From contig NZ_CP049109.1 of NCBI RefSeq assembly GCF_011057975.1, positions 1,271,001-1,335,000 of the forward strand: 64,000 bases of DNA, written 5' to 3'. Of this stretch, positions 1 through 64,000 are shown piece after piece; position 1 is the first letter of the stretch, and every line of letters begins with the position of its first letter. This DNA is from Sphingosinithalassobacter tenebrarum (GTDB lineage: Bacteria; Pseudomonadota; Alphaproteobacteria; Sphingomonadales; Sphingomonadaceae). A program made the position numbers and the translations under genes. The notes under the pieces are model-generated. The model was given only the letters and a program-made list of their open reading frames with translations. It did no database searches and had not been told where the DNA came from.

Positions 1-140
1 CCGGGCGTCACGACGACATAGTGGCGCAGCCCGGGTGGCACAGTGCCGCCTACGATCCAGCGACGGCGGACATAGGCGCGCGGCAGGGCGTAATAGCCAT
101 AGCCGGGCACGTAATAATATCCCGCGCGCGGCCCGTTATA
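1..140 (-). pseudogene. RcnB-like periplasmic protein, internal fragment
   Basis: On the minus strand an open frame enters from position 140 and runs off the left edge. It encodes a Tyr/Gly/Pro-rich segment (RAGYYYVPGYGYYALPRAYV, then RRRWIVGGTVPPGLRHYVVV) resembling the middle of small sphingomonad RcnB-like periplasmic proteins, in which a basic W-x-x-G-x-x-x-P motif precedes a conserved C-terminal patch. The frame is closed upstream by a TAA at 141-143 with no convincing start, and base composition turns AT-rich just beyond. I infer that the N-terminal part was lost when foreign DNA joined here. The family assignment is tentative because the diagnostic C-terminus lies outside the window. 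Confidence 0.45.
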
Positions 141-404
141 TTAGGTACCTGCGTTCGTAATCCGAAAGATTACAGCGGCCGTCAGAAATTTGTACGTAGG
201 ACCTATAATGGTGGCCCACATCTTTTCTGGCATTGTTAGAACCATAATTTCATCACCGACTCCCGGAGGCAAATCTCCAGGAAGTAAACCTCCATAATAT
301 AACTCAGTGATAAAGGAAAAGTAATTTTAGTTTCATGTAGAAGTAGATACGATAGCTCCTACATATTGCTCTGCTAGATCGGTTGCTTTGCGGTTAATTG
401 ACTA

Positions 405-647
405 TCATCCATCGCTCTTGCAACACAAGAAGAGCAGTAATAGCAAAGGGTACGCAATGAAAATCCAAACAAAGAGTATTGATGCGGATATCGCGAATAA
501 GCCGAAATCAAATTTAGGATAGATAAATATATACACCGGATTAATGAAGCGATATCCAAATCGGTCAATGCTAGTTAGCAGAAAAATCATTCCAATCAGC
601 CAGATTGCCAAAGAGAAAAATACTATCGCTCGTCTAGGCATGTTCAT
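405..647 (-). CDS. small hydrophobic membrane protein (unrecognised)
   Basis: Eighty-codon frame of mostly hydrophobic residues with two to three predicted membrane spans (about residues 6-27, 31-46 and 48-74) and a short cytoplasmic tail CCKSDG. It begins MNMPRR. An AAGGA sequence directly abuts the first ATG and lies about six bases before the second (position 641), so the second is the likelier start. The region is clearly lower in GC than the flanking core genes, consistent with acquired DNA. I recognise no family. It stands alone between two gene fragments, so it may be a relic cargo gene of a former element. Confidence 0.45.
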   Translation of the reverse strand: MNMPRRAIVFFSLAIWLIGMIFLLTSIDRFGYRFINPVYIFIYPKFDFGLFAISASILFVWIFIAYPLLLLLFLCCKSDG

Positions 648-809
648 TCCTTGAAACTTTGCTCATAATACCACGGGGGATTTCCAAACACGACAACGCC
701 TAGGTAGTATGTAACCGCGATCGAGTGTCATATCTCCGTATTGTTGTTAGCGTTGGATAAATTCAACATATCTGCCACGAACTGAAGGTCGCATCCCGTT
801 TTCGAATCC

Positions 810-1025
810 CTAGGCCGGCGGTGGCGGCCAGCGATCGACGGTGACGCTGCGGCTGGTGGTGCCGCCATTGGGGCCGGTGCCGGTGCCGGTGACGGTGCGC
901 TGGGCGTTGGCTGCGGGAATGGCGAGGCCGCCACTGCAACCGCGGCCGTCAATGCTAATCGCTTCACGGATTGCGTTCCCATTGCAGACCGGCAAAACGC
1001 GCCGGCACAGGAAGCGCAGGTTAGC
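810..1025 (-). pseudogene. C-terminal gene fragment (unrecognised exported-type protein)
   Basis: An open minus-strand frame without a proper start, bounded upstream by an in-frame TAG at 1026-1028, encodes CNGNAIREAISIDGRGCSGG and then a Gly/Thr-rich tail with the pattern TGPNGGTTSRSVTV, ending WPPPPA. Such T-G-P-N-G repeats and paired cysteines are typical of C-termini of exported proteobacterial proteins. The N-terminal part is missing. Base composition returns to high GC here, so this may mark the right edge of the AT-rich insert at about 143-780. Low confidence that anything functional is made. Confidence 0.3.
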
Positions 1026-1060
1026 CTAGTGCTGCATTCGCGTAACGAAGTGTAACGCGC

Positions 1061-1888
1061 CTAGGTCACCCCGAACGGGACGACGTGGTTCATCACGATA
1101 TGGCCGATCTCCGCGCGGCCGAGGAACGGTACGTCCATTTCGTCGCACCAGCGGCGCACGATCTCTTCGGGGTTTTCGGCGAAGGGCGGGTCGTTTTCCT
1201 GGATATGGGTCATGTGGCCTAGGCGGATGCCGGCAACGCCCTTGAGCTGCGTCGCATGCGCCACAGTGAACAGCATCCGGTCGATGCGGTAGAGCGGCTC
1301 GGAAACTTCCTCGATCATCAGGACGTGATCGGTTAGGTCGGGGAGGTACGGCGTGCCGATCAGTGCATTGAGGATGGCGAGATTGAATGCGGCGGCGGGG
1401 CGCCCCTTGCCCTCACCGTTGAGGCTGGGTTCGAGCGCCCGGCGATCGCCGTCGATCAGCCATGCCAGCGCCCAGCCGAGGCTCTCCCCAGCGTCGTTGT
1501 TGCCCAGTGTCACCGGCATCGCGGCGTGGATCGGGCGGCCGACCCCGGCGGCATAGAGCGCGCCGAGCAGGAAACCCATGTCCGAAAAGCCGAGATACGC
1601 CTTGTCCCTGGCGGCGGGACCGAGAAGCGGCATGACTCGCGTCAGGATGCGGTTCGATCCGTATCCGCCGCGTGCGAACCACACTGCGTCGAACGCCGGA
1701 TCATTGGCGACTTCCACAAATGCGGCGGCGCGCGCGTCGTCCGATCCGGCGAAATGGCCTTCGGATAGGTAGCATTGCGGGTGAAAGACGATGTCGTGCT
1801 CGGGATAGGTCAGCGCCACGAATGCCGAGACGCGCGTCGCGACGGTCTCGCTGATCGGACGTCCCGGTGCGACGACGGCAATGCGCAT
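1061..1888 (-). CDS. ldcA: LD-carboxypeptidase (muramoyltetrapeptide carboxypeptidase, S66)
   Basis: A 275-residue cytoplasmic serine peptidase that removes the terminal D-Ala from muropeptide tetrapeptides during murein recycling. The nucleophile region FARGGYGSNRIL (Ser in GYGS) lies near residue 85, the Glu region is IEEVSEPLYRIDRM, and the His motif is AEIGHIVMNH close to the C-terminus: the S66 Ser-Glu-His set. I chose the ATG at 1888 (MRIAVVAPG) because GGGGA lies about six bases upstream and the longer frame is unrelated, arginine-rich sequence. It is divergent from a Mur ligase gene at 2140, which fits a shared role in peptidoglycan recycling. Confidence 0.9.
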   Translation of the reverse strand: MRIAVVAPGRPISETVATRVSAFVALTYPEHDIVFHPQCYLSEGHFAGSDDARAAAFVEVANDPAFDAVWFARGGYGSNRILTRVMPLLGPAARDKAYLGFSDMGFLLGALYAAGVGRPIHAAMPVTLGNNDAGESLGWALAWLIDGDRRALEPSLNGEGKGRPAAAFNLAILNALIGTPYLPDLTDHVLMIEEVSEPLYRIDRMLFTVAHATQLKGVAGIRLGHMTHIQENDPPFAENPEEIVRRWCDEMDVPFLGRAEIGHIVMNHVVPFGVT

Positions 1889-1907
1889 CAATTTCCCCTT
1901 CCGTTGG

Positions 1908-2050
1908 GTTCGAGCTTGTCGAGAACCCGGGGCTGGTTGGCAAGCCCTTGCATCGGGCCTTCTCGACGGACGCTTCTCGACAGGCTCGAAGCTGCTCGAA
2001 GCAAACGGGACGGATAGGGATATCCCGCTCAGTTCGAGCGTGTCGAGAAC
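1908..2050. repeat. REP-like interspersed palindromes
   Basis: Three related units lie in the spacer between the divergent ldcA and mpl genes: GTTCGAGCTTGTCGAGAAC (1908-1926), CTTCTCGACAGGCTCGAA (1972-1989, opposite orientation) and GTTCGAGCGTGTCGAGAAC (2032-2050). Together they can fold into long hairpins. A related pair occurs at 60029-60111. This is the type of short palindromic repeat scattered through sphingomonad genomes; a role in transcription termination or mRNA stability is possible but not shown. Confidence 0.75.
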
Positions 2051-2139
2051 ACTTGCCGGAGAGCAATTCGATTGTGATTGGCAGAAGGGACGCGCAACCA
2101 CCGCTTGCCCCCCGCCGCCAGCCCGGATAGCCCGATGGC

Positions 2140-3534
2140 ATGGAGCACAGCAAACCCTATTTCTTCGTCGGCATCGGTGGTTCGGGCATGATGCCGCTGG
2201 CGATGATCCTTGCCGGGCAGGGCGCGAGCGTCGCCGGATCGGACCGCAGCCTGGACAAGGGCGCGCTGCCCGCCAAATTCGGGTTCCTGCGCGATCGCGG
2301 CGTGGCGCTCCATGCGCAGGACGGCAGCGGGATCACGTCGGCCGATCAGATCGTCGTCGCTTCGGCGGCGGTGGAGGATACGGTGCCCGACATGGTTTCG
2401 GCGAACCGGGTCGGTGCCGCGCGCAAGAGCCGGGCGGAACTGCTCAGCGAGCTGTTCAACGCCGCGCCGATGCCGATCGGCGTCGCCGGGACCAGCGGCA
2501 AATCGACCGTTACCGGCATGATCGGCTGGATATTCTCCGCGCTCGGCCGCGATCCGACGGTGATGAACGGCGCGGTGATGAAGAATTTCGTCTCGCCCGA
2601 CAAACCCTTCGCCAGCGCGCTGGTGGGGCAGGGCGATGCGTTCATCAGCGAAGTCGACGAAAGCGACGGCTCGATCGCGCTCTACTGGCCCCGCATCGCA
2701 GTGCTCAACAATGTCAGCCTCGACCACAAGACGCTCGAGGAATTGCGCACTTTGTTCGGCGATTTCGCCAACAAGGCGGCGCGCGCTGTCGTCAATATCG
2801 GCGACGCCGAAAGCGCCGCGCTGGCGGCGACGCTGCCGGTGGGCAAGGCGATTTCCTTCGCAGTGGAAGCGCCCGCGGATATCACTGCCGAAAATCTGGT
2901 GCCCGAGGCGTTCGGCATCGGTTTCGATCTGGTCGTGCGCGGCGAGCGGCTGGCGGTGAAGCTTGCAGTGCCCGGGCGGCACAATGTCGCCAATGCGCTT
3001 GCCGCGATCGGCGCGGCGATGGCGGCGGGCGTCGATCCGGCCGAAGCGGCGAAGGCGATCGAAGGCTTTACCGGCCTGCGCCGCCGCTTCGATTTCGTCG
3101 GCGAGGCGAACGGCGTCGCCGTGATCGACGATTTCGGGCACAACCCGGACAAGATCGCCGCGACGCTCGACACGCTGCACGCCTTTCCCGGCAGATTGCT
3201 GGTGATGTTTCAGCCGCACGGCTTCGGGCCGCTCAAGGTGATGCGCCGCGAACTGGTCGCGATGTTCGCGAGCAAGCTCGCCAAGGACGATCTGCTCGTC
3301 CTGCCCGACCCGGTCTATCACGGCGGAACCGTCGCGCGCGAAGTGACCAGCGCCGACATCATCGCGGATATCGCTGCGACCGGCGCCAACGCCGTGCACA
3401 TCCCCGAACGCGAAGCCGCCGCCGCGCACATCGTCGCGCAGGCGCAGCCTGGCGATCGCATCGTCATCATGGGCGCGCGCGACGATACGCTGAGCCAGCT
3501 CGCGGCAAGGATGCTCGACGATTTGACAAGCTGA
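2140..3534 (+). CDS. mpl: Mur ligase, Mpl/MurC type
   Basis: A 464-residue ATP-dependent ligase. The N-terminal Rossmann motif [13 protein letters not shown] binds the UDP part, the central P-loop is [16 protein letters not shown] (residues about 112-127), the middle ligase domain includes SEVDESDGS and an [10 protein letters not shown] stretch, and a C-terminal domain follows. Length and motifs fit Mpl, which joins recycled tripeptide to UDP-MurNAc, or MurC. The GTSGKS P-loop and the neighbouring LD-carboxypeptidase favour the recycling enzyme, and no other mur genes are nearby. Annotation as plain UDP-N-acetylmuramate ligase would also be defensible. Confidence 0.8.
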
Positions 3535-3617
3535 CGTAGCAAAGTGGAAAGCTAAGTTGACACGTCGATGCGAATCGGCGTAAAGCTCACTTGTCATTTG
3601 AACAAGGGAGCTTTCCA

Positions 3618-4028
3618 ATGCGTACTCGGGCAGCCAAGCGCTATCAGCGGCGCTTCTTCCTGACGATGGTCGCCTATGTCGCGGTGCTGTTCGCGTCGGT
3701 GACTGCGATCAATCAATATGAACCCACCGGCCTTCCGCTGGTCATCCTGTCGGTGCTGCCGGCGCTGCCGGTAATCGCCTGCCTCGTGGTGATGGGCTTC
3801 TACCTGATCGAGGAAACCGACGAGTTCGTTCGTCAGCGTATCGTTTCGGCGATGATGTTCGGCACCGGCGTCGTCCTCTCCATCGCTACCGTGCTCGGAT
3901 TTCTGCAGTATGGAAAGGTGATCGGGAATGTCGACGTGTTCTGGGCCTTTCCGATCTGGTGCATGTCCTGGGGATTCGCTCAGTGCTGGCTGACCTGGCG
4001 CGACAGCCGCGCGGGCGGTAACGCATGA
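3618..4028 (+). CDS. four-helix membrane protein paired with an XRE regulator
   Basis: A 136-residue integral membrane protein with four predicted helices (beginning FFLTMVAYVAVLFASVTAI, VILSVLPALPVIACLVV, SAMMFGTGVVLSIATVL and VFWAFPIWCMSWGFA). The ATG at 3618 (MRTRAAKRYQ) is preceded by AAGGGAG at a good distance; a longer frame lacks this. Its last codons overlap the start of the XRE-type regulator (ATGA at 4025), so the two are translationally coupled. Pairs of such a membrane protein with a YgzD-like helix-turn-helix protein recur in sphingomonads. The function is unknown. Confidence 0.75.
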   Translation: MRTRAAKRYQRRFFLTMVAYVAVLFASVTAINQYEPTGLPLVILSVLPALPVIACLVVMGFYLIEETDEFVRQRIVSAMMFGTGVVLSIATVLGFLQYGKVIGNVDVFWAFPIWCMSWGFAQCWLTWRDSRAGGNA

Positions 4029-4231
4029 ACAACCGCCTCCGCGTGCTCCGTGCCGAGCGCAAGTGGAGCCAGCAGCATCTCGCCGAACTGCTCGAAGTAT
4101 CGCGCCAGAGCGTGAATGCGATCGAGACCGGACGATACGATCCCTCGCTGCCGCTCGCCTTCAGGATTTCCGATGTTTTCGATCTTCCGATCGAAGCGAT
4201 TTTCACCAATCCGTCCAAGGAGAATGCATGA
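4025..4231 (+). CDS. small XRE-family HTH transcriptional regulator
   Basis: A 68-residue single-domain Cro/CI-type repressor. The helix-turn-helix covers roughly residues 13-36 (WSQQHLAELLEVSRQSVNAI) followed by the usual ETGRYDPSLPLAFRIS and the tail FDLPIEAIF. This is the compact YgzD/PlcR-like form that lacks a sensor domain. It overlaps the upstream membrane protein gene by four bases (ATGA) and the downstream hydrolase gene by four bases, giving a tight three-gene operon. It may autoregulate this operon; no operator was identified. Confidence 0.9.
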   Translation: MNNRLRVLRAERKWSQQHLAELLEVSRQSVNAIETGRYDPSLPLAFRISDVFDLPIEAIFTNPSKENA

Positions 4232-5184
4232 TGTTCCGCACATGCCAGACCAACCGTACCAAACTCACCATCAGTATTTCGCTGGCGGTCCTCACACTGC
4301 TTGGCGCCAAGGCGCTGCGCGCCGAGCCGGTTATCGCTCCGGTCGTTTCGGCGCCGATCGCAGCCTCGCTTGATTATGCCGAAACCCAGATGGATCATAT
4401 CTCGATCGTGAAGATGGGGCAGGGGCCGGCGGTGTTCCTGATCCCCGGACTGTCCTCGCCGCGCGCGGTGTGGGACAGCGTGGCGCCTGAACTGGCGAAG
4501 ACCCACAGCGTCTATCTGGTCCAGGTCAACGGATTTGCCGGCGGCGATCCACGCGGCAATCTGGAGCCCGGCGTGCTCGATGGGCTGGTTTCCGATCTGC
4601 ACGGCTTCATGGCGGATCGAGGAATCAGCGGCGCGGCGGTGGTCGGCCATTCGATGGGCGGGCTCGCCGGGCTGATGCTCGCCAAGGCGCATCCCGGAGA
4701 TGTCGGCAAGCTGATGGTGGTCGACGCGCTGCCCTTTATCGGCACGCTGTTCGCGCCCGATGCCACAGTGGAAATGGTCGAGCCGCAAGCCGCCGCGATG
4801 CGCGATCAGATGGCGAGCCTGCACGGCAAGCCCTATCCCGACGCGATGGCGCAGCAGATTGCGGCCAGCAACGCGCTCAAACCCGAATCGCGGGCCCGGG
4901 TGGCCGAATGGGTGAAGGCGGCCGATGCACGGGTTTCGGCGCAGGCGATGTATGATGACATGACCACTGACATGCGCCCGGCGATGGCGGGGATCACGAC
5001 GCCGATCACGCTGCTCTATCCCTTTTCGGCCATGCTGCCGCAGGAACGCGCCGATGCCGTCTACCAAGGCGCCTATGCCGATGCGCCGCAGGTCGATTTC
5101 GTGCCGGTCGGTGACAGTGGGCATTTCATCATGCTCGATCAGCCCGAGATCTTTGCGGAAACGTTGACGGCGTTTCTCGACTGA
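4228..5184 (+). CDS. exported alpha/beta hydrolase
   Basis: A 318-residue alpha/beta-hydrolase-fold enzyme. Residues 1 to about 31 form a signal peptide ending near ALRA. The oxyanion region is FLIPGLSSPRAVWD, the nucleophile elbow is GHSMGG (about residue 148), and the catalytic His lies in GDSGHFIMLDQP near the C-terminus. The substrate cannot be read from sequence. The ATG at 4228 overlaps the regulator stop (ATGA) and has AAGGAG upstream, so it belongs to the preceding operon. A strong hairpin follows the stop codon. Confidence 0.8.
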   Translation: MMFRTCQTNRTKLTISISLAVLTLLGAKALRAEPVIAPVVSAPIAASLDYAETQMDHISIVKMGQGPAVFLIPGLSSPRAVWDSVAPELAKTHSVYLVQVNGFAGGDPRGNLEPGVLDGLVSDLHGFMADRGISGAAVVGHSMGGLAGLMLAKAHPGDVGKLMVVDALPFIGTLFAPDATVEMVEPQAAAMRDQMASLHGKPYPDAMAQQIAASNALKPESRARVAEWVKAADARVSAQAMYDDMTTDMRPAMAGITTPITLLYPFSAMLPQERADAVYQGAYADAPQVDFVPVGDSGHFIMLDQPEIFAETLTAFLD

Positions 5185-5201
5185 CAAGGGAAATGCGCAT
5201 G

Positions 5202-5236
5202 AAAAAGGGGCCCGGAGGATATCCGGGCCCCTTTCC
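5202..5236. terminator. bidirectional hairpin terminator
   Basis: The sequence AAAAAGGGGCCCGGA followed by a short loop and TCCGGGCCCCTTTCC forms a GC-rich stem flanked by A and T runs. It lies between the convergent hydrolase gene (+) and the DUF2171 gene (-) and can serve both. Confidence 0.8.
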
Positions 5237-5256
5237 GTTTGTGCGGGCGTTTACGA

Positions 5257-6192
5257 TCAGTAGGTGCTCGAAAAGCTGCGATTGAGCGCCTTGGCGCTTT
5301 CGGCTTCGTCGCTGTCGCGGAACATCGCCATGTTCCGTTCCTCGTCGCGCCAGTGGTCCTGCGCTTCCTCGGCGGTCTTGCGCAGTTGCACCTTGGCGTT
5401 TTTCGCATCGACCGTATCGATCCAGCGGGACGGGATCGAATGGTGATGCCCGCCGGCATCCTTGTCACTTTTGGTAAGCAGGATGCGATCGCCGCGAACC
5501 TTGTCGACCTTGCCGACATGGCTGCCGTCGGAGCCGGTCACTTCCATATGCTCCTCGACGCGGTCGAGGCTGTCGCGCTGGCCCTTGCGATCGTCGCGAA
5601 AGGCACTGAATTCGCGATGGAAGCGATCGGCATTCTCGCGCCTATATTCTTCATAATCGCGATCCAGTTCGGCCATGCGTTCACGGCGCCAGCGGCGGTA
5701 ATGCCCGTCTTCGTTATACGGATCGGCCCAGCGTTCGTCGGCGCGCTCGTCCATATGGCGGCGGCGTTCGGCTTCTTCGTCGCCGAACCAGCGACGCAAT
5801 TCGTCACCGGCGCGCGCCATGAAGCCGCGATCCTCATAGTCATAGTCGTCGGGGCGGCTCAGGCCGCGTTCGCCATAGCGTTCGCCGCGATACCGCGGCC
5901 TTCCCGCTCGCGAAATCCGGGGCCGGGGGCGGCGATCATAGTCATCGCCGTGATGCCCATATTCGCTGCCCATGCCGTAGAAACGGCCGTCATCGGGGCG
6001 GCGATGCTCATATGCGTCCGGGTCGCGGGCAACGCGGCGGGGCAAGCGGTCATCATATCCCGCCGCTTCATAATCGCGCGCGCTCGAATGCGTGTAGGCA
6101 CGCCCCGATCCATAATCGCGCGTGAAATCGTCAGCCGAACGACGCGGGCCATAGCCGGGCTCTCGTCCTTGCGGATAATAGCGGTCGTCCAT
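5257..6192 (-). CDS. DUF2171 / SWFGD-type stress-associated protein
   Basis: A 311-residue, very hydrophilic protein. Residues 1 to about 130 are rich in Arg, Asp, Tyr and Gly and appear disordered; residues about 131-150 carry the RRWFGDEEAERRR motif of the SWFGD region; residues about 215-280 form the DUF2171 domain (VTGSDGSHVGKVDKVRGDRI, then a GGHHHSIPSRWID segment), a PRC-barrel-like fold. Such proteins are widespread in sphingomonads and usually considered stress related; no enzymatic role is known. No signal peptide is seen. It stands alone, upstream of the tRNA gene. Confidence 0.8.
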   Translation of the reverse strand: MDDRYYPQGREPGYGPRRSADDFTRDYGSGRAYTHSSARDYEAAGYDDRLPRRVARDPDAYEHRRPDDGRFYGMGSEYGHHGDDYDRRPRPRISRAGRPRYRGERYGERGLSRPDDYDYEDRGFMARAGDELRRWFGDEEAERRRHMDERADERWADPYNEDGHYRRWRRERMAELDRDYEEYRRENADRFHREFSAFRDDRKGQRDSLDRVEEHMEVTGSDGSHVGKVDKVRGDRILLTKSDKDAGGHHHSIPSRWIDTVDAKNAKVQLRKTAEEAQDHWRDEERNMAMFRDSDEAESAKALNRSFSSTY

Positions 6193-6428
6193 GATGTCCT
6201 CCTTCGTCGTTATGATGTGCGCGCCGGCGCTGCGGCCGCGCGCTCGATGTACCGAATCAAAGGATGGGCTGGAGGATTGTTCCGAAATTTCCGATCTATT
6301 TACCGCTACTTAGTGCGATCTATCGCTGCGGAAACGAAACAAGTTGCGTTTGCCGCGTGCGCAGCAGTTGCATCGCGCTCGCGACGCAGCTAAGGGGAGC
6401 GCCTTCCGGCTTCGGCCGGATCATGGAC

Positions 6429-6504
6429 GGGGCCGTAGCTCAGTTGGGAGAGCGCTGCAATCGCACTGCAGAGGTCAGGGGTTCGACTCCCCTCGGCTCC
6501 ACCA
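6429..6504 (+). tRNA. tRNA-Ala (anticodon CGC)
   Basis: A complete 76-nt cloverleaf with encoded CCA: acceptor GGGGCCG pairs with CGGCTCC, the D arm is GCTC...GAGC, the anticodon stem CTGCA/TGCAG encloses the loop ATCGCAC (anticodon CGC, decoding GCG), and the T arm is AGGGG-TTCGACT-CCCCT. The 3-prime part also forms the end of the recombinase reading frame on the other strand, marking the tRNA as the attachment site of the mobile element that follows. Confidence 0.95.
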
Positions 6505-8017
6505 TTTTCCCCCCGCCTCCTTCCAATCCGTGTAAAAGCGTGAAAGGAAGCGAGGTTGCGGCGGTTCTAAAGCCTTCGCCGCGCAGGTATGCCAGTCGTT
6601 CGGTAAAGGCGAGCTTGAGTACCATCCGGCGGTATTCCAGCCTCCCGGTTTCCCAGAGTTTATAGGGGTTTGCGAGGAATTCCATCGCGGTTCTAAAACT
6701 CGCGAGATACTGGATTTGCGCAGGACGGCTTGTGCGCGGATTTTCGCGTAGAAGCAGTTTGCGCTCCTCAAGCTCACGAATGCGCTTTTCATATGCGTCG
6801 ATCAGCCGCGCATCATCGGCCTGAGCGATACGGTCGAAAAACTGGTCGACCGTCTTTTCGATTTTGCGGATTTCGTTTTCAGCGGCGTCGGCCTGAGCGC
6901 GTTGAACCGCGTTCCGTTTGTCCCATAGGTCGCGGAGCAAATCGCGCATGATGGCGAACAGCGCATGCGATGGCCGCAAGGCGCGCAACAGTGCGACGAA
7001 TTCTCCTTCGAGATCGGCGCGGCGAATGGACTTGCCATAGTCGGCGCATCCCTTCTGCACGCAAAGGTAATAGGGGTAATGCTTGGTGCGTCCCTTCGAC
7101 CAGCAGCCGTAAAGCGGCTCGCCGCAGGACCCGCACACCACGAAGTTCCGCAGCGGGAAATCACGGTTGATGTTCTTCTTGGCAGGAGCCTTGGCGGTTT
7201 CCTTCATCCGCTCCTGCGCCCGCTTCCATGTCGCAAAGCTGATAAGCGGCTGGTGCTTGCCTTCGAGAAGCGCAATGTCCCACTCGGCGACCTCGATATA
7301 TCCGGCATAGATCGAGCGCTGGAGCAGTTTGCGGATGTGGCGATGGGTCAGCCGATGCGAGGGCCCATTCGCCCATTCGGGCTGGCCTGTAAGGAAGCGA
7401 TAGACTTCTGTCTGGGTCTGGAACCGCCCTGCTGCGTAGCCTTCAAAAGCCTCGGTAATCATGGTGGCGAACGGTTCGTCGGGCACCAGCATCTTGCCGT
7501 GGCCCGCCACCTTTTCGTAGCGATAGCCGACCGGGGCCTGAAAACACCAATAGCCTGCCAGCGTGCGGGCACGCATGCGGTTCTTTACCTGTTCGGCATT
7601 CTTCTGGCGGTGGTGCTGGGAGACGCTGGCGAGAAGGTGTTCGACGAGCTGGCTGTCGCTGTCCGCGCCGAACTCGATAGAGGGGGAGGCGAGGATGCCG
7701 CCCGCTTCCGCGATTTCTGCGCGGAGTTGAAGATGCGCCGTCATATCGCGGGCGAGTCTGCTGATATCGTCGATGATTACGGCATGCGGTTCGGCGCGAT
7801 GCTCGCGTAAATAGGTGAGCATCCGTTCCATGGCTGGACGCTTCGAGGCCGCGCCGCTGATATCGTCCTTGTAGACGCCAACGACGCGCATGCCCTTGTA
7901 CGCGGCATAGTCGCGGCAGCGGCTCTCTTGGCTGTCCAGCCCATGACCCTGCGTCTTCTGCTTGGTCGAGGAGACTCTCGCATAAATGACGGCATTCTGT
8001 TCTGTTGTTTCTGTCAT
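6440..8017 (-). CDS. large serine recombinase (element integrase)
   Basis: A 525-residue site-specific recombinase. The resolvase-type catalytic domain begins NAVIYARVSSTKQ (Ser at about residue 16 with Arg14 adjacent) and continues IDDISRLARDM; a recombinase domain spans about 170-280; a zinc ribbon follows (VVCGSCGEPLYGCW, then YYLCVQKGCADYG), and a coiled coil lies at about residues 355-410. The last codons (PRGVEPLTSAVRLQRSPN) are translated from the tRNA-Ala gene itself, the usual signature of an integrase gene abutting its tRNA attachment site. Its start overlaps a small upstream gene (ATGA). It most likely integrates and excises the element that runs to about 38 kb. Confidence 0.9.
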   Translation of the reverse strand: MTETTEQNAVIYARVSSTKQKTQGHGLDSQESRCRDYAAYKGMRVVGVYKDDISGAASKRPAMERMLTYLREHRAEPHAVIIDDISRLARDMTAHLQLRAEIAEAGGILASPSIEFGADSDSQLVEHLLASVSQHHRQKNAEQVKNRMRARTLAGYWCFQAPVGYRYEKVAGHGKMLVPDEPFATMITEAFEGYAAGRFQTQTEVYRFLTGQPEWANGPSHRLTHRHIRKLLQRSIYAGYIEVAEWDIALLEGKHQPLISFATWKRAQERMKETAKAPAKKNINRDFPLRNFVVCGSCGEPLYGCWSKGRTKHYPYYLCVQKGCADYGKSIRRADLEGEFVALLRALRPSHALFAIMRDLLRDLWDKRNAVQRAQADAAENEIRKIEKTVDQFFDRIAQADDARLIDAYEKRIRELEERKLLLRENPRTSRPAQIQYLASFRTAMEFLANPYKLWETGRLEYRRMVLKLAFTERLAYLRGEGFRTAATSLPFTLLHGLEGGGGKMVEPRGVEPLTSAVRLQRSPN

Positions 8018-8208
8018 GGGCTAGTCCTTATATTTGGTTCATCCTCCAATCCGGTGAGCGGAAAGTCCTCATTCAAGCTGCCTTCGAAGGCTTGGCGAGC
8101 TATATGGGACATAATGGTCACGAACGTATCAAAGTGAGTGCGAGAATCTTCTTCGCTCATGTCGAGATTGTCGTAGAATTCTCGATATTCCTCAAACTTC
8201 AATGTCAT
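8014..8208 (-). CDS. small protein coupled to the recombinase
   Basis: A 64-residue acidic soluble protein (MTLKFEEYREFYDNLDMSEE at its N-terminus). Its stop overlaps the recombinase start as ATGA, so the two are translationally coupled. I recognise no domain. Position suggests a recombination directionality or control factor, but it has no visible helix-turn-helix, so this is only inference. Confidence 0.6.
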   Translation of the reverse strand: MTLKFEEYREFYDNLDMSEEDSRTHFDTFVTIMSHIARQAFEGSLNEDFPLTGLEDEPNIRTSP

Positions 8209-8255
8209 ATGTGTTCCATGTGATTTGTGGTTACAATTTTATCCCAGCCAGATAG

Positions 8256-8441
8256 CTACCGGAATCGTTTATTCGACTTATCCACAAGGCAGGCCTGGGT
8301 CGGGTCGGTACCAAGCGCGATATCGATCGCCGCCTCGGCGATGCGATAGAGAACGGCGATCAGGTCCAGCTTCTGCTCAACGCTCGCGTCCATGCCGTCA
8401 AGGTGATGCAGATAGGCTGAAAGATCGTGTTGCATGTTCAT
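8256..8441 (-). CDS. small hypothetical protein
   Basis: A 61-residue mostly helical protein (MNMQHDLSAYLHHLDGMDAS, then VEQKLDLIAVLYRIAEAAID). It lies 47 bases upstream of the recombinase operon in the same orientation. A second in-frame Met follows at residue 3; no strong Shine-Dalgarno is visible. Codon use is normal for the element. No family recognised. Confidence 0.5.
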   Translation of the reverse strand: MNMQHDLSAYLHHLDGMDASVEQKLDLIAVLYRIAEAAIDIALGTDPTQACLVDKSNKRFR

Positions 8442-8829
8442 GGCTCTGTCGGTTGCGAGACGGCAAGGCTGTGGTTCGGCCTGCGTCCCCTCGGGTTTGT
8501 CGTTGTTGTTGGAATACGCGCCCGCTGCGTCCCCGCTGGGGGCTTAGATACGCAAAAGCCCCGCCGTTTCCGGCGAGGCTCTATCGATCTGGATGCACTG
8601 GTAGCGCGTTTAGAAGCAATGGAACATATTTAGAACAAAAAGTCTAGGAATATATTCCGAAAAACAGTGATTCATCGTGCCGCATTTATCGACGATGGTG
8701 GCTGACAATTAATCTCGCTCCTTGGCAGCACGATGAGAATTTTTCTCGCTTATTTTTTTGATCTGCTCTTTCTTCTCGCTTGAAACGTCGCGCTCCCATG
8801 ACATGCTGACTGCATTGAAGGAGGCTGAA
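8442..8829. other. non-coding spacer with hairpin
   Basis: No convincing gene. An imperfect hairpin AGCCCCGCCG-TTTC-CGGCGAGGCT lies at about 8557-8581 with A-rich sequence on its left, so it may terminate minus-strand transcription. The right part becomes AT-rich and should hold the promoter of the gene at 8830. Confidence 0.5.
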
Positions 8830-9324
8830 ATGACTGACGATATCAAGCGCCGAGGGCGGCCCAAGGGAAGCGAGAAGGATGATAGCGAGGCACTGGCTGC
8901 GATTGCCGACCTCATGCTCACTGAACCAAATTTGAAGCCGACCACAGCGATGCGGCGGTTCAACCGGAACGCAAACGAGTCAACGATCCGCCGCTGGCAA
9001 TCGAAATGGCGCCAACGGAAGGCAGCGCTGCTTGCAGAAGCCAAAGACCGCCGCGCTGCGAGCGTAGTCGAGCACAGGAGTAGCAGCCCGGTCAGCATGA
9101 CCGATGTTTTGGGTGATGTGGAGGCGCTGTACAATTCCCCCGCAGTCAGGGCCGCACTCGCATTTCAGGAAAGCCCAGAAATGCGAGCTCTCCGCAAAGT
9201 CTATAATAGCCCTGAAATGAAGGCCATGCGGGCTATGCGGGAAATACATAATAGCCCTGCAATGCAGGTGATGCGTGAGGTGCACAGAAAATTGGCTGCA
9301 CTGAACCTCCAGAAGGGCTGGTAG
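8830..9324 (+). CDS. basic AT-hook-like protein with internal repeats
   Basis: A 164-residue protein starting at MTDDIKRRGRPKG with GGAGG ahead of the ATG. KRRGRPKG is an AT-hook-like DNA-minor-groove motif. Residues about 45-70 (TTAMRRFNRNANESTIRRWQ) look like a helix-turn-helix. The C-terminal third holds three to four imperfect repeats around YNSPEMRALRKVYNSPEMKA, HNSPAMQVMREVH. It is divergent from the recombinase group and convergent with the coupling-protein gene. I infer a DNA-binding regulator or nucleoid-type protein of the element; no named family is recognised. Confidence 0.65.
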   Translation: MTDDIKRRGRPKGSEKDDSEALAAIADLMLTEPNLKPTTAMRRFNRNANESTIRRWQSKWRQRKAALLAEAKDRRAASVVEHRSSSPVSMTDVLGDVEALYNSPAVRAALAFQESPEMRALRKVYNSPEMKAMRAMREIHNSPAMQVMREVHRKLAALNLQKGW

Positions 9325-9334
9325 GCGCTCGCGT

Positions 9335-10939
9335 CTACGCATACCCGTCCACATGGTGCAAGCGTCCGCTCTGGTGCTGCGGGAAGTGCGCAAGATGCGC
9401 GGGCACGTCCTTGGCCATTACGCGCACCCATTTGCTGCCGATCAGCCCCGGCAGCTTCACGCGATCGGCGGGCGGATGGAATGGGTTCGGTAGCCATTTG
9501 CCGTTGAGATCGCGCTGCTCGAAATGCGGCCTCTTGGTCGCATAAATGGGCGGCAGGTCGAGGCCGGAGATAAATTCGATCATCCGGTCTTCGGGCATCG
9601 CCAATATCTCGTCGGGTGTCATGAGCGCCCGCTGCATCATGCTCTCATGCTTCGATGCCTTGCGATAATGGGCGTAGTCGAACGCCGCGCTTGCATCGCC
9701 CTCGAACAGGAAGCGGCTCAGCGCCTGTTGCTGCTGGCGGCGTGCGCCTTCCTGTTTTAGCGGGTCGTCATAGCGCAAACTCTGGTTGCCGAGCATGTTC
9801 GAGACGAGCTGCGCGGTCTGATAGTCGCGCACACCGAAAAACATGCGGAGCTGCGCCGAGCCGATAAAGCTCTGCAAGGTCGCGGCACCGAAGTTGCGGA
9901 TGATCTGGCCTACGTCCTGAAACACCGCGAAGGTGCGCACGCCTTCACCGCGTCCGAAGGTGAACGCCGAGAGCAGGGATTCAAAGCGGCCCATTTGTCC
10001 GGCCTCGTCGACGATCATGGTCAGGCGCGGCGCATCGGGCGCGCGGCCCTTGTAAAGGCGGCTGACCGTGAACAGCACGCGCAACAGCGACGACCAGATC
10101 GAGACATATTCCATCGGCACGTTGACGAACAGGCTCGCCACCTGATGCGGGTTGACCAGATCGGCGAGCGAGAAGTCCGGCTCGTCCAGCGAGTCCATCA
10201 ATGTGGGGTCGTTGAGGAAACCGAGCTGGCCTTTGATGGTGCCGAGGATTGCGCCGAACTCCTTCGGCACGTCCTTTTGTTTGTGCCAAATCTCGGCGGC
10301 TCCGGCGCGAATGTCGTGGTGCTTCGAATCTTCCATCGCGCGGAGCTGCGCATCCCAGAACAGCGCATCGCCCTCGATCGCGTTCAGCACGTCGCGGAGC
10401 ATCGGGAAGCTGGCCTTGCCGTGCTGTTCGACGAGCGATTTGATCAGCAGTTCGAGCCATTGGCGCGCGCGCAGCTCGAAATAGTGGCCGTTGCTGCTGC
10501 CGGAAAGCGGAATGAGAGCGGCGGCGATGAAGCCGCAATCGGCGTGAAAACGCGGGTCGGCTTCGTTCAATATGTCGAGCGGGTTGAGGCGGTGGCTGGG
10601 GAGAATATGGGCGTGGAGCTTCACCGGATTCCAGCAATAAGCGTAGGCCCCGTGCGCCGCGAAGTTGTGGATGGTGACGGCGGCAAGCTCGCCGCGCGGG
10701 TCGAGAACCCAGAGCCGCTGTCCTACGCAGCGGATAATCGCTTCCATGAGGACATCGCGGGATTTTCCGGCCCCTGCGCCCGCAACGATCAGACCAGGCG
10801 AGTCGGAATCGAGCCGCATCAGGCGGTTGCCGCTATATCCGATTGGGAAGCCCGTTTTGCCGAACAATCCGGCGCGGGCGATTTCCTCGTCCTCCGCCCA
10901 TCTGGCGCTGCCGAAGCGCTCGTCTCCAAAATCACTCAT
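9335..10939 (-). CDS. TraG/VirD4-family coupling ATPase without membrane anchor
   Basis: A 534-residue conjugative DNA-transfer ATPase that would hand the relaxase-DNA complex to a type IV secretion channel. Walker A is GAGAGKS (residues 54-60), Walker B is LTMIVDEAGQMG (about 300), and the later FGVRDYQTAQLVSNMLG stretch fits the TraD/TraG core. Unlike typical VirD4 and TraG proteins it has no N-terminal transmembrane helices: the chain begins directly with MSDFGDERFGSARWA. Two single-span microprotein genes lie just upstream. No other secretion genes are in the element, so transfer would depend on a helper. Confidence 0.85.
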   Translation of the reverse strand: MSDFGDERFGSARWAEDEEIARAGLFGKTGFPIGYSGNRLMRLDSDSPGLIVAGAGAGKSRDVLMEAIIRCVGQRLWVLDPRGELAAVTIHNFAAHGAYAYCWNPVKLHAHILPSHRLNPLDILNEADPRFHADCGFIAAALIPLSGSSNGHYFELRARQWLELLIKSLVEQHGKASFPMLRDVLNAIEGDALFWDAQLRAMEDSKHHDIRAGAAEIWHKQKDVPKEFGAILGTIKGQLGFLNDPTLMDSLDEPDFSLADLVNPHQVASLFVNVPMEYVSIWSSLLRVLFTVSRLYKGRAPDAPRLTMIVDEAGQMGRFESLLSAFTFGRGEGVRTFAVFQDVGQIIRNFGAATLQSFIGSAQLRMFFGVRDYQTAQLVSNMLGNQSLRYDDPLKQEGARRQQQQALSRFLFEGDASAAFDYAHYRKASKHESMMQRALMTPDEILAMPEDRMIEFISGLDLPPIYATKRPHFEQRDLNGKWLPNPFHPPADRVKLPGLIGSKWVRVMAKDVPAHLAHFPQHQSGRLHHVDGYA

Positions 10940-10962
10940 GGCGTGGTCCTTTCACGGCAAAG

Positions 10963-10990
10963 AAAAAGGGCGGGGATTGCTCCCCGCCCT
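10963..10990 (-). terminator. Rho-independent terminator
   Basis: On the minus strand GGGCGGGGA-GCAA-TCCCCGCCC is followed by TTTTTC, a classical hairpin plus T run. It lies between the 43-residue microprotein gene and the coupling-protein gene, so the latter may need its own promoter or read-through. Confidence 0.8.
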
Positions 10991-11013
10991 GAAAGCGTGT
11001 TGGTGGTCGTCGC

Positions 11014-11145
11014 TTATCCTGCACACTGACCGAGTAGGATGAGAGCGACGACGATAACGCCGACGATCGCGAGGCCATTGCCTTCTTGCCTCGGGCCGTA
11101 TTCGACGTTGGCACGCTTCGGCTCCCAGATTTGCTGTTTCGCCAT
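11014..11145 (-). CDS. 43-residue single-span membrane microprotein
   Basis: A short frame MAKQQIWEPKRANVEYGPRQ, then one hydrophobic span (about residues 24-39) and the ending GQCAG. AAAGGAAG lies nine bases before the ATG. The compact design (charged N-terminus, single helix, short tail) and its place directly upstream of a coupling protein that lacks helices suggest a membrane partner. That role is inference; no family name is known to me. Confidence 0.65.
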   Translation of the reverse strand: MAKQQIWEPKRANVEYGPRQEGNGLAIVGVIVVALILLGQCAG

Positions 11146-11220
11146 AGTTGGCTTCCTTTCTTTATGCCGCCTCATTGCGACGTTGTTCGAATATCGCGGC
11201 GGGCGCGGTGGCTTGGGGGG

Positions 11221-11355
11221 TTAGAAGAAAAGAATCCCGAACAGCGTGCCCGCAACGAACGCCAACCAAACGATGACGGGCCAGTCGGGGCCGTTCCGGC
11301 GGGGCGCGGTGCACATTGCGGAAGCCGCGCCTTCTCCCATGGGAATGATGGTCAT
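11221..11355 (-). CDS. 44-residue single-span membrane microprotein
   Basis: The frame MTIIPMGEGAASAMCTAPRR continues to a hydrophobic C-terminal span (about residues 25-44) ending GILFF. AAAGGAG precedes the ATG at six bases. It is the second of two consecutive microprotein genes between ardA and the coupling protein, all on the minus strand. The function is unknown. Confidence 0.6.
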   Translation of the reverse strand: MTIIPMGEGAASAMCTAPRRNGPDWPVIVWLAFVAGTLFGILFF

Positions 11356-11443
11356 GACGCTCCTTTCCAGCGGGTCGGGCGGGTGGCCCGATTTCTGATT
11401 CCGCTGGATAGAGGGCCGGAGGCGTGCGGCTGGGGGGATAGGC

Positions 11444-11734
11444 TCAGAACAGGCTATATTGGCGGCTGCGCTCCAGATGCGCTTTCCATTCCGGCTTTGC
11501 GGCTTCCGCGTCGAGCCACGCGATCACCTGTTCGACAACATCCGCGCCGAATGTCTCGATGATCCCCGGTTGCTCATAGTGGGAGCAATAGCCCGTCATG
11601 GTGATCGGCAGCGGTGCGCGTTCGGGGTTGATGCTGCGGATTTCGAGGTGGTCGATCATGTCCCATTTGAGGGGCGTATAGGTCACTTCGATCTCGATAC
11701 CCTGCCATGTGAAGCGGTGCGTTTCCTTTGCCAT
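11444..11734 (-). CDS. hypothetical protein downstream of ardA
   Basis: A 96-residue soluble protein starting MAKETHRFTWQGIEIEVTYT and ending RSRQYSLF. The start at 11734 is two bases after the ardA stop, so the two are cotranscribed. Proteins of this type recur beside antirestriction genes in sphingomonad mobile elements as far as I can judge, but I know of no assigned function. Confidence 0.7.
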   Translation of the reverse strand: MAKETHRFTWQGIEIEVTYTPLKWDMIDHLEIRSINPERAPLPITMTGYCSHYEQPGIIETFGADVVEQVIAWLDAEAAKPEWKAHLERSRQYSLF

Positions 11735-11735
11735 A

Positions 11736-12251
11736 TCAGTGGCTCCAGAACACATGGACGTGACCGAAGCCCGTTTCGAGCGCCAGCACGTCGGAGATTT
11801 CGAGATCGCGGCCCATACGATCGTAGTCGATATAGAAGCTGAGGCTGTCGGGGATGTCCTGCGTTTCCTCGGTCAGTCCCCGCGCAAAATCGGAAACGGA
11901 TTCATACTCACCCGCGTATCGGTCCTCGATCGCGCTGCGGGCTTCGTCCAGATCGCCGAAATAGGAAAGCAGTTCACCTGCCAGCTTGCCGTGCTGGCTG
12001 ATGAACGCGGCAATCGCGGACACGTCTTCCAAGCCTTCATATTCGGAGAGCTGATAGCCTTCAAAGCCCTCGTAATCATGGATGGCCCATTCTTCGGCAT
12101 CGGCGATCGGTGAAGCCCGCAGCATCGCGGCCACCTCGTCATAGATCGCCCATGCGTCCTGCTCGGCATCAATCCAGCGTCCGTGTAAAATGCCGTTATT
12201 GTAGGCGGCGAGGCACGCCACATAGATTCTGATCTCGTGTTCTTTCTCCAT
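11736..12251 (-). CDS. ardA: antirestriction protein ArdA
   Basis: A 171-residue strongly acidic protein that mimics bent B-form DNA and blocks type I restriction enzymes, protecting incoming single-copy elements. Diagnostic features are the N-terminal IRIYVACLAAYNNGILHGRW, the EWAIHDYEGF segment and the run of Asp and Glu through to the C-terminus, with ArdA-like length. The ATG at 12251 has GAGGA upstream; the longer frame is not ArdA. It fits a mobilizable element and complements the DNA methyltransferase gene further along. Confidence 0.9.
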   Translation of the reverse strand: MEKEHEIRIYVACLAAYNNGILHGRWIDAEQDAWAIYDEVAAMLRASPIADAEEWAIHDYEGFEGYQLSEYEGLEDVSAIAAFISQHGKLAGELLSYFGDLDEARSAIEDRYAGEYESVSDFARGLTEETQDIPDSLSFYIDYDRMGRDLEISDVLALETGFGHVHVFWSH

Positions 12252-12734
12252 TTTCAAATCCTCTTGGGAATGGGGTTGCTCATGAACCCCTGCCTTCCGG
12301 CGAGGATGGGTGTGCAAACGGAGGCAGAAATCGGCGGCGGGCGCAGCCGCTTGCGGCGAGCCTCGGGAGACCGTCTATTTTTGGTGAAGTGCGCTGAGGG
12401 CGAAGCCCTAAGCCCGCATCAGTGATCGTCACCCGCATGGGCTGAGACGCGGCTCAGCGGCGAAGCCGTAGAGCACGCCCGGATGCCCGCAAAATTCAAG
12501 TGTAATCAGTTTATTTGCACGCTGCCTATTAGTCTGAGCAATCGCATAGACTCTGCTGTTAGACAAAGAATCTGGGTAAGCCCAAGAGGACTGGCCCGCT
12601 GCCCGAATTCTGGACCTGTTTGAGCTGGAAAATTCCAGTTATGATCGGAGGGTCAGGAGACGGGCAGCAGATCAAGTCCAGCCGGACCGGTCAACGACGG
12701 GTATAAGATGGTGTCTGCGTTCCCCTGTCCACCG
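12252..12734. other. non-coding region between ardA and the rhs cassette array
   Basis: No gene is supported. The right half is less GC-rich. A plus-strand CCGCAAAAT occurs at 12487-12495; this matches the core of the motif found at the rhs tip junctions but in the opposite orientation (another copy is at 16312). It could mark the distal border of the cassette array, or be chance. Confidence 0.4.
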
Positions 12735-13004
12735 CTAGGTATGAAGTGCAGCCTTCCCAAAAAAATAGAGTGTGACGAGGCCGCCGATTCCTGAAAACGC
12801 GACCAAGAAGTTGACACCACCTTCATCAACACCCGCAGACAACAATATCAACGAGATGGCTATGGGCAAAAAGAAGGCTGTGACTCCTAGAGTCAGATTC
12901 AGCGATCGCCGCCGATAAGAATCAGATTTCAATACAAGTCTGAGGCTCTGAATCACGGCAATCAAAATTGAGCCAACACCAAGAAGGGTAACAGCAAATT
13001 CCAT
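12735..13004 (-). CDS. three-span membrane protein, putative immunity for Rhs tip 4
   Basis: An 89-residue hydrophobic protein with three predicted helices (about 3-24, 38-58 and 66-86). It starts six bases after the stop of the preceding Rhs tip frame (13011-13436), the same tip-then-membrane-protein layout seen in the other cassettes. Small multi-span membrane proteins commonly protect against pore-forming toxins, so an immunity role is inferred. No family recognised. Confidence 0.6.
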   Translation of the reverse strand: MEFAVTLLGVGSILIAVIQSLRLVLKSDSYRRRSLNLTLGVTAFFLPIAISLILLSAGVDEGGVNFLVAFSGIGGLVTLYFFGKAALHT

Positions 13005-13010
13005 AGCGGG

Positions 13011-13436
13011 TTATTCGCAAACTCTCGGGATGTTCGTCTGAGGCAGCATCGCTTCAGCAGCTTCACCAGCCAACGCACCAACAACGTCATCAGCGAATGG
13101 CACCACCCCGATAACGCCGCGTGCAATTAGAGTTCCTGCTTCGCGGCGACCTACACCGGTTTCGATCGAGGCTCCAACTTCACCTATCAACTCAAAACCG
13201 CCTCCAAGCCCTTTGGCAAGGAGCGCTGTAAGAGCCAAGCCTCCAGCTAGACCTTCGGCAGGCAATCCCACAGGTGCGCCTACACCCGTACTTGTAGTGA
13301 CAGCACCTGCTGCTGCAACACCACCTGCCAACAAGAGCGTCTGGTCCCCGGCGTCGTCCAGGCCTCTCCCAAAATCACGAAGACCATTGAAGAAGCTCCG
13401 CGCGGCTTGATTACATCCCTGCCCACTTTGCGGCAA
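13011..13436 (-). pseudogene. orphan Rhs C-terminal tip (cassette 4)
   Basis: A 141-residue frame with no ribosome-binding site; its first codon would be TTG inside the conserved junction. It begins LPQSGQGCNQAARSFFNGLR, followed by Gly/Ala-rich hydrophobic segments (about residues 30-90) and a C-terminus ending TNIPRVCE. The Pro-Gln start and the junction motif CACTTTGCGGC (top strand, 13424-13434) match the point where the tip of the full-length rhs gene begins. It is therefore a silent alternative tip rather than a decayed gene, to be expressed only if joined to an rhs core. Confidence 0.65.
13424..13434 (-). repeat. rhs tip junction motif, copy 5
   Basis: On the minus strand GCCGCAAAGTG. 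It spans the Pro-Gln codons at the beginning of cassette 4. Compare copies at 14201, 14875, 17270 and 18008; only positions 9 and 10 of the eleven vary. Confidence 0.65.
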
Positions 13437-13449
13437 CTAAGCAGTTGCC

Positions 13450-13785
13450 TCACATGCAGCCGTATTTTATATCTTTACCTTCTATAATCACTTTACCGCG
13501 CGCGGGATACCCTCCGGTGTAGTAGCAGCCTCTAGCTCTATATCTCTTGCCATCAATGGTCCAAGAGACAAAGAAGCTTCCTTCGCCGTGCAAGTGCTCT
13601 GAAAAACTCAATATCTCACCAGGACCCGCGGCTCCCATCTCCCAAGACGTTTTTCTATCACTTATTACAACATCGGTGATCGGCTCACGCCCGCCGTTTA
13701 TTACCTCAAAAGTACTGTAATAGTCCCTGCATGCACCAATGAGCATCGCAAAAGCGACCAAGACGATCAGGGTGATGCTCTTCAT
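13450..13785 (-). CDS. lipoprotein, putative immunity for Rhs tip 3
   Basis: A 111-residue lipoprotein: signal sequence MKSITLIVLVAFAMLIGACR with lipobox LIGAC (Cys19), then a beta-rich domain (STFEVINGGREPITDVVISD; GEGSFFVSWTIDGKRYRARG). The ATG at 13785 overlaps the tip stop (ATGA), so the two are translationally coupled. A periplasmic lipoprotein partner suggests that tip 3 acts in the periplasm or is blocked there. The immunity role is inferred from context. Confidence 0.65.
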   Translation of the reverse strand: MKSITLIVLVAFAMLIGACRDYYSTFEVINGGREPITDVVISDRKTSWEMGAAGPGEILSFSEHLHGEGSFFVSWTIDGKRYRARGCYYTGGYPARGKVIIEGKDIKYGCM

Positions 13786-14210
13786 TCGATAATGTCCAAG
13801 CAGCCGTTCTTGATCGCGATCGATGCCAGATCTGCGGTAGGAACTCCTCTCCAACGCGGGTCTGTTGTCATCGCAGCTGCGACAGCGTTGTTATACGTAT
13901 CCATTTGCCTAGATCGAACATCACGCTGACTCGTTAGCGGATAATTGGCTTCGTGAGCATTCCCAAATGCTAATGCCCGATCAGGCCCAAGCAATCTTGT
14001 CATTGCGGAGATCCAGTAAAAATGACGAAAAGCATCCCTGACAGTGCCATCCGTGCCAACATCTGGATAAGCTGCTGCCGAAGCGGCGCGAGCTTGATCG
14101 CGCGCTACAAGCGCTGGGTACACGCCTAGAGGATCACGTACGGCTGCACCGTGTTCGCCGACGCTTCCAACAGGCCGACTGGCGGGAACGGCTGGGCAAA
14201 CATTTTGCGG
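13782..14210 (-). pseudogene. orphan Rhs C-terminal tip with DUF6973-like domain (cassette 3)
   Basis: A 142-residue start-less frame beginning PQNVCPAVPASRPVGSVGEH. The C-terminal part carries VRDAFRHFYWISAMTRLLG, then GNAHEANYP and RQMDTYNNAVAAAM. The D-A-F-R-H...W / A-H-E / D-x-x-N-N pattern resembles the DUF6973 domain found at the ends of polymorphic toxins. The frame follows the stop codon of the previous partner gene (TGA 14226-14228) in the same phase with no start codon between, so it is silent where it stands. Confidence 0.65.
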
Positions 14211-14211
14211 C
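14201..14211 (-). repeat. rhs tip junction motif, copy 4
   Basis: On the minus strand GCCGCAAAATG, identical over all 11 bases to the junction inside the full-length rhs gene (18008-18018). It begins cassette 3, fifteen bases after the stop codon of the preceding partner gene. Confidence 0.7.
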
Positions 14212-14225
14212 GATTTTCGCGTAGC

Positions 14226-14492
14226 TCATTCGTCGAATGTATACTCACCACAATGGGGACAGGGGTCAATCACGAACGGCCAGTAAAAGCCATTTGCATC
14301 TTGCGAGATTGGGCCATGCCCGCATTTGCGGCGCTTAAGAGCGCGACTAGCGGCAAAAATAAGAGCGGCAATGCAAAGGATAATCCAAGAGATCGACAAT
14401 ATGTCAGTTTTCCCCATCGGAAAAATAATCGTCATAAAAAATAGAGTTGCCGCGTATATTGAAACGCTATAGAGACCTTTTCCAATTGTCAT
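14226..14492 (-). CDS. two-span membrane protein with zinc-ribbon-like tail, putative immunity for Rhs tip 2
   Basis: An 88-residue protein: two hydrophobic spans (about residues 6-24 and 30-48), then a soluble tail with RRKCGHGPIS and DPCPHCGEYTF, whose cysteines suggest a small metal ribbon. The ATG at 14492 overlaps the tip stop (ATGA). It is positioned exactly like the partners in the other cassettes. The function is inferred only from context. Confidence 0.6.
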   Translation of the reverse strand: MTIGKGLYSVSIYAATLFFMTIIFPMGKTDILSISWIILCIAALIFAASRALKRRKCGHGPISQDANGFYWPFVIDPCPHCGEYTFDE

Positions 14493-14887
14493 TGTCGCCT
14501 CACACACTGAGGGTCGAGATTTGTGACACCTCCTGAACCGACAGTTACGCTACCGCCCGGCGCTTGAGGCCCGAATGTCACGTTCACCCCCTGAAATCCT
14601 TCGCCATTAACTACCACTCCGATATCAACAACGATAAAGTTTGCTTCGAACTCTGTGAATGGCCCAATCAGAGACTGCTGACCCCCGGGGTAGTATCCAA
14701 CTTCAATACCTGCCCCAATGTTGACTCCGGCACCACCGGCAGCATTTCCGTAAAGCTCCGTATCCAGCCAATTATCGACGGCAAATCCTCCGCCAAGACT
14801 ACCTCCTCCGATCGGAGTGACGTAATCCAATGCCCCGCCAACAGTTACAACGCCACTTGCAGGACACGGCCTTTCCTTTTGCGGCAA
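14489..14887 (-). pseudogene. orphan Rhs C-terminal tip (cassette 2)
   Basis: A 132-residue frame with no start signal beyond a TTG within the junction. It begins LPQKERPCPASGVVTVGGAL, is very rich in Gly and Val (GGGSLGGGFAVDNWLD; NAAGGAGVNIGAGIEVGYYP), looks like repeated beta strands, and ends LDPQCVRRQ. Beta-barrel-like or lipocalin-like composition rather than a recognisable nuclease. Upstream of its junction lie 235 bases of non-coding sequence and then the tyrosine recombinase gene. Confidence 0.6.
14875..14885 (-). repeat. rhs tip junction motif, copy 3
   Basis: On the minus strand GCCGCAAAAGG. Sequence around it (CACTTGCCGCAAAAGGAAAGG) is very similar to the copy at 17270, so these two junctions share about 15 of 17 bases. 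It begins cassette 2. Confidence 0.7.
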
Positions 14888-15122
14888 GTGAGGAACCCGA
14901 CGCCAAGGATCGTAGCTCGCTGCGTTTTCCCCGACGCACCAGCGTCTTGCAGGCGCCAGCGGCTGAGACGGCGATGGGGGACGGGCCTCAGACCCCCAGA
15001 GGCGGTTTTCCGGCGCGCGGGAGCCGTCGCCAGGATGCGGCGCGGCTTGATCGCAAGGGCGTGCCCGGTGGTCATGGGAGCAGGGATAGCGCGCAGGCGC
15101 TCGATGCGCCAGCTTTGGGAGG

Positions 15123-16223
15123 TCAGTCTTCCTCAGCCGCCTCTTCGTCGAGTCGGGCGAGCAGCGCGGCGCGAGCATCGCCGGCATCGTCGGCCGAGCT
15201 GCCGGCGCGTCCGCGCTTACCGATCGGCCGCCCCGGATGGGTGGCGGTGTGGATCTGTTTGAGCATGCGGATGCTGACCTGGGTATAGATCTGGGTGGTG
15301 GAGAGTTCGGCATGGCCGAGCATGGCCTGGATGAACCGGATCTCGGCCCCGCCTTCGAGCATCAGCGTCGCCATGGTGTGGCGCAAGAGGTGGCACGAGC
15401 CGGTCTTGCCGATATCGGCGGCGGCGACGTAATTGCGCACGAGCTGAGTCATGCGGTTGGCCGCGAACGCCTCGCCCGCCGTGGTCAGGAACAGCGTGCC
15501 GTCATCGTCCCCGAACGCGAAGTCGGGCCGCACGTCCTCACGGTATTTGTCGATCCACTGGAGCGCCCGCGCGCCGATCGGGATCATCCGGTCCTTGCGA
15601 CCCTTGCCTTGGCGCACCAGCAGCGTGCCCCGGTCGGAGTCGATATCGGTCAGGCCCAGGTTCACCAGCTCCATGCGGCGGATGCCGGTCGAGTAGAACG
15701 TCTCCAGGATCGCCCGGTCGCGCAGGCCGATCGGCGTGCCGGTGTCAGGCTGCGCGAGGACCAGCTCGGCCTCGCGGGCGGAGAGCACATGGCGCGGCAG
15801 GCGCTTTTCCATGCGCGGCAGGTCCAGCTCGCTCGCCGGATTGTAGAGGATGTGATTGCCGCGCGCGAGCCACTTGAACAGCGCCTTGATCGGAGTGGTG
15901 CGCACATGCTGGCTGCGGGTCGATAAGGGCTCGCCATTGGGCTTGCGATAGAGGAACAGGTGGCGCTGATAGCGCTCCAGGATCGGCTTGGTGATCTCCT
16001 GCGGGCGGGTCAGTCCGCGCTCCGCGCACCAGGCGATGAACGGCCTGACCGGTGATTGCGCCGGTCCGTCCAATGCCGGTTTCCAGCCCCTCGATCGCAT
16101 GGAGCGGGCCGCAACCTCAGGCGGAACCGGGCGCAAAAGCAGCCTCCCTCCCGCCGCATCGATCGCCAGCCAGCGCAAATCGTCAGGCACAGGCGCAAGG
16201 CGGGGGCAGTTGGGAGATTTCAC
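15123..16223 (-). CDS. XerC/D-type tyrosine recombinase inside the rhs cassette array
   Basis: A 366-residue tyrosine recombinase. The catalytic domain is complete: Arg in YSTGIRRMEL, Lys in VRQGKGRKDR, His-x-x-Arg in CHLLRHTMAT, His in MLGHAELSTTQIYTQ and the Tyr nucleophile two residues later. The core-binding domain (ITKPILERYQRHLFLYRKPN; TPIKALFKWLARGNHILYNP) is recognisable, but the first 65 or so residues do not look like the usual SAM-like start. It lies between cassette 1 and cassette 2 on the same strand. I infer that it may act on the cassette junctions, or that it is an insertion that settled there. Confidence 0.85.
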   Translation of the reverse strand: MKSPNCPRLAPVPDDLRWLAIDAAGGRLLLRPVPPEVAARSMRSRGWKPALDGPAQSPVRPFIAWCAERGLTRPQEITKPILERYQRHLFLYRKPNGEPLSTRSQHVRTTPIKALFKWLARGNHILYNPASELDLPRMEKRLPRHVLSAREAELVLAQPDTGTPIGLRDRAILETFYSTGIRRMELVNLGLTDIDSDRGTLLVRQGKGRKDRMIPIGARALQWIDKYREDVRPDFAFGDDDGTLFLTTAGEAFAANRMTQLVRNYVAAADIGKTGSCHLLRHTMATLMLEGGAEIRFIQAMLGHAELSTTQIYTQVSIRMLKQIHTATHPGRPIGKRGRAGSSADDAGDARAALLARLDEEAAEED

Positions 16224-16311
16224 CCGCTGTTACAGCACTTTGCAACCCGACGACTTGCACACGATTGGCACATCCAAATCGCGATTTGCCCGCAAATCGG
16301 TCGATGCACTC

Positions 16312-16321
16312 CCGCAAAATG
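16312..16321 (+). repeat. CCGCAAAATG copy in inverted orientation
   Basis: An exact 10-base match on the plus strand to the core of the rhs junction motif, lying 89 bases upstream of the recombinase start. With the copy at 12487 it brackets the recombinase and cassettes 2-4 in direct orientation. The match is short and may be coincidence. Confidence 0.35.
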
Positions 16322-16491
16322 GCAATCAACCCGCTGATCTTGCACCATTCTCCATGCGGCAGGCGCTGCGTCCGGTGTGCTCGCCAGATTCCACAATGCA
16401 CGATGCCGATCCGGTGAAGATGCCGGGGCGTTCAAGGAGGGACATTCATATCATTCGCAATAACGAATGTTTGGTCATGGACGGATTGCTC

Positions 16492-16884
16492 TTACCTAGA
16501 AGAGCTCCGAGTATCGCCAAGCGATTCTCCGTCCTCATCGAAAGTAAGAAAGCTTCCGATAGCCCACGTGCAAGCGGCATAATCGATCAAAAAAATCACG
16601 GTAATTGCAAAGCTAGAGTATTCCCTTAACCGCTCTCCAACTGCCAAGATCATGACCAAGTGGACTATAGCGATAATCACAAGTCCAAAGTGCAATCTCC
16701 GCCTCGGCTCACCATCATGCAAAGTATGCCATAAGAAGATTAAAACGCCTTGTACGCAGTATGTCAGATAGCCCCAGTGGAAGTCGCGCAGAACGCCGAC
16801 GAGGATGGCTAATGGAAGCGCTGCCGCCATTACCCAAACTACTGCCGTCAAACGCTTCTCCATCCACCTGTTGATGGTGTTCAT
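16492..16884 (-). CDS. four-span membrane protein, putative immunity for Rhs tip 1
   Basis: A 130-residue protein starting MNTINRWMEKRL with four predicted helices (AVVWVMAAALPLAILVGVL; WGYLTYCVQGVLIFLWHTL; HFGLVIIAIVHLVMILAV; SFAITVIFLIDYAACTWAI). The ATG at 16884 overlaps the tip stop (ATGA). It follows the tip-plus-membrane-partner rule of the array. The topology resembles colicin-type immunity proteins against pore formers; this is an inference from shape only. Confidence 0.65.
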   Translation of the reverse strand: MNTINRWMEKRLTAVVWVMAAALPLAILVGVLRDFHWGYLTYCVQGVLIFLWHTLHDGEPRRRLHFGLVIIAIVHLVMILAVGERLREYSSFAITVIFLIDYAACTWAIGSFLTFDEDGESLGDTRSSSR

Positions 16885-17282
16885 TGTGCGTTGCTGCGGC
16901 AATCGCGGTATTGCTCGTAGCCCTTTCTCACATCGTTGATTGCACCACCGATTGCCAGAAACATTCCTACGCCCGGCACCGCGCGCGCAAAACGTCTCCC
17001 AAGCGATGTTCCAGGTTGTGCCCCGACACGGGCTGCTTCTGGGCTCGCAGCAGAAAGGCCATATGCAAGCGTCGATGAGCCCGCGCCAACGGCGTCAGTT
17101 TGAATTGCGCTGTTTACCAAGCCGCCAGAACTAGTTGCCAGACCAACTAGCGCTTTTCCAGCTGTGCCGAGCGGCGTAGCCGATACCGCGGCACTCCCGG
17201 CGTTCAGGGCAAAGCTCACGCCGTTGTCCTTTACCGCACCCAACAGACAGGCACCAACCGAGTCCTCCTCCTTTTGCGGCAA
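16881..17282 (-). pseudogene. orphan Rhs C-terminal tip (cassette 1)
   Basis: A 133-residue frame beginning LPQKEEDSVGACLLGAVKDN, followed by Ala/Gly/Ser-rich hydrophobic stretches (SFALNAGSAAVSATPLGTAG; GVGMFLAIGGAINDV) and a Cys near the end (YRDCRSNAQ). There is no ribosome-binding site; the only possible start is a TTG in the junction. The upstream frame is merely the neighbouring gene read in another phase. Its junction (17270-17280) lies ten bases after the stop of the rhs-linked membrane gene, so it is the first silent alternative to the expressed tip. Confidence 0.65.
17270..17280 (-). repeat. rhs tip junction motif, copy 2
   Basis: On the minus strand GCCGCAAAAGG, at the start of cassette 1. 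It directly follows the stop codon region of the membrane gene coupled to full-length rhs. Confidence 0.7.
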
Positions 17283-17289
17283 GGGTGGG

Positions 17290-17595
17290 TCATGGATTCT
17301 CACGCTTCTCCGAAAGTCGCCATACGCGTCTGATCGAATACGCAAGGTAGCCCAAAGTTGAGACCGTAAAGATTATCGCGACCAAAAGGCGATTGTCATT
17401 CATAATGATGCCATAGGAAAATGACATCGATGATATCAATCCTATTGCTACTTCTATTAGAGAAAACCTCCAAAACTTTTTTCTTATGCGCCTCTGCATT
17501 AACGAGAGAAGGATGAGGGCGTTCGCCCAGAAAGTGAACTTCAGCGCGATAAAAACTAGCGCTGTCACGCCAATGAGGGCTGCAAGGCTGTCCAT
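17290..17595 (-). CDS. three-span membrane protein coupled to rhs, putative immunity
   Basis: A 101-residue membrane protein with three predicted helices (about residues 4-24, 45-66 and 69-89) and a basic tail (IRRVWRLSEKRENP). Its ATG overlaps the rhs stop codon by one base (TAATG), so expression follows that of the full-length Rhs protein. By position it is the cognate protector of the currently joined tip. No sequence family recognised. Confidence 0.7.
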   Translation of the reverse strand: MDSLAALIGVTALVFIALKFTFWANALILLSLMQRRIRKKFWRFSLIEVAIGLISSMSFSYGIIMNDNRLLVAIIFTVSTLGYLAYSIRRVWRLSEKRENP

Positions 17596-20500
17596 TACCG
17601 AACCCTACAAGCCGCAGCCTCGGCGCCATTTGAAGCAACAAGCCCGACTCCCTCGCCGATAACGTCAGAAGCTCCTCTGCTCGTTCCAGCACCAATCCGG
17701 ACGGCTATCCGTGAGCCCACGCTTGCTCCGCCTCCTACTAAAGCACCAATCCCCGAAGCGATGGCCCCTTGAGTATCTCCCTGATAGAGCTTGATACCTG
17801 CACTGATAACACTGGCTCCTGCCGATGCTACTCTGGCGCCCGCTGCAACACCAGCGGCAGATATCCCACCTACGACCGTCGGCGCAGTCGCGACGGCGAC
17901 ACCTGCGGCACCAACCGCCACAACGTCCGCTCCAAGCGCGAAGCCATCTAAGACAGCTGTAGCGGAACCTAAGTACGAAGTGAGGTCGCTATCGCACGGA
18001 ACAGGATCATTTTGCGGCCGCGGCCTTGGCACAGAACGCGAACCACCACCGCCAGCCAATGGATTGTGTCCAGGCCAAGGGGTTGTGCGTACAACTATCT
18101 CTGCTACGCAATCGAAAAGGGGCTCGATCCAAACATTAATTACTTTAGAGACTGTACTACCATCCGGGAGCAAGTAGTACTCCCTGAGGGTGGATTCCCT
18201 TATTACGCATGCAAGGCCGGTGGGGTCAATTCGATTAACCGGATCATTGCCAACATAGCCGTAGATATTAGGACCATCGGCATAACCGATGGGATCGGTC
18301 TGCAGGAACCTGCCCAGCTCGGGCGCGTACATCCGGGCCTTGTAATAGTAGATATCGAGGTCTTCGAGCCACGCCTGGCCGGTATATTGGAACCGCCCGA
18401 TATTCCCCGCCCCGGGATTACCCCAGGCGTCATAGCTGTTGGCAGAGAGCAGCGTGCCGTCGCTGTCGGTCACCGCCGTGATCGACCCCAGCCGATCGGG
18501 CATCAGGTTGCGCATATAGGATAGCGAGACCCCCGAGCCTTCATACCAGGCGATCGGCGCGTCCACCCGGCCCGGATCGAACACATAGCGCCGCAGGATC
18601 GCGCCCGAGCCGTCATATTCCATGATCAGCCGGTCGCCATCGTAGAGATATTCGGTCGCGCTGCCCGATACCGAGGGGTCGGCGCTTTCCCACAGCCGCC
18701 CAAGCGGATCATAGGACAGGCTCGCGCTGTGGCTGCCCGAGGCGCTCGTCAGCCGGTTCTGCACGTCATAGCCATAGGTCGTGCCGCCGTCGCTCGTGAG
18801 ATTGCCGTTCCCGTCATAGCTGAACGCAGTCCCGGCGACACTCGAATATTGATTGAGGCCGTTGGCCACATAGCCCTGGCTGCCGTTGTCGTAGCCGGTG
18901 AACGCATAGGCGTCGTTGCTGCGATCCTGTGACATCACCTGGTTCGCCGGATTGTAGGCGAAGGTCGTCGTCAGGTCCGAGGCCGTGCCCGACAGATCGA
19001 ACTCCAGGCTCGCAAGGCGCGAGACATCGTCATAGCCATAGACCAGATCCGCGTCGCCACGCCGCTCCTCCAGTGTCCGGCGGCCGAGATCGTCATAGCT
19101 GATGTCCGAAAGCACATTGCCGCCGCGCTTGATGCGCGTGACCCGGCTCAACACGTCATATTCATAGGCGACGAAGGCACTGTCGGGATAGGTCAGCTGC
19201 GTGCGGTTGCCCGCCGCATCATATTGATAGCTCAAGGTGCGCGCCGTGCCGCTCATGTCATTGCTCGTCGCGGTCACGCGCCCGAGCGCATCCCAGTCAT
19301 GGCTGATGCCCGTGCCGGTGGTGGAGCCGTGGCGCGCGTACAACAGCCGCCCGAGCAGATCGTAACCGTAATAATCGTCCGGCCCGGGAATATTCTTCCG
19401 GTAAAGGCGGTTCAGGTCATCATAATAGAAATAGATGTTCTGAGCCGCGCGCGTACGCAGCTGCACGATATTGCCGTTGGCGTCATAGTCATAACGAATG
19501 TGATCACTGCTCGAACTGGTGCCCGCCCCCTGGGTCGTGTCGGGGAAATAGACACGCGAGAGCCGGTCGACGCCATCATAGCTATAGCTGGTCTTGTTGC
19601 CCTCGCCATCGGTAAGCGATTCGATTTGTCCATTGTCGGTATAGGTGAGCGCCTGAACGACCGCGGCAACGCCGGTGTCATAGCCCGAGATCGTTTCGAG
19701 CGCGCGGCCATTATCGTCATATTCGGTCCTGGTGATACGATCGGGCCCGAAGCTGCCACCCGTATTCGCTTCGCACGCATCGGTCTGCGATCCCCAGGCG
19801 GCGGCGTTCATGCGCAACGCGGTACATTCGAGCCGTCCACGGCTGTCATAGCCATATTGGACGAGCTGATAGGTCGTGCCATCGGCGCTCACCGCATCCT
19901 GGGTCTTGCGCGCGGTCGCGGCGTCATAGGTTGACGTGGCTTGCTGGAGCGAGACGAAGTTGCTCCAATCGGTGTCGCTCGTCCCCGTAACGGTGCCGAG
20001 CTCGGTTTCCGTACGCTGGCCGTCATCATTATAGTGCATCCGCAGCGCCTGCCGAACCAGCGGCCCCGCGCCGTCGGGATCGGGCGCGATGACGCCCAGC
20101 AGCTGGCGGCCCAGATCATAGCGATAGCTGGTCGTATCGGCGGTGCCCGACAGCGGACCATCGACGCTGGCGATATTGCCGACCGCGTCATAGGACGGCT
20201 TGACCGTCGAGGAGACACTGGCATCGCCCGCGCGACTTTCCATCTCGGTCAGCAGGATATTGCTCGCGGTCGAGGCCGAACCCGATTGATAGGTGAACTC
20301 GGTCACGCTTTCATCCGCGCTTCCCGTACAGCTCGATCCCGAAGCACAGGCCGACACCCGCTCGAGCCGCACCACGGGCGTTGGCGCCTGCACCAGCGTT
20401 CCTGAGGCATTGCGATACCATGCATAATGGCTGCCATAGGTGTAGCGGGTCTGGGGCCGCGTTCCGCCCGATGCTGCTGCCGGTCGCGTAACCGTCAGTA

Positions 20501-21899
20501 CGCCGCCGTGACTGCTGTTATAGGTGTAGTCGGTGACATTGCCGAGCGGATCGGTGGTGGAGACCGGCTTGTTGCAGACCACTGCGCTCGCCGTCGCGCA
20601 TTGATCGGTATAGGTCGTGCTGCTCGCCGGGTAGCTGCTCTGAAAGACGATATCCGAAAGGGTCGAACCCGATTTGGGCGATACGGTTATTTCGGTCACA
20701 TTGCCGCGACTGTCATAGTCATAGCTGACCGAGTTGCCTTCCGGCGCGGTTACCGTTTCCAGAAGGCGCGTCGTTGCGTCATAGCTGTAGCCGGTCTCAT
20801 TGCCGAGCGCGTCCTCGTCGGAAATGATCTGCATATAATCGAGGTCGGTCGTGACGATCCGCTTCTCGTCGCCGGAAGCGTTGACGGTGGTCGTCCTCTC
20901 ATTGGTGCCGGTGTCATCGGCATAATCGTAGGTCGTCGTAACGCCGTTGCGTACCACCGAATCCACCATGCCATTGCCGTCATAGCTGATGGTAACATTA
21001 TCGGTGCTGGCGCCGGGACGTTTGATGCCGGTCAGCCGCCCCGAAGTGAAGCTGTAGGTCGTTTCGTTGCCCAGGCTGTCGGTGAACGATTCAACGCCGG
21101 ACATCGAGAGCGACGGCCAGCTCTGCGAATAAGTGCAATAGAGTGAATCGGGATCGCAGCCATCGACGGTCGTATTGACCAGCGTCACCTTCGAGACGTC
21201 GAACCAGGCATTCGAATCCTCCAGGGAATCGGGAGGGATGACTTCGTTGAACGTCATCCGCATCTGATAGCCGCGATTCGATTCCACGGAGATCAAGCGA
21301 CCTATGGTGACATAGGTCTGGCAGTCGCCGGGCCACCCTTTGAGGCAAGTGGACGCGACCTGATAATGGTAGGTCAGCTTCTCGCCATTTGGCCGGGTGA
21401 GCGTCTGGATGGAACTTCCGTTGGTAATATACATGGTACGCGTCGCGACTTGCGCGAAGGTCGCAACTGTTCCGTCAGCTCTGGTGTAGACACCATTTTC
21501 CAAGGTCGAGCCGGTATGCTGATCGGAGAGATATTCGCCGCTTACCGCATCCAGGCTGAACGTTTCGGTTGCTCCGCCGATACTGACGGTAACCGGACCT
21601 CCCGGCGAATAGATGACACCACTGGTGGAATCCCGAAATTGTCGGTCGGACGTCACGCTTCGGCTGAAGACCAGCGCCGGGTCGTCCGCAGGCCCGATCG
21701 AGACGGAATGCGACGGCGCGATCAACACGCCGCGGGTCAGATCAACGCCGTTCGCATCGATGGTCTGACGGATCGGGGGCAAGGGCGGCGGCTCATATTC
21801 CTGCGCTTTGGCGATTGCCGGCAGCGCAACGGATGCAATCAGGCACAAGCGGATCGAATGTCGCGCGGCAGCGCGGCCGAAAACGGAAAATGAATGCAT
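17595..21899 (-). CDS. Sec-exported Rhs/YD-repeat protein with Gly/Ala-rich tip
   Basis: A 1434-residue protein. Residues 1 to about 32 are a signal peptide (IRLCLIASVALPAIAKAQ). The next 300 form an N-terminal domain, and from about 270 to 1170 there are many YD repeats (YDANGNIVQLRTRA, YDAAGNRTQLTYP, YDVLSRVTRI and others). The Rhs core closes with the motif RFLQTDPIGYADGPNIYGYV and RIDPTGL near residue 1220. A constant stretch of about 75 residues leads to PRPRPQNDPVPCD at about 1294, where the junction motif lies. The remaining 138 residues are a hydrophobic Gly/Ala-rich tip ending EAAACRVR. Rhs shells encapsulate toxic tips and release them by autocleavage; the activity of this tip is not evident. 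Confidence 0.9.
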   Translation of the reverse strand: MHSFSVFGRAAARHSIRLCLIASVALPAIAKAQEYEPPPLPPIRQTIDANGVDLTRGVLIAPSHSVSIGPADDPALVFSRSVTSDRQFRDSTSGVIYSPGGPVTVSIGGATETFSLDAVSGEYLSDQHTGSTLENGVYTRADGTVATFAQVATRTMYITNGSSIQTLTRPNGEKLTYHYQVASTCLKGWPGDCQTYVTIGRLISVESNRGYQMRMTFNEVIPPDSLEDSNAWFDVSKVTLVNTTVDGCDPDSLYCTYSQSWPSLSMSGVESFTDSLGNETTYSFTSGRLTGIKRPGASTDNVTISYDGNGMVDSVVRNGVTTTYDYADDTGTNERTTTVNASGDEKRIVTTDLDYMQIISDEDALGNETGYSYDATTRLLETVTAPEGNSVSYDYDSRGNVTEITVSPKSGSTLSDIVFQSSYPASSTTYTDQCATASAVVCNKPVSTTDPLGNVTDYTYNSSHGGVLTVTRPAAASGGTRPQTRYTYGSHYAWYRNASGTLVQAPTPVVRLERVSACASGSSCTGSADESVTEFTYQSGSASTASNILLTEMESRAGDASVSSTVKPSYDAVGNIASVDGPLSGTADTTSYRYDLGRQLLGVIAPDPDGAGPLVRQALRMHYNDDGQRTETELGTVTGTSDTDWSNFVSLQQATSTYDAATARKTQDAVSADGTTYQLVQYGYDSRGRLECTALRMNAAAWGSQTDACEANTGGSFGPDRITRTEYDDNGRALETISGYDTGVAAVVQALTYTDNGQIESLTDGEGNKTSYSYDGVDRLSRVYFPDTTQGAGTSSSSDHIRYDYDANGNIVQLRTRAAQNIYFYYDDLNRLYRKNIPGPDDYYGYDLLGRLLYARHGSTTGTGISHDWDALGRVTATSNDMSGTARTLSYQYDAAGNRTQLTYPDSAFVAYEYDVLSRVTRIKRGGNVLSDISYDDLGRRTLEERRGDADLVYGYDDVSRLASLEFDLSGTASDLTTTFAYNPANQVMSQDRSNDAYAFTGYDNGSQGYVANGLNQYSSVAGTAFSYDGNGNLTSDGGTTYGYDVQNRLTSASGSHSASLSYDPLGRLWESADPSVSGSATEYLYDGDRLIMEYDGSGAILRRYVFDPGRVDAPIAWYEGSGVSLSYMRNLMPDRLGSITAVTDSDGTLLSANSYDAWGNPGAGNIGRFQYTGQAWLEDLDIYYYKARMYAPELGRFLQTDPIGYADGPNIYGYVGNDPVNRIDPTGLACVIRESTLREYYLLPDGSTVSKVINVWIEPLFDCVAEIVVRTTPWPGHNPLAGGGGSRSVPRPRPQNDPVPCDSDLTSYLGSATAVLDGFALGADVVAVGAAGVAVATAPTVVGGISAAGVAAGARVASAGASVISAGIKLYQGDTQGAIASGIGALVGGGASVGSRIAVRIGAGTSRGASDVIGEGVGLVASNGAEAAACRVR
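18008..18018 (-). repeat. rhs tip junction motif, copy 1 (inside rhs)
   Basis: On the minus strand GCCGCAAAATG, encoding the Pro-Gln step of the full-length Rhs protein and the point where similarity of layout with the orphan tips begins. Identical to the copy at 14201-14211. Confidence 0.7.
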
Positions 21900-21955
21900 G
21901 GTTGCCCCCCCAAACCAGATCAGAACATCGGCTCAGCAAGCCGAACGGAACAGGG

Positions 21956-22201
21956 TCATGGAGGGGAGGTCGCGCCCGTAACGGTGACGTTCACGCGATT
22001 GTTCGCGTCGTCATAGCTGTAATTGGCAACCATATTGTTGTTGACCGAGCCGCTATGCTCGACCTCGATCAGCCGACCACGCGCGTCATATGTGAAGTTG
22101 GATGTGTCATTGCCGAAGGTTTCGCTACTGTTCGCAAGCGAAATGCCCAGACCGCCGACAAGAGAGAAAGCGCCAAATATCGCGAGCTTGACTTTGAACA
22201 T
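21956..22201 (-). CDS. small exported protein with a single YD repeat
   Basis: An 81-residue protein: a signal peptide (FKVKLAIFGAFSLVGGLGIS) and one YD-type unit (FTYDARGRLIEVEHSG, then ANYSYDDANNRVNVTVTG). It lies 56 bases upstream of rhs on the same strand and is probably cotranscribed. It could be a chaperone, plug or accessory subunit for the Rhs shell, or the relic of an N-terminal rhs fragment. An intact signal peptide and proper stop favour a real gene. Confidence 0.65.
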   Translation of the reverse strand: MFKVKLAIFGAFSLVGGLGISLANSSETFGNDTSNFTYDARGRLIEVEHSGSVNNNMVANYSYDDANNRVNVTVTGATSPP

Positions 22202-22639
22202 CGCAAATTCCCCATTTGCCGACGAATCAAACTCTCGCGACTGTGACCGATCGAGCAGCGCAGTTCAAGGAACAAGGCGGGATTTTTTGAAAGCCGACGA
22301 TCATATAGCCGCGGCGAAATAGTAAGACATGAAAGATTGTCCCGATCGCATCGCTTACGGGTACCTTGGCCTATGCATGGTTCGGTGCAGGTGGAGCGGC
22401 GAATCTCCAAGCCCTGCGCGATGGGTTCCAAGGGAGAGCGAAATCTCCTTTGGTCATGGCGGGTGTCGGGAGGAGCAGGAACGCTCTTTCTGACAAGCGA
22501 TCAATCGGCGATAGGATTGAATGGCGCGGAGTTGCCCCTGATCTGATGAGGGTTCAGCCGAAGATCATGGGTGCAGCGGAGCGCCAACGGCCGGAGGGGA
22601 TGCAACGGGGAACGCGCCAGCGGGTGCTCCTTGCCAAGA

Positions 22640-22658
22640 TGCATGGTATTACCATGCA
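22640..22658. promoter_or_regulatory. inverted repeat beside the tandem repeats
   Basis: TGCATGGT-ATT-ACCATGCA is a perfect 8-base inverted repeat that runs directly into the first 25-bp repeat unit. It could be an operator or a protein-binding anchor for the array. Confidence 0.4.
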
Positions 22659-22830
22659 CATCTTGCAGTCAGCCTAACAGGCACATCTCGCAGTCAGCCT
22701 AACAGGCACATCTCGCAGTCAGCCTAACAGGCACATCTCGCAGTCAGCCTAACAGGCACATCTCGCAGTCAGCCTAACAGGCACATCTCGCAGTCAGCCT
22801 AACAGGCACATCTCGCATTCAGCTTGAGTG
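22656..22830 (+). repeat. seven 25-bp tandem repeats (iteron-like)
   Basis: The unit GCACATCTCGCAGTCAGCCT plus AACAG occurs seven times head to tail: units 2-6 are identical, the first has one substitution (T for C at position 9), and the last has diverged over its final ten bases. There are no spacers, so this is not a CRISPR. It ends 103 bases before the CHAT gene start. Iterons bind replication initiators or regulators, but no rep gene is nearby. Confidence 0.9.
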
Positions 22831-22933
22831 ATCTGCACAAAGGCCTCTAACCACAACGAGCGCACTTACAATTATTCTCCCGATCCCATATTGCGTCTCT
22901 TGCACAGCTTCATGAACACGTGAAGGAAGGTCA

Positions 22934-25624
22934 ATGGTATTATCGGGATGGCGATTCACTCTTATTCACTTGTTTGGCAAGTTCATAAAGCTATTTTCGA
23001 AGACCCTATATCATCGCCTTCGTTCATTTAAGTGGATTTCGGTGATAAGTAACGCTGATTCGATGCCGGATGACCTTCTTCTTTCAGTGACGGACCTGTA
23101 TCTTTTGGAAGTCCAATCGGCGTTTCAGCACTTTCGTGAAGTCGATCCGAAATTCGGCTCTAAATTGGCCCAAATCAAAGCGCATATGCATACGTTGCGC
23201 GCGAGCCGCCTAAGCTATCCCGAAGGGCGTCGCGAAGCGATTGCTGCGATTGGAATTCTAAATCAGGAGAAGGTTAATATTCTCAAACGAGGTGACGAGC
23301 AGGATAGGGCGAACTTTGTTGGAATGTATGCGATGTCGAAATTATCCACGCTCTCATCGAAATATGATGGCGATGAACTAGAGGATCTAGCTTCGACTAT
23401 AGTAGAAATAGATAAAGTGGTCAAAGGAATATCTGGCGATAGTGATCCACTTAACCTATTTCCGATATATTTTGTCCAATTGCTGACATTGGCCGCTCTT
23501 GGTGAGCGAGTCCCGACGCAGATGGAAGCGTCAGTTTATCGCCAAGCCGTTATCGTCGCCCAGAAAGCACTCAATACGTTCAACGTCTTTCCCGGCTTTG
23601 CAAAGAACCGACCTCTTTTTATTGAGCAGCGAGAAAGGACCGTCCTTCTAATGGGAGATGCCTTGCTGCGTCTTGACGAAAGGTTGGAACAAAGCAACCT
23701 CCTCACGGGGGAGGAAAGAGCCAATATTCTTCGCGAGGCGCTAGAAATATACAACCGTCACATTGAAAGTATGACCGAACAGGGTGGTGCCCGTAGGAGG
23801 GTTCTAATTCGAGATCGTGCGAAGGTCCTTTTCGCGCTCGCTCGCAGTAAGGGTTCGGACAATCGCCGTTCACTTGTGGATCAAGCAATTCAGGATATGG
23901 AGTACGTGCTTCATCACCGGCAGAATGCCGGGGAATGGGGAGCGGTTGTATCTGACGCCCATGACATAGTGCGTATGTCATGCGCGTTAAGGGATTGGGC
24001 TAAAGCAGGAGATACAGGACTTCGCTATTTGTCAGCTGCGAGAGAATCGTATTTTCTGAACAGAGGTGTCGTTACGGAACGAGCGTTTGCCTCCAGCGTA
24101 GGCCGTCTCGCCGATCTAACTGCCTTTGCTTGCCTTATGCGTAGTGATGCCGAAGCGGCTTTCACCGCAGTTTCCGGTGGCAGGTCGATAAGACGAGGCT
24201 CTGAAAACGATTGGCTGGGCCGTTTGGAAGCTGTCTCAAGGGACGAGGCTAAGCGCCTATTAGATCGCTACCGCAAGGCGGAGGAACTGCACGACTATCT
24301 AGAGCGTGAAGCGCGCTTCGGCACTGCCGATCACCTGAGCTCACTACGCGCCGGCAAGAGTGAGGTGGCTTGGAAGCGCCTAGTTGATGCTTATGACGCG
24401 CTAGTTCGACATCTGCGTACGAGTGGTGTTTCAATGAATTACCAGGGGTATGAACCCCAGCAGATAGCCTCCCAGATTATGCGAGATGTTGCGGCCGCTG
24501 TTGTATTTGGGATTTGTGAATTCGGTGCATTTACGATTGTTGTCCGGCCCGCAGATACTGGGCACAAGTTTTCCTCTGTTTGCGTGAAAGGTCTTTCATT
24601 TCAAGAATGGGCGCATCTCCTTGGTGAGGAGACCGACGGGTGGACAAAATGCTACACCAACTTCGTCAGCACCATCAACGACTCGAAAGGGCATCCCTCT
24701 GCAGAGCCAGCCGCGCGTTTCAATTCGACCATTGACGCTACGGAGCGGGCTATCAATGAACATTTTCTCTCACATGTAGCCACACACTTAGAAAAGTGCG
24801 AGATTGTCGAGGGCAAGAGAGTTCGTGTTCTGGCACCAGGATTTATGACCCTCGTTCCGGTGCATCTTGGACATCTTACAGAGTATGGCGCTTCGTGGCC
24901 GACGTGCTTCTCTAGCATGGCTCGCTTGCCCATGTCTCGTGAGAAGGCGACATGTGCGAATAGCGTTCTGGTGGTGGCTAACCCCACCGGTGATTTGCTT
25001 GAGCCTGATTGGGGTGCGCTTGTTGACGGGAGAGATGGGATTGACGTGTTACGCGGACCAGTAACGTCTGCGACAATGCTATCAAGGATAGAAGGCTATT
25101 CGGTAGCTATTTTCTACTGTCACGCTAAATGGAATCGCGAGGGTATTGATCAATCGGGACTCATTCTGGGGAACGGCACTCTCTGGTCTGCAGCAGATAT
25201 TCGTAGCACAGTCGCTGTGAGAGATGTTCATGTCATTCTCACATGCTGTGAAAGTGGCCTTTCCGACCCGGGCGACTTCGCCTATGAAGGAAGAGGCCTA
25301 GCAGAGGCTTTTCTAGACGCAGGAGCCGCCAGCGTAATTGCGACGCATTGGCCGATCTACACGGCAACGGCTATCGCGCTTCTGGAGCGCCTTTTTGCTC
25401 TGCCCAGCTTCGACGATTTCGACCCGATCGCCTTTGTAGAAAGCTTCAGAAAAGCCGAGGGCGCTTCCGGCCGCCATATTGCGACGGCGGGAGTCGGCAG
25501 CGCGTTTCCAACTGTACCAATCGAGAATTTGAGCGATGAGGCTAAGGAGAGTGGCAAGGCTTCTAATTTCGAATTATTGTCATCCATGCCATTACACCGA
25601 GATGCGTTCAGCGTGTTCATGTAG
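22934..25624 (+). CDS. CHAT-domain (caspase-like) protease with helical N-terminus
   Basis: An 896-residue protein. The C-terminal CHAT domain (about residues 560-850) has the catalytic His in VAIFYCHAKWN (His730) and Cys in HVILTCCESGLSDP (Cys771 or 772), followed by the typical EGRGLAEAFLDAGAASVIAT and HWP. The N-terminal 500 residues are helical with TPR-like spacing, as in HetF-associated CHAT proteins that sense a partner. GGAAGG lies three bases before the ATG at 22934, supporting this start. Its stop abuts the stop of the convergent ankyrin-like gene. Lower GC and location in a mobile element suggest a defence or conflict role. Confidence 0.85.
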   Translation: MVLSGWRFTLIHLFGKFIKLFSKTLYHRLRSFKWISVISNADSMPDDLLLSVTDLYLLEVQSAFQHFREVDPKFGSKLAQIKAHMHTLRASRLSYPEGRREAIAAIGILNQEKVNILKRGDEQDRANFVGMYAMSKLSTLSSKYDGDELEDLASTIVEIDKVVKGISGDSDPLNLFPIYFVQLLTLAALGERVPTQMEASVYRQAVIVAQKALNTFNVFPGFAKNRPLFIEQRERTVLLMGDALLRLDERLEQSNLLTGEERANILREALEIYNRHIESMTEQGGARRRVLIRDRAKVLFALARSKGSDNRRSLVDQAIQDMEYVLHHRQNAGEWGAVVSDAHDIVRMSCALRDWAKAGDTGLRYLSAARESYFLNRGVVTERAFASSVGRLADLTAFACLMRSDAEAAFTAVSGGRSIRRGSENDWLGRLEAVSRDEAKRLLDRYRKAEELHDYLEREARFGTADHLSSLRAGKSEVAWKRLVDAYDALVRHLRTSGVSMNYQGYEPQQIASQIMRDVAAAVVFGICEFGAFTIVVRPADTGHKFSSVCVKGLSFQEWAHLLGEETDGWTKCYTNFVSTINDSKGHPSAEPAARFNSTIDATERAINEHFLSHVATHLEKCEIVEGKRVRVLAPGFMTLVPVHLGHLTEYGASWPTCFSSMARLPMSREKATCANSVLVVANPTGDLLEPDWGALVDGRDGIDVLRGPVTSATMLSRIEGYSVAIFYCHAKWNREGIDQSGLILGNGTLWSAADIRSTVAVRDVHVILTCCESGLSDPGDFAYEGRGLAEAFLDAGAASVIATHWPIYTATAIALLERLFALPSFDDFDPIAFVESFRKAEGASGRHIATAGVGSAFPTVPIENLSDEAKESGKASNFELLSSMPLHRDAFSVFM

Positions 25625-27172
25625 TCAGCTTTTCCCGAACTCATATGGCTCGCCGCCCGCCGCAGGAACGAGGGTGCTGCTGACATAATCGGCCATAAAT
25701 TCGTCCTGTGAGATGCCACGTTGGGCCGCAACGAAAAGCTCCGCCATTAGGATACGGGTATGCGTTTCGAATTTACTATTCAGGTCCCATGCCTGATTCA
25801 GGGACTGGTCATCAAGCGCCTCCTTTGAGGGGCGCGGCAGATAGGCCGATGGCACCCTACCATCACGGTCCTTCACGAACGGATTGAAACCTGCGATTGC
25901 AGACCGCCACTTTCGTTGAATTTCTGCCGGATCACCAATCTGATCTGCGCCGCACATTCGCATGACAACTTCGTCGCTTATGCCAAATCCCACCGGCTTA
26001 GCCGCTGGATACAAAAGCGCGAGACCGTGATAATACTCGGAAATTGCGCAAATATGTGCGACGGATTTTCCGGTGTTCGGATCTACAGCATTTGGGTTAG
26101 CGCCCTCGGAAAGGGCTTTGAGCATTCGAACCTCATGCCATTCAAGTGCCGCTGCGATCAATTCCCTATCTAATTCTATTTGTTTTGCAACTCCAGATTC
26201 CATGCCATATTTTGAAAGTACACTTTCAATCTCCTCAATATCTATGTCATCGTTATGCTGACCATAGGATGAAGATGCCCGCATAACATTCAATAGAATA
26301 TTACTATTTTCTATAATAGTTATCAAGTCTTTTGTTATTTTATTACTAAGTATATTATTGCTCTGGTTAAAACCGGTAAGCTTTAATGAAAGCGGCAGCG
26401 CTTTGCCGGTGCGAGTTATTCTTTTCAGCGCCGCAGGTAACTGGCCTTTCTGATCCTGAGAGACGGGAGCGAACGCGATGCTGGCAAGGTCGCCGCCCTC
26501 GGGAACTACCAGGCCTATCCATGATCGAGCAGTAGACGCCCTTCCTGCGGTCACGCGGTTCCTGAATGCTTCGCGATCCTCATCCTTCCCACGGGAGAAG
26601 GAGATTTCGTGCAGTTCAGCAAATGGGCTCGTAGCTGCCCGATCTGGTAGCTTGAGATAGCGCAGGCACGCGCCACTATTGCGATCTCGAAAACGAACGA
26701 ACTGGGCATGGTTGAGCCCATTCAGGAAAGCGCCGATCTGGGGGAGAAGGTTGTGGCTGATGCGATCCATCTGCCCATATGCGGATGTACCGCCACCGAG
26801 GTCGTACTCAGTCAAATATCCCTCAGCGAGAAGGAAGTCGGAGATAGCGTCTAGTCGTGCGCGCTGAGGAATGCTCTCGCCTGATACAAACCGTCTGATA
26901 CTTTCCTCGGTAATGGTCTGACCAGAATCCCATTTGTCACTTGTTCGATCGAGGTCAACGTTCTTCCAAGATAGTTTTACGTGAGGAGCATCGAGCATTG
27001 CTATGACCAACTCCTTGACGGTCACCTGCTCGTTTTTCAGCCATTGACGCATCCGATATCGGAGCGTCTCAAGTGGGGCGGAACTGCGCAATTTTCGTCT
27101 ATCCCATGCGTTCAATGGCCTTGTACGCCTTGTGAGCGGACTGTCACCAGTATCTCGCAGAGAAACTCGCAT
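25625..27172 (-). CDS. large protein with ankyrin-like repeats and HTH-like N-terminus
   Basis: A protein of about 515 residues; the start is uncertain (ATG at 27172 or 27052; neither has a good Shine-Dalgarno). Near the N-terminus TITEESIRRFVSGESIPQRA resembles a short helix-turn-helix. The middle is novel. From about residue 370, EWHEVRMLKALSEGANPNAV followed by GKSVAHICAIS is an ankyrin repeat, and KDRDGRVPSAYLPR looks like a second. It is convergent with and directly abuts the CHAT protease gene. I infer possible functional linkage (target, sensor or regulator), but no known system is recognised. Confidence 0.6.
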   Translation of the reverse strand: MRVSLRDTGDSPLTRRTRPLNAWDRRKLRSSAPLETLRYRMRQWLKNEQVTVKELVIAMLDAPHVKLSWKNVDLDRTSDKWDSGQTITEESIRRFVSGESIPQRARLDAISDFLLAEGYLTEYDLGGGTSAYGQMDRISHNLLPQIGAFLNGLNHAQFVRFRDRNSGACLRYLKLPDRAATSPFAELHEISFSRGKDEDREAFRNRVTAGRASTARSWIGLVVPEGGDLASIAFAPVSQDQKGQLPAALKRITRTGKALPLSLKLTGFNQSNNILSNKITKDLITIIENSNILLNVMRASSSYGQHNDDIDIEEIESVLSKYGMESGVAKQIELDRELIAAALEWHEVRMLKALSEGANPNAVDPNTGKSVAHICAISEYYHGLALLYPAAKPVGFGISDEVVMRMCGADQIGDPAEIQRKWRSAIAGFNPFVKDRDGRVPSAYLPRPSKEALDDQSLNQAWDLNSKFETHTRILMAELFVAAQRGISQDEFMADYVSSTLVPAAGGEPYEFGKS

Positions 27173-27291
27173 GTCTGCACGAGGTTTGCGCGAGGATGCG
27201 CATCTTTCGCACCGCTCTAGGACGTTCTCACGGCTCAATCGCCGTGGGAGCAAGTCGCGCGGCTCTCTCTCCAACAATTTGGAGAAAGAGA

Positions 27292-27666
27292 ATGGATGAG
27301 TATCTGAGGTATGGATTCTATGTAGAAGCCATCATTCCCGTCGTCACCGACGAAGACATAAACGACTCGGATAATTTGCGGGATGTACGTAATTATGCAG
27401 CGAGTCTGGATGTCGGCTTTCGTAGCTGGCACGCATTTATCACTGAATTTTACCGGGATATTCCGGCGATTTTCGAAAAGGATGGGGAAGAGGTTTTCTT
27501 GAATATGGATGTGTTTGAAACCCCCTGTATCGATTACTGGTTCAGGGATTTCTGCACGCACGTTCCTGAAAACGTAACGCCCCGTTTGCGAAAGGAGGCC
27601 CGGCAACGAGTCTTGGTACTCGCTTCGCTTCTCAAAGCTCATAAGGTGCTGGAGCGGAGAAAATAG
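27292..27666 (+). CDS. small acidic hypothetical protein
   Basis: A 124-residue soluble protein beginning MDEYLRYGFYVEAIIPVVTD and ending LKAHKVLERRK. GGAG lies seven bases before the ATG. It is divergent from the ankyrin-like gene across about 120 bases and is followed by a terminator. Rich in aromatic and acidic residues (FRSWHAFITEFYRDIPAIFE). I recognise no domain. Confidence 0.6.
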   Translation: MDEYLRYGFYVEAIIPVVTDEDINDSDNLRDVRNYAASLDVGFRSWHAFITEFYRDIPAIFEKDGEEVFLNMDVFETPCIDYWFRDFCTHVPENVTPRLRKEARQRVLVLASLLKAHKVLERRK

Positions 27667-27673
27667 GTGTGAG

Positions 27674-27704
27674 CGGGGTCGGAGAAATCCGGCCCCGTTT
27701 TCTG
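27674..27704 (+). terminator. Rho-independent terminator
   Basis: CGGGGTCGGA-GAAA-TCCGGCCCCG followed by TTTTCTG forms a stem with a GAAA loop and T run, seven bases after the stop of the gene at 27292. Confidence 0.8.
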
Positions 27705-27961
27705 TTTGTGGGGGGAAGCCTATGCGGCTTCCCTGATTTCTCTGGCCAAGCGATCGCTGGCGGTCTGGTGGTGGGCGGGGTCAAGCTCGATACCGATCCA
27801 ATCGCGTGCGCCGCGATCAGTCGCCACGAGCGATGAACCGGAGCCGCAGAACGGGTCGAGGACGAGCCCGCCCTCGGGGCACAGGCTGGTGATCAACGTG
27901 ACGTGCTCCCCTGAAATGTGACCGATTTTGAGTAGAGTCCGACACGAAGGAGTCGGACGGA

Positions 27962-28228
27962 ATGAAGCGCAGCAGGTTCAGCGAAGAGCAGATCATCGCG
28001 ATCTTGAAGGAGCAGGAGGCGGGGATGGCGACGGCGGACGTGTGCCGCCGCCATGGGATCAGTTCAGCCACGTTCTATAAATGGAAGTCGAAGTTCGGCG
28101 GGCTGGAGGTTTCCGAGGCGCGCCGTCTGCGGGCGCTCGAGGACGAGAACGCCAGGCTCAAGAAGCTGTTGGCCGAGGCGATGCTCGACAACGTGGTGCT
28201 GAAGGATCTGGCGTCAAAAAAATGGTGA
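27962..28228 (+). CDS. IS3-family transposase OrfA
   Basis: An 88-residue DNA-binding subunit. The helix-turn-helix is [20 protein letters not shown]...[19 protein letters not shown], followed by a leucine zipper ([19 protein letters not shown]). It ends ASKKW within the A7 run where ribosomes can shift frame into orfB to make the OrfAB transposase. Confidence 0.92.
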
Positions 28229-29112
28229 CGCCCGGCGCCAGGCGGGAAGCCGTCGCCCATGCCCGTGAGCATTACGGGCTGAGCGAGCGTCGGGCGTGCA
28301 AGCTGGTTGGCGTGAGCCGACGGGTGATCCGGTATCGATCGTTGCGGCCGGACGACGGCCCGCTGCGGCAGCGGTTGCGCGAACTGGCGGCGGAGCGTCG
28401 TCGGTTCGGCTATCGCCGCCTGGGCTATCTGCTGGCGCGGGAAGGCATGAAACCTAACCACAAGAAGCTGCTGCGGATATATCGCGAGGAAAACCTTCGC
28501 GTCCGTCGCCGTGGCGGCCGCAAGCGTGCCCTGGGCACCAGGGCGCCGATACTGCTGCCGGATGGGCCGAACCAGCGATGGAGCCTCGACTTCGTCTCGG
28601 ACAGCTTCGCCTGCAGCCGGCGCTTCCGCATCCTGTGTGTGGTCGACGACTACACGCGCGAGTGTCTGGCGTTGGTCGCCGACACGTCGCTGTCAGGCGT
28701 GCGCGTAGCACGCGAGCTGACCCGACTGATCGGACTGCGCGGCAAGCCGCATACGGTGGTCAGCGACAACGGGACGGAACTGACCTCGTCGGCCATCCTG
28801 CGCTGGTCGCAGGAGCGGCGGGTCGAATGGCACTACATCGCGCCTGGCAAGCCGATGCAGAACGGCTTCGTCGAGAGCTTCAACGGGCGCCTGCGCGACG
28901 AATGCCTCAATGAGACGCTGTTCACCTCGCTGGCCCACGCCCGGTTCGTGCTCGACGCCTGGCGGCATGACTACAATCACGTCAGGCCACACTCGAAACT
29001 GGGCGGCAAGACCCCCGCCGAGATCGCCGGCCAACGTGTCTGGGGGCATGCCCCCAGACACGTTGCCATCCCCTCAATCAACCATCATGAAGGAGCCGGA
29101 CTCTACCTCTGA
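28222..29112 (+). CDS. IS3-family transposase OrfB (DDE integrase)
   Basis: A 296-residue catalytic subunit. The DDE residues lie in [23 protein letters not shown] and [15 protein letters not shown]. The frame overlaps orfA in the minus-one phase; an ATG at 28222 lies in the A7 run, so both independent start and programmed frameshift fusion are possible. It is intact and the element has clean ends, so this copy is probably transposition-competent. Confidence 0.92.
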
Positions 29113-29649
29113 ATGGTAACACTCAGGGGAGCACGTCAAACGGCGTAAGCGCACTGACGGGCTTTTCGGTCGGGTGCAGGCGGTTGCCGGAATATTCGAA
29201 ATCGATCACGTCGGGAATGGGCCATACGGGTCTTGCCGGGCGGCCCTTGGCGAGTAAGAAGGCGTTTTCATGATAATGGCGCAGATAGCGTGTTGAAGAC
29301 GCAAATCGCTTGCGGAACACGATATGCCCGACGACGCGAAAGCCCGCCTCACGCCATGCGGCCGAGAAGTCGGCAATCGCATTCCAGCCGTAGAAGCTGA
29401 CGCAAAAGCTACCCGGCTTTAACAACCGATGCATCTGGGCATAGGCTGGCCGCGTCCAGTCAAGGCGATCGTCGTTCAAGATCGTCCGTCCGTCTCGTGA
29501 TCTGTAGCCGACCCCATAGGGCGGGTCTGTAAGAATGAAGTCCACCGAGTTGGGCGGAAGCCCGGCCATCACATCCACGCAATCGCCATGGATGATCCGG
29601 TTGCGCGGTGCGGCTTCCGACACCACGCTTGAGGGAGTGGCAGGGGCGC

Positions 29650-29865
29650 TCATGCGAGCGCTCCCTGATTTTCGGCTTCCTTTGACGAGATTTCCCGCAT
29701 GACGATGCGACCCGTCACCGGAATAGCTTCGAATTTGAGGGTGAAGCCCTTACCGTCGCGGTTCGCCCATGCGGCAGCAACGGGCGTCCAGATCGCGTCA
29801 TCGCCATTTCCATTCACGGCGTAAATGCGGTGCGTGGGGCGGTTGTTTTCGGTTTGTGTAGTCAT
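29650..29865 (-). CDS. DUF736-like small protein
   Basis: A 71-residue protein beginning MTTQTENNRPTHRIYAVNGN and continuing DDAIWTPVAAAWANRDGKGF, similar to the short DUF736-type proteins found beside methyltransferase and mobilisation genes in alphaproteobacterial plasmids and islands. AGGAGG precedes the ATG at 29865. The stop overlaps the methyltransferase start (ATGA). Confidence 0.65.
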   Translation of the reverse strand: MTTQTENNRPTHRIYAVNGNGDDAIWTPVAAAWANRDGKGFTLKFEAIPVTGRIVMREISSKEAENQGALA

Positions 29866-30297
29866 GATTTCCTCCTTTGTTGGGGCCGCGCCAATGCGGC
29901 TTTTCATGGGGAGGAATGAGAGCGGGGCCTTGAGCAGTCGGGGCACACCTCGCGTGGAACACGCGCCGATCAGGGGCGGAGCCTGCACAAGCGATAGCGC
30001 GGAAGCGAGCCAGGTTGCCCTTCGGGTGCGGGACCGGTTCACGATCCCATAGCTAGAAAAGCCCGAGGATGTCGCGGCCTCGGAAGGTGGAGAATTGCCA
30101 CTCGCTATCAACGAAATAACCGCTAGCGCTTTTGCACCGACAAATTGAATGAAGAGATACAATCCGGGCTTCTGGACGATTGCAATCTCAGCGCATGGCA
30201 CCAGTAGGAGCGCGGACATTGCGTTTCACCCAAAATGGATGAATAGCAATCGGCGCATCTCCATATGATGCGGGTAAAGAGCGCCAAAGGGGTCGAC
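29866..30297. other. non-coding spacer
   Basis: About 430 bases between divergent genes. No gene, tRNA or clear repeat is seen. It should hold the promoters of the DUF736/methyltransferase pair and of the MucR-like gene. Confidence 0.5.
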
Positions 30298-30717
30298 ATG
30301 GAAGATCAGAACGAGCTTCACGAAACGCTGGTATCGCTGACGGCGGACGTTGTGGCTGCGCATGTATCGAACAATAGCGTTGCGGTGTCCGACCTTCCGC
30401 TGCTTATCCAGAATGTCCACGGCGCGTTGGCTGGCTTGAGCGAACAACCTTCGGAACCGGAAGTGAAGCAGGAACCCGCCGTTTCTATTCGCGCCTCGGT
30501 GAAGCCCGATTACATCGTGTGCCTTGAGGACGGGAAGAAGCTCAAGATGCTCAAACGGCACCTGATGACCCACTATCAGATGACCCCCGAGCAATACCGC
30601 GCCAAGTGGAATCTCGCGGCGGATTACCCGATGGTCGCGCCGAACTATGCCGAGCAGCGGCGGACGCTGGCGAAGAAGATCGGCCTCGGGACCAAGCGCG
30701 GCAAGCGTAAGGGCTAA
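30298..30717 (+). CDS. MucR/Ros-family transcriptional regulator
   Basis: A 139-residue regulator starting [20 protein letters not shown] with AAAGGGG five bases before the ATG. The central prokaryotic zinc-finger region is [20 protein letters not shown] followed by [20 protein letters not shown], the MucR signature; only one of the two usual cysteines is present, as in some Ros/MucR relatives. The C-terminus is basic ([11 protein letters not shown]). Such regulators often silence conjugation or cargo genes in alphaproteobacterial elements. Confidence 0.88.
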
Positions 30718-30851
30718 CGGCTCGCCAATTTGGTGGACAGCGCGGCGATGGTTTCTCTCGTCGCGCGCAGCGAGGTTTCGGCGTTTTCCAGCTCGGCCAT
30801 GAGGTCGATCAGGAGGTCGAGAACGGCATCGTCTGTATCAGTGTGCGGTAT
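30714..30851 (-). pseudogene. 45-residue helical protein with apparent start-codon loss (ATG to ATA)
   Basis: The frame TDTDDAVLDLLIDLMAELEN continues ETSLRATRETIAALSTKLAS-Arg, a clean amphipathic coiled coil with coding-like composition. AAGGAG is well placed, but the codon seven bases downstream is ATA (30851-30849) instead of ATG; the only in-frame ATG is deep inside. It lies directly downstream of the tyrosine recombinase gene and its end overlaps the MucR gene end. I infer a recently inactivated, or weakly ATA-started, small gene. Confidence 0.4.
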
Positions 30852-30866
30852 GGCGGGCTCCTTTCA

Positions 30867-31451
30867 TCAATGAACCGCGACCACGCCGCGCCACATCATG
30901 TGCGCGAAGGCGCGTTCTTCTTGGCCGACGGCATCGACATAGATCGCGGTGGTCGTGCTGGCGCTGTGGCCCAGCCAGCGCTGGATAAGGTTCTGCGGCA
31001 CGCCGCACGCGGCGGCATGAATTCCGAAACCGTGACGCAAGCCCTTACAGGTCGCCATCGGCCCGTCTACGCCCGCACGGTCCATCACGGCCTTGATGTG
31101 CCGCCATGCGGTGACGCGATGCAGCGGCCAGAGACACGCATCTGAATGCCCCGCGTGAGGGAGCATCAGCCCGACATCATGCGGAACGGGGACCGAGCGA
31201 AACAGCGTCTTGCGCCGCTTGAGCGTCCGGAACATCACCCGCCCGAGGGTGGGTTCGAAATGATGCCGCTGCAACGCCAGCGCCTCGGATATCCGGCATC
31301 CGGTATAGGTCAGAAGATAGCACAAGGCGCGGATATCGTCGGCCTCATGGTCGGCGGCGCGCAAGAACCGCTCGCGCTCGTCGGCGCTCAGATATTTACG
31401 CCGCCCCTTGGGGTCGAAAACCTGCCAGTCACTGGCAATTCTCCTGTTCAT
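30867..31451 (-). CDS. short tyrosine recombinase lacking the core-binding domain
   Basis: A 194-residue catalytic domain only: Arg in YTGCRISEAL, His-x-x-Arg in CKGLRHGFGI, His in WLGHSASTTTAIYVDA with the Tyr nucleophile. The Lys region is FRTLKRRKTLFRSVPVP. The N-terminal arm-binding and core-binding domains are absent, as in small fimB/integrase-like proteins carried on sphingomonad plasmids and islands. The ATG at 31451 (MNRRIASDW) is used in place of a longer frame without Shine-Dalgarno. The role is unknown, perhaps dimer resolution. Confidence 0.8.
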   Translation of the reverse strand: MNRRIASDWQVFDPKGRRKYLSADERERFLRAADHEADDIRALCYLLTYTGCRISEALALQRHHFEPTLGRVMFRTLKRRKTLFRSVPVPHDVGLMLPHAGHSDACLWPLHRVTAWRHIKAVMDRAGVDGPMATCKGLRHGFGIHAAACGVPQNLIQRWLGHSASTTTAIYVDAVGQEERAFAHMMWRGVVAVH

Positions 31452-31667
31452 GGCCGCGCGCCTCCTTCCTGCAACAGACTCCACAAGTCTGTTGCGATGA
31501 ACCGTTGTCTTTTTCCTTGTTTTGTGCGCTGTACGTGACAGGTCGCGAAACCATCAGAATGGAGATGGCATTGCTAAGTCAATGAATCTCCTAGGTTTGT
31601 ATGCAACATTTTTGTGGATAATGTTGCGCGCTGGCATCTTCCGAACAGGTTTTCGGAAGGGGCAGGC

Positions 31668-31901
31668 ATGGCGAAGCATTCAATCGAAGTGAACAAGGAA
31701 ATCGCCGGAGTGGCCGCCGTGGCGGCGGCCATCGGTTGCGCTGTGGCCGATGCGGAGTTCGGCTTTTTCAGCAATCCGCTCGTCACGGGACTTGTAGCGG
31801 GCGTGGTCGGCTTCGGCATTGCCTACAGCGATGCCAAGGCGGCGGGCGGGGTCATCCTCATTTCCGCCTTCCTGTTCCTGATCTCCGTATTCGGGGGGTG
31901 A
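31668..31901 (+). CDS. small two-span membrane protein
   Basis: A 77-residue protein starting MAKHSIEVNKEIAGVAAVAA with two to three hydrophobic segments (about residues 12-26, 33-50 and 57-75). A GGGGC-type site precedes the ATG. Followed after five bases by the gene for a small exported protein, so they form a pair. No family is recognised. Confidence 0.6.
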   Translation: MAKHSIEVNKEIAGVAAVAAAIGCAVADAEFGFFSNPLVTGLVAGVVGFGIAYSDAKAAGGVILISAFLFLISVFGG

Positions 31902-31906
31902 TCGCC

Positions 31907-32317
31907 ATGCGAACGCCTCTGCACCTCGCCGCGCTGGCAGCTATGATGCTGGCCGTTCCGAACGGGGCGGCAGCGCAAGATTCGGAAGCGCTGCAATTTG
32001 TCGTCAAGGACGTGCGCGGTGCCGGAGCAAACTCGGTACGGTTTGCCGCCGCGCAAGGGACGCAGGAGCGCCCTAATCTCGTGCTACTTGGTGGAAATCC
32101 GGAGGTCTGGCCGACGATCAGACAGGCGGTAATTCAATCGGAGCGAAACGGCTATCCTGTTCGTGCAATCCTCGTAGGGCCGATGGACGCGGCACCGTCA
32201 TTGGAAATCTATGCGAAGGGTCATCATGTGACCAATCCGATCGACCCGTTCGAGATCACCCAAGCGGAACTGGTGACGCTCATTCGCGACATTCACCGAG
32301 AATATTACGAGCGATAG
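31907..32317 (+). CDS. small exported protein
   Basis: A 136-residue protein with a signal peptide (MRTPLHLAALAAMMLAVPNG, cleavage near AAAQ). The mature part (LVLLGGNPEVWPTIRQAVIQ; YPVRAILVGPMDAAPSLEIY) has an alternating alpha/beta look. It lies five bases after the upstream membrane gene; GGGGGG serves as Shine-Dalgarno. I recognise no domain. Confidence 0.6.
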   Translation: MRTPLHLAALAAMMLAVPNGAAAQDSEALQFVVKDVRGAGANSVRFAAAQGTQERPNLVLLGGNPEVWPTIRQAVIQSERNGYPVRAILVGPMDAAPSLEIYAKGHHVTNPIDPFEITQAELVTLIRDIHREYYER

Positions 32318-32321
32318 GCAA

Positions 32322-33287
32322 TCAGAGTGATGGGCCCCGAATCCAATCCAGATCGTTGCCGCCCTTATAGAATTCGTCTGCGCGGGTAGCAGTATCGCGG
32401 TTGAGCTGCTGACTTTCAACGCGCCGGGCTTCTTCTTCGGTCGCTGCAACAGCATCGGCTGCGATCTCGCGGGCGCTCTCATTGTCGGATTGATAGGCGG
32501 CTTCGCCAAGCTGCTGCGCGCCGATCAACGTGGTCGCCCGCGTCTCTGCGGCTATCCGCGCTTCGTCGGTATCGGCGTTTTCGATCTCGGCGCGGGCCGT
32601 GATCACATCCTGCCGTTCTCGCATGACCTCGCCGCGACGCTTCATTTTTTCGTTCCATTCGGCGGCCAGGGCATCGTCTTCGCCGCCTAACTGATGGCGG
32701 CGGCGGACGATTGCAGCGCTCAAGCCATCGCCCTGCGCTTCATCCGGCGATATTCCGGCTTTGCGCAGCAGCGCGGCGTGGACCCGGTTATTTGGATCAA
32801 CTTCGCCACGCGCCTGCAACCGCGCCAGTTCGTCCAGCGCTTCCATGCTCTCGCCGATCTCGTTGCGGCGGCGGGTGATTTCGGACAATCGCCCGTCGAT
32901 CGCGGCAAGCTCGGCATCCAGCTCCGCAAGCCTGCGGTCCAGAAGGTCGAGCAAGAGCAAATCAGCGCTACGCTGGTCGCGTTTGCGCTTTTCGGCGGTC
33001 GCGCGCAGCTTGCCGAGATTCGCCGGGATTATGAGGCTGGTGGTGTCGATCTGGCCCGCATCGAACTGCCGGACGGTTTCAACGATCAGCTTCTGCGTAT
33101 CGGGGCCGCTCAGCGGTCCGACGAAGGCCGGGACCGTATTTTGCTGTTCAGGCGGGCCATTGTCATAATCGTGGGCTGAAGCCAGACCGAAAGAAGCTGG
33201 CAGCAATGCGCCCGCGCCCGCTGCGGGGCGCATATGCGGCGGTACCGCCGCCTTCAATTCCTCGATGTCGCTCTGGCTTAAGGCCAT
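32322..33287 (-). CDS. long coiled-coil hypothetical protein
   Basis: A 321-residue soluble protein. After a Pro/Ala-rich start (PPHMRPAAGAGALLPASFGL), residues about 95-290 are nearly continuous charged helix (RRLAELDAELAAIDGRLSEI; MKRRGEVMRERQDVITARAE). It ends EFYKGGNDLDWIRGPSL. Its stop is five bases from the convergent exported-protein gene. Structural or scaffolding roles are possible; no motif assigns it. Confidence 0.6.
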   Translation of the reverse strand: MALSQSDIEELKAAVPPHMRPAAGAGALLPASFGLASAHDYDNGPPEQQNTVPAFVGPLSGPDTQKLIVETVRQFDAGQIDTTSLIIPANLGKLRATAEKRKRDQRSADLLLLDLLDRRLAELDAELAAIDGRLSEITRRRNEIGESMEALDELARLQARGEVDPNNRVHAALLRKAGISPDEAQGDGLSAAIVRRRHQLGGEDDALAAEWNEKMKRRGEVMRERQDVITARAEIENADTDEARIAAETRATTLIGAQQLGEAAYQSDNESAREIAADAVAATEEEARRVESQQLNRDTATRADEFYKGGNDLDWIRGPSL

Positions 33288-33425
33288 TCTCCCTCACTGG
33301 CCGTGGTTTCACCCCTTCATTATCGGCCAAAGAGCTAAAGATATGGTTAACGAATCGTAACGACTATAGCAAATATTGACAAATAACGCCATTTCATGCG
33401 ATGCTGGAAGCTGGAGGATTTGCCC

Positions 33426-33668
33426 ATGGCAACTATGAACGTGTCGCTTCCCGAGGCGATGAAAGACTGGGTGGACGGCCAGATGCAGGCCGGACGCTAT
33501 TCCAGCGCGAGCGATTATGTGCGCGATCTCATCCGCAAAGACCAGGAGCGTAACAGCAAGATTGCGGCGATGCAGAAGCTGATCGACGAGGGCTTCGCCA
33601 GCGGTGTGAGCGAACGCACGGTCGAAGCGATATTCGAGGACGCGATCAAGCGCCACGCAGGGGAATGA
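33426..33668 (+). CDS. parD: ParD-like antitoxin
   Basis: An 80-residue ribbon-helix-helix antitoxin: MATMNVSLPEAMKDWVDGQM followed by YSSASDYVRDLIRKDQER, the CC2985/ParD pattern. GGAGG lies upstream of the ATG at 33426. The stop overlaps the toxin start (ATGA). It represses its own promoter and neutralises ParE; the pair would stabilise the mobile element. Confidence 0.9.
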   Translation: MATMNVSLPEAMKDWVDGQMQAGRYSSASDYVRDLIRKDQERNSKIAAMQKLIDEGFASGVSERTVEAIFEDAIKRHAGE

Positions 33669-33964
33669 GCGGCTACAGACTGTCAAAAGCGGCAGCCGAC
33701 GATCTGGCGCGGATTGCGGAATATACGGTCGAAACCTTTGGACCTGCGCAAGCACTCGCGTATCGCGACAGTCTGATCTCGACCTTCGAGTTTCTCGCCG
33801 AAAACCCACGCGCAGCGCGGCTGCGCAATGAACTCACTCCGCCCGTTCGGATGCATCCCCATAAGCCGCATCTCATCATCTACAGCGTCGAGGACGATGC
33901 CATTCTGATCGTCCGTATCCGGCATGGCCGCGAGGACTGGATTAGCGAGGCCAGCGACGAATAG
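33665..33964 (+). CDS. parE: ParE-like toxin
   Basis: A 99-residue RelE/ParE-superfamily toxin: YRLSKAAADDLARIAEYTVE, LISTFEFLAENPRAARLRNE, HPHKPHLIIYSVEDDAILIV and a final RIRHGREDW, all in the usual order. ParE proteins inhibit DNA gyrase. It is coupled to the antitoxin gene. Confidence 0.9.
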   Translation: MSGYRLSKAAADDLARIAEYTVETFGPAQALAYRDSLISTFEFLAENPRAARLRNELTPPVRMHPHKPHLIIYSVEDDAILIVRIRHGREDWISEASDE

Positions 33965-34051
33965 CGGCAATCCCCCCAAGCCGCGAAGATGCGGCTCCTA
34001 TCCTGTTCGCGGTTAGCGGTGACGCGCCGCGTGAACGGATGGGAGAATGAT

Positions 34052-34354
34052 ATGTCGGGTTTTGGCAAACAGCAGAAAATGGGTTCCGGCGACAAGGCGA
34101 TTGGCGGCTTCGCGATCGTCATGGCACTGGTGCTGGCCTTCCTGTTGACCCCGATTTTCCACGGCGAAACGGTCGAGTGGGCCACGGGCTATATGAGCGA
34201 CCACTACGGCTACTGGCTGGCCTCGATCGGCTGGTATGTTTGGTTCGTGCTGAGCGCCTTCCTGACCTACTTCGGCGCGTTGCTGGCAATGATCGCGCTG
34301 CAATACGCGCTGGTGGTCCTGTGGCGGTTTTTCATGCTGCTGCTTGGGCGCTGA
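34052..34354 (+). CDS. two- to three-span membrane protein
   Basis: A 100-residue protein starting MSGFGKQQKMGSGDKAIGGF with hydrophobic helices at about residues 17-35 and 50-98 (IGWYVWFVLSAFLTYFGALL; IALQYALVVLWRFFMLLLGR). GGGAGAA precedes the ATG. It is typical of small membrane proteins in conjugative islands, but no family can be named. Confidence 0.6.
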   Translation: MSGFGKQQKMGSGDKAIGGFAIVMALVLAFLLTPIFHGETVEWATGYMSDHYGYWLASIGWYVWFVLSAFLTYFGALLAMIALQYALVVLWRFFMLLLGR

Positions 34355-34670
34355 TCGCCTCGGTATCGAGCGCAAAGGGCAGTTCCGGTTGGAGCCGCCC
34401 TTTCATATTGCAGCGGAAACTTCAGGCGATTCCGGTTGCGACGCAGTTTGAGTTATAGTTGAGCGCCAATTCGCTGAGGCGGTCATGGGGGATGTCGAAT
34501 ATGACTGACCCGGCTCCATACTTTTAAAGGGCATAAATTTCGGCTGCTACTATGCTTTGATTCACGCCCTTCGCCAGGAGTACGAAGATTCCCGAGTTTG
34601 CCGAATTTTACCCTTTTAAAACAATGTTAGCCGTGACAATAAAAAGATAAGCGATTGCAAGGGGGAGCAA
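34355..34670. other. non-coding spacer, AT-rich to the right
   Basis: No gene is supported. Composition shifts from high GC to AT-rich at about 34500, marking the left edge of the low-GC oxygenase/peptide segment. The promoter for the gene at 34671 is expected here. Confidence 0.5.
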
Positions 34671-35660
34671 TTGGTCAATCCAGATGACATTCGTATCAAG
34701 GTCGATCTTAAGAAGCCGTTTCCGCGATCAATAATATCGCGCCAGCTTTCGGATTTTGGATATTGCCTAGTCAAGCCTTCTTCAACTGGTGAGAATGCCC
34801 TCCTAGAGGTTGCTAAGCACTTCGGTCGAATCCAGCGTCACGAGCGCAGTCGACGCAACGGCGTAGTCGATGTCACCTCGGATGATCGACTTCAAACGCA
34901 GATATCAGAAAAATTCAAAGGGCTAGGCACGGCGAGATTTGGCCCGCACACTGACGGGGCGTTTCTCAACGCTATTTACAGCGATGAGAGGGGATATAAG
35001 CGCCATATTTCGCCACCATCCTATCTCATTTTGCAGTGCGTCCAGCAAGCACGTGAGGGCGGCGAATCGACCCTGATTGATGGTCAAGAGGTGTATAGAA
35101 AAGTTAAGGCGCTAGCGCCTTCGATATACCAGCTTCTTTGTGAAGGCATCTTCCATTTTGTGCGCAGTGCCGACAAGAGGCTGTTTCCTATTGAAGCTCC
35201 GGTTTTCAAGGTGCTCGCGAACGGAAATCTCTCTATAAGATATCGAGAGGAATTTATTGTAAGTACAGCTTACGATGGTCAGCGATTACGAGTTGCAGAT
35301 GCGCTCCGGCAGTTTCGTGAGCAGTGCATTATGCACCCCGATTGCGGCAGGCCGCTTATGCTTACACCGGGAGATGTCCTGATAATAGACAATTTTCGAA
35401 TGCTTCATGGCCGAGCGGGCTTCAAGGTGGTCGATGGCCATCACCGACACCTTCGTAGGGTATGGGTGATGGATGAGCATCACTTAATTCGCCTCAATGG
35501 CGACGAGCCTTGGGACATTACAAGCGAGCAAGGTGGGCTGGCCGAGTTCCGCGCGCGCGTCTTGCCGTATGATGACGGGATCGTTACATCGTACGGCGCG
35601 TTGAGTGGCTCGGACAACCATTCAAATTTTATTCATGCCGAGCTCGGCATAAAGAGTTGA
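34671..35660 (+). CDS. TauD/TfdA-family Fe(II)/2-oxoglutarate oxygenase
   Basis: A 329-residue oxygenase. The iron-binding His-x-Asp lies in FGPHTDGAF (about residues 102-104), the distal His in FRMLHGRAGF, and the 2-oxoglutarate Arg in RHLRRVWVMD. The order and spacing fit the TauD/GBBH-like clade; the substrate is unknown. The start is TTG at 34671 with GGGGGAG four bases away. GC is lower than in the neighbours. It is followed by a gene for a short acidic peptide, which suggests a peptide-modifying or small-molecule pathway. Confidence 0.85.
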   Translation: MVNPDDIRIKVDLKKPFPRSIISRQLSDFGYCLVKPSSTGENALLEVAKHFGRIQRHERSRRNGVVDVTSDDRLQTQISEKFKGLGTARFGPHTDGAFLNAIYSDERGYKRHISPPSYLILQCVQQAREGGESTLIDGQEVYRKVKALAPSIYQLLCEGIFHFVRSADKRLFPIEAPVFKVLANGNLSIRYREEFIVSTAYDGQRLRVADALRQFREQCIMHPDCGRPLMLTPGDVLIIDNFRMLHGRAGFKVVDGHHRHLRRVWVMDEHHLIRLNGDEPWDITSEQGGLAEFRARVLPYDDGIVTSYGALSGSDNHSNFIHAELGIKS

Positions 35661-35714
35661 GTATTGCGAAATATTAATGTAATATTAAATGGTGTTTAGC
35701 TACGGGGGGTGAAT

Positions 35715-35975
35715 ATGGCAACCAATTATGAAATCCGTGGCGAAAAAGATAACATGGAAAAAAGTGCTAAGACGACCAATCTAGATTATCCAACTGCTGA
35801 AATGATTCAGCGGGAGGATACAATTTACGCAACATTTCTTGGTGCGGTTAATACCGATGTGGTTGATGGTGTGGAGGATTTAGAAAAAATTGATCCTCGC
35901 CTCAAAGTTATCCGAATAGGCGATGCTGAAGAGCTTCATAATCAAGGTTTAGGTGACCTTGATTTGGGCTGTTAG
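35715..35975 (+). CDS. short acidic peptide, possible oxygenase substrate
   Basis: An 86-residue peptide beginning MATNYEIRGEKDNMEKSAKT, with the middle AEMIQREDTIYATFLGAVNT and ending NQGLGDLDLGC with a C-terminal Cys. It is strongly acidic, has no signal peptide and no membrane span. GGGGGG lies five bases before the ATG at 35715 (a GTG at 35709 is the alternative start). It sits 54 bases after the oxygenase and shares its low GC. It could be a ribosomally made precursor; this is inference. Confidence 0.6.
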   Translation: MATNYEIRGEKDNMEKSAKTTNLDYPTAEMIQREDTIYATFLGAVNTDVVDGVEDLEKIDPRLKVIRIGDAEELHNQGLGDLDLGC

Positions 35976-36034
35976 CAAATTTCTGATTCCCACATATTTC
36001 TAAGCTACTCCCAATGGAGCCGCCGCTACTGCTC

Positions 36035-37450
36035 TCATCCCATGTCGGGTCCAAGCTCTGGGCCGCTATCTCGGCCCGCGTCCCGTTCGGCATCGGCGCT
36101 GCGGCTATAGCGGTCCTGTAGCCAATGTAGGCGGTCTTCGCTGCCGGACCGCCCTTGCTCCGTATTTCTGGAAAGCGTGGCCTCGGCCTGAGTGCGTTGC
36201 TGGTTCGCTTGCAACCAGTCGAGCCGTGCTGATGGCGAACGTACCGCGCCGCGCTGTTCCGCAAGATCGCGGTGGATCTCCGACAGGCGCGTATCGTGGC
36301 CCTGCCGAACCGCGACAATCCGTTGCTGTAGTGCCTGCCGTTCGGCGAGCTGCGCCTCGGTCATCGCCTGCCGCTGGTCGCGGTCGCGCATGAACCCGGC
36401 ATAGGCTTCGCGTTCATTCTGCTCGTGGGTCTTGGCATAGCGGCCCGACAAGCGGTCCCAGAAACCGGACAGACCATTACGCAGCCGTGCGGCGCGTTCC
36501 TGCGTTTCGGTCTGCTGCCGCGCGGCTTGCCCCTCCGCCATGCGCTGACGTTCCGATGCATGCGCATCGCGCATAGCCTGCCGTTCGCGACTGAGCGGGG
36601 CCATTTCCGTCACCTTGGCACGCTCGACCTCGCCCATCAGCCGATGGAGTGTGGGTCCCACGCTGCGGGCGATATGGTCGCGAGTCTGTTCGATATCGCG
36701 CAAGTCCTCGGCGGCCCCCAGCCGTTCGCGGACCTCCTTGGTCTTGCGTCCCAGCAAGCGGGAGAGCGCCATGGCCTCGCCCTGCCATGTCAGCGCGACA
36801 TAGCCGCGACGATCGCCGCGTGCGAGATAGAGGCCTCGTGCCTCCAATGCCTGCTGCATCGTCTCGCGGTTGTCGGACACCGCCCATGCTTCCTGTGCCA
36901 GCATTTTGAGTGTCTTGGGGTCGCGGCCCTCGCGCTTGGCTTGATGATACAGAGCAAGATCGAAGTTGCGCGGGTCGCGCTCGGTGCGGTCAATATATCC
37001 GGCGGGCAGGTTCCAACCCTGTTCGAGAAACAGCCCCTTGGAGATCTCGTGCAGCTTGTTCTTGTAGAAGGGCAACGCGATGACGGCTTGGCGCTCATGA
37101 TCGATGCGCGACCAGACCGCGTGCATGTGCCGTCTGCCTTCCTTTTCGTGAAACAGCGTGATGCGTGGCTGTCCGGTCAGCCCGTTCTGCTGCTCGATCT
37201 CCTCCACGGTGCGCTCGAACACGGCTGTATCGACCTGCGCATTTTCTGGCGGCGACAGCGAGACGCTGAACAGCGGCTTGCGAGATTTGATGCCCGCGCT
37301 CATCGCATGGACTTCGGCTAACGCGCCCGCGACATCCTCGCTCATGAAGCCGCGCACTTCATGCTGTTCGATATGCTCGTTGTCTTGCTCGTTGAGGAGA
37401 TGACGGGCAAGCGCGTTCGGGGAGCCTCTGGTCGAGGCTTTGAGAATCAC
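36035..37450 (-). CDS. relaxase/mobilisation nuclease
   Basis: A 471-residue relaxase that would nick the transfer origin. The N-terminal domain begins MILKASTRGSPNALARHLLN; the metal-binding histidines lie in FHEKEGRRHMHAVWSRID (His101, His108 and His110). There is no tyrosine before residue 129, so the usual Tyr nucleophile near the N-terminus is absent; His17 in ARHLL is conserved-looking. The C-terminal half is helical and charged. Its start overlaps the MobC-like gene (ATGA). Confidence 0.88.
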   Translation of the reverse strand: MILKASTRGSPNALARHLLNEQDNEHIEQHEVRGFMSEDVAGALAEVHAMSAGIKSRKPLFSVSLSPPENAQVDTAVFERTVEEIEQQNGLTGQPRITLFHEKEGRRHMHAVWSRIDHERQAVIALPFYKNKLHEISKGLFLEQGWNLPAGYIDRTERDPRNFDLALYHQAKREGRDPKTLKMLAQEAWAVSDNRETMQQALEARGLYLARGDRRGYVALTWQGEAMALSRLLGRKTKEVRERLGAAEDLRDIEQTRDHIARSVGPTLHRLMGEVERAKVTEMAPLSRERQAMRDAHASERQRMAEGQAARQQTETQERAARLRNGLSGFWDRLSGRYAKTHEQNEREAYAGFMRDRDQRQAMTEAQLAERQALQQRIVAVRQGHDTRLSEIHRDLAEQRGAVRSPSARLDWLQANQQRTQAEATLSRNTEQGRSGSEDRLHWLQDRYSRSADAERDAGRDSGPELGPDMG

Positions 37451-37821
37451 GGCTCGCCCCGAATACCCAGTGCCTGCATCAGCATCGTGCGCATCGCCGC
37501 GATATCGCGGGCGGCTCGTTCAAGGGCGGAACGGGTTAGATCATCAGCAGCCAGCGAACCGGAGTTCGCGGCCTTGGCGAGTTGGTTGATGTTGGTGGAG
37601 AGGCGCGACTGGCCGAGCAACCCCATAAGCCGCGACAATGTTTGATGATCGCGCACAGGCGTTTTGCCGCGCGTCTTCGGCGGCGGGGAATCGGGGTCGA
37701 ACACCCGCCATTTGATGTAGGCCGCCAGCGTCATGCCCGCCGCGTCCAGCTCAAGCCGCGCACGCTCTTCGGGCGTCAGCCGCAAACAGAACGGGGATGG
37801 TCGGGGCTGGCGGTCGGTCAT
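37447..37821 (-). CDS. mobC: MobC-like relaxosome protein
   Basis: A 124-residue accessory protein. The start FCLRLTPEERARLELDAAGM followed by TLAAYIKWRVF is a ribbon-helix-helix-like DNA-binding region; the C-terminal LSTNINQLAKAANSGSL is the MobC signature, which helps open the transfer origin. Translationally coupled to the relaxase. Confidence 0.85.
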   Translation of the reverse strand: MTDRQPRPSPFCLRLTPEERARLELDAAGMTLAAYIKWRVFDPDSPPPKTRGKTPVRDHQTLSRLMGLLGQSRLSTNINQLAKAANSGSLAADDLTRSALERAARDIAAMRTMLMQALGIRGEP

Positions 37822-38341
37822 GCTCTCTTAGGGGAAAATGAAAAAGCGCACTGGTCACGCGCCCATGGGGACGCGCGAACAATGCGCTTGGTGTTGAATA
37901 GGGTTGGGGGGTTAGTTTAAGCCGCTCACGGCTCTGGCGCAGCGAAATCGGTTTGAGGGGCTTCCAGAACGCCGTCCGGCAGGTCCTTTAGCACCTCGCT
38001 CCAATCCGCTAGAATGTTGAAAAGCTGATTTGTGGTGGGTGTATCTAAGTCCACCAATTCCCTTCGGGAATTGCCTTTGCCCCGGTTCGTTTCCGATCCC
38101 CGGCGTGCCTCCAGGTTCTTCAGGGATTCCGCGCCCGCTGTACGGGCTGCCGGCTACCCGCTTTTCAGATAGCCGTTCCGATCCGTTGCCTTCCTGCCGG
38201 CGGTTAACCACTGCCGCCCCGGGCTTAGCTTGCTTTCCTGCATCTGGTGCGCGCGACTGCGCTCCGGCGTCCCGAAATTAAACGTTGCTTAACCATAAAG
38301 CGGCGTGGCGCGGATCGTAAACGCCGCGTTAACGTGTCGCC
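37822..38341. other. non-coding region: element end, possible transfer origin
   Basis: About 520 bases hold no convincing gene. The left part contains inverted repeats upstream of mobC. A short hairpin AATTCCC-TTC-GGGAATT lies at about 38057-38073. The junction between element and chromosome must lie here, because a core-type small gene begins at 38342, but no copy of the tRNA end longer than TCCACCA (38051-38057) was found to define it. Confidence 0.5.
37844..37889. promoter_or_regulatory. candidate oriT inverted repeat
   Basis: AAGCGCA (37844-37850) and TGCGCTT (37883-37889) are perfect arms around an imperfect CGCGCCCATGGGGACGCGCG core, immediately upstream of mobC and the relaxase. This is the usual place for a transfer origin. 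The nick site is not identified. Confidence 0.4.
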
Positions 38342-38509
38342 ATGAGCAACCAGTTTCGCATCGCCGATGGCCGGGGGGGCCATCCCTTCCGCAGCACCAT
38401 GCGTTCCGAAGCTCTCGCCCGGCGCCGCGTCCGGGAGGACAGCGACCTGAAGCTGTTTCTGCTCAGCTTCTCGGCATTCTTCGTCTGTTTCTACACGTTC
38501 ATCGCCTGA
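38342..38509 (+). CDS. 55-residue single-span protein
   Basis: MSNQFRIADGRGGHPFRSTM continues to a basic stretch and a C-terminal membrane span (LKLFLLSFSAFFVCFYTFIA). It is the first gene beyond the mobile element; high GC and a coding-like pattern suggest a conserved sphingomonad small protein. Too short for automatic gene calls. No function is known. Confidence 0.65.
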   Translation: MSNQFRIADGRGGHPFRSTMRSEALARRRVREDSDLKLFLLSFSAFFVCFYTFIA

Positions 38510-38522
38510 ACCGGCCGGTTCA
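38507..38522. terminator. palindromic putative terminator
   Basis: TGAACCGGCCGGTTCA is a perfect 16-base palindrome spanning the stop of the 55-residue gene and the end of the convergent transporter gene. There is no clear T run, so termination is only likely. Confidence 0.4.
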
Positions 38523-39797
38523 GTGATGCGGAACCGCGCCGGCCTTGTGCAGCAGCCAGCCGGTCCATGCCGAGGCCAGGCACAGCGCGAACACCACCCA
38601 AAGCCCGCCGAGCACCGGCATTCCCGCCTCGACCGCGGCCCAGATGCCGACCGATCCGATCACCATCGCGCCCGAGCTGAGGATATTGTTCGCCGCGACC
38701 GTGCGTGACGTCTGCGACTTGTCGACCGTGGTGGTGAGGAAGGCATAGAGCGGCACGACGAACATGCCGCCCGTGGTGGCGATCATGGCGAGATCGAACA
38801 GGATGCGCCAGGTTCCCGGCAGCGCCAGGAATTCGGCGGTGTTGTGCAGTCCGGTATCGGGGCGTTGCTCCCAGCCATTGGCGGCGAAGAAGAAATCGAC
38901 GACGAAGGCCGCCATCACCAGTACCGACGCCGGGCCGTATTTGGCCGAGACCTCGCCCTTGAGCAGACGGTTGATGATCACCGATCCGATCGCGATGCCG
39001 ACCGAGAAGATGGCGAGGAAAACGCTCGCCACGTCCTTTTGCGCATGAAAGACATTCTTCACCAGCGGCGGAAAGAGCACGCCGAGGATTGCCGCGACCG
39101 ACCAGAAGACACTCATCGCCAGAATGGCCAGCGCGACGCGGCGGATGTGCAGTGTCGCCGAGATCAGGTGATAGGAAGAGCGGAAGACGTTGAAATCGAG
39201 CTTCAGCTTGGTGAGCGGCGGCGCGGACGGAATGCGCAGCGAGGCGAGCCAGCCGAGCAGCGCGATCAGGATCACTGCGACTGCCGCGACATAGGCGCTG
39301 AGCAACCCGCCGGCGATCGTACCGCCGAGGATGGCGATATAGGTGCCAGCCTCGATCATCCCGGTGCCGCCGAGCACTTCGTCGTCGCGCAGATGCTGGG
39401 GCAGCACCGAATATTTGATCGGTCCGAAAAAGGCCGAATGCACGCCCATGCCGAACAGGGCGAGCAGCATCAGTTCGATATGCGCGGTGAAGATGCCGAA
39501 GGCACCGACGGACATGATGGCGACTTCCGCCGCCTTGATGATCCGCATGATCCGCGCCTTGTCATAGCTATCGGCAAGCTGGCCGGCGAGCGCGGAGAAG
39601 AGGAAATAGGGCAGGATGAAGATGCCCGTCGCGATCGCGCTGAAGCGCGTTTCGGCGTCCATGGAATCGTAGATATAATAGGTCGCGAAGAAGACCAGTG
39701 CGTTCTTGAACAGATTGTCGTTGAAGGCACCGAGCGACTGGGTGAGGAAAAGGGGCAGGAAACGCCGTTCCTTGAGGAGCCCGACGGCGTGAATCAT
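38520..39797 (-). CDS. MFS transporter, LplT-like
   Basis: A 425-residue major facilitator protein with about 12 helices. The start PLFLTQSLGAFNDNLFKNAL and the loop GQLADSYDKARIMRIIKAAE match the LplT group, which flips lysophospholipids inward for re-acylation; here no acyltransferase domain is fused. It is divergent from the phospholipid gene pgsA, in keeping with a membrane-lipid theme. Substrate assignment is by family resemblance. Confidence 0.8.
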   Translation of the reverse strand: MIHAVGLLKERRFLPLFLTQSLGAFNDNLFKNALVFFATYYIYDSMDAETRFSAIATGIFILPYFLFSALAGQLADSYDKARIMRIIKAAEVAIMSVGAFGIFTAHIELMLLALFGMGVHSAFFGPIKYSVLPQHLRDDEVLGGTGMIEAGTYIAILGGTIAGGLLSAYVAAVAVILIALLGWLASLRIPSAPPLTKLKLDFNVFRSSYHLISATLHIRRVALAILAMSVFWSVAAILGVLFPPLVKNVFHAQKDVASVFLAIFSVGIAIGSVIINRLLKGEVSAKYGPASVLVMAAFVVDFFFAANGWEQRPDTGLHNTAEFLALPGTWRILFDLAMIATTGGMFVVPLYAFLTTTVDKSQTSRTVAANNILSSGAMVIGSVGIWAAVEAGMPVLGGLWVVFALCLASAWTGWLLHKAGAVPHH

Positions 39798-39923
39798 GCG
39801 AAAAACGACCCCTGCTGGTCCGCGTTGGTGGCAGCGCCATAGCCGAGGCGCGCGCGCCGTATCAATCGCTTATATCACCCGGCCCCCTCCCGTTCGCCGA
39901 GGCGTAGTGCTAGGAACGGCGCG

Positions 39924-40484
39924 ATGCTGAACTTGCCGAACCTGCTCACGCTCTCGCGGATCGTCGCGCTTCCGCTGCTCATCGCGCTGCTGTGGTGGCC
40001 GCAATGGCAGTCGGGATATCTGGCCGCCTTCGTCCTCTATGTGCTGATGGCCGTGACCGACTGGTTCGACGGCCATCTTGCGCGCAAGCAGCAGATCGTT
40101 TCAAAACTCGGGACGTTCCTCGATCCGATCGCCGACAAGGCGATGGTGACGGCGGTGCTGCTGATGCTGGTCGCACAGGGTGTGATCGCCGAGGTGCACG
40201 TGATCGCGGCGATCCTGATCCTGCTGCGCGAGATCATCGTGTCGGGGCTGCGGGAATTTCTCGGCGGGCTGCCGCATTCGGTGGCGCTGCCGGTGTCGAA
40301 ACTCGCCAAGTGGAAGACGACGTTTCAGCTCGTCGCCCTGGGCGCACTGATTCTCGTTCCCGTACTGCCGGGCTTGGCGTGGATTGCCGCACTGGGCCTT
40401 GTTACCCTGTGGCTGGCGGCGGCGCTGACGCTGATCACTGGCTGGGACTATCTCCGCGTCGGCCTGCGGCATATGGATAGCTGA
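39924..40484 (+). CDS. pgsA: CDP-diacylglycerol-glycerol-3-phosphate 3-phosphatidyltransferase
   Basis: A 186-residue inner-membrane enzyme making phosphatidylglycerol phosphate. The CDP-alcohol transferase motif is complete: DWFDGHLARKQQIVSKLGTF followed by LDPIADK. About five helices. Its stop overlaps the start of moaD, forming a pgsA-moaD-moaE operon as in other sphingomonads. Confidence 0.93.
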   Translation: MLNLPNLLTLSRIVALPLLIALLWWPQWQSGYLAAFVLYVLMAVTDWFDGHLARKQQIVSKLGTFLDPIADKAMVTAVLLMLVAQGVIAEVHVIAAILILLREIIVSGLREFLGGLPHSVALPVSKLAKWKTTFQLVALGALILVPVLPGLAWIAALGLVTLWLAAALTLITGWDYLRVGLRHMDS

Positions 40485-40741
40485 TGGCGATCTGCGTCCT
40501 CTATTTTGCCTGGGTGCGCGAAGCGGTCGGCACCGGCGAGGAGACCGTCGATCCGCCCGAGGCAGTGCGTACCGTCGCCGATCTTGTCGAATGGTTGCGC
40601 GGGCGCAGCGCGGGGCATGACGCGGGCCTGAAGGATGTCGCCAGACTGCGCGCGGCAATCGATCAGAATTTCGTGCCGCTCGACGCCGCGCTGGGCAATG
40701 CGAAGGAAGTCGCGATCTTCCCGCCGGTGACGGGCGGATGA
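40484..40741 (+). CDS. moaD: molybdopterin synthase sulfur carrier subunit
   Basis: An 85-residue ubiquitin-like protein ending FPPVTGG, the Gly-Gly tail that carries the thiocarboxylate used in molybdopterin formation. It begins MAICVLYFAWVREAVGTGEE. Overlaps pgsA by one base and moaE by four. Confidence 0.92.
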   Translation: MAICVLYFAWVREAVGTGEETVDPPEAVRTVADLVEWLRGRSAGHDAGLKDVARLRAAIDQNFVPLDAALGNAKEVAIFPPVTGG

Positions 40742-41184
40742 TCCGCGTTTCGGTTCAGCCCGCGCCGATCGAACTCGGCATCGAAGTCGCCGCGCTGGAA
40801 GAGCGCGGGGCAGGGGGCGTCGCGACTTTCACCGGTGTCGTGCGCGGCGATGATGGCGTTACCGAACTGATGCTCGAACATTATCCCGGCATGACCGAGG
40901 CGGCGCTGGTCAACCTTGCCGAAGCCGCGTTCGAACGCTGGGAGCTGAAGGGCGTGACCATCGTCCACCGCATCGGCGCGATGGTGCCGGGCGATCGCAT
41001 CGTCTTCGTCGGCACCGCCGCCAGCCACCGCAAGGAGGCGCTGGAGGCCTGCGCCTATCTGATTGACCGGCTCAAGACCGACGCGCCGTTCTGGAAGCGC
41101 GAGAAGCTGGGCGGCGAAAGCCGCTGGGTCGAAGCGCGCGGCAGCGACGCCGATGCAGCGGGAAAATGGGATGGCGAGGACTAA
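40738..41184 (+). CDS. moaE: molybdopterin synthase catalytic subunit
   Basis: A 148-residue subunit that converts precursor Z to molybdopterin with MoaD. Characteristic segments are GVATFTGVVRGDDGVTELML-EHYPGM, VTIVHRIGAMVPGDRIVFVG and LKTDAPFWKREKLGGESRWV with the catalytic lysines. Coupled to moaD (ATGA). Confidence 0.93.
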   Translation: MIRVSVQPAPIELGIEVAALEERGAGGVATFTGVVRGDDGVTELMLEHYPGMTEAALVNLAEAAFERWELKGVTIVHRIGAMVPGDRIVFVGTAASHRKEALEACAYLIDRLKTDAPFWKREKLGGESRWVEARGSDADAAGKWDGED

Positions 41185-41248
41185 ACCTCTCTGACGCAAT
41201 AATTTTATTTCGTTGGCATCCCAAATGCCACTGGCGAGTTATTGCGGC

Positions 41249-41929
41249 ATGGAGAGACTTGCCGAACCCAGCTGCGATACGCTCGAGCAAGAGCTGCGCA
41301 CGATCATCGAAGCCCATGACTTCCCCTGTGTCGGCGCCAAGGCGGCGCTGGCACGCGGCAATCTGCGCGTTGTCAGCGCACGCGACATGCTCAGTGCTTG
41401 GAACGACCTGGAAATTCACGGCGCGCTGCTCGAATGGGCGCATGCCTATCGCAAGGCGCCGGAGGGATTCCGCAGCCTGGCGGTGGTGTTCGAGACTCCA
41501 CTCGATCTGGACGAAGCCGATTTCGAAAAGGCGATGTGGCATCGCATCCAGTCCTTCGCCGACAAGGATGCCTGGCTGGGGCAGGAATATGACTCCGATG
41601 TCAGTCCCGATCCCGAAGACCCGCATTTCTCGCTGAGTTTCGGCGGCGAGGCGTTTTTCGTGGTCGGGCTCCATCCCAATGCCTCGCGCCCCGCGCGGCG
41701 CTTTCCGCATCCGACACTCGTGTTCAATCTCCACGATCAGTTCGAGCGGCTGCGCGAGGAAGGCAAATATGAGCGGATGCGCGAGCGCATACTGGCGCGC
41801 GACATCAAGCTTGCCGGCGACATCAATCCGATGCTCGCACGGCACGGTGAGGCGAGCGAGGCACGGCAATATAGCGGGCGCCTCGTCACCAATGGCTGGA
41901 AATGCCCGTTTCAGGATCCCCGCAAATGA
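41249..41929 (+). CDS. YqcI/YcgG-family (GntA-like) putative haem N-oxygenase
   Basis: A 226-residue protein. The segment HDFPCVGAKAALARGNLRVV and the later HPNASRPARRFPHPTLVFNL are typical of the YqcI/YcgG family, which includes the haem-dependent guanidino N-hydroxylase GntA. Start chosen at MERLAEPSCD; Shine-Dalgarno is weak. The stop overlaps the next gene, a DUF1989 protein, by four bases. The substrate here is unknown. Confidence 0.75.
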   Translation: MERLAEPSCDTLEQELRTIIEAHDFPCVGAKAALARGNLRVVSARDMLSAWNDLEIHGALLEWAHAYRKAPEGFRSLAVVFETPLDLDEADFEKAMWHRIQSFADKDAWLGQEYDSDVSPDPEDPHFSLSFGGEAFFVVGLHPNASRPARRFPHPTLVFNLHDQFERLREEGKYERMRERILARDIKLAGDINPMLARHGEASEARQYSGRLVTNGWKCPFQDPRK

Positions 41930-42510
41930 GCCTGGTGGAGATACCGCCCCGCAGCGGCGCCGCCTTTTCGCTCAAGGCCGGGCAGACGCTCAAGGTAATC
42001 GATCCGCAGGGAACGCAGGTCAGTGATTTGCTCGCCTTCGCGGCCGACGACGTTCGCGAAGTCATCTCGAACGGGCGCACGTTCGATTATGAAGAGACGA
42101 TCTCGCTGACCACCGGCAATACGCTCTGGTCGAACCGATCGAACAGGCTGCTCGAAATTGTCGAGGACAGTGTCGGGCGGCATGATTTCCTGCTGACGCC
42201 GTGCAGCGAAGCGACCTTTCGCCATTTCTATCCCGAGCATCCGGTGCATCGCGGCTGTTTCGGCAATCTCGCCGAAGCGCTCGCGCCCTATGGCGTCGAA
42301 GCCGATGCGATCCCGGTGGCGTTCAACGTCTTCATGAACGTGCCGGTCGATGGAGCGACGGGAAAGATCGAAGTGCTGCCGCCGACCAGCGCGCCGGGGG
42401 ATTATATTCGCCTACGCGCCGAATGCGATCTGGTGATCGGTCTGACAGCCTGCTCTGCCTATGCTTCGAACGGCGGCAGCTTCAAGCCGATCCACTACGA
42501 AATCGAATAG
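41926..42510 (+). CDS. DUF1989 / urea carboxylase-associated family protein
   Basis: A 194-residue protein with VEIPPRSGAAFSLKAGQTLK, the VSDLLAF segment, LTPCSEATFRHFYPEHPVHR and the ending CSAYASNGGSFKPIHYEI. DUF1989 includes the carboxyguanidine deiminase subunits of guanidine degradation. Translational coupling to a GntA-like gene suggests both act on one guanidino or related nitrogen compound. No urea carboxylase gene is adjacent. Confidence 0.82.
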   Translation: MSLVEIPPRSGAAFSLKAGQTLKVIDPQGTQVSDLLAFAADDVREVISNGRTFDYEETISLTTGNTLWSNRSNRLLEIVEDSVGRHDFLLTPCSEATFRHFYPEHPVHRGCFGNLAEALAPYGVEADAIPVAFNVFMNVPVDGATGKIEVLPPTSAPGDYIRLRAECDLVIGLTACSAYASNGGSFKPIHYEIE

Positions 42511-42514
42511 GGCC

Positions 42515-43420
42515 TCAGGGCTTGGCGCCCAGCACTTCGGCCAGCAGCCTGAAATCGCGTTCGCGCGGGGATGCCTTGCGCCAGACCAGCGCGATCTGGC
42601 GCGCGGCGTTTTCGGCGTGGAGCGGGCGCGCGGTGACATGGGTATTATCGAGGATCCCCGCCGTGACCGCCATTTCTGGAAGCATCGTCACGCCGAGGCC
42701 GTTCTCCACCATCTGCACCATCGTGTAGAGCGACGTGCCAAGCATCGTCGATTCCGCGCGCAGTTCGGGGCGGTTGCATGCGGCGAGTGCATGGTCCTTT
42801 AGGCAATGCCCGTCTTCGAGCAGCAGCAGCCGGCCTTCGTCGATCGCCTCGGGTTCGACGGCATCGGGCATCGGCGGTTCGAGCTCGCCCTCGGGAAAGG
42901 CGACGAACAGCCGGTCGTCGAACAGGATCTCGGTTTCGACATCGCCGCAGGCATAGGGAAGCGCGAGCAGCACGCAGTCGCTGCGGCCATGATGCAGGCT
43001 TTCGCAGGCATGCGCGCTGGTTTCTTCGCGCAGAAACAGCTTTAGATCGGGATAGTCCTTGCGCAGCCGCGGCAGGATGCGCGGCAGCAGGAAGGGCGCG
43101 ATGGTGGGGATGACGCTCATCCGCATCTCGCCCGACAGCGGCCGTCCGGCGGAGCGGGCGATGTCGCCCAGTTCATCGGCTTCGCGCAGCACGCGGCGCG
43201 CCTTGTCGACGATCTTCTCGCCCAGAGGCGTGAAGCGGACGACGCGGCGGGTGCGCTCGACCAGCGTGACACCGATCAGCGTTTCCAGCTCACGGATACC
43301 GGCCGACAGCGTCGATTGCGTGACGAAACAGGCCTCGGCGGCGCGGCCGAAATGGCCCGCGTCGCGCAGCGCCACCAGATATTGGAGCTGCTTGAGCGTC
43401 GGCAGATAGGTGGTTGCCAC
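42515..43420 (-). CDS. oxyR: hydrogen peroxide-sensing LysR regulator OxyR
   Basis: A 301-residue LysR-type activator. The winged HTH is at the N-terminus (LKQLQYLVALRDAGHFGRAA; VTQSTLSAGIRELETLIGV). The redox switch cysteines are in EDGHCLKDHALAAC, matching the spacing of E. coli Cys199 and Cys208. Peroxide oxidises these to a disulfide and activates ahpCF and other genes. It lies just downstream of ahpC-ahpF on the same strand, separated by a terminator. Confidence 0.93.
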   Translation of the reverse strand: MATTYLPTLKQLQYLVALRDAGHFGRAAEACFVTQSTLSAGIRELETLIGVTLVERTRRVVRFTPLGEKIVDKARRVLREADELGDIARSAGRPLSGEMRMSVIPTIAPFLLPRILPRLRKDYPDLKLFLREETSAHACESLHHGRSDCVLLALPYACGDVETEILFDDRLFVAFPEGELEPPMPDAVEPEAIDEGRLLLLEDGHCLKDHALAACNRPELRAESTMLGTSLYTMVQMVENGLGVTMLPEMAVTAGILDNTHVTARPLHAENAARQIALVWRKASPRERDFRLLAEVLGAKP

Positions 43421-43503
43421 TAATCGTCCCCATCGATTGATGGGTCTGATATAAGTGGCGGCGTCACTTTATGCCAGATCGCTCAAGCGATCAGACGAAA
43501 AGA

Positions 43504-43536
43504 CCCGGAGCAGCGAGGGGGAGGCGCTGCTCCGGG
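43504..43536 (-). terminator. terminator after ahpF
   Basis: On the minus strand CCCGGAGCAGCG and CGCTGCTCCGGG form a 12-base stem followed by TCTTTTCG. It closes the ahpC-ahpF transcript upstream of oxyR. Confidence 0.8.
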
Positions 43537-43565
43537 CCAGTTCGGCAAATGCGGCCAATGGGAGC

Positions 43566-45146
43566 TCAGGCCGCTTCGCTGACCTCTGCCGTAGGAAGGC
43601 GGATCAGATAGTCGAACGCCGAAAGTCCGGCGGTCGATCCCGCGCCCATCGCGATCACGATCTGCTTGTACGGCACGATGGTGCAATCGCCTGCCGCGAA
43701 GATGCCCGGCTGGCTGGTTTCGCCGCGCGCATCGATTTCGATTTCGCCGCGCGGAGAAAGCGCGACGCTTTCCTTGAGCCATTCGGTATTCGGGACGAGG
43801 CCGATCTGGACGAAGATGCCTTCCAGATCGACGTCATGCTCGGTGTCGTGGTTGCGGTCCTTGTAGGTCAGGCCCGTCACCTTGTCGCCGTCGCCGCGCA
43901 CCTTCGTGGTCAGCGCCGAGGTGATGATCTTGACGTTGGGCAGGCTGGCGAGCTTGCGCTGGAGCACCGCGTCGGCGCGCAGGTCGCTGTCGAATTCGAT
44001 TAGCGTGACGTGCGCGACGATGCCGGCCAGATCGATCGCCGCCTCGACGCCCGAATTGCCGCCGCCGATCACCGCGACACGCTTGCCCTTGAACAACGGA
44101 CCGTCGCAGTGCGGGCAATAGGCCACGCCCTTGTTGCGATATTCGTCCTCGCCGGGCACGCCCATCTGGCGCCAGCGCGCGCCGGTCGAAAGGATGATCG
44201 TGCGCGCCTTGAGCGAAGCACCGTTGGCGAGCTTCACTTCGTGCAGGCCGCCTTCCTCCGCCGCCGGGATCAGCTTTTCCGCCTTTTGCAGGTTCATGAT
44301 GTCGACGTCGTTTTCCTTGACGTGCTCCTCGAGCTGTGCAGCGAGCTTGGGTCCTTCGGTGTACGGAACCGAGATGAAGTTCTCGATTCCCATCGTGTCG
44401 AGCACCTGACCGCCGAACCGCTCGGCAGCGACGCCGACGCGGAGCCCCTTGCGCGCGGTGTAGACGGCCGAGGCCGCACCGGCGGGGCCGCCACCGACGA
44501 TCAGCACGTCGAAGGGGTCCTTCTTGGCGATTTTCTCGGCCGCCTTGGCTTCGGCGCCGGTATCGATCTTGGCGACGATCTGTTCGAGGTCCATGCGCCC
44601 GCTGGCGAACTGCTCGCCGTTGAGGAAGACGGTCGGCACCGCCATCACCTTGCGACCGTCGACTTCGTCCTTGAACAGCGCGCCGTCGATCGCGGTGTGC
44701 TTGATGTTCGGATTGAGCACGCTCATCAGATTAAGCGCCTGCACCACGTCCGGGCAGTTCTGGCACGAGAGCGAGAAATAGGTCTCGAATTCGTAATCGC
44801 CCTCGATGTCCTTGATCTGCTCGATCAGGTCCTGCGCGGTCTTGGAGGGATGCCCACCGACCTGCAGCAGCGCGAGAACGAGCGACGTGAATTCGTGACC
44901 CATCGGAATGCCCGCGAAGCGCACGCCGATATCGGTGCCCTTGCGGCGGATCATGAAGCTGGGCCTGCGCTTGTCGTCGTCGGCGCGGACGACGTCGATC
45001 AGATCGGACAGCGCGGCGATTTCATCAAGCAGCTCCCCAAGCTCGCGCGACTTGGCGTCGTCGCCCAGGCTGGCGACGAGCTCGATCGGCTGCTTGATGT
45101 TGGCCAGATAGCCCTTAAGCTGCTGCGTCATATTGGCGTCAAGCAT
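43566..45146 (-). CDS. ahpF: alkyl hydroperoxide reductase subunit F
   Basis: A 526-residue FAD/NADH-dependent disulfide reductase that recharges AhpC. The N-terminal tandem thioredoxin-like domain has SCQNCPD (like CHNC); the FAD-binding motif is [20 protein letters not shown]; the redox centre is [10 protein letters not shown]; the NADH motif is [15 protein letters not shown] chose the ATG at 45146 ([12 protein letters not shown]), with AGGATTT just upstream, over a longer frame. Confidence 0.94.
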
Positions 45147-45175
45147 GAGGAAATCCTTGTAATTCAGATACAATA

Positions 45176-45207
45176 CGGCCCGGGGCGACGGGTGCCGCCC
45201 CGGGCCG
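45176..45207. promoter_or_regulatory. intercistronic hairpin between ahpC and ahpF
   Basis: CGGCCCGGGGCG and CGCCCCGGGCCG form a 12-base perfect stem with an 8-base loop. There is no strong T run, so it may act as a partial terminator or RNA-stability element that keeps AhpF lower than AhpC. Confidence 0.55.
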
Positions 45208-45231
45208 CATCAAGACCCAAAGGGCGTTGGT

Positions 45232-45795
45232 TTAGATCTTGCCGACGAGGTCGAGCGAAGGCGCGAGCGTCTTCTCGCCTTCTTCCCACTTCGCCGGGCA
45301 GACTTCACCCGGATGGCTGACCCAGTACTGAAGCGCCTTGATCTTGCGCAGAAGCTCGGCGGCGTTGCGGCCGACGCCTTCGGGCGTCACTTCGACGAGC
45401 TGGATCACACCTTCGGGATCGACGACGAACGTGCCGCGATCGGCCAGGCCGACGCCTTCACGCAGGTTGTCGAAATTGTTCGAAATGGTGTGGTTCTGGT
45501 CGCCCAGCATGTAATAGTTGATCTTGCCGATCGCTTCCGACGTGTCGTGCCATGCCTTGTGGCAGAAATGCGTATCGGTCGATACCGAATAGACTTCGAC
45601 GCCCATTTCCTGAAGCTTGGGATAGATGTCGGCGAGGTCTTCGAGCTCGGTCGGGCAGACGAAGGTGAAGTCCGCCGGGTAGAAGAAGAACACGGCCCAC
45701 TTACCGGTCACGTCGGTGTCGCTGACTTCCACGAACTTGCCTTCCTTGTAGGCCTGCGTCGTGAAGGGTTTCAGCTTGTCTCCGATCTTCGCCAT
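45232..45795 (-). CDS. ahpC: alkyl hydroperoxide reductase subunit C (peroxiredoxin)
   Basis: A 187-residue typical 2-Cys peroxiredoxin. The peroxidatic Cys is in [15 protein letters not shown] (about residue 47) and the resolving Cys in [13 protein letters not shown] (about 166). It reduces H2O2 and organic peroxides with AhpF. Upstream (45796-45950) there is AT-rich sequence with ATAG/CTAT-like elements that might bind OxyR, but no clean box can be declared. Confidence 0.95.
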
Positions 45796-45952
45796 TTATC
45801 GATTCTCCAAAAATTCCGTGTTGCGGCGTCCCGTATATGGGGCGCCCGAAGCGGAGTGAAATTGGAAGCTTTGGTCGATGTGATCGAATTTATCGCTGAA
45901 ACAACGATAGATGATCGATGTTGGCGATTTTATAGCAAAGCTTCCGGCGTGG

Positions 45953-46534
45953 CTATTGTTGGCGCCAGAGGCGGTCGACCGTCTGGCGCTCGTTGATCAC
46001 GCCGCCCAGGCCCCAGCCGGCGAACATCACCTCGCCGAAACCCGTACACACCACCGTCACCGCCAGGTTGCTGCTGCCGTTGTAGAGTGTCACCGAATCG
46101 CCGGTCGAATGTATCACGCTGTAAGCGCGGCTGGCATTTGCGACGCCGCGCGCGCGGCGCATGCAATCCGCCTGACCGTAATGGGCGTGCGTGTCGTAGT
46201 TGATGCTCGGCGCCTGCGGAGGATTGCCGCGGATGCGCACGCCCAGGCCGACGACGCCGGGCGCGTTGGCGCAATACATCAGGAATTTGCCTTTGCCCTG
46301 CGTCGTGGCGGTCGAATACCAGCGTGCATTGGTCGTGCGCGCCGTTTCGACCGCGCCGCCGTCGACATATTGCCGGTGTGTGGTGTCGAGGCATGCGCTT
46401 ACGCTGGAGGCACCCTGCGGATAGCGATCATAGCTGCGCACAAACTCGACCTCGAGCCCGCTTTGTGCGTGCGCCGAAACCGGCGCGAAGGTGGCAAGCG
46501 CGGCGGCGGCAATCGAACCGGCTAGTGTCTTCAT
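45953..46534 (-). CDS. exported cysteine-containing protein, paralogue A
   Basis: A 193-residue secreted protein: signal peptide (KTLAGSIAAAALATFAPVSA, cleaved near AHAQ), then a domain with about four cysteines (SACLDTTHRQYVDGG; KGKFLMYCANAPGVVGLGVR; GQADCMRRARGV; VVCTGFGEVMFAGWG). It is about half identical to the next gene and shares its ending (ERQTVDRLWRQQ / ERETVEQLWRMQ), so the two arose by tandem duplication. The family is unknown to me. Confidence 0.75.
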   Translation of the reverse strand: MKTLAGSIAAAALATFAPVSAHAQSGLEVEFVRSYDRYPQGASSVSACLDTTHRQYVDGGAVETARTTNARWYSTATTQGKGKFLMYCANAPGVVGLGVRIRGNPPQAPSINYDTHAHYGQADCMRRARGVANASRAYSVIHSTGDSVTLYNGSSNLAVTVVCTGFGEVMFAGWGLGGVINERQTVDRLWRQQ

Positions 46535-46660
46535 TATCCTTCCCCAACGGTATCTGCCTTCGGGGATTCCTATGCCGAGGCGAAACCAGTGGTTTGGAGA
46601 TGGATCAAACCGCTCTTCGAGGTTCGCCTATACGATGGCGTTCCTTCGCCACTTCGAGCG

Positions 46661-47242
46661 CTATTGCATGCGCCAGAGCTGTTCCACCGTTTCACGCTCA
46701 TCGATCAGCCGGCCGCGCCCCCATCCGGCGAACATCACTTCGCCAAAGCCAGTGCAGACAATGGTGACGGCGATATTGGAGCTGCGGTTGATCAGGGTGA
46801 TGGCGTTGTCATGCGCTTCCATCAGCGAGTAGATCGAACCGCTCGCGACCGATCGCGCGCGGCGCATGCAATCCGACTGTCCCGAATGGCCGCGGGTGTC
46901 GAAATTGATGTTGGGATAGCGCGTTGGATTGCCGCTGAACCGCACGCCCAGACCGATGACGCCGGGCTGGTTGGAGCAGTACATCAGGAACTTGCCTTTG
47001 CCGTAGTCGTCATCGACGCTGTACCAGCGGCCGTTATCGGTCCGGTTCACTTCGATGCCGCCGCTATTCACGAAGTTCTGATGATTGGCGTCCAGACAGG
47101 CGGACTTCGTATGGGCACTGCCGGGATAGTTCGAAAAGTCCGAGACGAATTCGATCTTGAGCGTTTCCTGTGCCTCGGCGTCGGTCGGTGCGAGCCCGGC
47201 CAGCGCGACGGTTGCCGCGACGATGAAAGCGATCGGCTTCAT
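46661..47242 (-). CDS. exported cysteine-containing protein, paralogue B
   Basis: A 193-residue partner of the preceding gene: signal peptide ending DAEAQ, SACLDANHQNFVNSGGIEVN, KGKFLMYCSNQPGVIGLGVR, GQSDCMRRARSVASG and VVCTGFGEVMFAGWGRGRLI. Conserved cysteines suggest disulfides in the periplasm. It lies 126 bases upstream of its paralogue in the same orientation. No function is known. Confidence 0.75.
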   Translation of the reverse strand: MKPIAFIVAATVALAGLAPTDAEAQETLKIEFVSDFSNYPGSAHTKSACLDANHQNFVNSGGIEVNRTDNGRWYSVDDDYGKGKFLMYCSNQPGVIGLGVRFSGNPTRYPNINFDTRGHSGQSDCMRRARSVASGSIYSLMEAHDNAITLINRSSNIAVTIVCTGFGEVMFAGWGRGRLIDERETVEQLWRMQ

Positions 47243-47320
47243 GTCCTGTCCCCCAGTTTTCTCCGGCGAGACTCAGCATCCGTACAGGGGAGTCAAGCTT
47301 TTGTGTCGGGGGCGTAAGGG

Positions 47321-48094
47321 TCATGTCAGCGCTTTCCACAGGCTGAACGCGCTGGTGAGCGTCAGCACGGCGCCAACAATGATCAGCAGGGCGCGCGCCG
47401 GAACGCGGCGGGCGAAGAACGCGCCGAACGGGGCGGCGATAATGCCGCCGATCAACAGGCCGAGCACCGGATTCAGGAAACCGGCGGAAAATCCCTCGGT
47501 GCCGATCTGGATCAGGAAGGCGGCGGAGATCGACATCGTCAGGACGAATTCCGACGTGTTGACCGTGCCGATCGTCTCGCGTGGCGGCGCGCCCTGAACC
47601 AGTAGATTGGACGTCACCACGGGGCCCCATCCGCCACCGCCCGCGGCATCGAGAAATCCGCCCGCGAGGCCGAGCGGCTCGACTATCTTCGGCTGGCGGT
47701 GCTTGGGCGGAAAACGGATCGCGCGGATCAGCAGATAGACGCCGATCAGCGCCAGATACCCCATCACGAACGGGCGGGTGACGGCCGCATCGAGCGAAGT
47801 CAGCACATAGGCGCCCAATATCCCGCCGATCACCCCGGGCATGGCGAGACGCAGGAACAGCCGCCAGTTCACATTGCGATGGAGGGCATGGCTGATGCCG
47901 GAAATGCCGGTGGTGAAACATTCGACCAGATGGACGCCCGCCGAAGCAGTGGCGGGCGGCACGCCCATGACGCTGACCAGCAAGGTGCTGGAAATCACGC
48001 CGAAGGCCATTCCGAGCGCGCCGTCGACGAGCTGGGCGGCAACACCGATGCCGATGAAGGGGAGCAACGCCGCCAGATCGAGCGATTCGAACAT
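47321..48094 (-). CDS. TauE/SafE-family sulfite/anion exporter
   Basis: A 257-residue membrane protein with seven to eight helices and the duplicated TauE fold (AAQLVDGALGMAFGVISSTL; GGFLDAAGGGGWGPVVTSNL). The divergent cysE-like gene suggests a link with sulfur assimilation (export of sulfite or a related anion). The shared upstream region carries TATCCTATAGGAATACTAGG, which may be a regulator site. Confidence 0.85.
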   Translation of the reverse strand: MFESLDLAALLPFIGIGVAAQLVDGALGMAFGVISSTLLVSVMGVPPATASAGVHLVECFTTGISGISHALHRNVNWRLFLRLAMPGVIGGILGAYVLTSLDAAVTRPFVMGYLALIGVYLLIRAIRFPPKHRQPKIVEPLGLAGGFLDAAGGGGWGPVVTSNLLVQGAPPRETIGTVNTSEFVLTMSISAAFLIQIGTEGFSAGFLNPVLGLLIGGIIAAPFGAFFARRVPARALLIIVGAVLTLTSAFSLWKALT

Positions 48095-48097
48095 ATA

Positions 48098-48128
48098 ATC
48101 ACCTAATATCCTATAGGAATACTAGGGT
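48098..48128. promoter_or_regulatory. putative operator between tauE-like and cysE-like genes
   Basis: ACCTAATATCCTATAGGAATACTAGGGTATG contains TCCTATAGGA, a perfect 10-base palindrome, plus a CTAGGG repeat, next to the start of the exporter gene. Rrf2-type cysteine regulators bind such short symmetric AT-containing sites; assignment is speculative. Confidence 0.3.
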
Positions 48129-48250
48129 ATGCATGAACGTGGAATTTGCTCAAGAGCGATTTCGCATGTTCCACGGTGGCGTGGTGCCGCTTCTGGCATT
48201 CTCCGGGAGGAATGCTTAAATGGTGCTGCGGACCTTGAAGGGGCTTGCCC

Positions 48251-48946
48251 ATGTTTTTGCGGCTGAAAGCATATCTGGATTCGATCAAGGCGCGCGATCC
48301 CGCGCCGCGGTCGCGCATGGAAATCCTGCTCTATCCCGGCGTCTGGGCACTCTTCTATCATCGCGTGGCGCATCGATTCTACCGGCGCGGCTGGTATTTT
48401 GCGGCGCGCGCGGTCAATCACTGGTCGCGCTGGCTGACTGCGATAGACATCCATCCCGGTGCGAAGATCGGGCGGCATTTCTTCATCGATCACGGCTTCA
48501 CGGTGATCGGCGAGACCGCCGAGATCGGCGATGACGTCACCATCTATCAGAACGTCACGCTTGGCGGGACGAGCCCCGACAACGGCGTGGCGGGCAAGCG
48601 TCACCCGACCGTTCAGGACGGCGCGATCATCGGTTCCGGTGCGCAGGTACTCGGCCCCATCACGCTCGGCCCGCGCTCCCGCGTCGGCGCCAATGCAGTG
48701 GTGACGAAGGACGTTGCCGAAGGCGCAGTCGTCGTCGGCATCCCCGCGCGCCCGACATTGGTCGAGGCGGAGACCTGGCAAAAGGAATTCGTCCCCTACG
48801 GCACGCCGTGCAGCGAGATGTTCGATCCCGCGACGCAGAAACTGGAGATCATGCGTTGCGAGGTCGAGACGCTGCGCAAGCGGCTCGACGCATTGATGGC
48901 GGAGCGCGAAGGCCAGAGCGAAGAAGGACATCGCGACCGGGCCTGA
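48251..48946 (+). CDS. cysE: serine O-acetyltransferase
   Basis: A 231-residue short (EpsC-type) enzyme making O-acetylserine for cysteine synthesis. The left-handed beta-helix hexapeptide repeats run from IDIHPGAKIGRHFFIDHG through GETAEIGDDVTIYQNVTLGG to GPITLGPRSRVGANAVV, with the catalytic His/Asp in IDHG. AAGGGG precedes the ATG at 48251. The C-terminus is a charged helix. It overlaps the DUF2794 gene by one base. Confidence 0.9.
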   Translation: MFLRLKAYLDSIKARDPAPRSRMEILLYPGVWALFYHRVAHRFYRRGWYFAARAVNHWSRWLTAIDIHPGAKIGRHFFIDHGFTVIGETAEIGDDVTIYQNVTLGGTSPDNGVAGKRHPTVQDGAIIGSGAQVLGPITLGPRSRVGANAVVTKDVAEGAVVVGIPARPTLVEAETWQKEFVPYGTPCSEMFDPATQKLEIMRCEVETLRKRLDALMAEREGQSEEGHRDRA

Positions 48947-49284
48947 TGGGGAGCGTTACCTCACTTCCGATTTCCAGTCCCGGTCAGGTCGGTTTCGATC
49001 GTATCGAGCTTGCGCGGATTCTCGATCTCTATGGTCGCATGGTCGCCGCCGGACACTGGCGCGACTATGCGATTTATTGCGGCAAGGACGCGGCGATCTT
49101 CTCCGCCTTCCGCCGTACTGCCGAGCGCCCCGAATTCCGTATCGAGAAGCATCCGGCGCTGCGCAATCGGCAGGGCATGTGGGCGCTGGTCAACGAGAGT
49201 GGCGTGATCGTCAAACGCGGCTACGAACTCGGCCCGGTGCTCGCCCCTGTCGAACGGCGGTTGATGAAGCTGGTCGGCGATTAG
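48946..49284 (+). CDS. DUF2794 family protein
   Basis: A 112-residue protein with the domain RIELARILDLYGRMVAAGHW followed by RDYAIYCGKDAAIFSAFRRT and YELGPVLAPVERRL. DUF2794 is widespread in alphaproteobacteria with no known function. Its start overlaps the cysE stop (TGATG), so it is cotranscribed. Confidence 0.85.
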   Translation: MGSVTSLPISSPGQVGFDRIELARILDLYGRMVAAGHWRDYAIYCGKDAAIFSAFRRTAERPEFRIEKHPALRNRQGMWALVNESGVIVKRGYELGPVLAPVERRLMKLVGD

Positions 49285-49931
49285 GCTGGGTCGTCGGCTT
49301 CGGGCAGGCGCACTGCGAAGACCGTCAGCCAGAGCCCGAACACCAGCTCGCCGAGCAACGGCAGAAAGGCGACGGGACGCGGGATCGCATCCGAAAACTC
49401 GGGAAAGACGATGCCACCGCCGTGATTGACCAGATGCACCGCGCCGCCAAGCATCATCAATGCGCCGACAGGCAACGGTACGCGCCGTGAGCGCCAGTAG
49501 AGCCAGCCGATCAGCATGCAATAGACGCCGAAGAAGATCAGGCTCACCCAGAATCGCGCGCCGTGAAAGCGCAGCGCCAGTGCCGCGAAATCAGCTGGAG
49601 CGATGCTGGCGATCAGATCGGTCGGAAGCAGCAGCGGGATCTCGCCTGCCGCGAGGACGGCGATGCCGATCAGGCTGAAACCGGCGGCGACGGCGGACAA
49701 ATGCGGCCGGGCTTCGCGCAGGATCATGTAGAGGAGCGCCGTCACGACGATATAGGCGCTGAGCATCACCATATCGGCCAGGATGGCGGTGCGGAGCAGC
49801 AGAGCATCGTCCGATGCGCGCGCGAACATCTGTCCATATACGCCCGCGACGATCGTCAGCAGGTAGAACAGGCCGGCGGCCCGCGCCGGGAAGCGCAGGC
49901 CGCCGGGACTGGTCTGGGACGATGCCGTCAT
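49281..49931 (-). CDS. DUF4386 membrane protein
   Basis: A 216-residue protein with six predicted helices. RFPARAAGLFYLLTIVAGVY at the N-terminus and a GFSLIGIAVLAAGEIPLLLP segment fit DUF4386. It overlaps the DUF2794 gene end and the upstream membrane gene. The function is unknown. Confidence 0.75.
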   Translation of the reverse strand: MTASSQTSPGGLRFPARAAGLFYLLTIVAGVYGQMFARASDDALLLRTAILADMVMLSAYIVVTALLYMILREARPHLSAVAAGFSLIGIAVLAAGEIPLLLPTDLIASIAPADFAALALRFHGARFWVSLIFFGVYCMLIGWLYWRSRRVPLPVGALMMLGGAVHLVNHGGGIVFPEFSDAIPRPVAFLPLLGELVFGLWLTVFAVRLPEADDPA

Positions 49932-51043
49932 GCCAGCGCGGGCTGCTGAACCGGGGGCAGGCGGGTTTCGAGCCCGCCGAGCAGCCCCACCACGCCGCGC
50001 CGCATCGGTTGCCAGAAGGCCGACAGGGTGAGCAGAGCCGATCCGATCACCAGCGCCGTCAGCGCCGCGCTCAGCTCGACTGCGCCGGTCTGCGCGAAGA
50101 TCGCGTAAAGCGCATAGAGCACATAGACGAGCGAGGAGACGAGCAGCGCGCGGCGATCCACCGCCAGCGCCACACTGGCGAACCCGACGTACAGAATGAT
50201 CACGACTGCAGCCATCGCGATCGGAATATCGCCGTCGAAGACGCCAATCAGATGGAAGACCGGATGCGCGATCAGCGGCGCGGCGAGCAGATGCAGCCAG
50301 AAGGCGACGTCCGACCGGCGCGTGCGGCGCTCGAGATCGCTCATGTCCCAGCGCATCGCGAAGGCGAAGACGATCAGCCCGGCGACCAGCGCCATCCAGT
50401 AGAGCCAGTTTTCCGCCCCCGGAACCACCGCGACGATGATGCCGATGGCGATGCCGACCAGCGCCATCGCACCCGCCGCGACGGTGATCGGCACCATGAA
50501 CCGACGCCAGTGGACGTAGGTGGCGATTGCCGTCGCGACGCCGATCAGCGCGAGGATAACGCCGCCCGCCTGGCGATGTGCCATTTCCCCACGCAGGCCG
50601 AAGGTCGCTTCGATCCAGGGCGCGTTGATCACGAACATGCCGGCAAAGCTGCCAAACGCGCCGCCGACGAACGCCAGCAGCAGCAATATGCTGGGCAGCG
50701 CCATGCGCCGCCGCCGGGTGAAATATTCGGCTAGCAGCCAGCTTGCGGCCGCCACCGACAGCGAGCCGCCCATCATCAGCCCTCCGATCAGGCGCGGCGA
50801 TTCATGCTGTTCGTTGAGCAGCATCTTCGCCAGATCGGCGCCGAGCCAGGCGACTGCGGCGAGCACCAGCGCCGCCGCGATCGCGACGAAAATGTCGTTG
50901 AAGCCGGTCAGCAGCTTGAAATGTTCTTCGTCGACCGCCGGCGCCTCGCGCGCCTCGGCAACATGGTTTCGGAATGCATTGGCGGCATCGGGGGAGAGCA
51001 CTCCCGCCTCCACGGCCGCCGCGAGATCGCTTTCGCTGTACAT
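49928..51043 (-). CDS. polytopic membrane protein (DUF2157-like)
   Basis: A 371-residue protein: a soluble helical N-terminus (MYSESDLAAAVEAGVLSPDA) followed by ten or more hydrophobic helices. The overall layout resembles DUF2157-type proteins. It overlaps the DUF4386 gene by four bases, forming an operon. No transport or enzyme motif is seen. Confidence 0.65.
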   Translation of the reverse strand: MYSESDLAAAVEAGVLSPDAANAFRNHVAEAREAPAVDEEHFKLLTGFNDIFVAIAAALVLAAVAWLGADLAKMLLNEQHESPRLIGGLMMGGSLSVAAASWLLAEYFTRRRRMALPSILLLLAFVGGAFGSFAGMFVINAPWIEATFGLRGEMAHRQAGGVILALIGVATAIATYVHWRRFMVPITVAAGAMALVGIAIGIIVAVVPGAENWLYWMALVAGLIVFAFAMRWDMSDLERRTRRSDVAFWLHLLAAPLIAHPVFHLIGVFDGDIPIAMAAVVIILYVGFASVALAVDRRALLVSSLVYVLYALYAIFAQTGAVELSAALTALVIGSALLTLSAFWQPMRRGVVGLLGGLETRLPPVQQPALA

Positions 51044-51144
51044 GGCTATCCTCCCTGCAATTCGAGAAGAGTAGCATTAGTGTATTGATACGGCAATACA
51101 CCCAGTTTCGCGTGATCGCAGTTAGTTGGGTAGCGAGCCGCTCC

Positions 51145-52041
51145 CTACCCTGCCAACTTCTTCATGATCGACATCGCCTGTTCCGATCCCGACTGCGGCG
51201 TCATCTCGCCCTTGCGGTCGGTGATTTCGGCCCAATGCGCGGCGACGCCTTCGGGGCTGAGCTCCTCGCCCGTGAGCGCCACGCCCTGCGTCAGCGTCAC
51301 ATAGGCGGCCTGGAACACGCCTGCGCCCGCGCCGAGAATCGCGTTGGTCGGGGCGTGTTCCGACACCAGGAACAGTGCGGCCGGTGCGACGCTTTCGGGA
51401 GTGAACAGCTTGAATGCTTCCTCGGGGAAGATGTCTTCGGTCATGCGCGTGCCCGCAGTCGGAGCAAGCGTGTTGACCTTGATATTATACTTGGCGGCTT
51501 CGAGCTGGAGCGTTTTGGTAAGCCCGGCAAGGCCGAGCTTCGCCGCGCCGTAATTGGCCTGGCCGAAATTGCCGTAGAGACCGGTCGAGGACGCGGTCAT
51601 CAGGATGCGGCCATAGGCCTGTTCGCGCATCGTCTCCCACACCGCCTTGGTGCAGTTGGCCGATCCGTTGAGATGGACGTCGACGACGAATTCGAAATCC
51701 TCGGGCGCCATGTTCGCGAAGCTCTTGTCGCGCAGCACGCCGGCATTGTTGATCAGGACATGGACACCGCCCCAGGCTTCTTTCGCCTTCGCGACCATCT
51801 CGACCATCTGGTCATATTCGGTGACGCTGCCCCCGTTCGACATGGCGGTTCCGCCGGCAGCCTTGATTTCCTCGACGACCTTGAGCGCGGCATCCGAGTG
51901 ACCGGTGCCGTCGCGCGAACCGCCCAGATCGTTGACCACCACTTTCGCGCCGCGTCGCGCGAGTTCCAGCGCATAGGCGCGGCCCAGGCCGCCGCCGGCG
52001 CCGGTAACGATGGCGATTTTGTCGTCGAAACGGATGGTCAT
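51145..52041 (-). CDS. short-chain dehydrogenase/reductase
   Basis: A 298-residue NAD(P)-dependent oxidoreductase. The cofactor motif is VTGAGGGLGRAYALELARRG, NNAG is in HVLINNAGVLRD, and the catalytic Ser and YxxxK lie in SSTGLYGNFGQANYGAAKLG. The sequence is closest in style to the dehydrogenase domain of multifunctional beta-oxidation enzymes (17-beta-HSD4/Fox2 type), so a 3-hydroxyacyl-CoA substrate is plausible. Confidence 0.85.
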   Translation of the reverse strand: MTIRFDDKIAIVTGAGGGLGRAYALELARRGAKVVVNDLGGSRDGTGHSDAALKVVEEIKAAGGTAMSNGGSVTEYDQMVEMVAKAKEAWGGVHVLINNAGVLRDKSFANMAPEDFEFVVDVHLNGSANCTKAVWETMREQAYGRILMTASSTGLYGNFGQANYGAAKLGLAGLTKTLQLEAAKYNIKVNTLAPTAGTRMTEDIFPEEAFKLFTPESVAPAALFLVSEHAPTNAILGAGAGVFQAAYVTLTQGVALTGEELSPEGVAAHWAEITDRKGEMTPQSGSEQAMSIMKKLAG

Positions 52042-52157
52042 CTGTCTGCGCTCCCGATGGATATGGGGGCGCTCCTATCGTGGATTTCGGGACTTGGGAA
52101 TTGTCGCGGCAGCGACGCTACGGCAGGGCGGGGGCGGCGAGCGCCCCCCCGGCGCCA

Positions 52158-52850
52158 TCAAACCCCCGAATCGAGCGAATAGCCCGCCGAGCGCACCGTG
52201 CGGATGATGTCGGGGCGACCGTTGATGTTGATCGCCTTGCGCAGCCGCCGAATGTGCACATCGACGGTGCGCGATTCGATATCGGCATCATGCCCCCATA
52301 CCGCGTCGAGAAGCCGTTCGCGCGAAAAGACCCAGCCGGGATGTTCGAGGAAATGCTTGAGCAGGCGAAACTCGGTCGGGCCAAGCGGGATCACTTCCCC
52401 GCCGCGGCGCACCTTGTGCCCCACCGTGTCCATTTCGATGTCGCCATAGGTCAGCTGCTCGCCGGCAAGGGCGGGGCGCACGCGACGCAGCACTGCGTTT
52501 ACGCGCGCCACCAGTTCGCGTGGGGAGAAGGGCTTGGTGACGTAATCGTCAGCGCCGGTTTCGAGGCCGCGAACGCGATCCTCTTCCTCGCCGCGCGCGG
52601 TGAGCATGATGATGGGCACGTTCGCCGTGTCCGCCGAACGGCGAAGCCGACGGCACACTTCGATGCCGGACAGGCTTTCCACCATCCAGTCGAGCAGCAC
52701 GATGTCCGGCGCCGATTCCTTGGCGAGCAGCAGGGCTTCCTCGCCGTCCGGCGTCTGCCGGACGTCGAAATCCTCACGCTTGAAATGATAGGTGAGAAGT
52801 TCCGCCAGCGCGGCGTCGTCCTCGACCAGCAGCATCTTCACGCGAGCCAT
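52158..52850 (-). CDS. phoB: phosphate response regulator PhoB
   Basis: A 230-residue OmpR-type response regulator. The receiver has LLVEDDAALAELLTYHFKRE, the phosphoacceptor Asp in DIVLLDWMVESLSG and Lys in DDYVTKPFSPRELVAR. The winged helix includes LGPTEFRLLKHFLEHPGWVF and DVHIRRLRKAIN. It is the last gene of the pst-phoU-phoB cluster and controls the phosphate regulon together with the PhoR encoded at 58279. Confidence 0.95.
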   Translation of the reverse strand: MARVKMLLVEDDAALAELLTYHFKREDFDVRQTPDGEEALLLAKESAPDIVLLDWMVESLSGIEVCRRLRRSADTANVPIIMLTARGEEEDRVRGLETGADDYVTKPFSPRELVARVNAVLRRVRPALAGEQLTYGDIEMDTVGHKVRRGGEVIPLGPTEFRLLKHFLEHPGWVFSRERLLDAVWGHDADIESRTVDVHIRRLRKAININGRPDIIRTVRSAGYSLDSGV

Positions 52851-52866
52851 CTAATTTCCTGTCGAT

Positions 52867-53565
52867 TCAGTTGGACAGCGGACTGTCGCCGCGTTCGCGC
52901 TCGTCCATATGTTCCCCGGTCGCGGCGTAATAGACCATTTCGGCGACATTGGTGGCATGGTCGCCGATCCGTTCGAGATTCTTGGCAACGAACAGCAGGT
53001 GCGCCACCTGCGTGATGCTCTTCGGATTTTCCATCATGAACGTCACCAGCGCGCGGAAAATCGAATTGTAGAAATCGTCGACTGTCTTGTCGCGCTTGCA
53101 GACCGCGATCGCGGTTTCGGCATCGCGCGCGGCAAAGGCATCGAGCACGTCACGTAGCATGTCGCTGGTGATCGCCGCCATTGCCGGCAGCACCGACAGC
53201 GGTTCGATCGTGCCGTGATCCTCGATGATCGCGACACGCTTCGCAATATTCTTGGCATAGTCGCCCGCGCGTTCGAGCACGCTGGCGATTTTCAGCGCCG
53301 CGACGATTTCGCGCAGATCGTCCGCCATCGGGGCACGCAGCGCGATCAGCCGGATCGCCAGCCGTTCGATTTCGCTTTCGATATCGTCGATCCGCTGGTC
53401 GCCCGCAATGATGTCGCGCGCCAGCTGGAGGTCATGCTTTTTCAGCGCGTCGATCGCGCCGGTGACGGCCTGTTCGGCAAGGCCACCCATCTGCGCGACC
53501 AGGCCGCGCAGCTGCGTAAGTTCCTCGTCGAATGCCTTGACGGTATGTTCGTTCAAGCTGGCCAT
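52867..53565 (-). CDS. phoU: phosphate signalling protein PhoU
   Basis: A 232-residue protein made of two three-helix PhoU repeats with metal-binding patterns (LREIVAALKIASVLERAGDY; AHLLFVAKNLERIGDHATNV). It links Pst transporter activity to PhoR inhibition. The ATG at 53565 (MASLNEHTV) has GGAGAAGGAG just upstream; a longer frame is spurious. Confidence 0.95.
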   Translation of the reverse strand: MASLNEHTVKAFDEELTQLRGLVAQMGGLAEQAVTGAIDALKKHDLQLARDIIAGDQRIDDIESEIERLAIRLIALRAPMADDLREIVAALKIASVLERAGDYAKNIAKRVAIIEDHGTIEPLSVLPAMAAITSDMLRDVLDAFAARDAETAIAVCKRDKTVDDFYNSIFRALVTFMMENPKSITQVAHLLFVAKNLERIGDHATNVAEMVYYAATGEHMDERERGDSPLSN

Positions 53566-53588
53566 CTCCTTCTCCGGTTTCGCGCGGC

Positions 53589-54416
53589 TCAGCCGTAGCG
53601 GCCGGTGATGTAATCCTTCGTCCGCTCTTCGCGCGGATTGGTGAAAATGTCGGACGTCACACCATATTCCACAAGGTTTCCGAGGTGGAAAAACGCCGTG
53701 CGCTGCGAAACGCGTGCTGCCTGTTGCATATTGTGCGTGACGATCACGATTGCGTAATTGCCCCGCAATTCGTGGATCAGTTCCTCGATCTTGGCGGTCG
53801 CGATGGGGTCGAGTGCCGAGCAGGGCTCGTCCATCAGAATGACTTCGGGATCGACGGCAATGGCACGCGCGATGCACAGCCGCTGCTGCTGGCCGCCCGA
53901 CATGGCGGTCCCGCTGTCGGTCAGGCGATCCTTGACTTCCTCCCACAGGCCGGCGCGCTTCAGCGAGCGTTCGACGATCTGGTCCATGTCGGCCTTGGAA
54001 GCCGCCAGCCCGTGGATGCGCGGGCCGTATGCGACATTCTCGTAGATCGACTTGGGAAAAGGATTGGGCTTCTGAAACACCATGCCGACGCGCGCGCGCA
54101 ACTGCACCACGTCCATCGACGGGGCGTAGATATCTTCGCCGTCCAGCGTGATCTGCCCCTCGACGCGCGCAGCCGCGATCGTGTCGTTCATCCGGTTCAT
54201 CGTCCGCAGGAACGTCGATTTGCCGCAGCCCGACGGACCGATGAATGCCGTTACATGGTCCATGTCGATGTCGATCGACACGCCTTTGATGGCGTGCGTC
54301 GCGCCGTAATAGACGTGAACGTCGCGCGCGGTCATCTTGATCGGCGCGGTCGTATCGACCGCGTCCGCATTCTCGCGGGCCGTCTGGGCGAGGTCAGTGT
54401 CGGTCAGATCATTCAC
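53589..54416 (-). CDS. pstB: phosphate ABC transporter ATP-binding protein
   Basis: A 275-residue ATPase. Walker A is [14 protein letters not shown], the signature is [16 protein letters not shown], Walker B is [15 protein letters not shown] and the His switch follows at [14 protein letters not shown]. Overlaps pstA by four bases. Confidence 0.96.
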
Positions 54417-55741
54417 CAGCGAGTCTCGAATTTGTTGCGTAGGTAGATGGCGAGGGCGTTCATCGCGAGGAGGAACAGCAGCAGCACGATAATAGCCGCA
54501 GAAGTCTTTTCGACGAAACCGCGGCTGACTTCATCGGACCAGAGGAAAATCTGGACCGGCAGCACCGTGGCCTTGTCGGTCAGCGTGTCGGGCGGCGTGG
54601 CGATGAAGGCGCGCATGCCGACAAGCAGCAGCGGCGCGGTTTCGCCCAGCGCGCGCGCCATGCCGATGATCGTTCCGGTCAGGATGCCTGGCAATGCCAG
54701 CGGCAGGACGTGGTGAAACACAACCTGCACCTTGCTGGCGCCGATGCCGAGCGCGGCGTCGCGGATCGAAGGCGGAACCGCCTTGATCGCATTGCGGCTG
54801 GCGATGACGATGACGGGCATGATCATCAGCGCGAGGGTCAGACCGCCGACCAGCGCTGCAGAGCGCGGCAGCAGCGGGCCGAATTTCTGCCCGAACAGTG
54901 TCCAGCTGCCGAGGAACACGGCAAGGCCGAGCAGGCCGAAGATGATCGAAGGGACCGCGGCGAGATTGTTGATCGACACCTCGACCAGGTCGGTCCAGCG
55001 GTTCTTCGGAGCATATTCCTCGAGATAGATCGCCGATAGCACGCCGATCGGAAAGGCGATGATGAACGTCACGAACATCGTGAACAGCGAGCCCTTGAGC
55101 GCGCCCCAGATGCCCACCTGGGTCGGGTCGGTCGAGTCCGAAGCGCTCAGGAACTGCCAGTTGAAGCCTTCGCCGATCGCACCCTCCGCCTGAAGCTGCG
55201 CTACCGCGGCCTCGGCTTCTGGCGAGCCTTCCTCGCTTACTGCGCGATCGATCTCGGCCGAAGCGGGAACGCTGATCACAGCCTGCCGATCGAGCAGCGA
55301 CGGATCGTCCTTGATCGCCTCCCGGACCGAAAGCCACGCATTTTCGGAGATGAATTCCTCGCCGCCCGGTCCGAAGGCGATCACCGCAGCTGTACTCACG
55401 GTGTTTTCGAGGCCCGCGCCCGAAAGCGCCAGATCGGCGCCGGGTTTGCTCAGCGACTCCTTGTCGACTTCCATGCCGGTCTGCGGGAAATTGATGGGCA
55501 GGGCGATTTCGGTGCGGAAGAAACCGCCGAAACCCTGCGACACCATCGTTACCAGCAGAAAGGCGAGGAAGGCGGCCGACATCACCACGGCAGCCAGCCC
55601 GAGCAGCTTGAACCGGCGTTCCTTGGCGTAACGCTTGCGGATGCGGCGACGCATCGCATCGGTCGTCCAGTCGGTCGGCTTGCGCGCGGGCGCCGCGTCG
55701 CCGCCGGCGCTCGGCAGTTCGGGCATCAGCGGATCACTCAT
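54413..55741 (-). CDS. pstA: phosphate ABC transporter permease PstA
   Basis: A 442-residue permease, longer than the E. coli protein because of an N-terminal extension and a periplasmic insert of about 150 residues after the first helix. The permease motif is [20 protein letters not shown] followed by [20 protein letters not shown]. It overlaps pstC and pstB, forming a tight operon. Confidence 0.93.
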
Positions 55742-57110
55742 ATGCTTCCCGGTATTTCTTCACGACGCGCAGTGCGACGATGTTGAGTGCAAGCGTCACC
55801 AGGAACAGAGTGAGGCCGAGCGCAAAGGCGGCGAGCGTCTTGGGACTGTCGAAGGCCGCGTCCCCGGTCAGCAGGTCGACGATCTGCTTGGTGACGGTGG
55901 TGGTGCTGTCGAAGGGGTTGAGCGTGATGTTCGCTGCGCCCGAGGCGGCCATCACCACGATCATCGTTTCGCCGATCGCGCGGCTGACCGCGAGCAGCAC
56001 GCCCGCGACGACGCCCGGCAACGCGGCGGGAACCAGCACCCGCCCGATCGTCTCGCTGGTGGTCGCACCGAGCGCAAGGCTGCCGTCGCGCATCGCGGTC
56101 GGTACCGCCGCGATCGAATCGTCGGCCATCGAGGAAACGAACGGGATGATCATCACGCCCATCACCACGCCGGCCGCCAGCGCGCTTTCGGAAGAGGCGA
56201 ATTCCATGCCCAGCATGACGGCGAGGTCGCGCACCGCCGGCGCCACGGTGAGCGCCGCGAAATAGCCGTACACCACGGTCGGTACGCCCGCGAGGATCTC
56301 GAGGATCGGCTTCATCCAGCGACGCACGCGCGGCGCGGCATATTGGGTGAGGTAGATCGCGCTCATCAGGCCGAAGGGGATGGCGACGAGCATCGCGATC
56401 ACCGCGCCGATGAAGAAGGTGCCCCAGAAGAGCGGTACCGCGCCCAGCGATGCCCCCGGATCGGTCGAATCGATTACCTGCGGCGCCCAATGGGTGCCGA
56501 ACAGGAAGTCGGTGACCGGCACCATCGAGAAGAAGCGCAGCGATTCGCGAACCAGCGACAGGAAGATGCCGAGCGTCGTCAGGATCGCGATCAGCGATGC
56601 CAGCATCAGCATCACCATGATAATCCGCTCCACGCGCGTGCGTGCTTCGAAGCCCGCCCGGATTCGCGTGAACCCGAAGGCGCCGCCTGCGAATGCCAGC
56701 AACAGCGCGACCAGCGTGCCCATCCAGGCATAATGCGACTGAGCTTCGGCCATTGCCGGGGCGAGCTGTTCTGCAAGCGGATTGAACGCGCCCATTCCGG
56801 GATTTGCGGCGAGCCGTCGCGCCTCGGCCAGGATCGCCTGCCGCTCGAAATCGAAATCGGGAAGCTGCGCCGCGGCGGGATGCGCCATCACCGCCTGTGA
56901 AACCAGTCCGGGCTCGATCATCGACCAGGCGAGCAGGAACAGGATCGGCGGAATCACGGTCCACAGCGCCACATACCAGCCATGCTGGGCCGGCAGCGAA
57001 TGCAGCCGGCGTCGGCCGCCGCGATCGAAACGAGTCGCGCGCGCCCGGGCGGTGAGCCAGCCAATCAGGCCAAGGCCCACGATCAGAAAGACCAAAGTTG
57101 AAAATGTCAC
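55734..57110 (-). CDS. pstC: phosphate ABC transporter permease PstC
   Basis: A 458-residue permease with extra N-terminal helices. The EAA-type motif is MRDGSLALGATTSETIGRVL followed by VPAALPGVVAGVLLAVSRAI. It lies 45 bases downstream of pstS and overlaps pstA by eight bases. Confidence 0.93.
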   Translation of the reverse strand: MTFSTLVFLIVGLGLIGWLTARARATRFDRGGRRRLHSLPAQHGWYVALWTVIPPILFLLAWSMIEPGLVSQAVMAHPAAAQLPDFDFERQAILAEARRLAANPGMGAFNPLAEQLAPAMAEAQSHYAWMGTLVALLLAFAGGAFGFTRIRAGFEARTRVERIIMVMLMLASLIAILTTLGIFLSLVRESLRFFSMVPVTDFLFGTHWAPQVIDSTDPGASLGAVPLFWGTFFIGAVIAMLVAIPFGLMSAIYLTQYAAPRVRRWMKPILEILAGVPTVVYGYFAALTVAPAVRDLAVMLGMEFASSESALAAGVVMGVMIIPFVSSMADDSIAAVPTAMRDGSLALGATTSETIGRVLVPAALPGVVAGVLLAVSRAIGETMIVVMAASGAANITLNPFDSTTTVTKQIVDLLTGDAAFDSPKTLAAFALGLTLFLVTLALNIVALRVVKKYREAYE

Positions 57111-57155
57111 TGCCGAATCGTCTCGCCTTCTGGACCGGGATGAAGCTGCTTTGGC

Positions 57156-58187
57156 CTATTCCAGGGTATTCGGATCAAGCGGAATCTGTTGCTCGATAAC
57201 GTTGGAAGCCTGATCGCGCACGCTTTGCGGCGCCGCGATCAGCCCGCGCTTTACCAGATCACCGTCCGGGCCCCACATCGTCGAATAGAGGCGCAGGAAT
57301 TCCTTGAGACCCGGTACCGCGTTGAGATGCTTGCTCTTCACATAGATGAACAGCGGCCGTGCGCCCGGGTAGCTGCCGCCGGCGATGGTTTCATAGGTGG
57401 GAGCGACACCCTCGATCGGGATACCGCGCAGCCGGTCCTGATTTTCCTCAAGATAGCTGTAGCCGAAAATGCCGATCGCATTGGGATTGGCCGCCAGTTT
57501 CTGAACGATCAGATTGTCGTTCTCGCCTGCGTCGATATAGGGCCCGTCGGTACGGATCTGGATGCAGACCAGCTTCTTCTGATCGCCGGTCTGTTCCTCG
57601 ATTTCGGGAAAGGCCTCGACGCAGCCCGGCTCCATGATCAGCTCGGCAAAGGCGTCGCGCGTCCCGCTGGTCGAGGGCGGGCCGTACACCTGAATCGGGA
57701 TTTCCGGCAGGTCGGGGTTCACGTCGTGCCACGTTCGCGCGCTGTTTTCGTCCTTCCCCATCGGGTGGGCGGCGAGCGCGAGATAGATGTCCTTCTTCGT
57801 CAGTTCGAAGCTCGGGCCTTCCTGCGATTCGGCCAGCGCCACCCCGTCCATGCCGATCTGGATTTCCATCACCGGCACGACGTTGTTGTTCTGGCACTTC
57901 ATATATTCGGAAAGCTTCATCCGACGCGATGCGTTGACGAGATCGGGATAGTCGACGCCCACACCGTCGCAGAACCGCGCCATACCGCCGCCGGTGCCGG
58001 TCGATTCGATCACCGGCGCGTCGCGATTGGAGTCCTGATTGCGGAACGCTTCGGCCACGCGCGTGGTGAAGGGATAGACCGTCGAAGAGCCGACCGCAGT
58101 GATCTGCGTGCGCATGCCGCCATTCGAATCGCCACACGCCGCCAGCGTTGCCGCCAAGGTCATGGTGAGTGCCAGCCTGCCCAGCAT
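57156..58187 (-). CDS. pstS: phosphate ABC transporter substrate-binding lipoprotein
   Basis: A 343-residue PBP-like phosphate binder. The lipobox is TLAACGDS (Cys18). The phosphate-contact loops are AVGSSTVYPFTTRVAE, ESTGTGGGMARFCDG and PPSTSGTRDAFAEL. It is the first gene of pstSCAB-phoU-phoB, with a Pho-box-like sequence about 85 bases upstream. Confidence 0.93.
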   Translation of the reverse strand: MLGRLALTMTLAATLAACGDSNGGMRTQITAVGSSTVYPFTTRVAEAFRNQDSNRDAPVIESTGTGGGMARFCDGVGVDYPDLVNASRRMKLSEYMKCQNNNVVPVMEIQIGMDGVALAESQEGPSFELTKKDIYLALAAHPMGKDENSARTWHDVNPDLPEIPIQVYGPPSTSGTRDAFAELIMEPGCVEAFPEIEEQTGDQKKLVCIQIRTDGPYIDAGENDNLIVQKLAANPNAIGIFGYSYLEENQDRLRGIPIEGVAPTYETIAGGSYPGARPLFIYVKSKHLNAVPGLKEFLRLYSTMWGPDGDLVKRGLIAAPQSVRDQASNVIEQQIPLDPNTLE

Positions 58188-58271
58188 CGCTTTTTCCTCC
58201 AGTTCCGGTGGTCGCGCGAAACGCTTTGCCGCACGAATAATACTGCCGGGCCGCGCATCGGGGATAGCGGT

Positions 58272-58290
58272 TACCGTATTATGACAAACG
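58272..58290 (-). promoter_or_regulatory. candidate Pho box upstream of pstS
   Basis: On the minus strand TTTGTCATAATACGGTAAC: a first half-site TTGTCAT matches the CTGTCAT consensus; after four bases CGGTAAC is a weaker second half. It overlaps the phoR stop and would serve the pst operon through PhoB. Confidence 0.45.
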
Positions 58291-59490
58291 ATGCTCGGGG
58301 AGCAGGATCGTCACTTGCGTCCCTTCGCCGAGCTGGCTGGCGATGTCCAGCCGACCGCGATGGCGTTCGACGATATGCTTGACGATGGCGAGGCCCAGGC
58401 CTGTGCCGCCCATTGCACGGCTGCGGCTCGAATCGATGCGATAGAAACGTTCGGTCAGGCGCGGCAGATGATCGGGGTCGATGCCTTCGCCATGATCGCA
58501 GACGCGCAGGCGCACCATGCCGCCGCGCTGCGATTCGAGCGAGATTTCGACCGGGGTTCCCGGGCGTCCGTATTTCATTGCGTTGCTGACGATGTTGTGG
58601 AGCAGCTGCGACAGCTGCGCATGGTCGCCGCGCACCGGGGGCGCGGGCCGCAAATCGAGTTTCAGGTCGGCACCGCGTTCGGGCTTCATCGAGGTCAGTT
58701 CGTTGCGCACCTGTTCGATCAGCACGCCGAGATCGACCGACTGGTCCGGCTCGCGATATTTCTCCGCCTCGATGCGCGAGAGCGAAATCAGGTCGTCGAC
58801 CAGCCGCTGCATCCGCTTGGCTTCGTTGTGCATCACGTCGAGGAAGCGCTTGCGCGTCTTGCGGTCCTCGCCGGCTTCCTCGCCGAGCGTTTCGACATAG
58901 CCGAGCAGCGAGGCGAGCGGCGTGCGCAGTTCGTGGCTGGCGTTGGCGACGAAATCGACTCGCATCCGATCGGCCGCATAACTGCCGGTGCGATCGACCA
59001 GATGGACGATGCGTTCGCCGCTCGAAAGCGTGCGGATGCGCATCTCCCAGCGCTGGTCGCGGGTGCCGAGACCGACCAGGTGGATCGGTGCGCCGGGAAT
59101 TTCCTTGCCCGGGCTGAGCAGGCGTTCGCTCGCAGCCGGGTGGCGGATCGCGAGCCGCACATCCTGTTGCAATATGTGTTCGCCCAGCAAGGCGCAGGCG
59201 GCGCGATTGGCGGCGGTTACGCGCTGTTCGCTGATCACCAGCACCGGCTCGATTATTGCTTCGATCACTTCGGGAAGCGGCGGATTCTGCTGCGGTGGCG
59301 CGGGCGGTGGCGCGGGCGGCAGCTCGGGCATCGCATCGCCCATGCCAGCGCCGACGAGCACTGCCGCCACCGCGCAGACGAGCACGACCAGGCTGGCTTC
59401 GATATCTCCGTTGACGAGCATGCTGGCAAATGCCGCCATCGCGGCGAGCCCCAGCGCCGCCAGCACGCGTTTTCCGGCCGAATCTTCCAT
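58279..59490 (-). CDS. phoR: phosphate sensor histidine kinase PhoR
   Basis: A 403-residue kinase: two N-terminal hydrophobic segments (about 9-27 and 34-52), a Pro-rich linker, a PAS-like region (VIEAIIEPVLVISEQRVTAA), the phosphoacceptor His in FVANASHELRTPLASLLGYV, and the ATPase N box HNIVSNAMKYG and G boxes DHGEGI and GGTGLGLAIVKH. Start at MEDSAGKRV by homology-like layout. It is divergent in function but same strand as pst, upstream of pstS. Confidence 0.93.
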   Translation of the reverse strand: MEDSAGKRVLAALGLAAMAAFASMLVNGDIEASLVVLVCAVAAVLVGAGMGDAMPELPPAPPPAPPQQNPPLPEVIEAIIEPVLVISEQRVTAANRAACALLGEHILQQDVRLAIRHPAASERLLSPGKEIPGAPIHLVGLGTRDQRWEMRIRTLSSGERIVHLVDRTGSYAADRMRVDFVANASHELRTPLASLLGYVETLGEEAGEDRKTRKRFLDVMHNEAKRMQRLVDDLISLSRIEAEKYREPDQSVDLGVLIEQVRNELTSMKPERGADLKLDLRPAPPVRGDHAQLSQLLHNIVSNAMKYGRPGTPVEISLESQRGGMVRLRVCDHGEGIDPDHLPRLTERFYRIDSSRSRAMGGTGLGLAIVKHIVERHRGRLDIASQLGEGTQVTILLPEHRLS

Positions 59491-59588
59491 GCGCGCTCTA
59501 CTAGGATGGCTTTCCGCTTCGGGGAAGGCGCGCGATGGGGTCGCGCATTTACGATTGCGAAAGAGGCGCTGGCGCATGAAAAGGCGTC

Positions 59589-59999
59589 ATGGCCGACGAC
59601 CAATCAGAACCAGGCGGCAAGCCGACCGCGCCTGCGAATGCGGGGCGGCGCGCGCTGATGCTCGGCGCGGCAGGTGCGACGGCGATCGTTTCGATTCGTC
59701 CGGCGCTGGCGCAAACCAGCGCCTCGGTGCTCAATTGCGAGATTCCGGTGCCCGATCCGGGCCGCGCGGGCATGTATATCGCCGCCGACGGATCTCTGGT
59801 GCCCGCGGGTACGCCGGGTGCCTATCCGCCGCCGGGCATGGCGTTCAAGGGCGAGGACGTGAAGCGCGCGCTCAACGGCGGGATGCTGCCGGGCACCGAT
59901 TACGAGACCAACCGCGCCTACACCAATTACATCCGTCGGCTGCAGCAGGGGACGAGCGGCTTTACCTGCTTCGCCTCGCTGCAGATGCCGCGGGGGTAG
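59589..59999 (+). CDS. twin-arginine-type exported small protein near the HPr-rel-A locus
   Basis: A 136-residue protein: the N-terminal NAGRRALMLGAAGATAIVSI is a twin-arginine-like signal with cleavage near ALAQ. The mature domain (EIPVPDPGRAGMYIAADGSL; GEDVKRALNGGMLPGTDYET) has two cysteines, one close to the end (GFTCFASLQMPRG). It lies upstream of, and on the same strand as, a PqqD-like/HprK-like/nucleotidyltransferase operon, making it a candidate substrate or partner. No family is recognised. Confidence 0.6.
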   Translation: MADDQSEPGGKPTAPANAGRRALMLGAAGATAIVSIRPALAQTSASVLNCEIPVPDPGRAGMYIAADGSLVPAGTPGAYPPPGMAFKGEDVKRALNGGMLPGTDYETNRAYTNYIRRLQQGTSGFTCFASLQMPRG

Positions 60000-60028
60000 G
60001 ATCGGCCTGAAGACCACCATGCCTGCTG

Positions 60029-60111
60029 GGTCTGAGCTTGTCGAAGCCCCGTATTTTCCTTGTCGAGACGCATGAAGAAGAACAGTCCTTCGACAGGCTC
60101 AGGGCAAACGG
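60029..60111. repeat. REP-like palindrome pair
   Basis: GGTCTGAGCTTGTCGAAGCC (60029-60048) and TCCTTCGACAGGCTCAGGGC (60086-60105) are inverted copies of the repeat seen at 1908-2050. The second runs directly into the ribosome-binding site of the next gene. Confidence 0.75.
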
Positions 60112-60119
60112 AGGTCGAG

Positions 60120-60398
60120 GTGAACGAGAGCCCTTTTTATCTCGCCGCCGCATCCGAAACACTCCGCATCGTGCCGCTCGACACGCTGACCGTCCTCTAT
60201 CACCGCGCATCGGGGATGACGCATGTCGTAGACTCGCCGGTGCCGGAAATCCTCGAAACGCTGGGCAACGAAGCCATGACAAGCGTCGACCTGCTCGCGC
60301 GGCTTTCCGAGCGGTTCGATCTGGGCGATGCCGATCCGGCAACGCTCGCGCTGCGGCTCGACGAAATGGTCGCCTCCGGGCTGGTGGAGCGGCGATGA
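60120..60398 (+). CDS. HPr-rel-A system PqqD-like protein
   Basis: A 92-residue PqqD-fold protein (IVPLDTLTVLYHRASGMTHV; DLLARLSERFDLGDADPATL; LDEMVASGLVERR). PqqD proteins present precursor peptides to modifying enzymes. GTG at 60120 is the preferred start because GGAGG lies five bases ahead; upstream codons belong to the REP-like repeat. Overlaps the HprK-like gene by four bases. Confidence 0.82.
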   Translation: MNESPFYLAAASETLRIVPLDTLTVLYHRASGMTHVVDSPVPEILETLGNEAMTSVDLLARLSERFDLGDADPATLALRLDEMVASGLVERR

Positions 60399-61255
60399 GG
60401 CACGTCACTACGCTTCGCATCGGCCCGATCGGCTTTCGGATCGGCAGCGACTGGCGCGCGCCGATCGCCGAAGTCGAACGGCTCTATGCCGAATATCCGA
60501 AGCCCGACGACGGGATCGCCGATTTCAACGTCCATCTGTTCGCCGCGCGGCCGTGGCGGCGGGTGCTGCGCCCTTCGGTGCATATCGGCGGCGATTTCGT
60601 CATTCCCGATGCCGCGCCGCTGCCGCTCGCGCAGGGGCTGCTCGCCGCCGAAATGGGGATGAACCTGCAGATGGCGCTCGGCCAGCGGCGCTATCTGCTG
60701 CTCCACGCCGCAGCCGCCGAGCGCGACGGGCATGCGGTGCTGATGACGGGCATTTCCGGGGCGGGCAAATCGACGCTCGCGGCGTTGCTGATGGCGCGCG
60801 GCTGGCGGTTGATGGGTGACGAATTCGCGCTGATCGATCCCGAGACGGGGCTGGTCCACGGTTTTCCCCGGCTAGTGAGCCTCAAGAACGAAGCGATCGA
60901 GGTGGTCGAGAAGGCGCTGCCCGCCGCCGGGTTCGGCCCGCGGATGAAAGGCACGCCCAAGGGCACGATCCGGCATCTGGTGCCCGACAGTCGCGCGGTG
61001 GAGGCGATGGTGAAGCCCGCCGAGGCGGCGCTGATCCTTTTTCCGAGCTTCGGCCATGAAGCGGCCGAACGGCCGGTGCTGCCGAGCGAGGCGTTCGTGC
61101 GGCTGACGCAAGCTTCGACCAACTATACCAAGCTCGCCGAGCGCGGGTTCGATGCGCTCACCCGGTTGGTGCGAACCGTGCCTGCTCGCGCGCTCGATTA
61201 TCCCGATGCCGATACCGCTCTCGCGCAGGTCGACCGGCTGTGGCGCGCGCTGTGA
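60395..61255 (+). CDS. HprK-related kinase A
   Basis: A 286-residue protein related to HPr(Ser) kinase. The P-loop is TGISGAGKSTLAALLMARG, followed by LMGDEFALIDPETGLVHGFP (HprK-like Asp/Glu motif) and PKGTIRHLVPDSRAV. No phosphotransferase genes are near, so the target is probably not HPr. Overlaps the PqqD-like gene upstream and the nucleotidyltransferase gene downstream (GTGA). Confidence 0.85.
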   Translation: MRHVTTLRIGPIGFRIGSDWRAPIAEVERLYAEYPKPDDGIADFNVHLFAARPWRRVLRPSVHIGGDFVIPDAAPLPLAQGLLAAEMGMNLQMALGQRRYLLLHAAAAERDGHAVLMTGISGAGKSTLAALLMARGWRLMGDEFALIDPETGLVHGFPRLVSLKNEAIEVVEKALPAAGFGPRMKGTPKGTIRHLVPDSRAVEAMVKPAEAALILFPSFGHEAAERPVLPSEAFVRLTQASTNYTKLAERGFDALTRLVRTVPARALDYPDADTALAQVDRLWRAL

Positions 61256-62259
61256 GCCCTGCGATGCGCCTCGTCACCGCGCTGCGGCAACCGGAGCGCG
61301 CGACGGCACTCGATGCCGCGGGCTGGAATTCGCTGATCGCCGTCGCCCGGGCGGAGCAGTTGATCGGCACGCTGGCATGGCAGGTCGAAGGGCTCGACGT
61401 GCCGCCCGCCGCCGCCCGCATCCTCGCCGATGCGCGCGCTTCGGCCGAGCAGGGGCGCACCGCCGCGCTGTGGGAAGCCGAAATGGCGCAGCGCGCGCTG
61501 GCGCCGACGGGCGTGCCGCTGGTGCTGCTCAAGGGCACGGCGTTCGTCGCGGCGGGGCTGGCGGCGGGGCAGGGGCGGCATATCGGCGATCTCGACATTC
61601 TCGTGCCCCGCGACCGGATGGACGAGGCCGAAGCCGCGATCCTTGGGGCGGGCTGGGAATGGGTGAAGCCGGATCCCTATGACGATGCCTATTATCGCCA
61701 GTGGATGCATGAACTGCCGCCGCTGATCCACCGCGAACGCGACCGGATGATCGACGTGCATCACACGGTGCTACCGCTCACGGCCAGGATCACGCCGGAT
61801 GCCGCGGCGATGCTGGCCGACAGCGTTGCACTGGAAAACGGGATGCGGGTGCTGAGCCCCAACGATATGCTCTGTCACGCTGCCGCGCATCTGTTCGCCG
61901 ACGGCGATCTGGCGGGAGGCCTGCGCAATTTGTGGGATATTCACTGCCTGATGGGGGAATATGGCAGCGAGGGGCTGGCCGAGCGTGCCGCGCATCACGG
62001 GCTGGGCACGGCGATGGCGCGGGCCGGGCGGCTGACGCACCATCTTTTTGGCACCGATGTGCCCGATGCGTGGCGCGCACTGACGGCGCTGGACCGCCCC
62101 TATATCCGCCGCCTGCTCTCGCGCGACGCGTGGGGCCGCCGTTCGCGTAAGCTTACCGAGCTCGGCTTCTACATGCGCGGCCACTTGCTCCGCATGCCGC
62201 CGGCGATGCTGGCGCGGCATTTATGGACCAAATTCCGCAAGGGATATCGCCCGGTCTGA
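61252..62259 (+). CDS. nucleotidyltransferase-fold protein of the HPr-rel-A locus
   Basis: A 335-residue protein of the uncharacterised nucleotidyltransferase (NTP_transf_5) type. The active-site-like pattern is VLLKGTAFVAAGLAAGQGRH with IGDLDILVPRDRMD; IDVHHTVLPLTARI and a helical C-terminal half follow. Start is GTG at 61252 overlapping the kinase stop, or ATG at 61264. Cotranscription with the PqqD-like and HprK-like genes suggests a common modification pathway. Confidence 0.8.
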   Translation: MSPAMRLVTALRQPERATALDAAGWNSLIAVARAEQLIGTLAWQVEGLDVPPAAARILADARASAEQGRTAALWEAEMAQRALAPTGVPLVLLKGTAFVAAGLAAGQGRHIGDLDILVPRDRMDEAEAAILGAGWEWVKPDPYDDAYYRQWMHELPPLIHRERDRMIDVHHTVLPLTARITPDAAAMLADSVALENGMRVLSPNDMLCHAAAHLFADGDLAGGLRNLWDIHCLMGEYGSEGLAERAAHHGLGTAMARAGRLTHHLFGTDVPDAWRALTALDRPYIRRLLSRDAWGRRSRKLTELGFYMRGHLLRMPPAMLARHLWTKFRKGYRPV

Positions 62260-62293
62260 CCCCGGCACCCGATGCGCGCTCTACAATGAGAAT

Positions 62294-62720
62294 ATGAGAA
62301 TCGCTCTTGCCTTGCTGATGCTGTTCACGCTTGCCGCGTGCGGTGGTGGCGACGAGGCGGTTTCTCAGGCGCGCGGGGCGGTGTCGACATTTCACCAGCG
62401 GCTCGAGGCTCGCGACTATGACGCGATCCTGGCCGACCGCGCGCCTTCCCTGATCCGCTCGGCGAGCGAGGCCGAGATGCGCGCGGTGCTCTTTTCGGTG
62501 CATGACGAAGTCGGGCCGATGATAGCCGCGGAGGAACTGAGCGCCGCGCAGCAGGTATCGAGCGATCGCCGTATCGTAGGTATCGAGCGATCGCCGTATC
62601 GTGTCGCTCCACTATCTCTCGCATCATGAGGATGGCGATGTGCGCGAGCGCTTCACCTTCGAGATCGTCGATGGCCGGCCGATGCTGGCGGGCTATACGG
62701 TGGAAACCGTCCCGCGCTAG
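62294..62720 (+). pseudogene. lipoprotein gene frameshifted by a 25-bp tandem duplication
   Basis: The gene begins MRIALALLMLFTLAACGGGD (lipobox LAAC). The frame is normal to QQVSSDRRIV, where the 25 bases 62553-62577 are perfectly repeated at 62578-62602. The second copy shifts the frame and stops translation at 62629. Deleting one copy gives QVSSDRRIVSLHYLSHHEDG, then VRERFTFEIVDGRPMLAGYT and a stop at 62720, a sensible 133-residue lipoprotein. It is either a recent mutation or a reversible switch. Confidence 0.8.
62553..62602. repeat. perfect 25-bp tandem duplication
   Basis: AGGTATCGAGCGATCGCCGT plus ATCGT occurs twice without gap. Because 25 is not a multiple of three, the duplication changes the reading frame of the lipoprotein gene. 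Confidence 0.95.
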
Positions 62721-63394
62721 CGATCGCCCAGGCGCGCCAGCGTCGGGATCAGTTCGTCATAATGGTCGATCACGGCATCGGCCCCCAGATCCACGATCGG
62801 TCCCGAGTGAAAGCCGAAGCTGACGGCAATGCTCGGCACCCCGGCATTGCGCGCGGCGCCGGTGTCGTAGATTGAATCCCCTACGAACGCCGCGCGGCCG
62901 CCGCCGCAGCGGGCAACCATCTCGTTGATCGGCGCGGCCGAGGGCTTGGCGTTGCCCTTGCCCATCGTGTCTCCGCCGATGATCGTTTCGAAGCGCCCCG
63001 CTAGGTCGAGCTTGCCGAGGAGGCGTACCGCCAAATTCTCGAATTTGTTGGTCACCACCGCGACCCGGATTCCCATTGCATCGAGCTGGTCGAGCGCGTC
63101 GAGCAAGCCGGAATAGGGGCGGGTGCCCACCGCGATATTGGCTTCGTAATGGCGCAGCAGCAGCTTGTAATAGCGATCGAACGCCGCTTCGTCGCAGCCG
63201 CCGGTATCTTCCAGCGTCTTGCGCAGCATGTTCTTCGCGCCGCCGCCGATATTGGGTTTGACCTGCTCGAACGACAGCGGATCGCGCCCTGCCGCCGCCA
63301 GTGCGTGATTGACCGCCGCGACCAGATCGGGGCTGGTGTCGAGCAACGTGCCGTCGAGGTCGAATCCGACGATTTCGAAAGGAATCTTGTCCAT
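62717..63394 (-). CDS. gph: phosphoglycolate phosphatase
   Basis: A 225-residue HAD-superfamily phosphatase removing 2-phosphoglycolate. Motif I is GFDLDGTLLDTSPDLVAAVN, motif II VAVVTNKF, and motifs III and IV FVGDSIYDTGAARNAGV. The ATG at 63394 (MDKIPFEIVG) is chosen over a longer frame. Its end overlaps the stop of the convergent lipoprotein gene by four bases. Confidence 0.88.
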   Translation of the reverse strand: MDKIPFEIVGFDLDGTLLDTSPDLVAAVNHALAAAGRDPLSFEQVKPNIGGGAKNMLRKTLEDTGGCDEAAFDRYYKLLLRHYEANIAVGTRPYSGLLDALDQLDAMGIRVAVVTNKFENLAVRLLGKLDLAGRFETIIGGDTMGKGNAKPSAAPINEMVARCGGGRAAFVGDSIYDTGAARNAGVPSIAVSFGFHSGPIVDLGADAVIDHYDELIPTLARLGDR

Positions 63395-63468
63395 CCGCGC
63401 CCTGCTGCCCCGCCCGGTATGGAAATGGCAACCCTGACGTGGCATCGCGGGGCCAGCGTGGAGGGATC

Positions 63469-64000
63469 ATGACCGACAAGATCGCCGCGATCATCCTTGC
63501 CGCCGGCAAGGGGACGCGGATGAAATCCGACCTGCACAAGGTGCTGCACCCAATCGCCGGGCGGCCGATGCTGCTGCATCTCGTCGCGAGCGTCGGCGAA
63601 TTGTCGCCGCAGCGGACCATCACCGTGGTCGGCGCGGGGCGCGAGCAGGTCGAGGCCGCCGTCGCGCCGCACGGCGTCGAAATCGCGCATCAGGCCGAAC
63701 AGCTCGGCACCGGCCATGCCGTGCGGATGGCGGAGGACGCGCTGGCGGGCTTCAATGGCGATGTGCTGATCCTCTATGGCGACGTGCCGCTGGTTTCGCC
63801 CGAGACGATGACACGGATGCTTGACCGGCTCCATGCCGACGACGCGCCTGCCGCCGTCGTGCTCGGTTTCCGCCCGACCGATCCGGGCGCCTATGGCCGG
63901 ATCATCGCCGACCGCGACGGATGGATCGAGAAGATGGTCGAATATAAGGACGCGACCGTCGCCGAACGCGCCGAAACGCTGTGCAATTCGGGGCTGATGG
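63469..64000 (+). CDS. glmU: bifunctional GlmU, N-terminal part (cut by window end)
   Basis: The first 177 codons encode the uridyltransferase domain: IAAIILAAGKGTRMKSDLHK with the nucleotide-binding loop, VLHPIAGRPM, AEQLGTGHAVRMAEDAL, LILYGDVPLVSPET, and NSGLM at the edge. GlmU makes UDP-GlcNAc for murein and LPS. GGAGGG precedes the ATG. The acetyltransferase half lies beyond 64000. Confidence 0.95.
   Translation, partial: MTDKIAAIILAAGKGTRMKSDLHKVLHPIAGRPMLLHLVASVGELSPQRTITVVGAGREQVEAAVAPHGVEIAHQAEQLGTGHAVRMAEDALAGFNGDVLILYGDVPLVSPETMTRMLDRLHADDAPAAVVLGFRPTDPGAYGRIIADRDGWIEKMVEYKDATVAERAETLCNSGLM

Follow-up and report, generated by a model that had tools for sequence, protein, structure and literature searches.

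The 64-kb window, by which the whole stretch of analysed DNA is meant, carries a locus for an exported Rhs polymorphic toxin on a mobile element. New toxin tips seem to have been gained here in succession, with the older tip/partner pairs displaced downstream into silence, and the tips appear to be cut at the DNA word CCGCAAAR, at the border between the delivery part of the protein (core and linker) and its toxin domain. We regard this reading as probable, at roughly 0.7. Loci of this kind are known. The present one is a core-less variant, and what is new is the DNA cut point that recurs at the toxin border.

The Rhs gene and its tip/partner pairs

A full-length, exported-looking Rhs gene is followed on the same strand by four tip frames without an ATG, each coupled or nearly coupled to its own membrane protein or lipoprotein, and in these respects the initial annotation of the region is confirmed (Table 1). 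The RHS repeats and the Rhs_assc_core domain, the latter at residues 1156-1229, score above the cut-offs of the Pfam and NCBIfam profiles, and an N-terminal signal peptide was judged by eye. A PAAR domain, which is expected of a T6SS Rhs effector, was not detected in the protein in either profile collection up to an E value of 1. Stop and start codons overlap in four of the five tip/partner pairs. The partners are probably immunity proteins, and tip0 may perhaps be membrane-active. None of the four orphan tips (0/4) carries a core fragment.

Table 1. Features of the Rhs locus, in the order in which they are read on the minus strand (window positions)
Feature	Position	Strand	Remarks
Full-length Rhs protein, 1434 aa	17595..21899	-	YD/RHS repeats, core, linker and tip0
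Linker, from core end (DPVN) to junction word	18018..18234	-	Contains AEIVVRT
Junction word CCGCAAAA opening tip0	18010..18017	-	From the word scan of the window
Tip0, fused, glycine-rich	17595..18017	-	Family orphaned in locus L050
Imm0, small membrane protein, partner of tip0	17290..17595	-	TAATG overlap with tip0
Orphan tip1, no core remnant, starts with junction word	16881..17279	-	
Imm1, hydrophobic	16492..16884	-	Membrane spans by eye; ATGA overlap with tip1
XerC-like tyrosine recombinase	15123..16223	-	Likely a passenger insertion; stretch of 66% GC
Orphan tip2, glycine-rich, starts with junction word	14489..14884	-	
Imm2, two predicted membrane spans and Cys pairs	14226..14492	-	ATGA overlap with tip2
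Orphan tip3, DUF6973, BteO match	13782..14210	-	
Imm3, lipoprotein with lipobox, partner of tip3	13450..13785	-	ATGA overlap with tip3
Orphan tip4, glycine-rich, starts with junction word	13011..13433	-	
Imm4, three predicted membrane spans	12735..13004	-	6 nt after tip4

Tip3 matches the DUF6973 profile of Pfam with 52.9 bits (cut-off 27). A Foldseek search with this tip gave no match at an E value of 0.001; a closer look, combined with the sequence profile, led to BteO, a T6SS effector of Bacteroides fragilis with a solved structure (PDB 9uu0), which tip3 matches both in sequence profile and in fold. The likeness concerns the toxin domain of tip3. Literature searches for BteO together with Bacteroides fragilis, or for DUF6973, returned nothing.

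Several other features of the element lie around the array. A tRNA-Ala gene predicted by ARAGORN (window 6429-6504) overlaps the end of a frame (6440-8017) that by eye resembles a large serine recombinase, and the element probably inserted at this place. The Rhs gene is immediately preceded by an 81-aa frame (window 21956-22201, minus strand) with a YD repeat and, by eye, a signal peptide. This frame is 99% identical in the second copy of the element described below and has 62 matches in 56 fetched loci, many of them perhaps inside Rhs genes. Further upstream lies a tandem repeat (window 22650-22824) whose 25-bp unit is present about seven times; the second copy appears to have fewer units, and this may be a variable-number repeat. 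An 896-aa frame (window 22934-25624, plus strand), of the TPR/CHAT protease type by eye, is divergent from the Rhs gene and possibly represents a defence gene.

Exchange of tips within the genome and the family

The genome, a single contig of 3.86 Mb, contains a second Rhs gene (L003, G000:C1:1866000-1885000). The DNA of the two copies is 98.3% identical over 4456 bases, from window position 22689 down to 18234, which is the core end; past it, the second copy differs in linker, tip and partner. Its tip also opens with the word of tip0, here read as TPQNDP. Further parts of the element are common to both copies, at 6495-8658 (96.9%) and 9343-11314 (94.8%). The presence of like cores with different tips in one genome indicates that tips are exchanged between otherwise like elements, in this case at the core end. 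The second copy also contains, at 100% identity, the stretch at window 27897-29138, which resembles a transposase. A search for close copies of the window locus on plasmids gave no match.

The proposal that related genomes would have a core joined to the orphan tips holds for the tip3 family and falls short for the others. The tip3 family occurs in 4 of the 396 other genomes of the family that were searched. Long Rhs frames carry it as a fused tip in L095 (1456 aa) and L022 (1313 aa), and it sits on truncated cores in L094 and L097, where imm3 relatives lie behind the tip3 relatives. For tips 2 and 4, no fused relative was found among the family genomes and the fetched loci, and for tip1 none was confident, the single match to a fused tip (L065) being weak; tip2 had matches in its own genome only, among 397 genomes. 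Weak matches of tip1 (G064) and tip4 (G085) were dropped on account of frames that read by eye as ordinary enzymes, as was a second weak match of tip4 in its own genome, which has an internal stop. The fused tip0 of the window and its partner have relatives that form an orphan pair behind another full Rhs gene in Rhizorhapis (L050), at 62% and 43% identity. One core with different tips, a tip3 family that is fused elsewhere and a tip0/imm0 pair that is orphaned elsewhere together support, at the level of sequence comparison, the view that tips are swapped. In L077 (7509-7847), an imm3 relative (71.5 bits) stands behind an Rhs gene whose tip is unlike tip3, and it is perhaps a lone immunity gene.

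A compact array of several cassettes had been thought unusual for this group, and this finds no support. Truncated cores that neighbour another core end were seen on 26 of 125 locus-strands, a count that keeps core remnants by definition and stems from loci partly chosen for arrays; the fetched loci were picked for strong core matches and arrays, and such counts are therefore not frequencies. The longest tip array met has six core ends in a row (L133, in G233). Core remnants are present on displaced tips in L094, L095, L097 and L140. Given that truncated-core arrays are found repeatedly in the family, the array as such represents the known pattern of C-terminal displacement. In the Enterobacteriaceae, according to Jackson 2009 (PMC2935791), displaced tips have core fragments and the exchange is ascribed to homologous recombination of the core. 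One core with exchangeable tips and strings of displaced tips downstream are common to those loci and to the window; the four orphans of the window, however, are without core fragments, and a single short DNA word opens each of them. The locus is therefore likened to Rhs displacement as a core-less variant, and its four tips without core remnant are the less usual case.

A short DNA word at the toxin border

All five tips of the window open with CCGCAAAR, coding for Pro-Gln (18017-18010, 17279-17272, 14884-14877, 14210-14203 and 13433-13426). The common Pro-Gln junction that had been noticed at each tip is thus real, and it is conserved as DNA. Within 12735-18020, the minus strand has the word at the five tip starts and nowhere else, and one plus-strand copy (16312) also lies inside this region. 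The window as a whole has 16 copies, both strands counted; 100 dinucleotide shuffles gave 6.85 on average and 13 at most. From the stop codon of a partner to the next word, the spacers measure 10, 15 and 16 nt, and the fourth, from imm1 to tip2, measures 1607 nt because the recombinase sits there. Around the word, tips 1 and 2 have 15 identical bases in common, CTTGCCGCAAAAGGA, and the junctions of the fused tip and tip1 have 9 identical nt. In Salmonella, too, a full rhs gene has next to it an orphan toxin/immunity pair that is silent and lacks both a start and an export signal; there, however, main and orphan are 95% identical over 522 bp (Koskiniemi 2014, PMC3967940). All five tips of the window have the word in frame, so that an exchange between any two of them keeps the frame.

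Across the family, 169 distinct core ends were gathered in 124 loci, drawn from 79 named loci, 60 stretches of family genomes, further fetched stretches and the window. The 36 core ends of a 'mid' class with shorter proteins were set apart, and 128 of the other 133 were used for the word count. The 8-mer GCCGCAAA is present in the linker-tip zone of 24 of the 128, and no 8-mer exceeded 11 in 20 codon shuffles; the other frequent 8-mers of this zone are glycine-linker repeats. In L140, the partner of the third tip ends in TAG, directly followed (0 nt) by CCGCAAAAT, the beginning of a core-less tip; this tip is JAB-like, and a fused form of its family is present in L160 (71% identity). In L155, a core-less tip resembling phospholipase A2 starts at the word, 3 nt past the stop codon of the partner. 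L006 and L140 each contain two Rhs copies that are almost the same as far as the word and diverge after it. Open-access literature on Rhs in connection with the TonB box, Sphingomonas or microhomology yielded nothing on this junction or on the linker motif treated below, in titles, the beginnings of abstracts and some passages.

The word is carried by only about a fifth of the tips. Furthermore, 110 of 116 like-core pairs, including the two copies of this genome, break at or before the core end, and of the six inner break points two are at the word (L006 and L140) and four elsewhere (one each in L031 and L071, two in L133). Core-less orphans of relatives were accepted in L004, L096, L140, L155, L174 and L188, which together with the four window tips were kept from 22 candidate clusters once frames cut by the end of the locus, near-core variants, a short remnant and doubtful frames had been dropped, and also in L050; two of these seven start at the word. 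Core-less frames with the word number 14 on the same strand, six of which are counted as tips (four in the window and those of L140 and L155), and eight on the opposite strand, none of which is. Since 110 of the 116 pairs part no later than the core end, we reject the word as a universal swap point. With few tips carrying it and most breaks lying elsewhere, it is therefore one preferred border and not the sole one.

In the sequence of events that we favour, incoming DNA would pair with the long core on one side, as in the published model. On the other side, to judge from the cut points, it would be joined at the short shared word by microhomology, and the old tip would be left intact behind the new partner. 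Tips cut at the word would therefore become displaced modules without a core, and these orphans would be silent but able to return. A word of 7-9 nt is too short for ordinary RecA recombination, which counts against a joining at the word, as do the 110 break points just mentioned, the four inner ones away from the word, the five of seven core-less orphans in relatives that start elsewhere, the 12 Pro-Gln junctions written in other codons and the failure to find confident fused relatives of tips 1, 2 and 4. The 110 break points, together with the truncated cores on 26 of 125 locus-strands, would agree with plain C-terminal displacement by core recombination, in which the core remnants were lost later and the word is a leftover of an ancestral junction. 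We consider this rather unlikely. Were core lost at random, the loss would not halt 10-16 nt short of the word at three adjacent window junctions, nor end 0-3 nt past a stop codon in L140 and L155, and it would not keep a DNA word between unrelated linkers and tips.

The bases around the word bear on whether DNA or protein is conserved. Behind core ends outside the mid class, CCGCAAA is found 28 times in the Pro-Gln frame and 4 times in other frames; in the mid class the figures are 0 and 5 out of frame. The junction zones of 125 tips, the two of this genome included, contain 36 Pro-Gln, of which 24 are written CCGCAA. An ARN codon comes next in 23 of these 24 (N in 12, S in five, each time AGY, R in three, each time AGR, and K in three), at a background ARN frequency of 13%, and in five of the 12 where Pro-Gln has other codons. 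The binomial figure, 1.5e-19, is too strong, because the zone was set after the word had been seen and the rows of one array are not independent. Serine and arginine after CCGCAA use AGY or AGR in 8 of 8 cases, even if TCN and CGN codons predominate in the tips overall. As the residue after Pro-Gln varies over the ARN set (N, S, K, R), it is the DNA that is conserved rather than the protein. It could be imagined that the Pro-Gln junction is instead a protein signal, such as a cleavage or folding site, with like codons arising by chance or codon habit, and the frame in 28 of 32 non-mid cases would suit this idea. We hold it to be improbable, given that the next residues are alike in DNA only, down to the serine and arginine codons, and that CCG makes up only one third of the proline codons in tips.

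The orphan tips had been described as start-less. There is indeed no ATG near the junctions, but at tips 1, 2 and 4 a TTG stands immediately ahead of the word, so that a weak start is possible there. The orphans might then be made within the cell as small toxin-antitoxin pairs, in the manner of the role that PMC7043789 proposes for a Salmonella Rhs orphan, or they might be a mere immunity store. Neither seems probable, with tip3 lacking a TTG at the word and no ribosome site being evident by eye.

Finally, the internal recombinase gene is real, and a profile search places it in the XerC-like subfamily PRK01287. A relative (62%), in two pieces, lies about 2 kb behind the Rhs gene of L075, where the tip has no word, and three other fetched loci hold distant relatives (24-31%). 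In L006 (12117-12195), a piece of 79 nt with 92% DNA identity to the window recombinase follows directly behind a two-tip array that has the word, and it adjoins a frame that by eye is transposase-like. No relative was found by tblastn in the arrays of L094, L095, L097, L140 and L155, all of which contain the word. The genome itself has only distant relatives, and plasmid matches to the recombinase stretch stay below 80% identity and cover half of the query at best. The GC content of the stretch is 66%, against 45-60% for tips and partners. On these sequence grounds the recombinase looks like a passenger that landed beside such arrays at least twice, though it may still have a role; as the engine of the array it is disfavoured by the five word-bearing arrays without a relative and by the merely distant relatives in its own genome. 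The suggestion of a dedicated diversity generator thus loses its footing, with one close relative (L075), one short piece (L006) and five arrays without either. An integron-like cassette system, in which the XerC-like or another recombinase would move tip/partner cassettes between words, would fit their head-to-tail order, word to word, the tyrosine recombinase inside the array, the L006 copies split at the word with the recombinase piece behind them and the relative in L075, but it is very unlikely, since the recombinase, unlike that of an integron or shufflon, is not conserved with the arrays, differs in GC content and splits imm1 from tip2. A listing of inverted repeats with arms of 20 nt or more shows none at the junction words.

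The linker and the delivery of the toxin

Ahead of the word, many linkers contain a motif that resembles a TonB box. Of 118 distinct linkers, 30 contain the pattern [IV][VTI]V[TVNS][GA]; a single one of the 118 tip ends has it, as do four core windows out of 739. At most 5 linkers had it in 300 within-linker shuffles, which are a weak control, the core and tip windows being the better one. D or E stands ahead of the motif in 16 of 36 occurrences. The linker of the window, with AEIVVRT, fits a relaxed pattern only (41 of 118 linkers, shuffles up to 12), and that of the second copy fits neither; in the mid class, the strict pattern is present in 5 of 34. Among the TonB receptors of this genome, with 48 plug domains, 30 of which have loci, the same pattern stands just ahead of the plug in at least 21 of the 30. 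Membrane proteins or lipoproteins make up 75 of 127 partners in the main class and 12 of 32 in the mid class, and 52 of the 127 look soluble; these classes were assigned from the nearest open frame by simple hydropathy. This make-up of the partners would be in keeping with envelope-acting toxins.

With a motif enriched in linkers, a receptor-like pattern, and membrane-protein or lipoprotein partners, TonB-dependent entry of Rhs toxins appears to be a fair hypothesis, as a hint at colicin-like entry that is no proof. More tentatively, the exported Rhs proteins of this group could be a two-part weapon. The Rhs core would be cut at its end, and the TonB box in the linker of the released piece would allow the TonB protein of the target to pull the toxin into the periplasm, as with colicins. 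CCGCAAAR would then be the DNA border between this delivery part and an exchangeable toxin cassette, and cassettes could be swapped with the entry signal left untouched. The TonB-dependent toxins of the colicin M type (PMC5821083) have a TonB box ahead of an envelope-acting toxin, and membrane-bound partners; in the Rhs proteins, by comparison, the box-like motif lies inside the linker and no receptor-binding domain is known.

If functional, the linker motif would suggest how exported Rhs toxins without PAAR cross the outer membrane of a competitor. How an Rhs tip is exchanged together with its partner, precisely and in frame, is unsettled, and the published displacement model needs homology of the core. 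The recurring DNA word at the toxin border is a candidate for the point of exchange, and it may also serve as a marker for displaced tip/partner pairs that are missed by domain searches.
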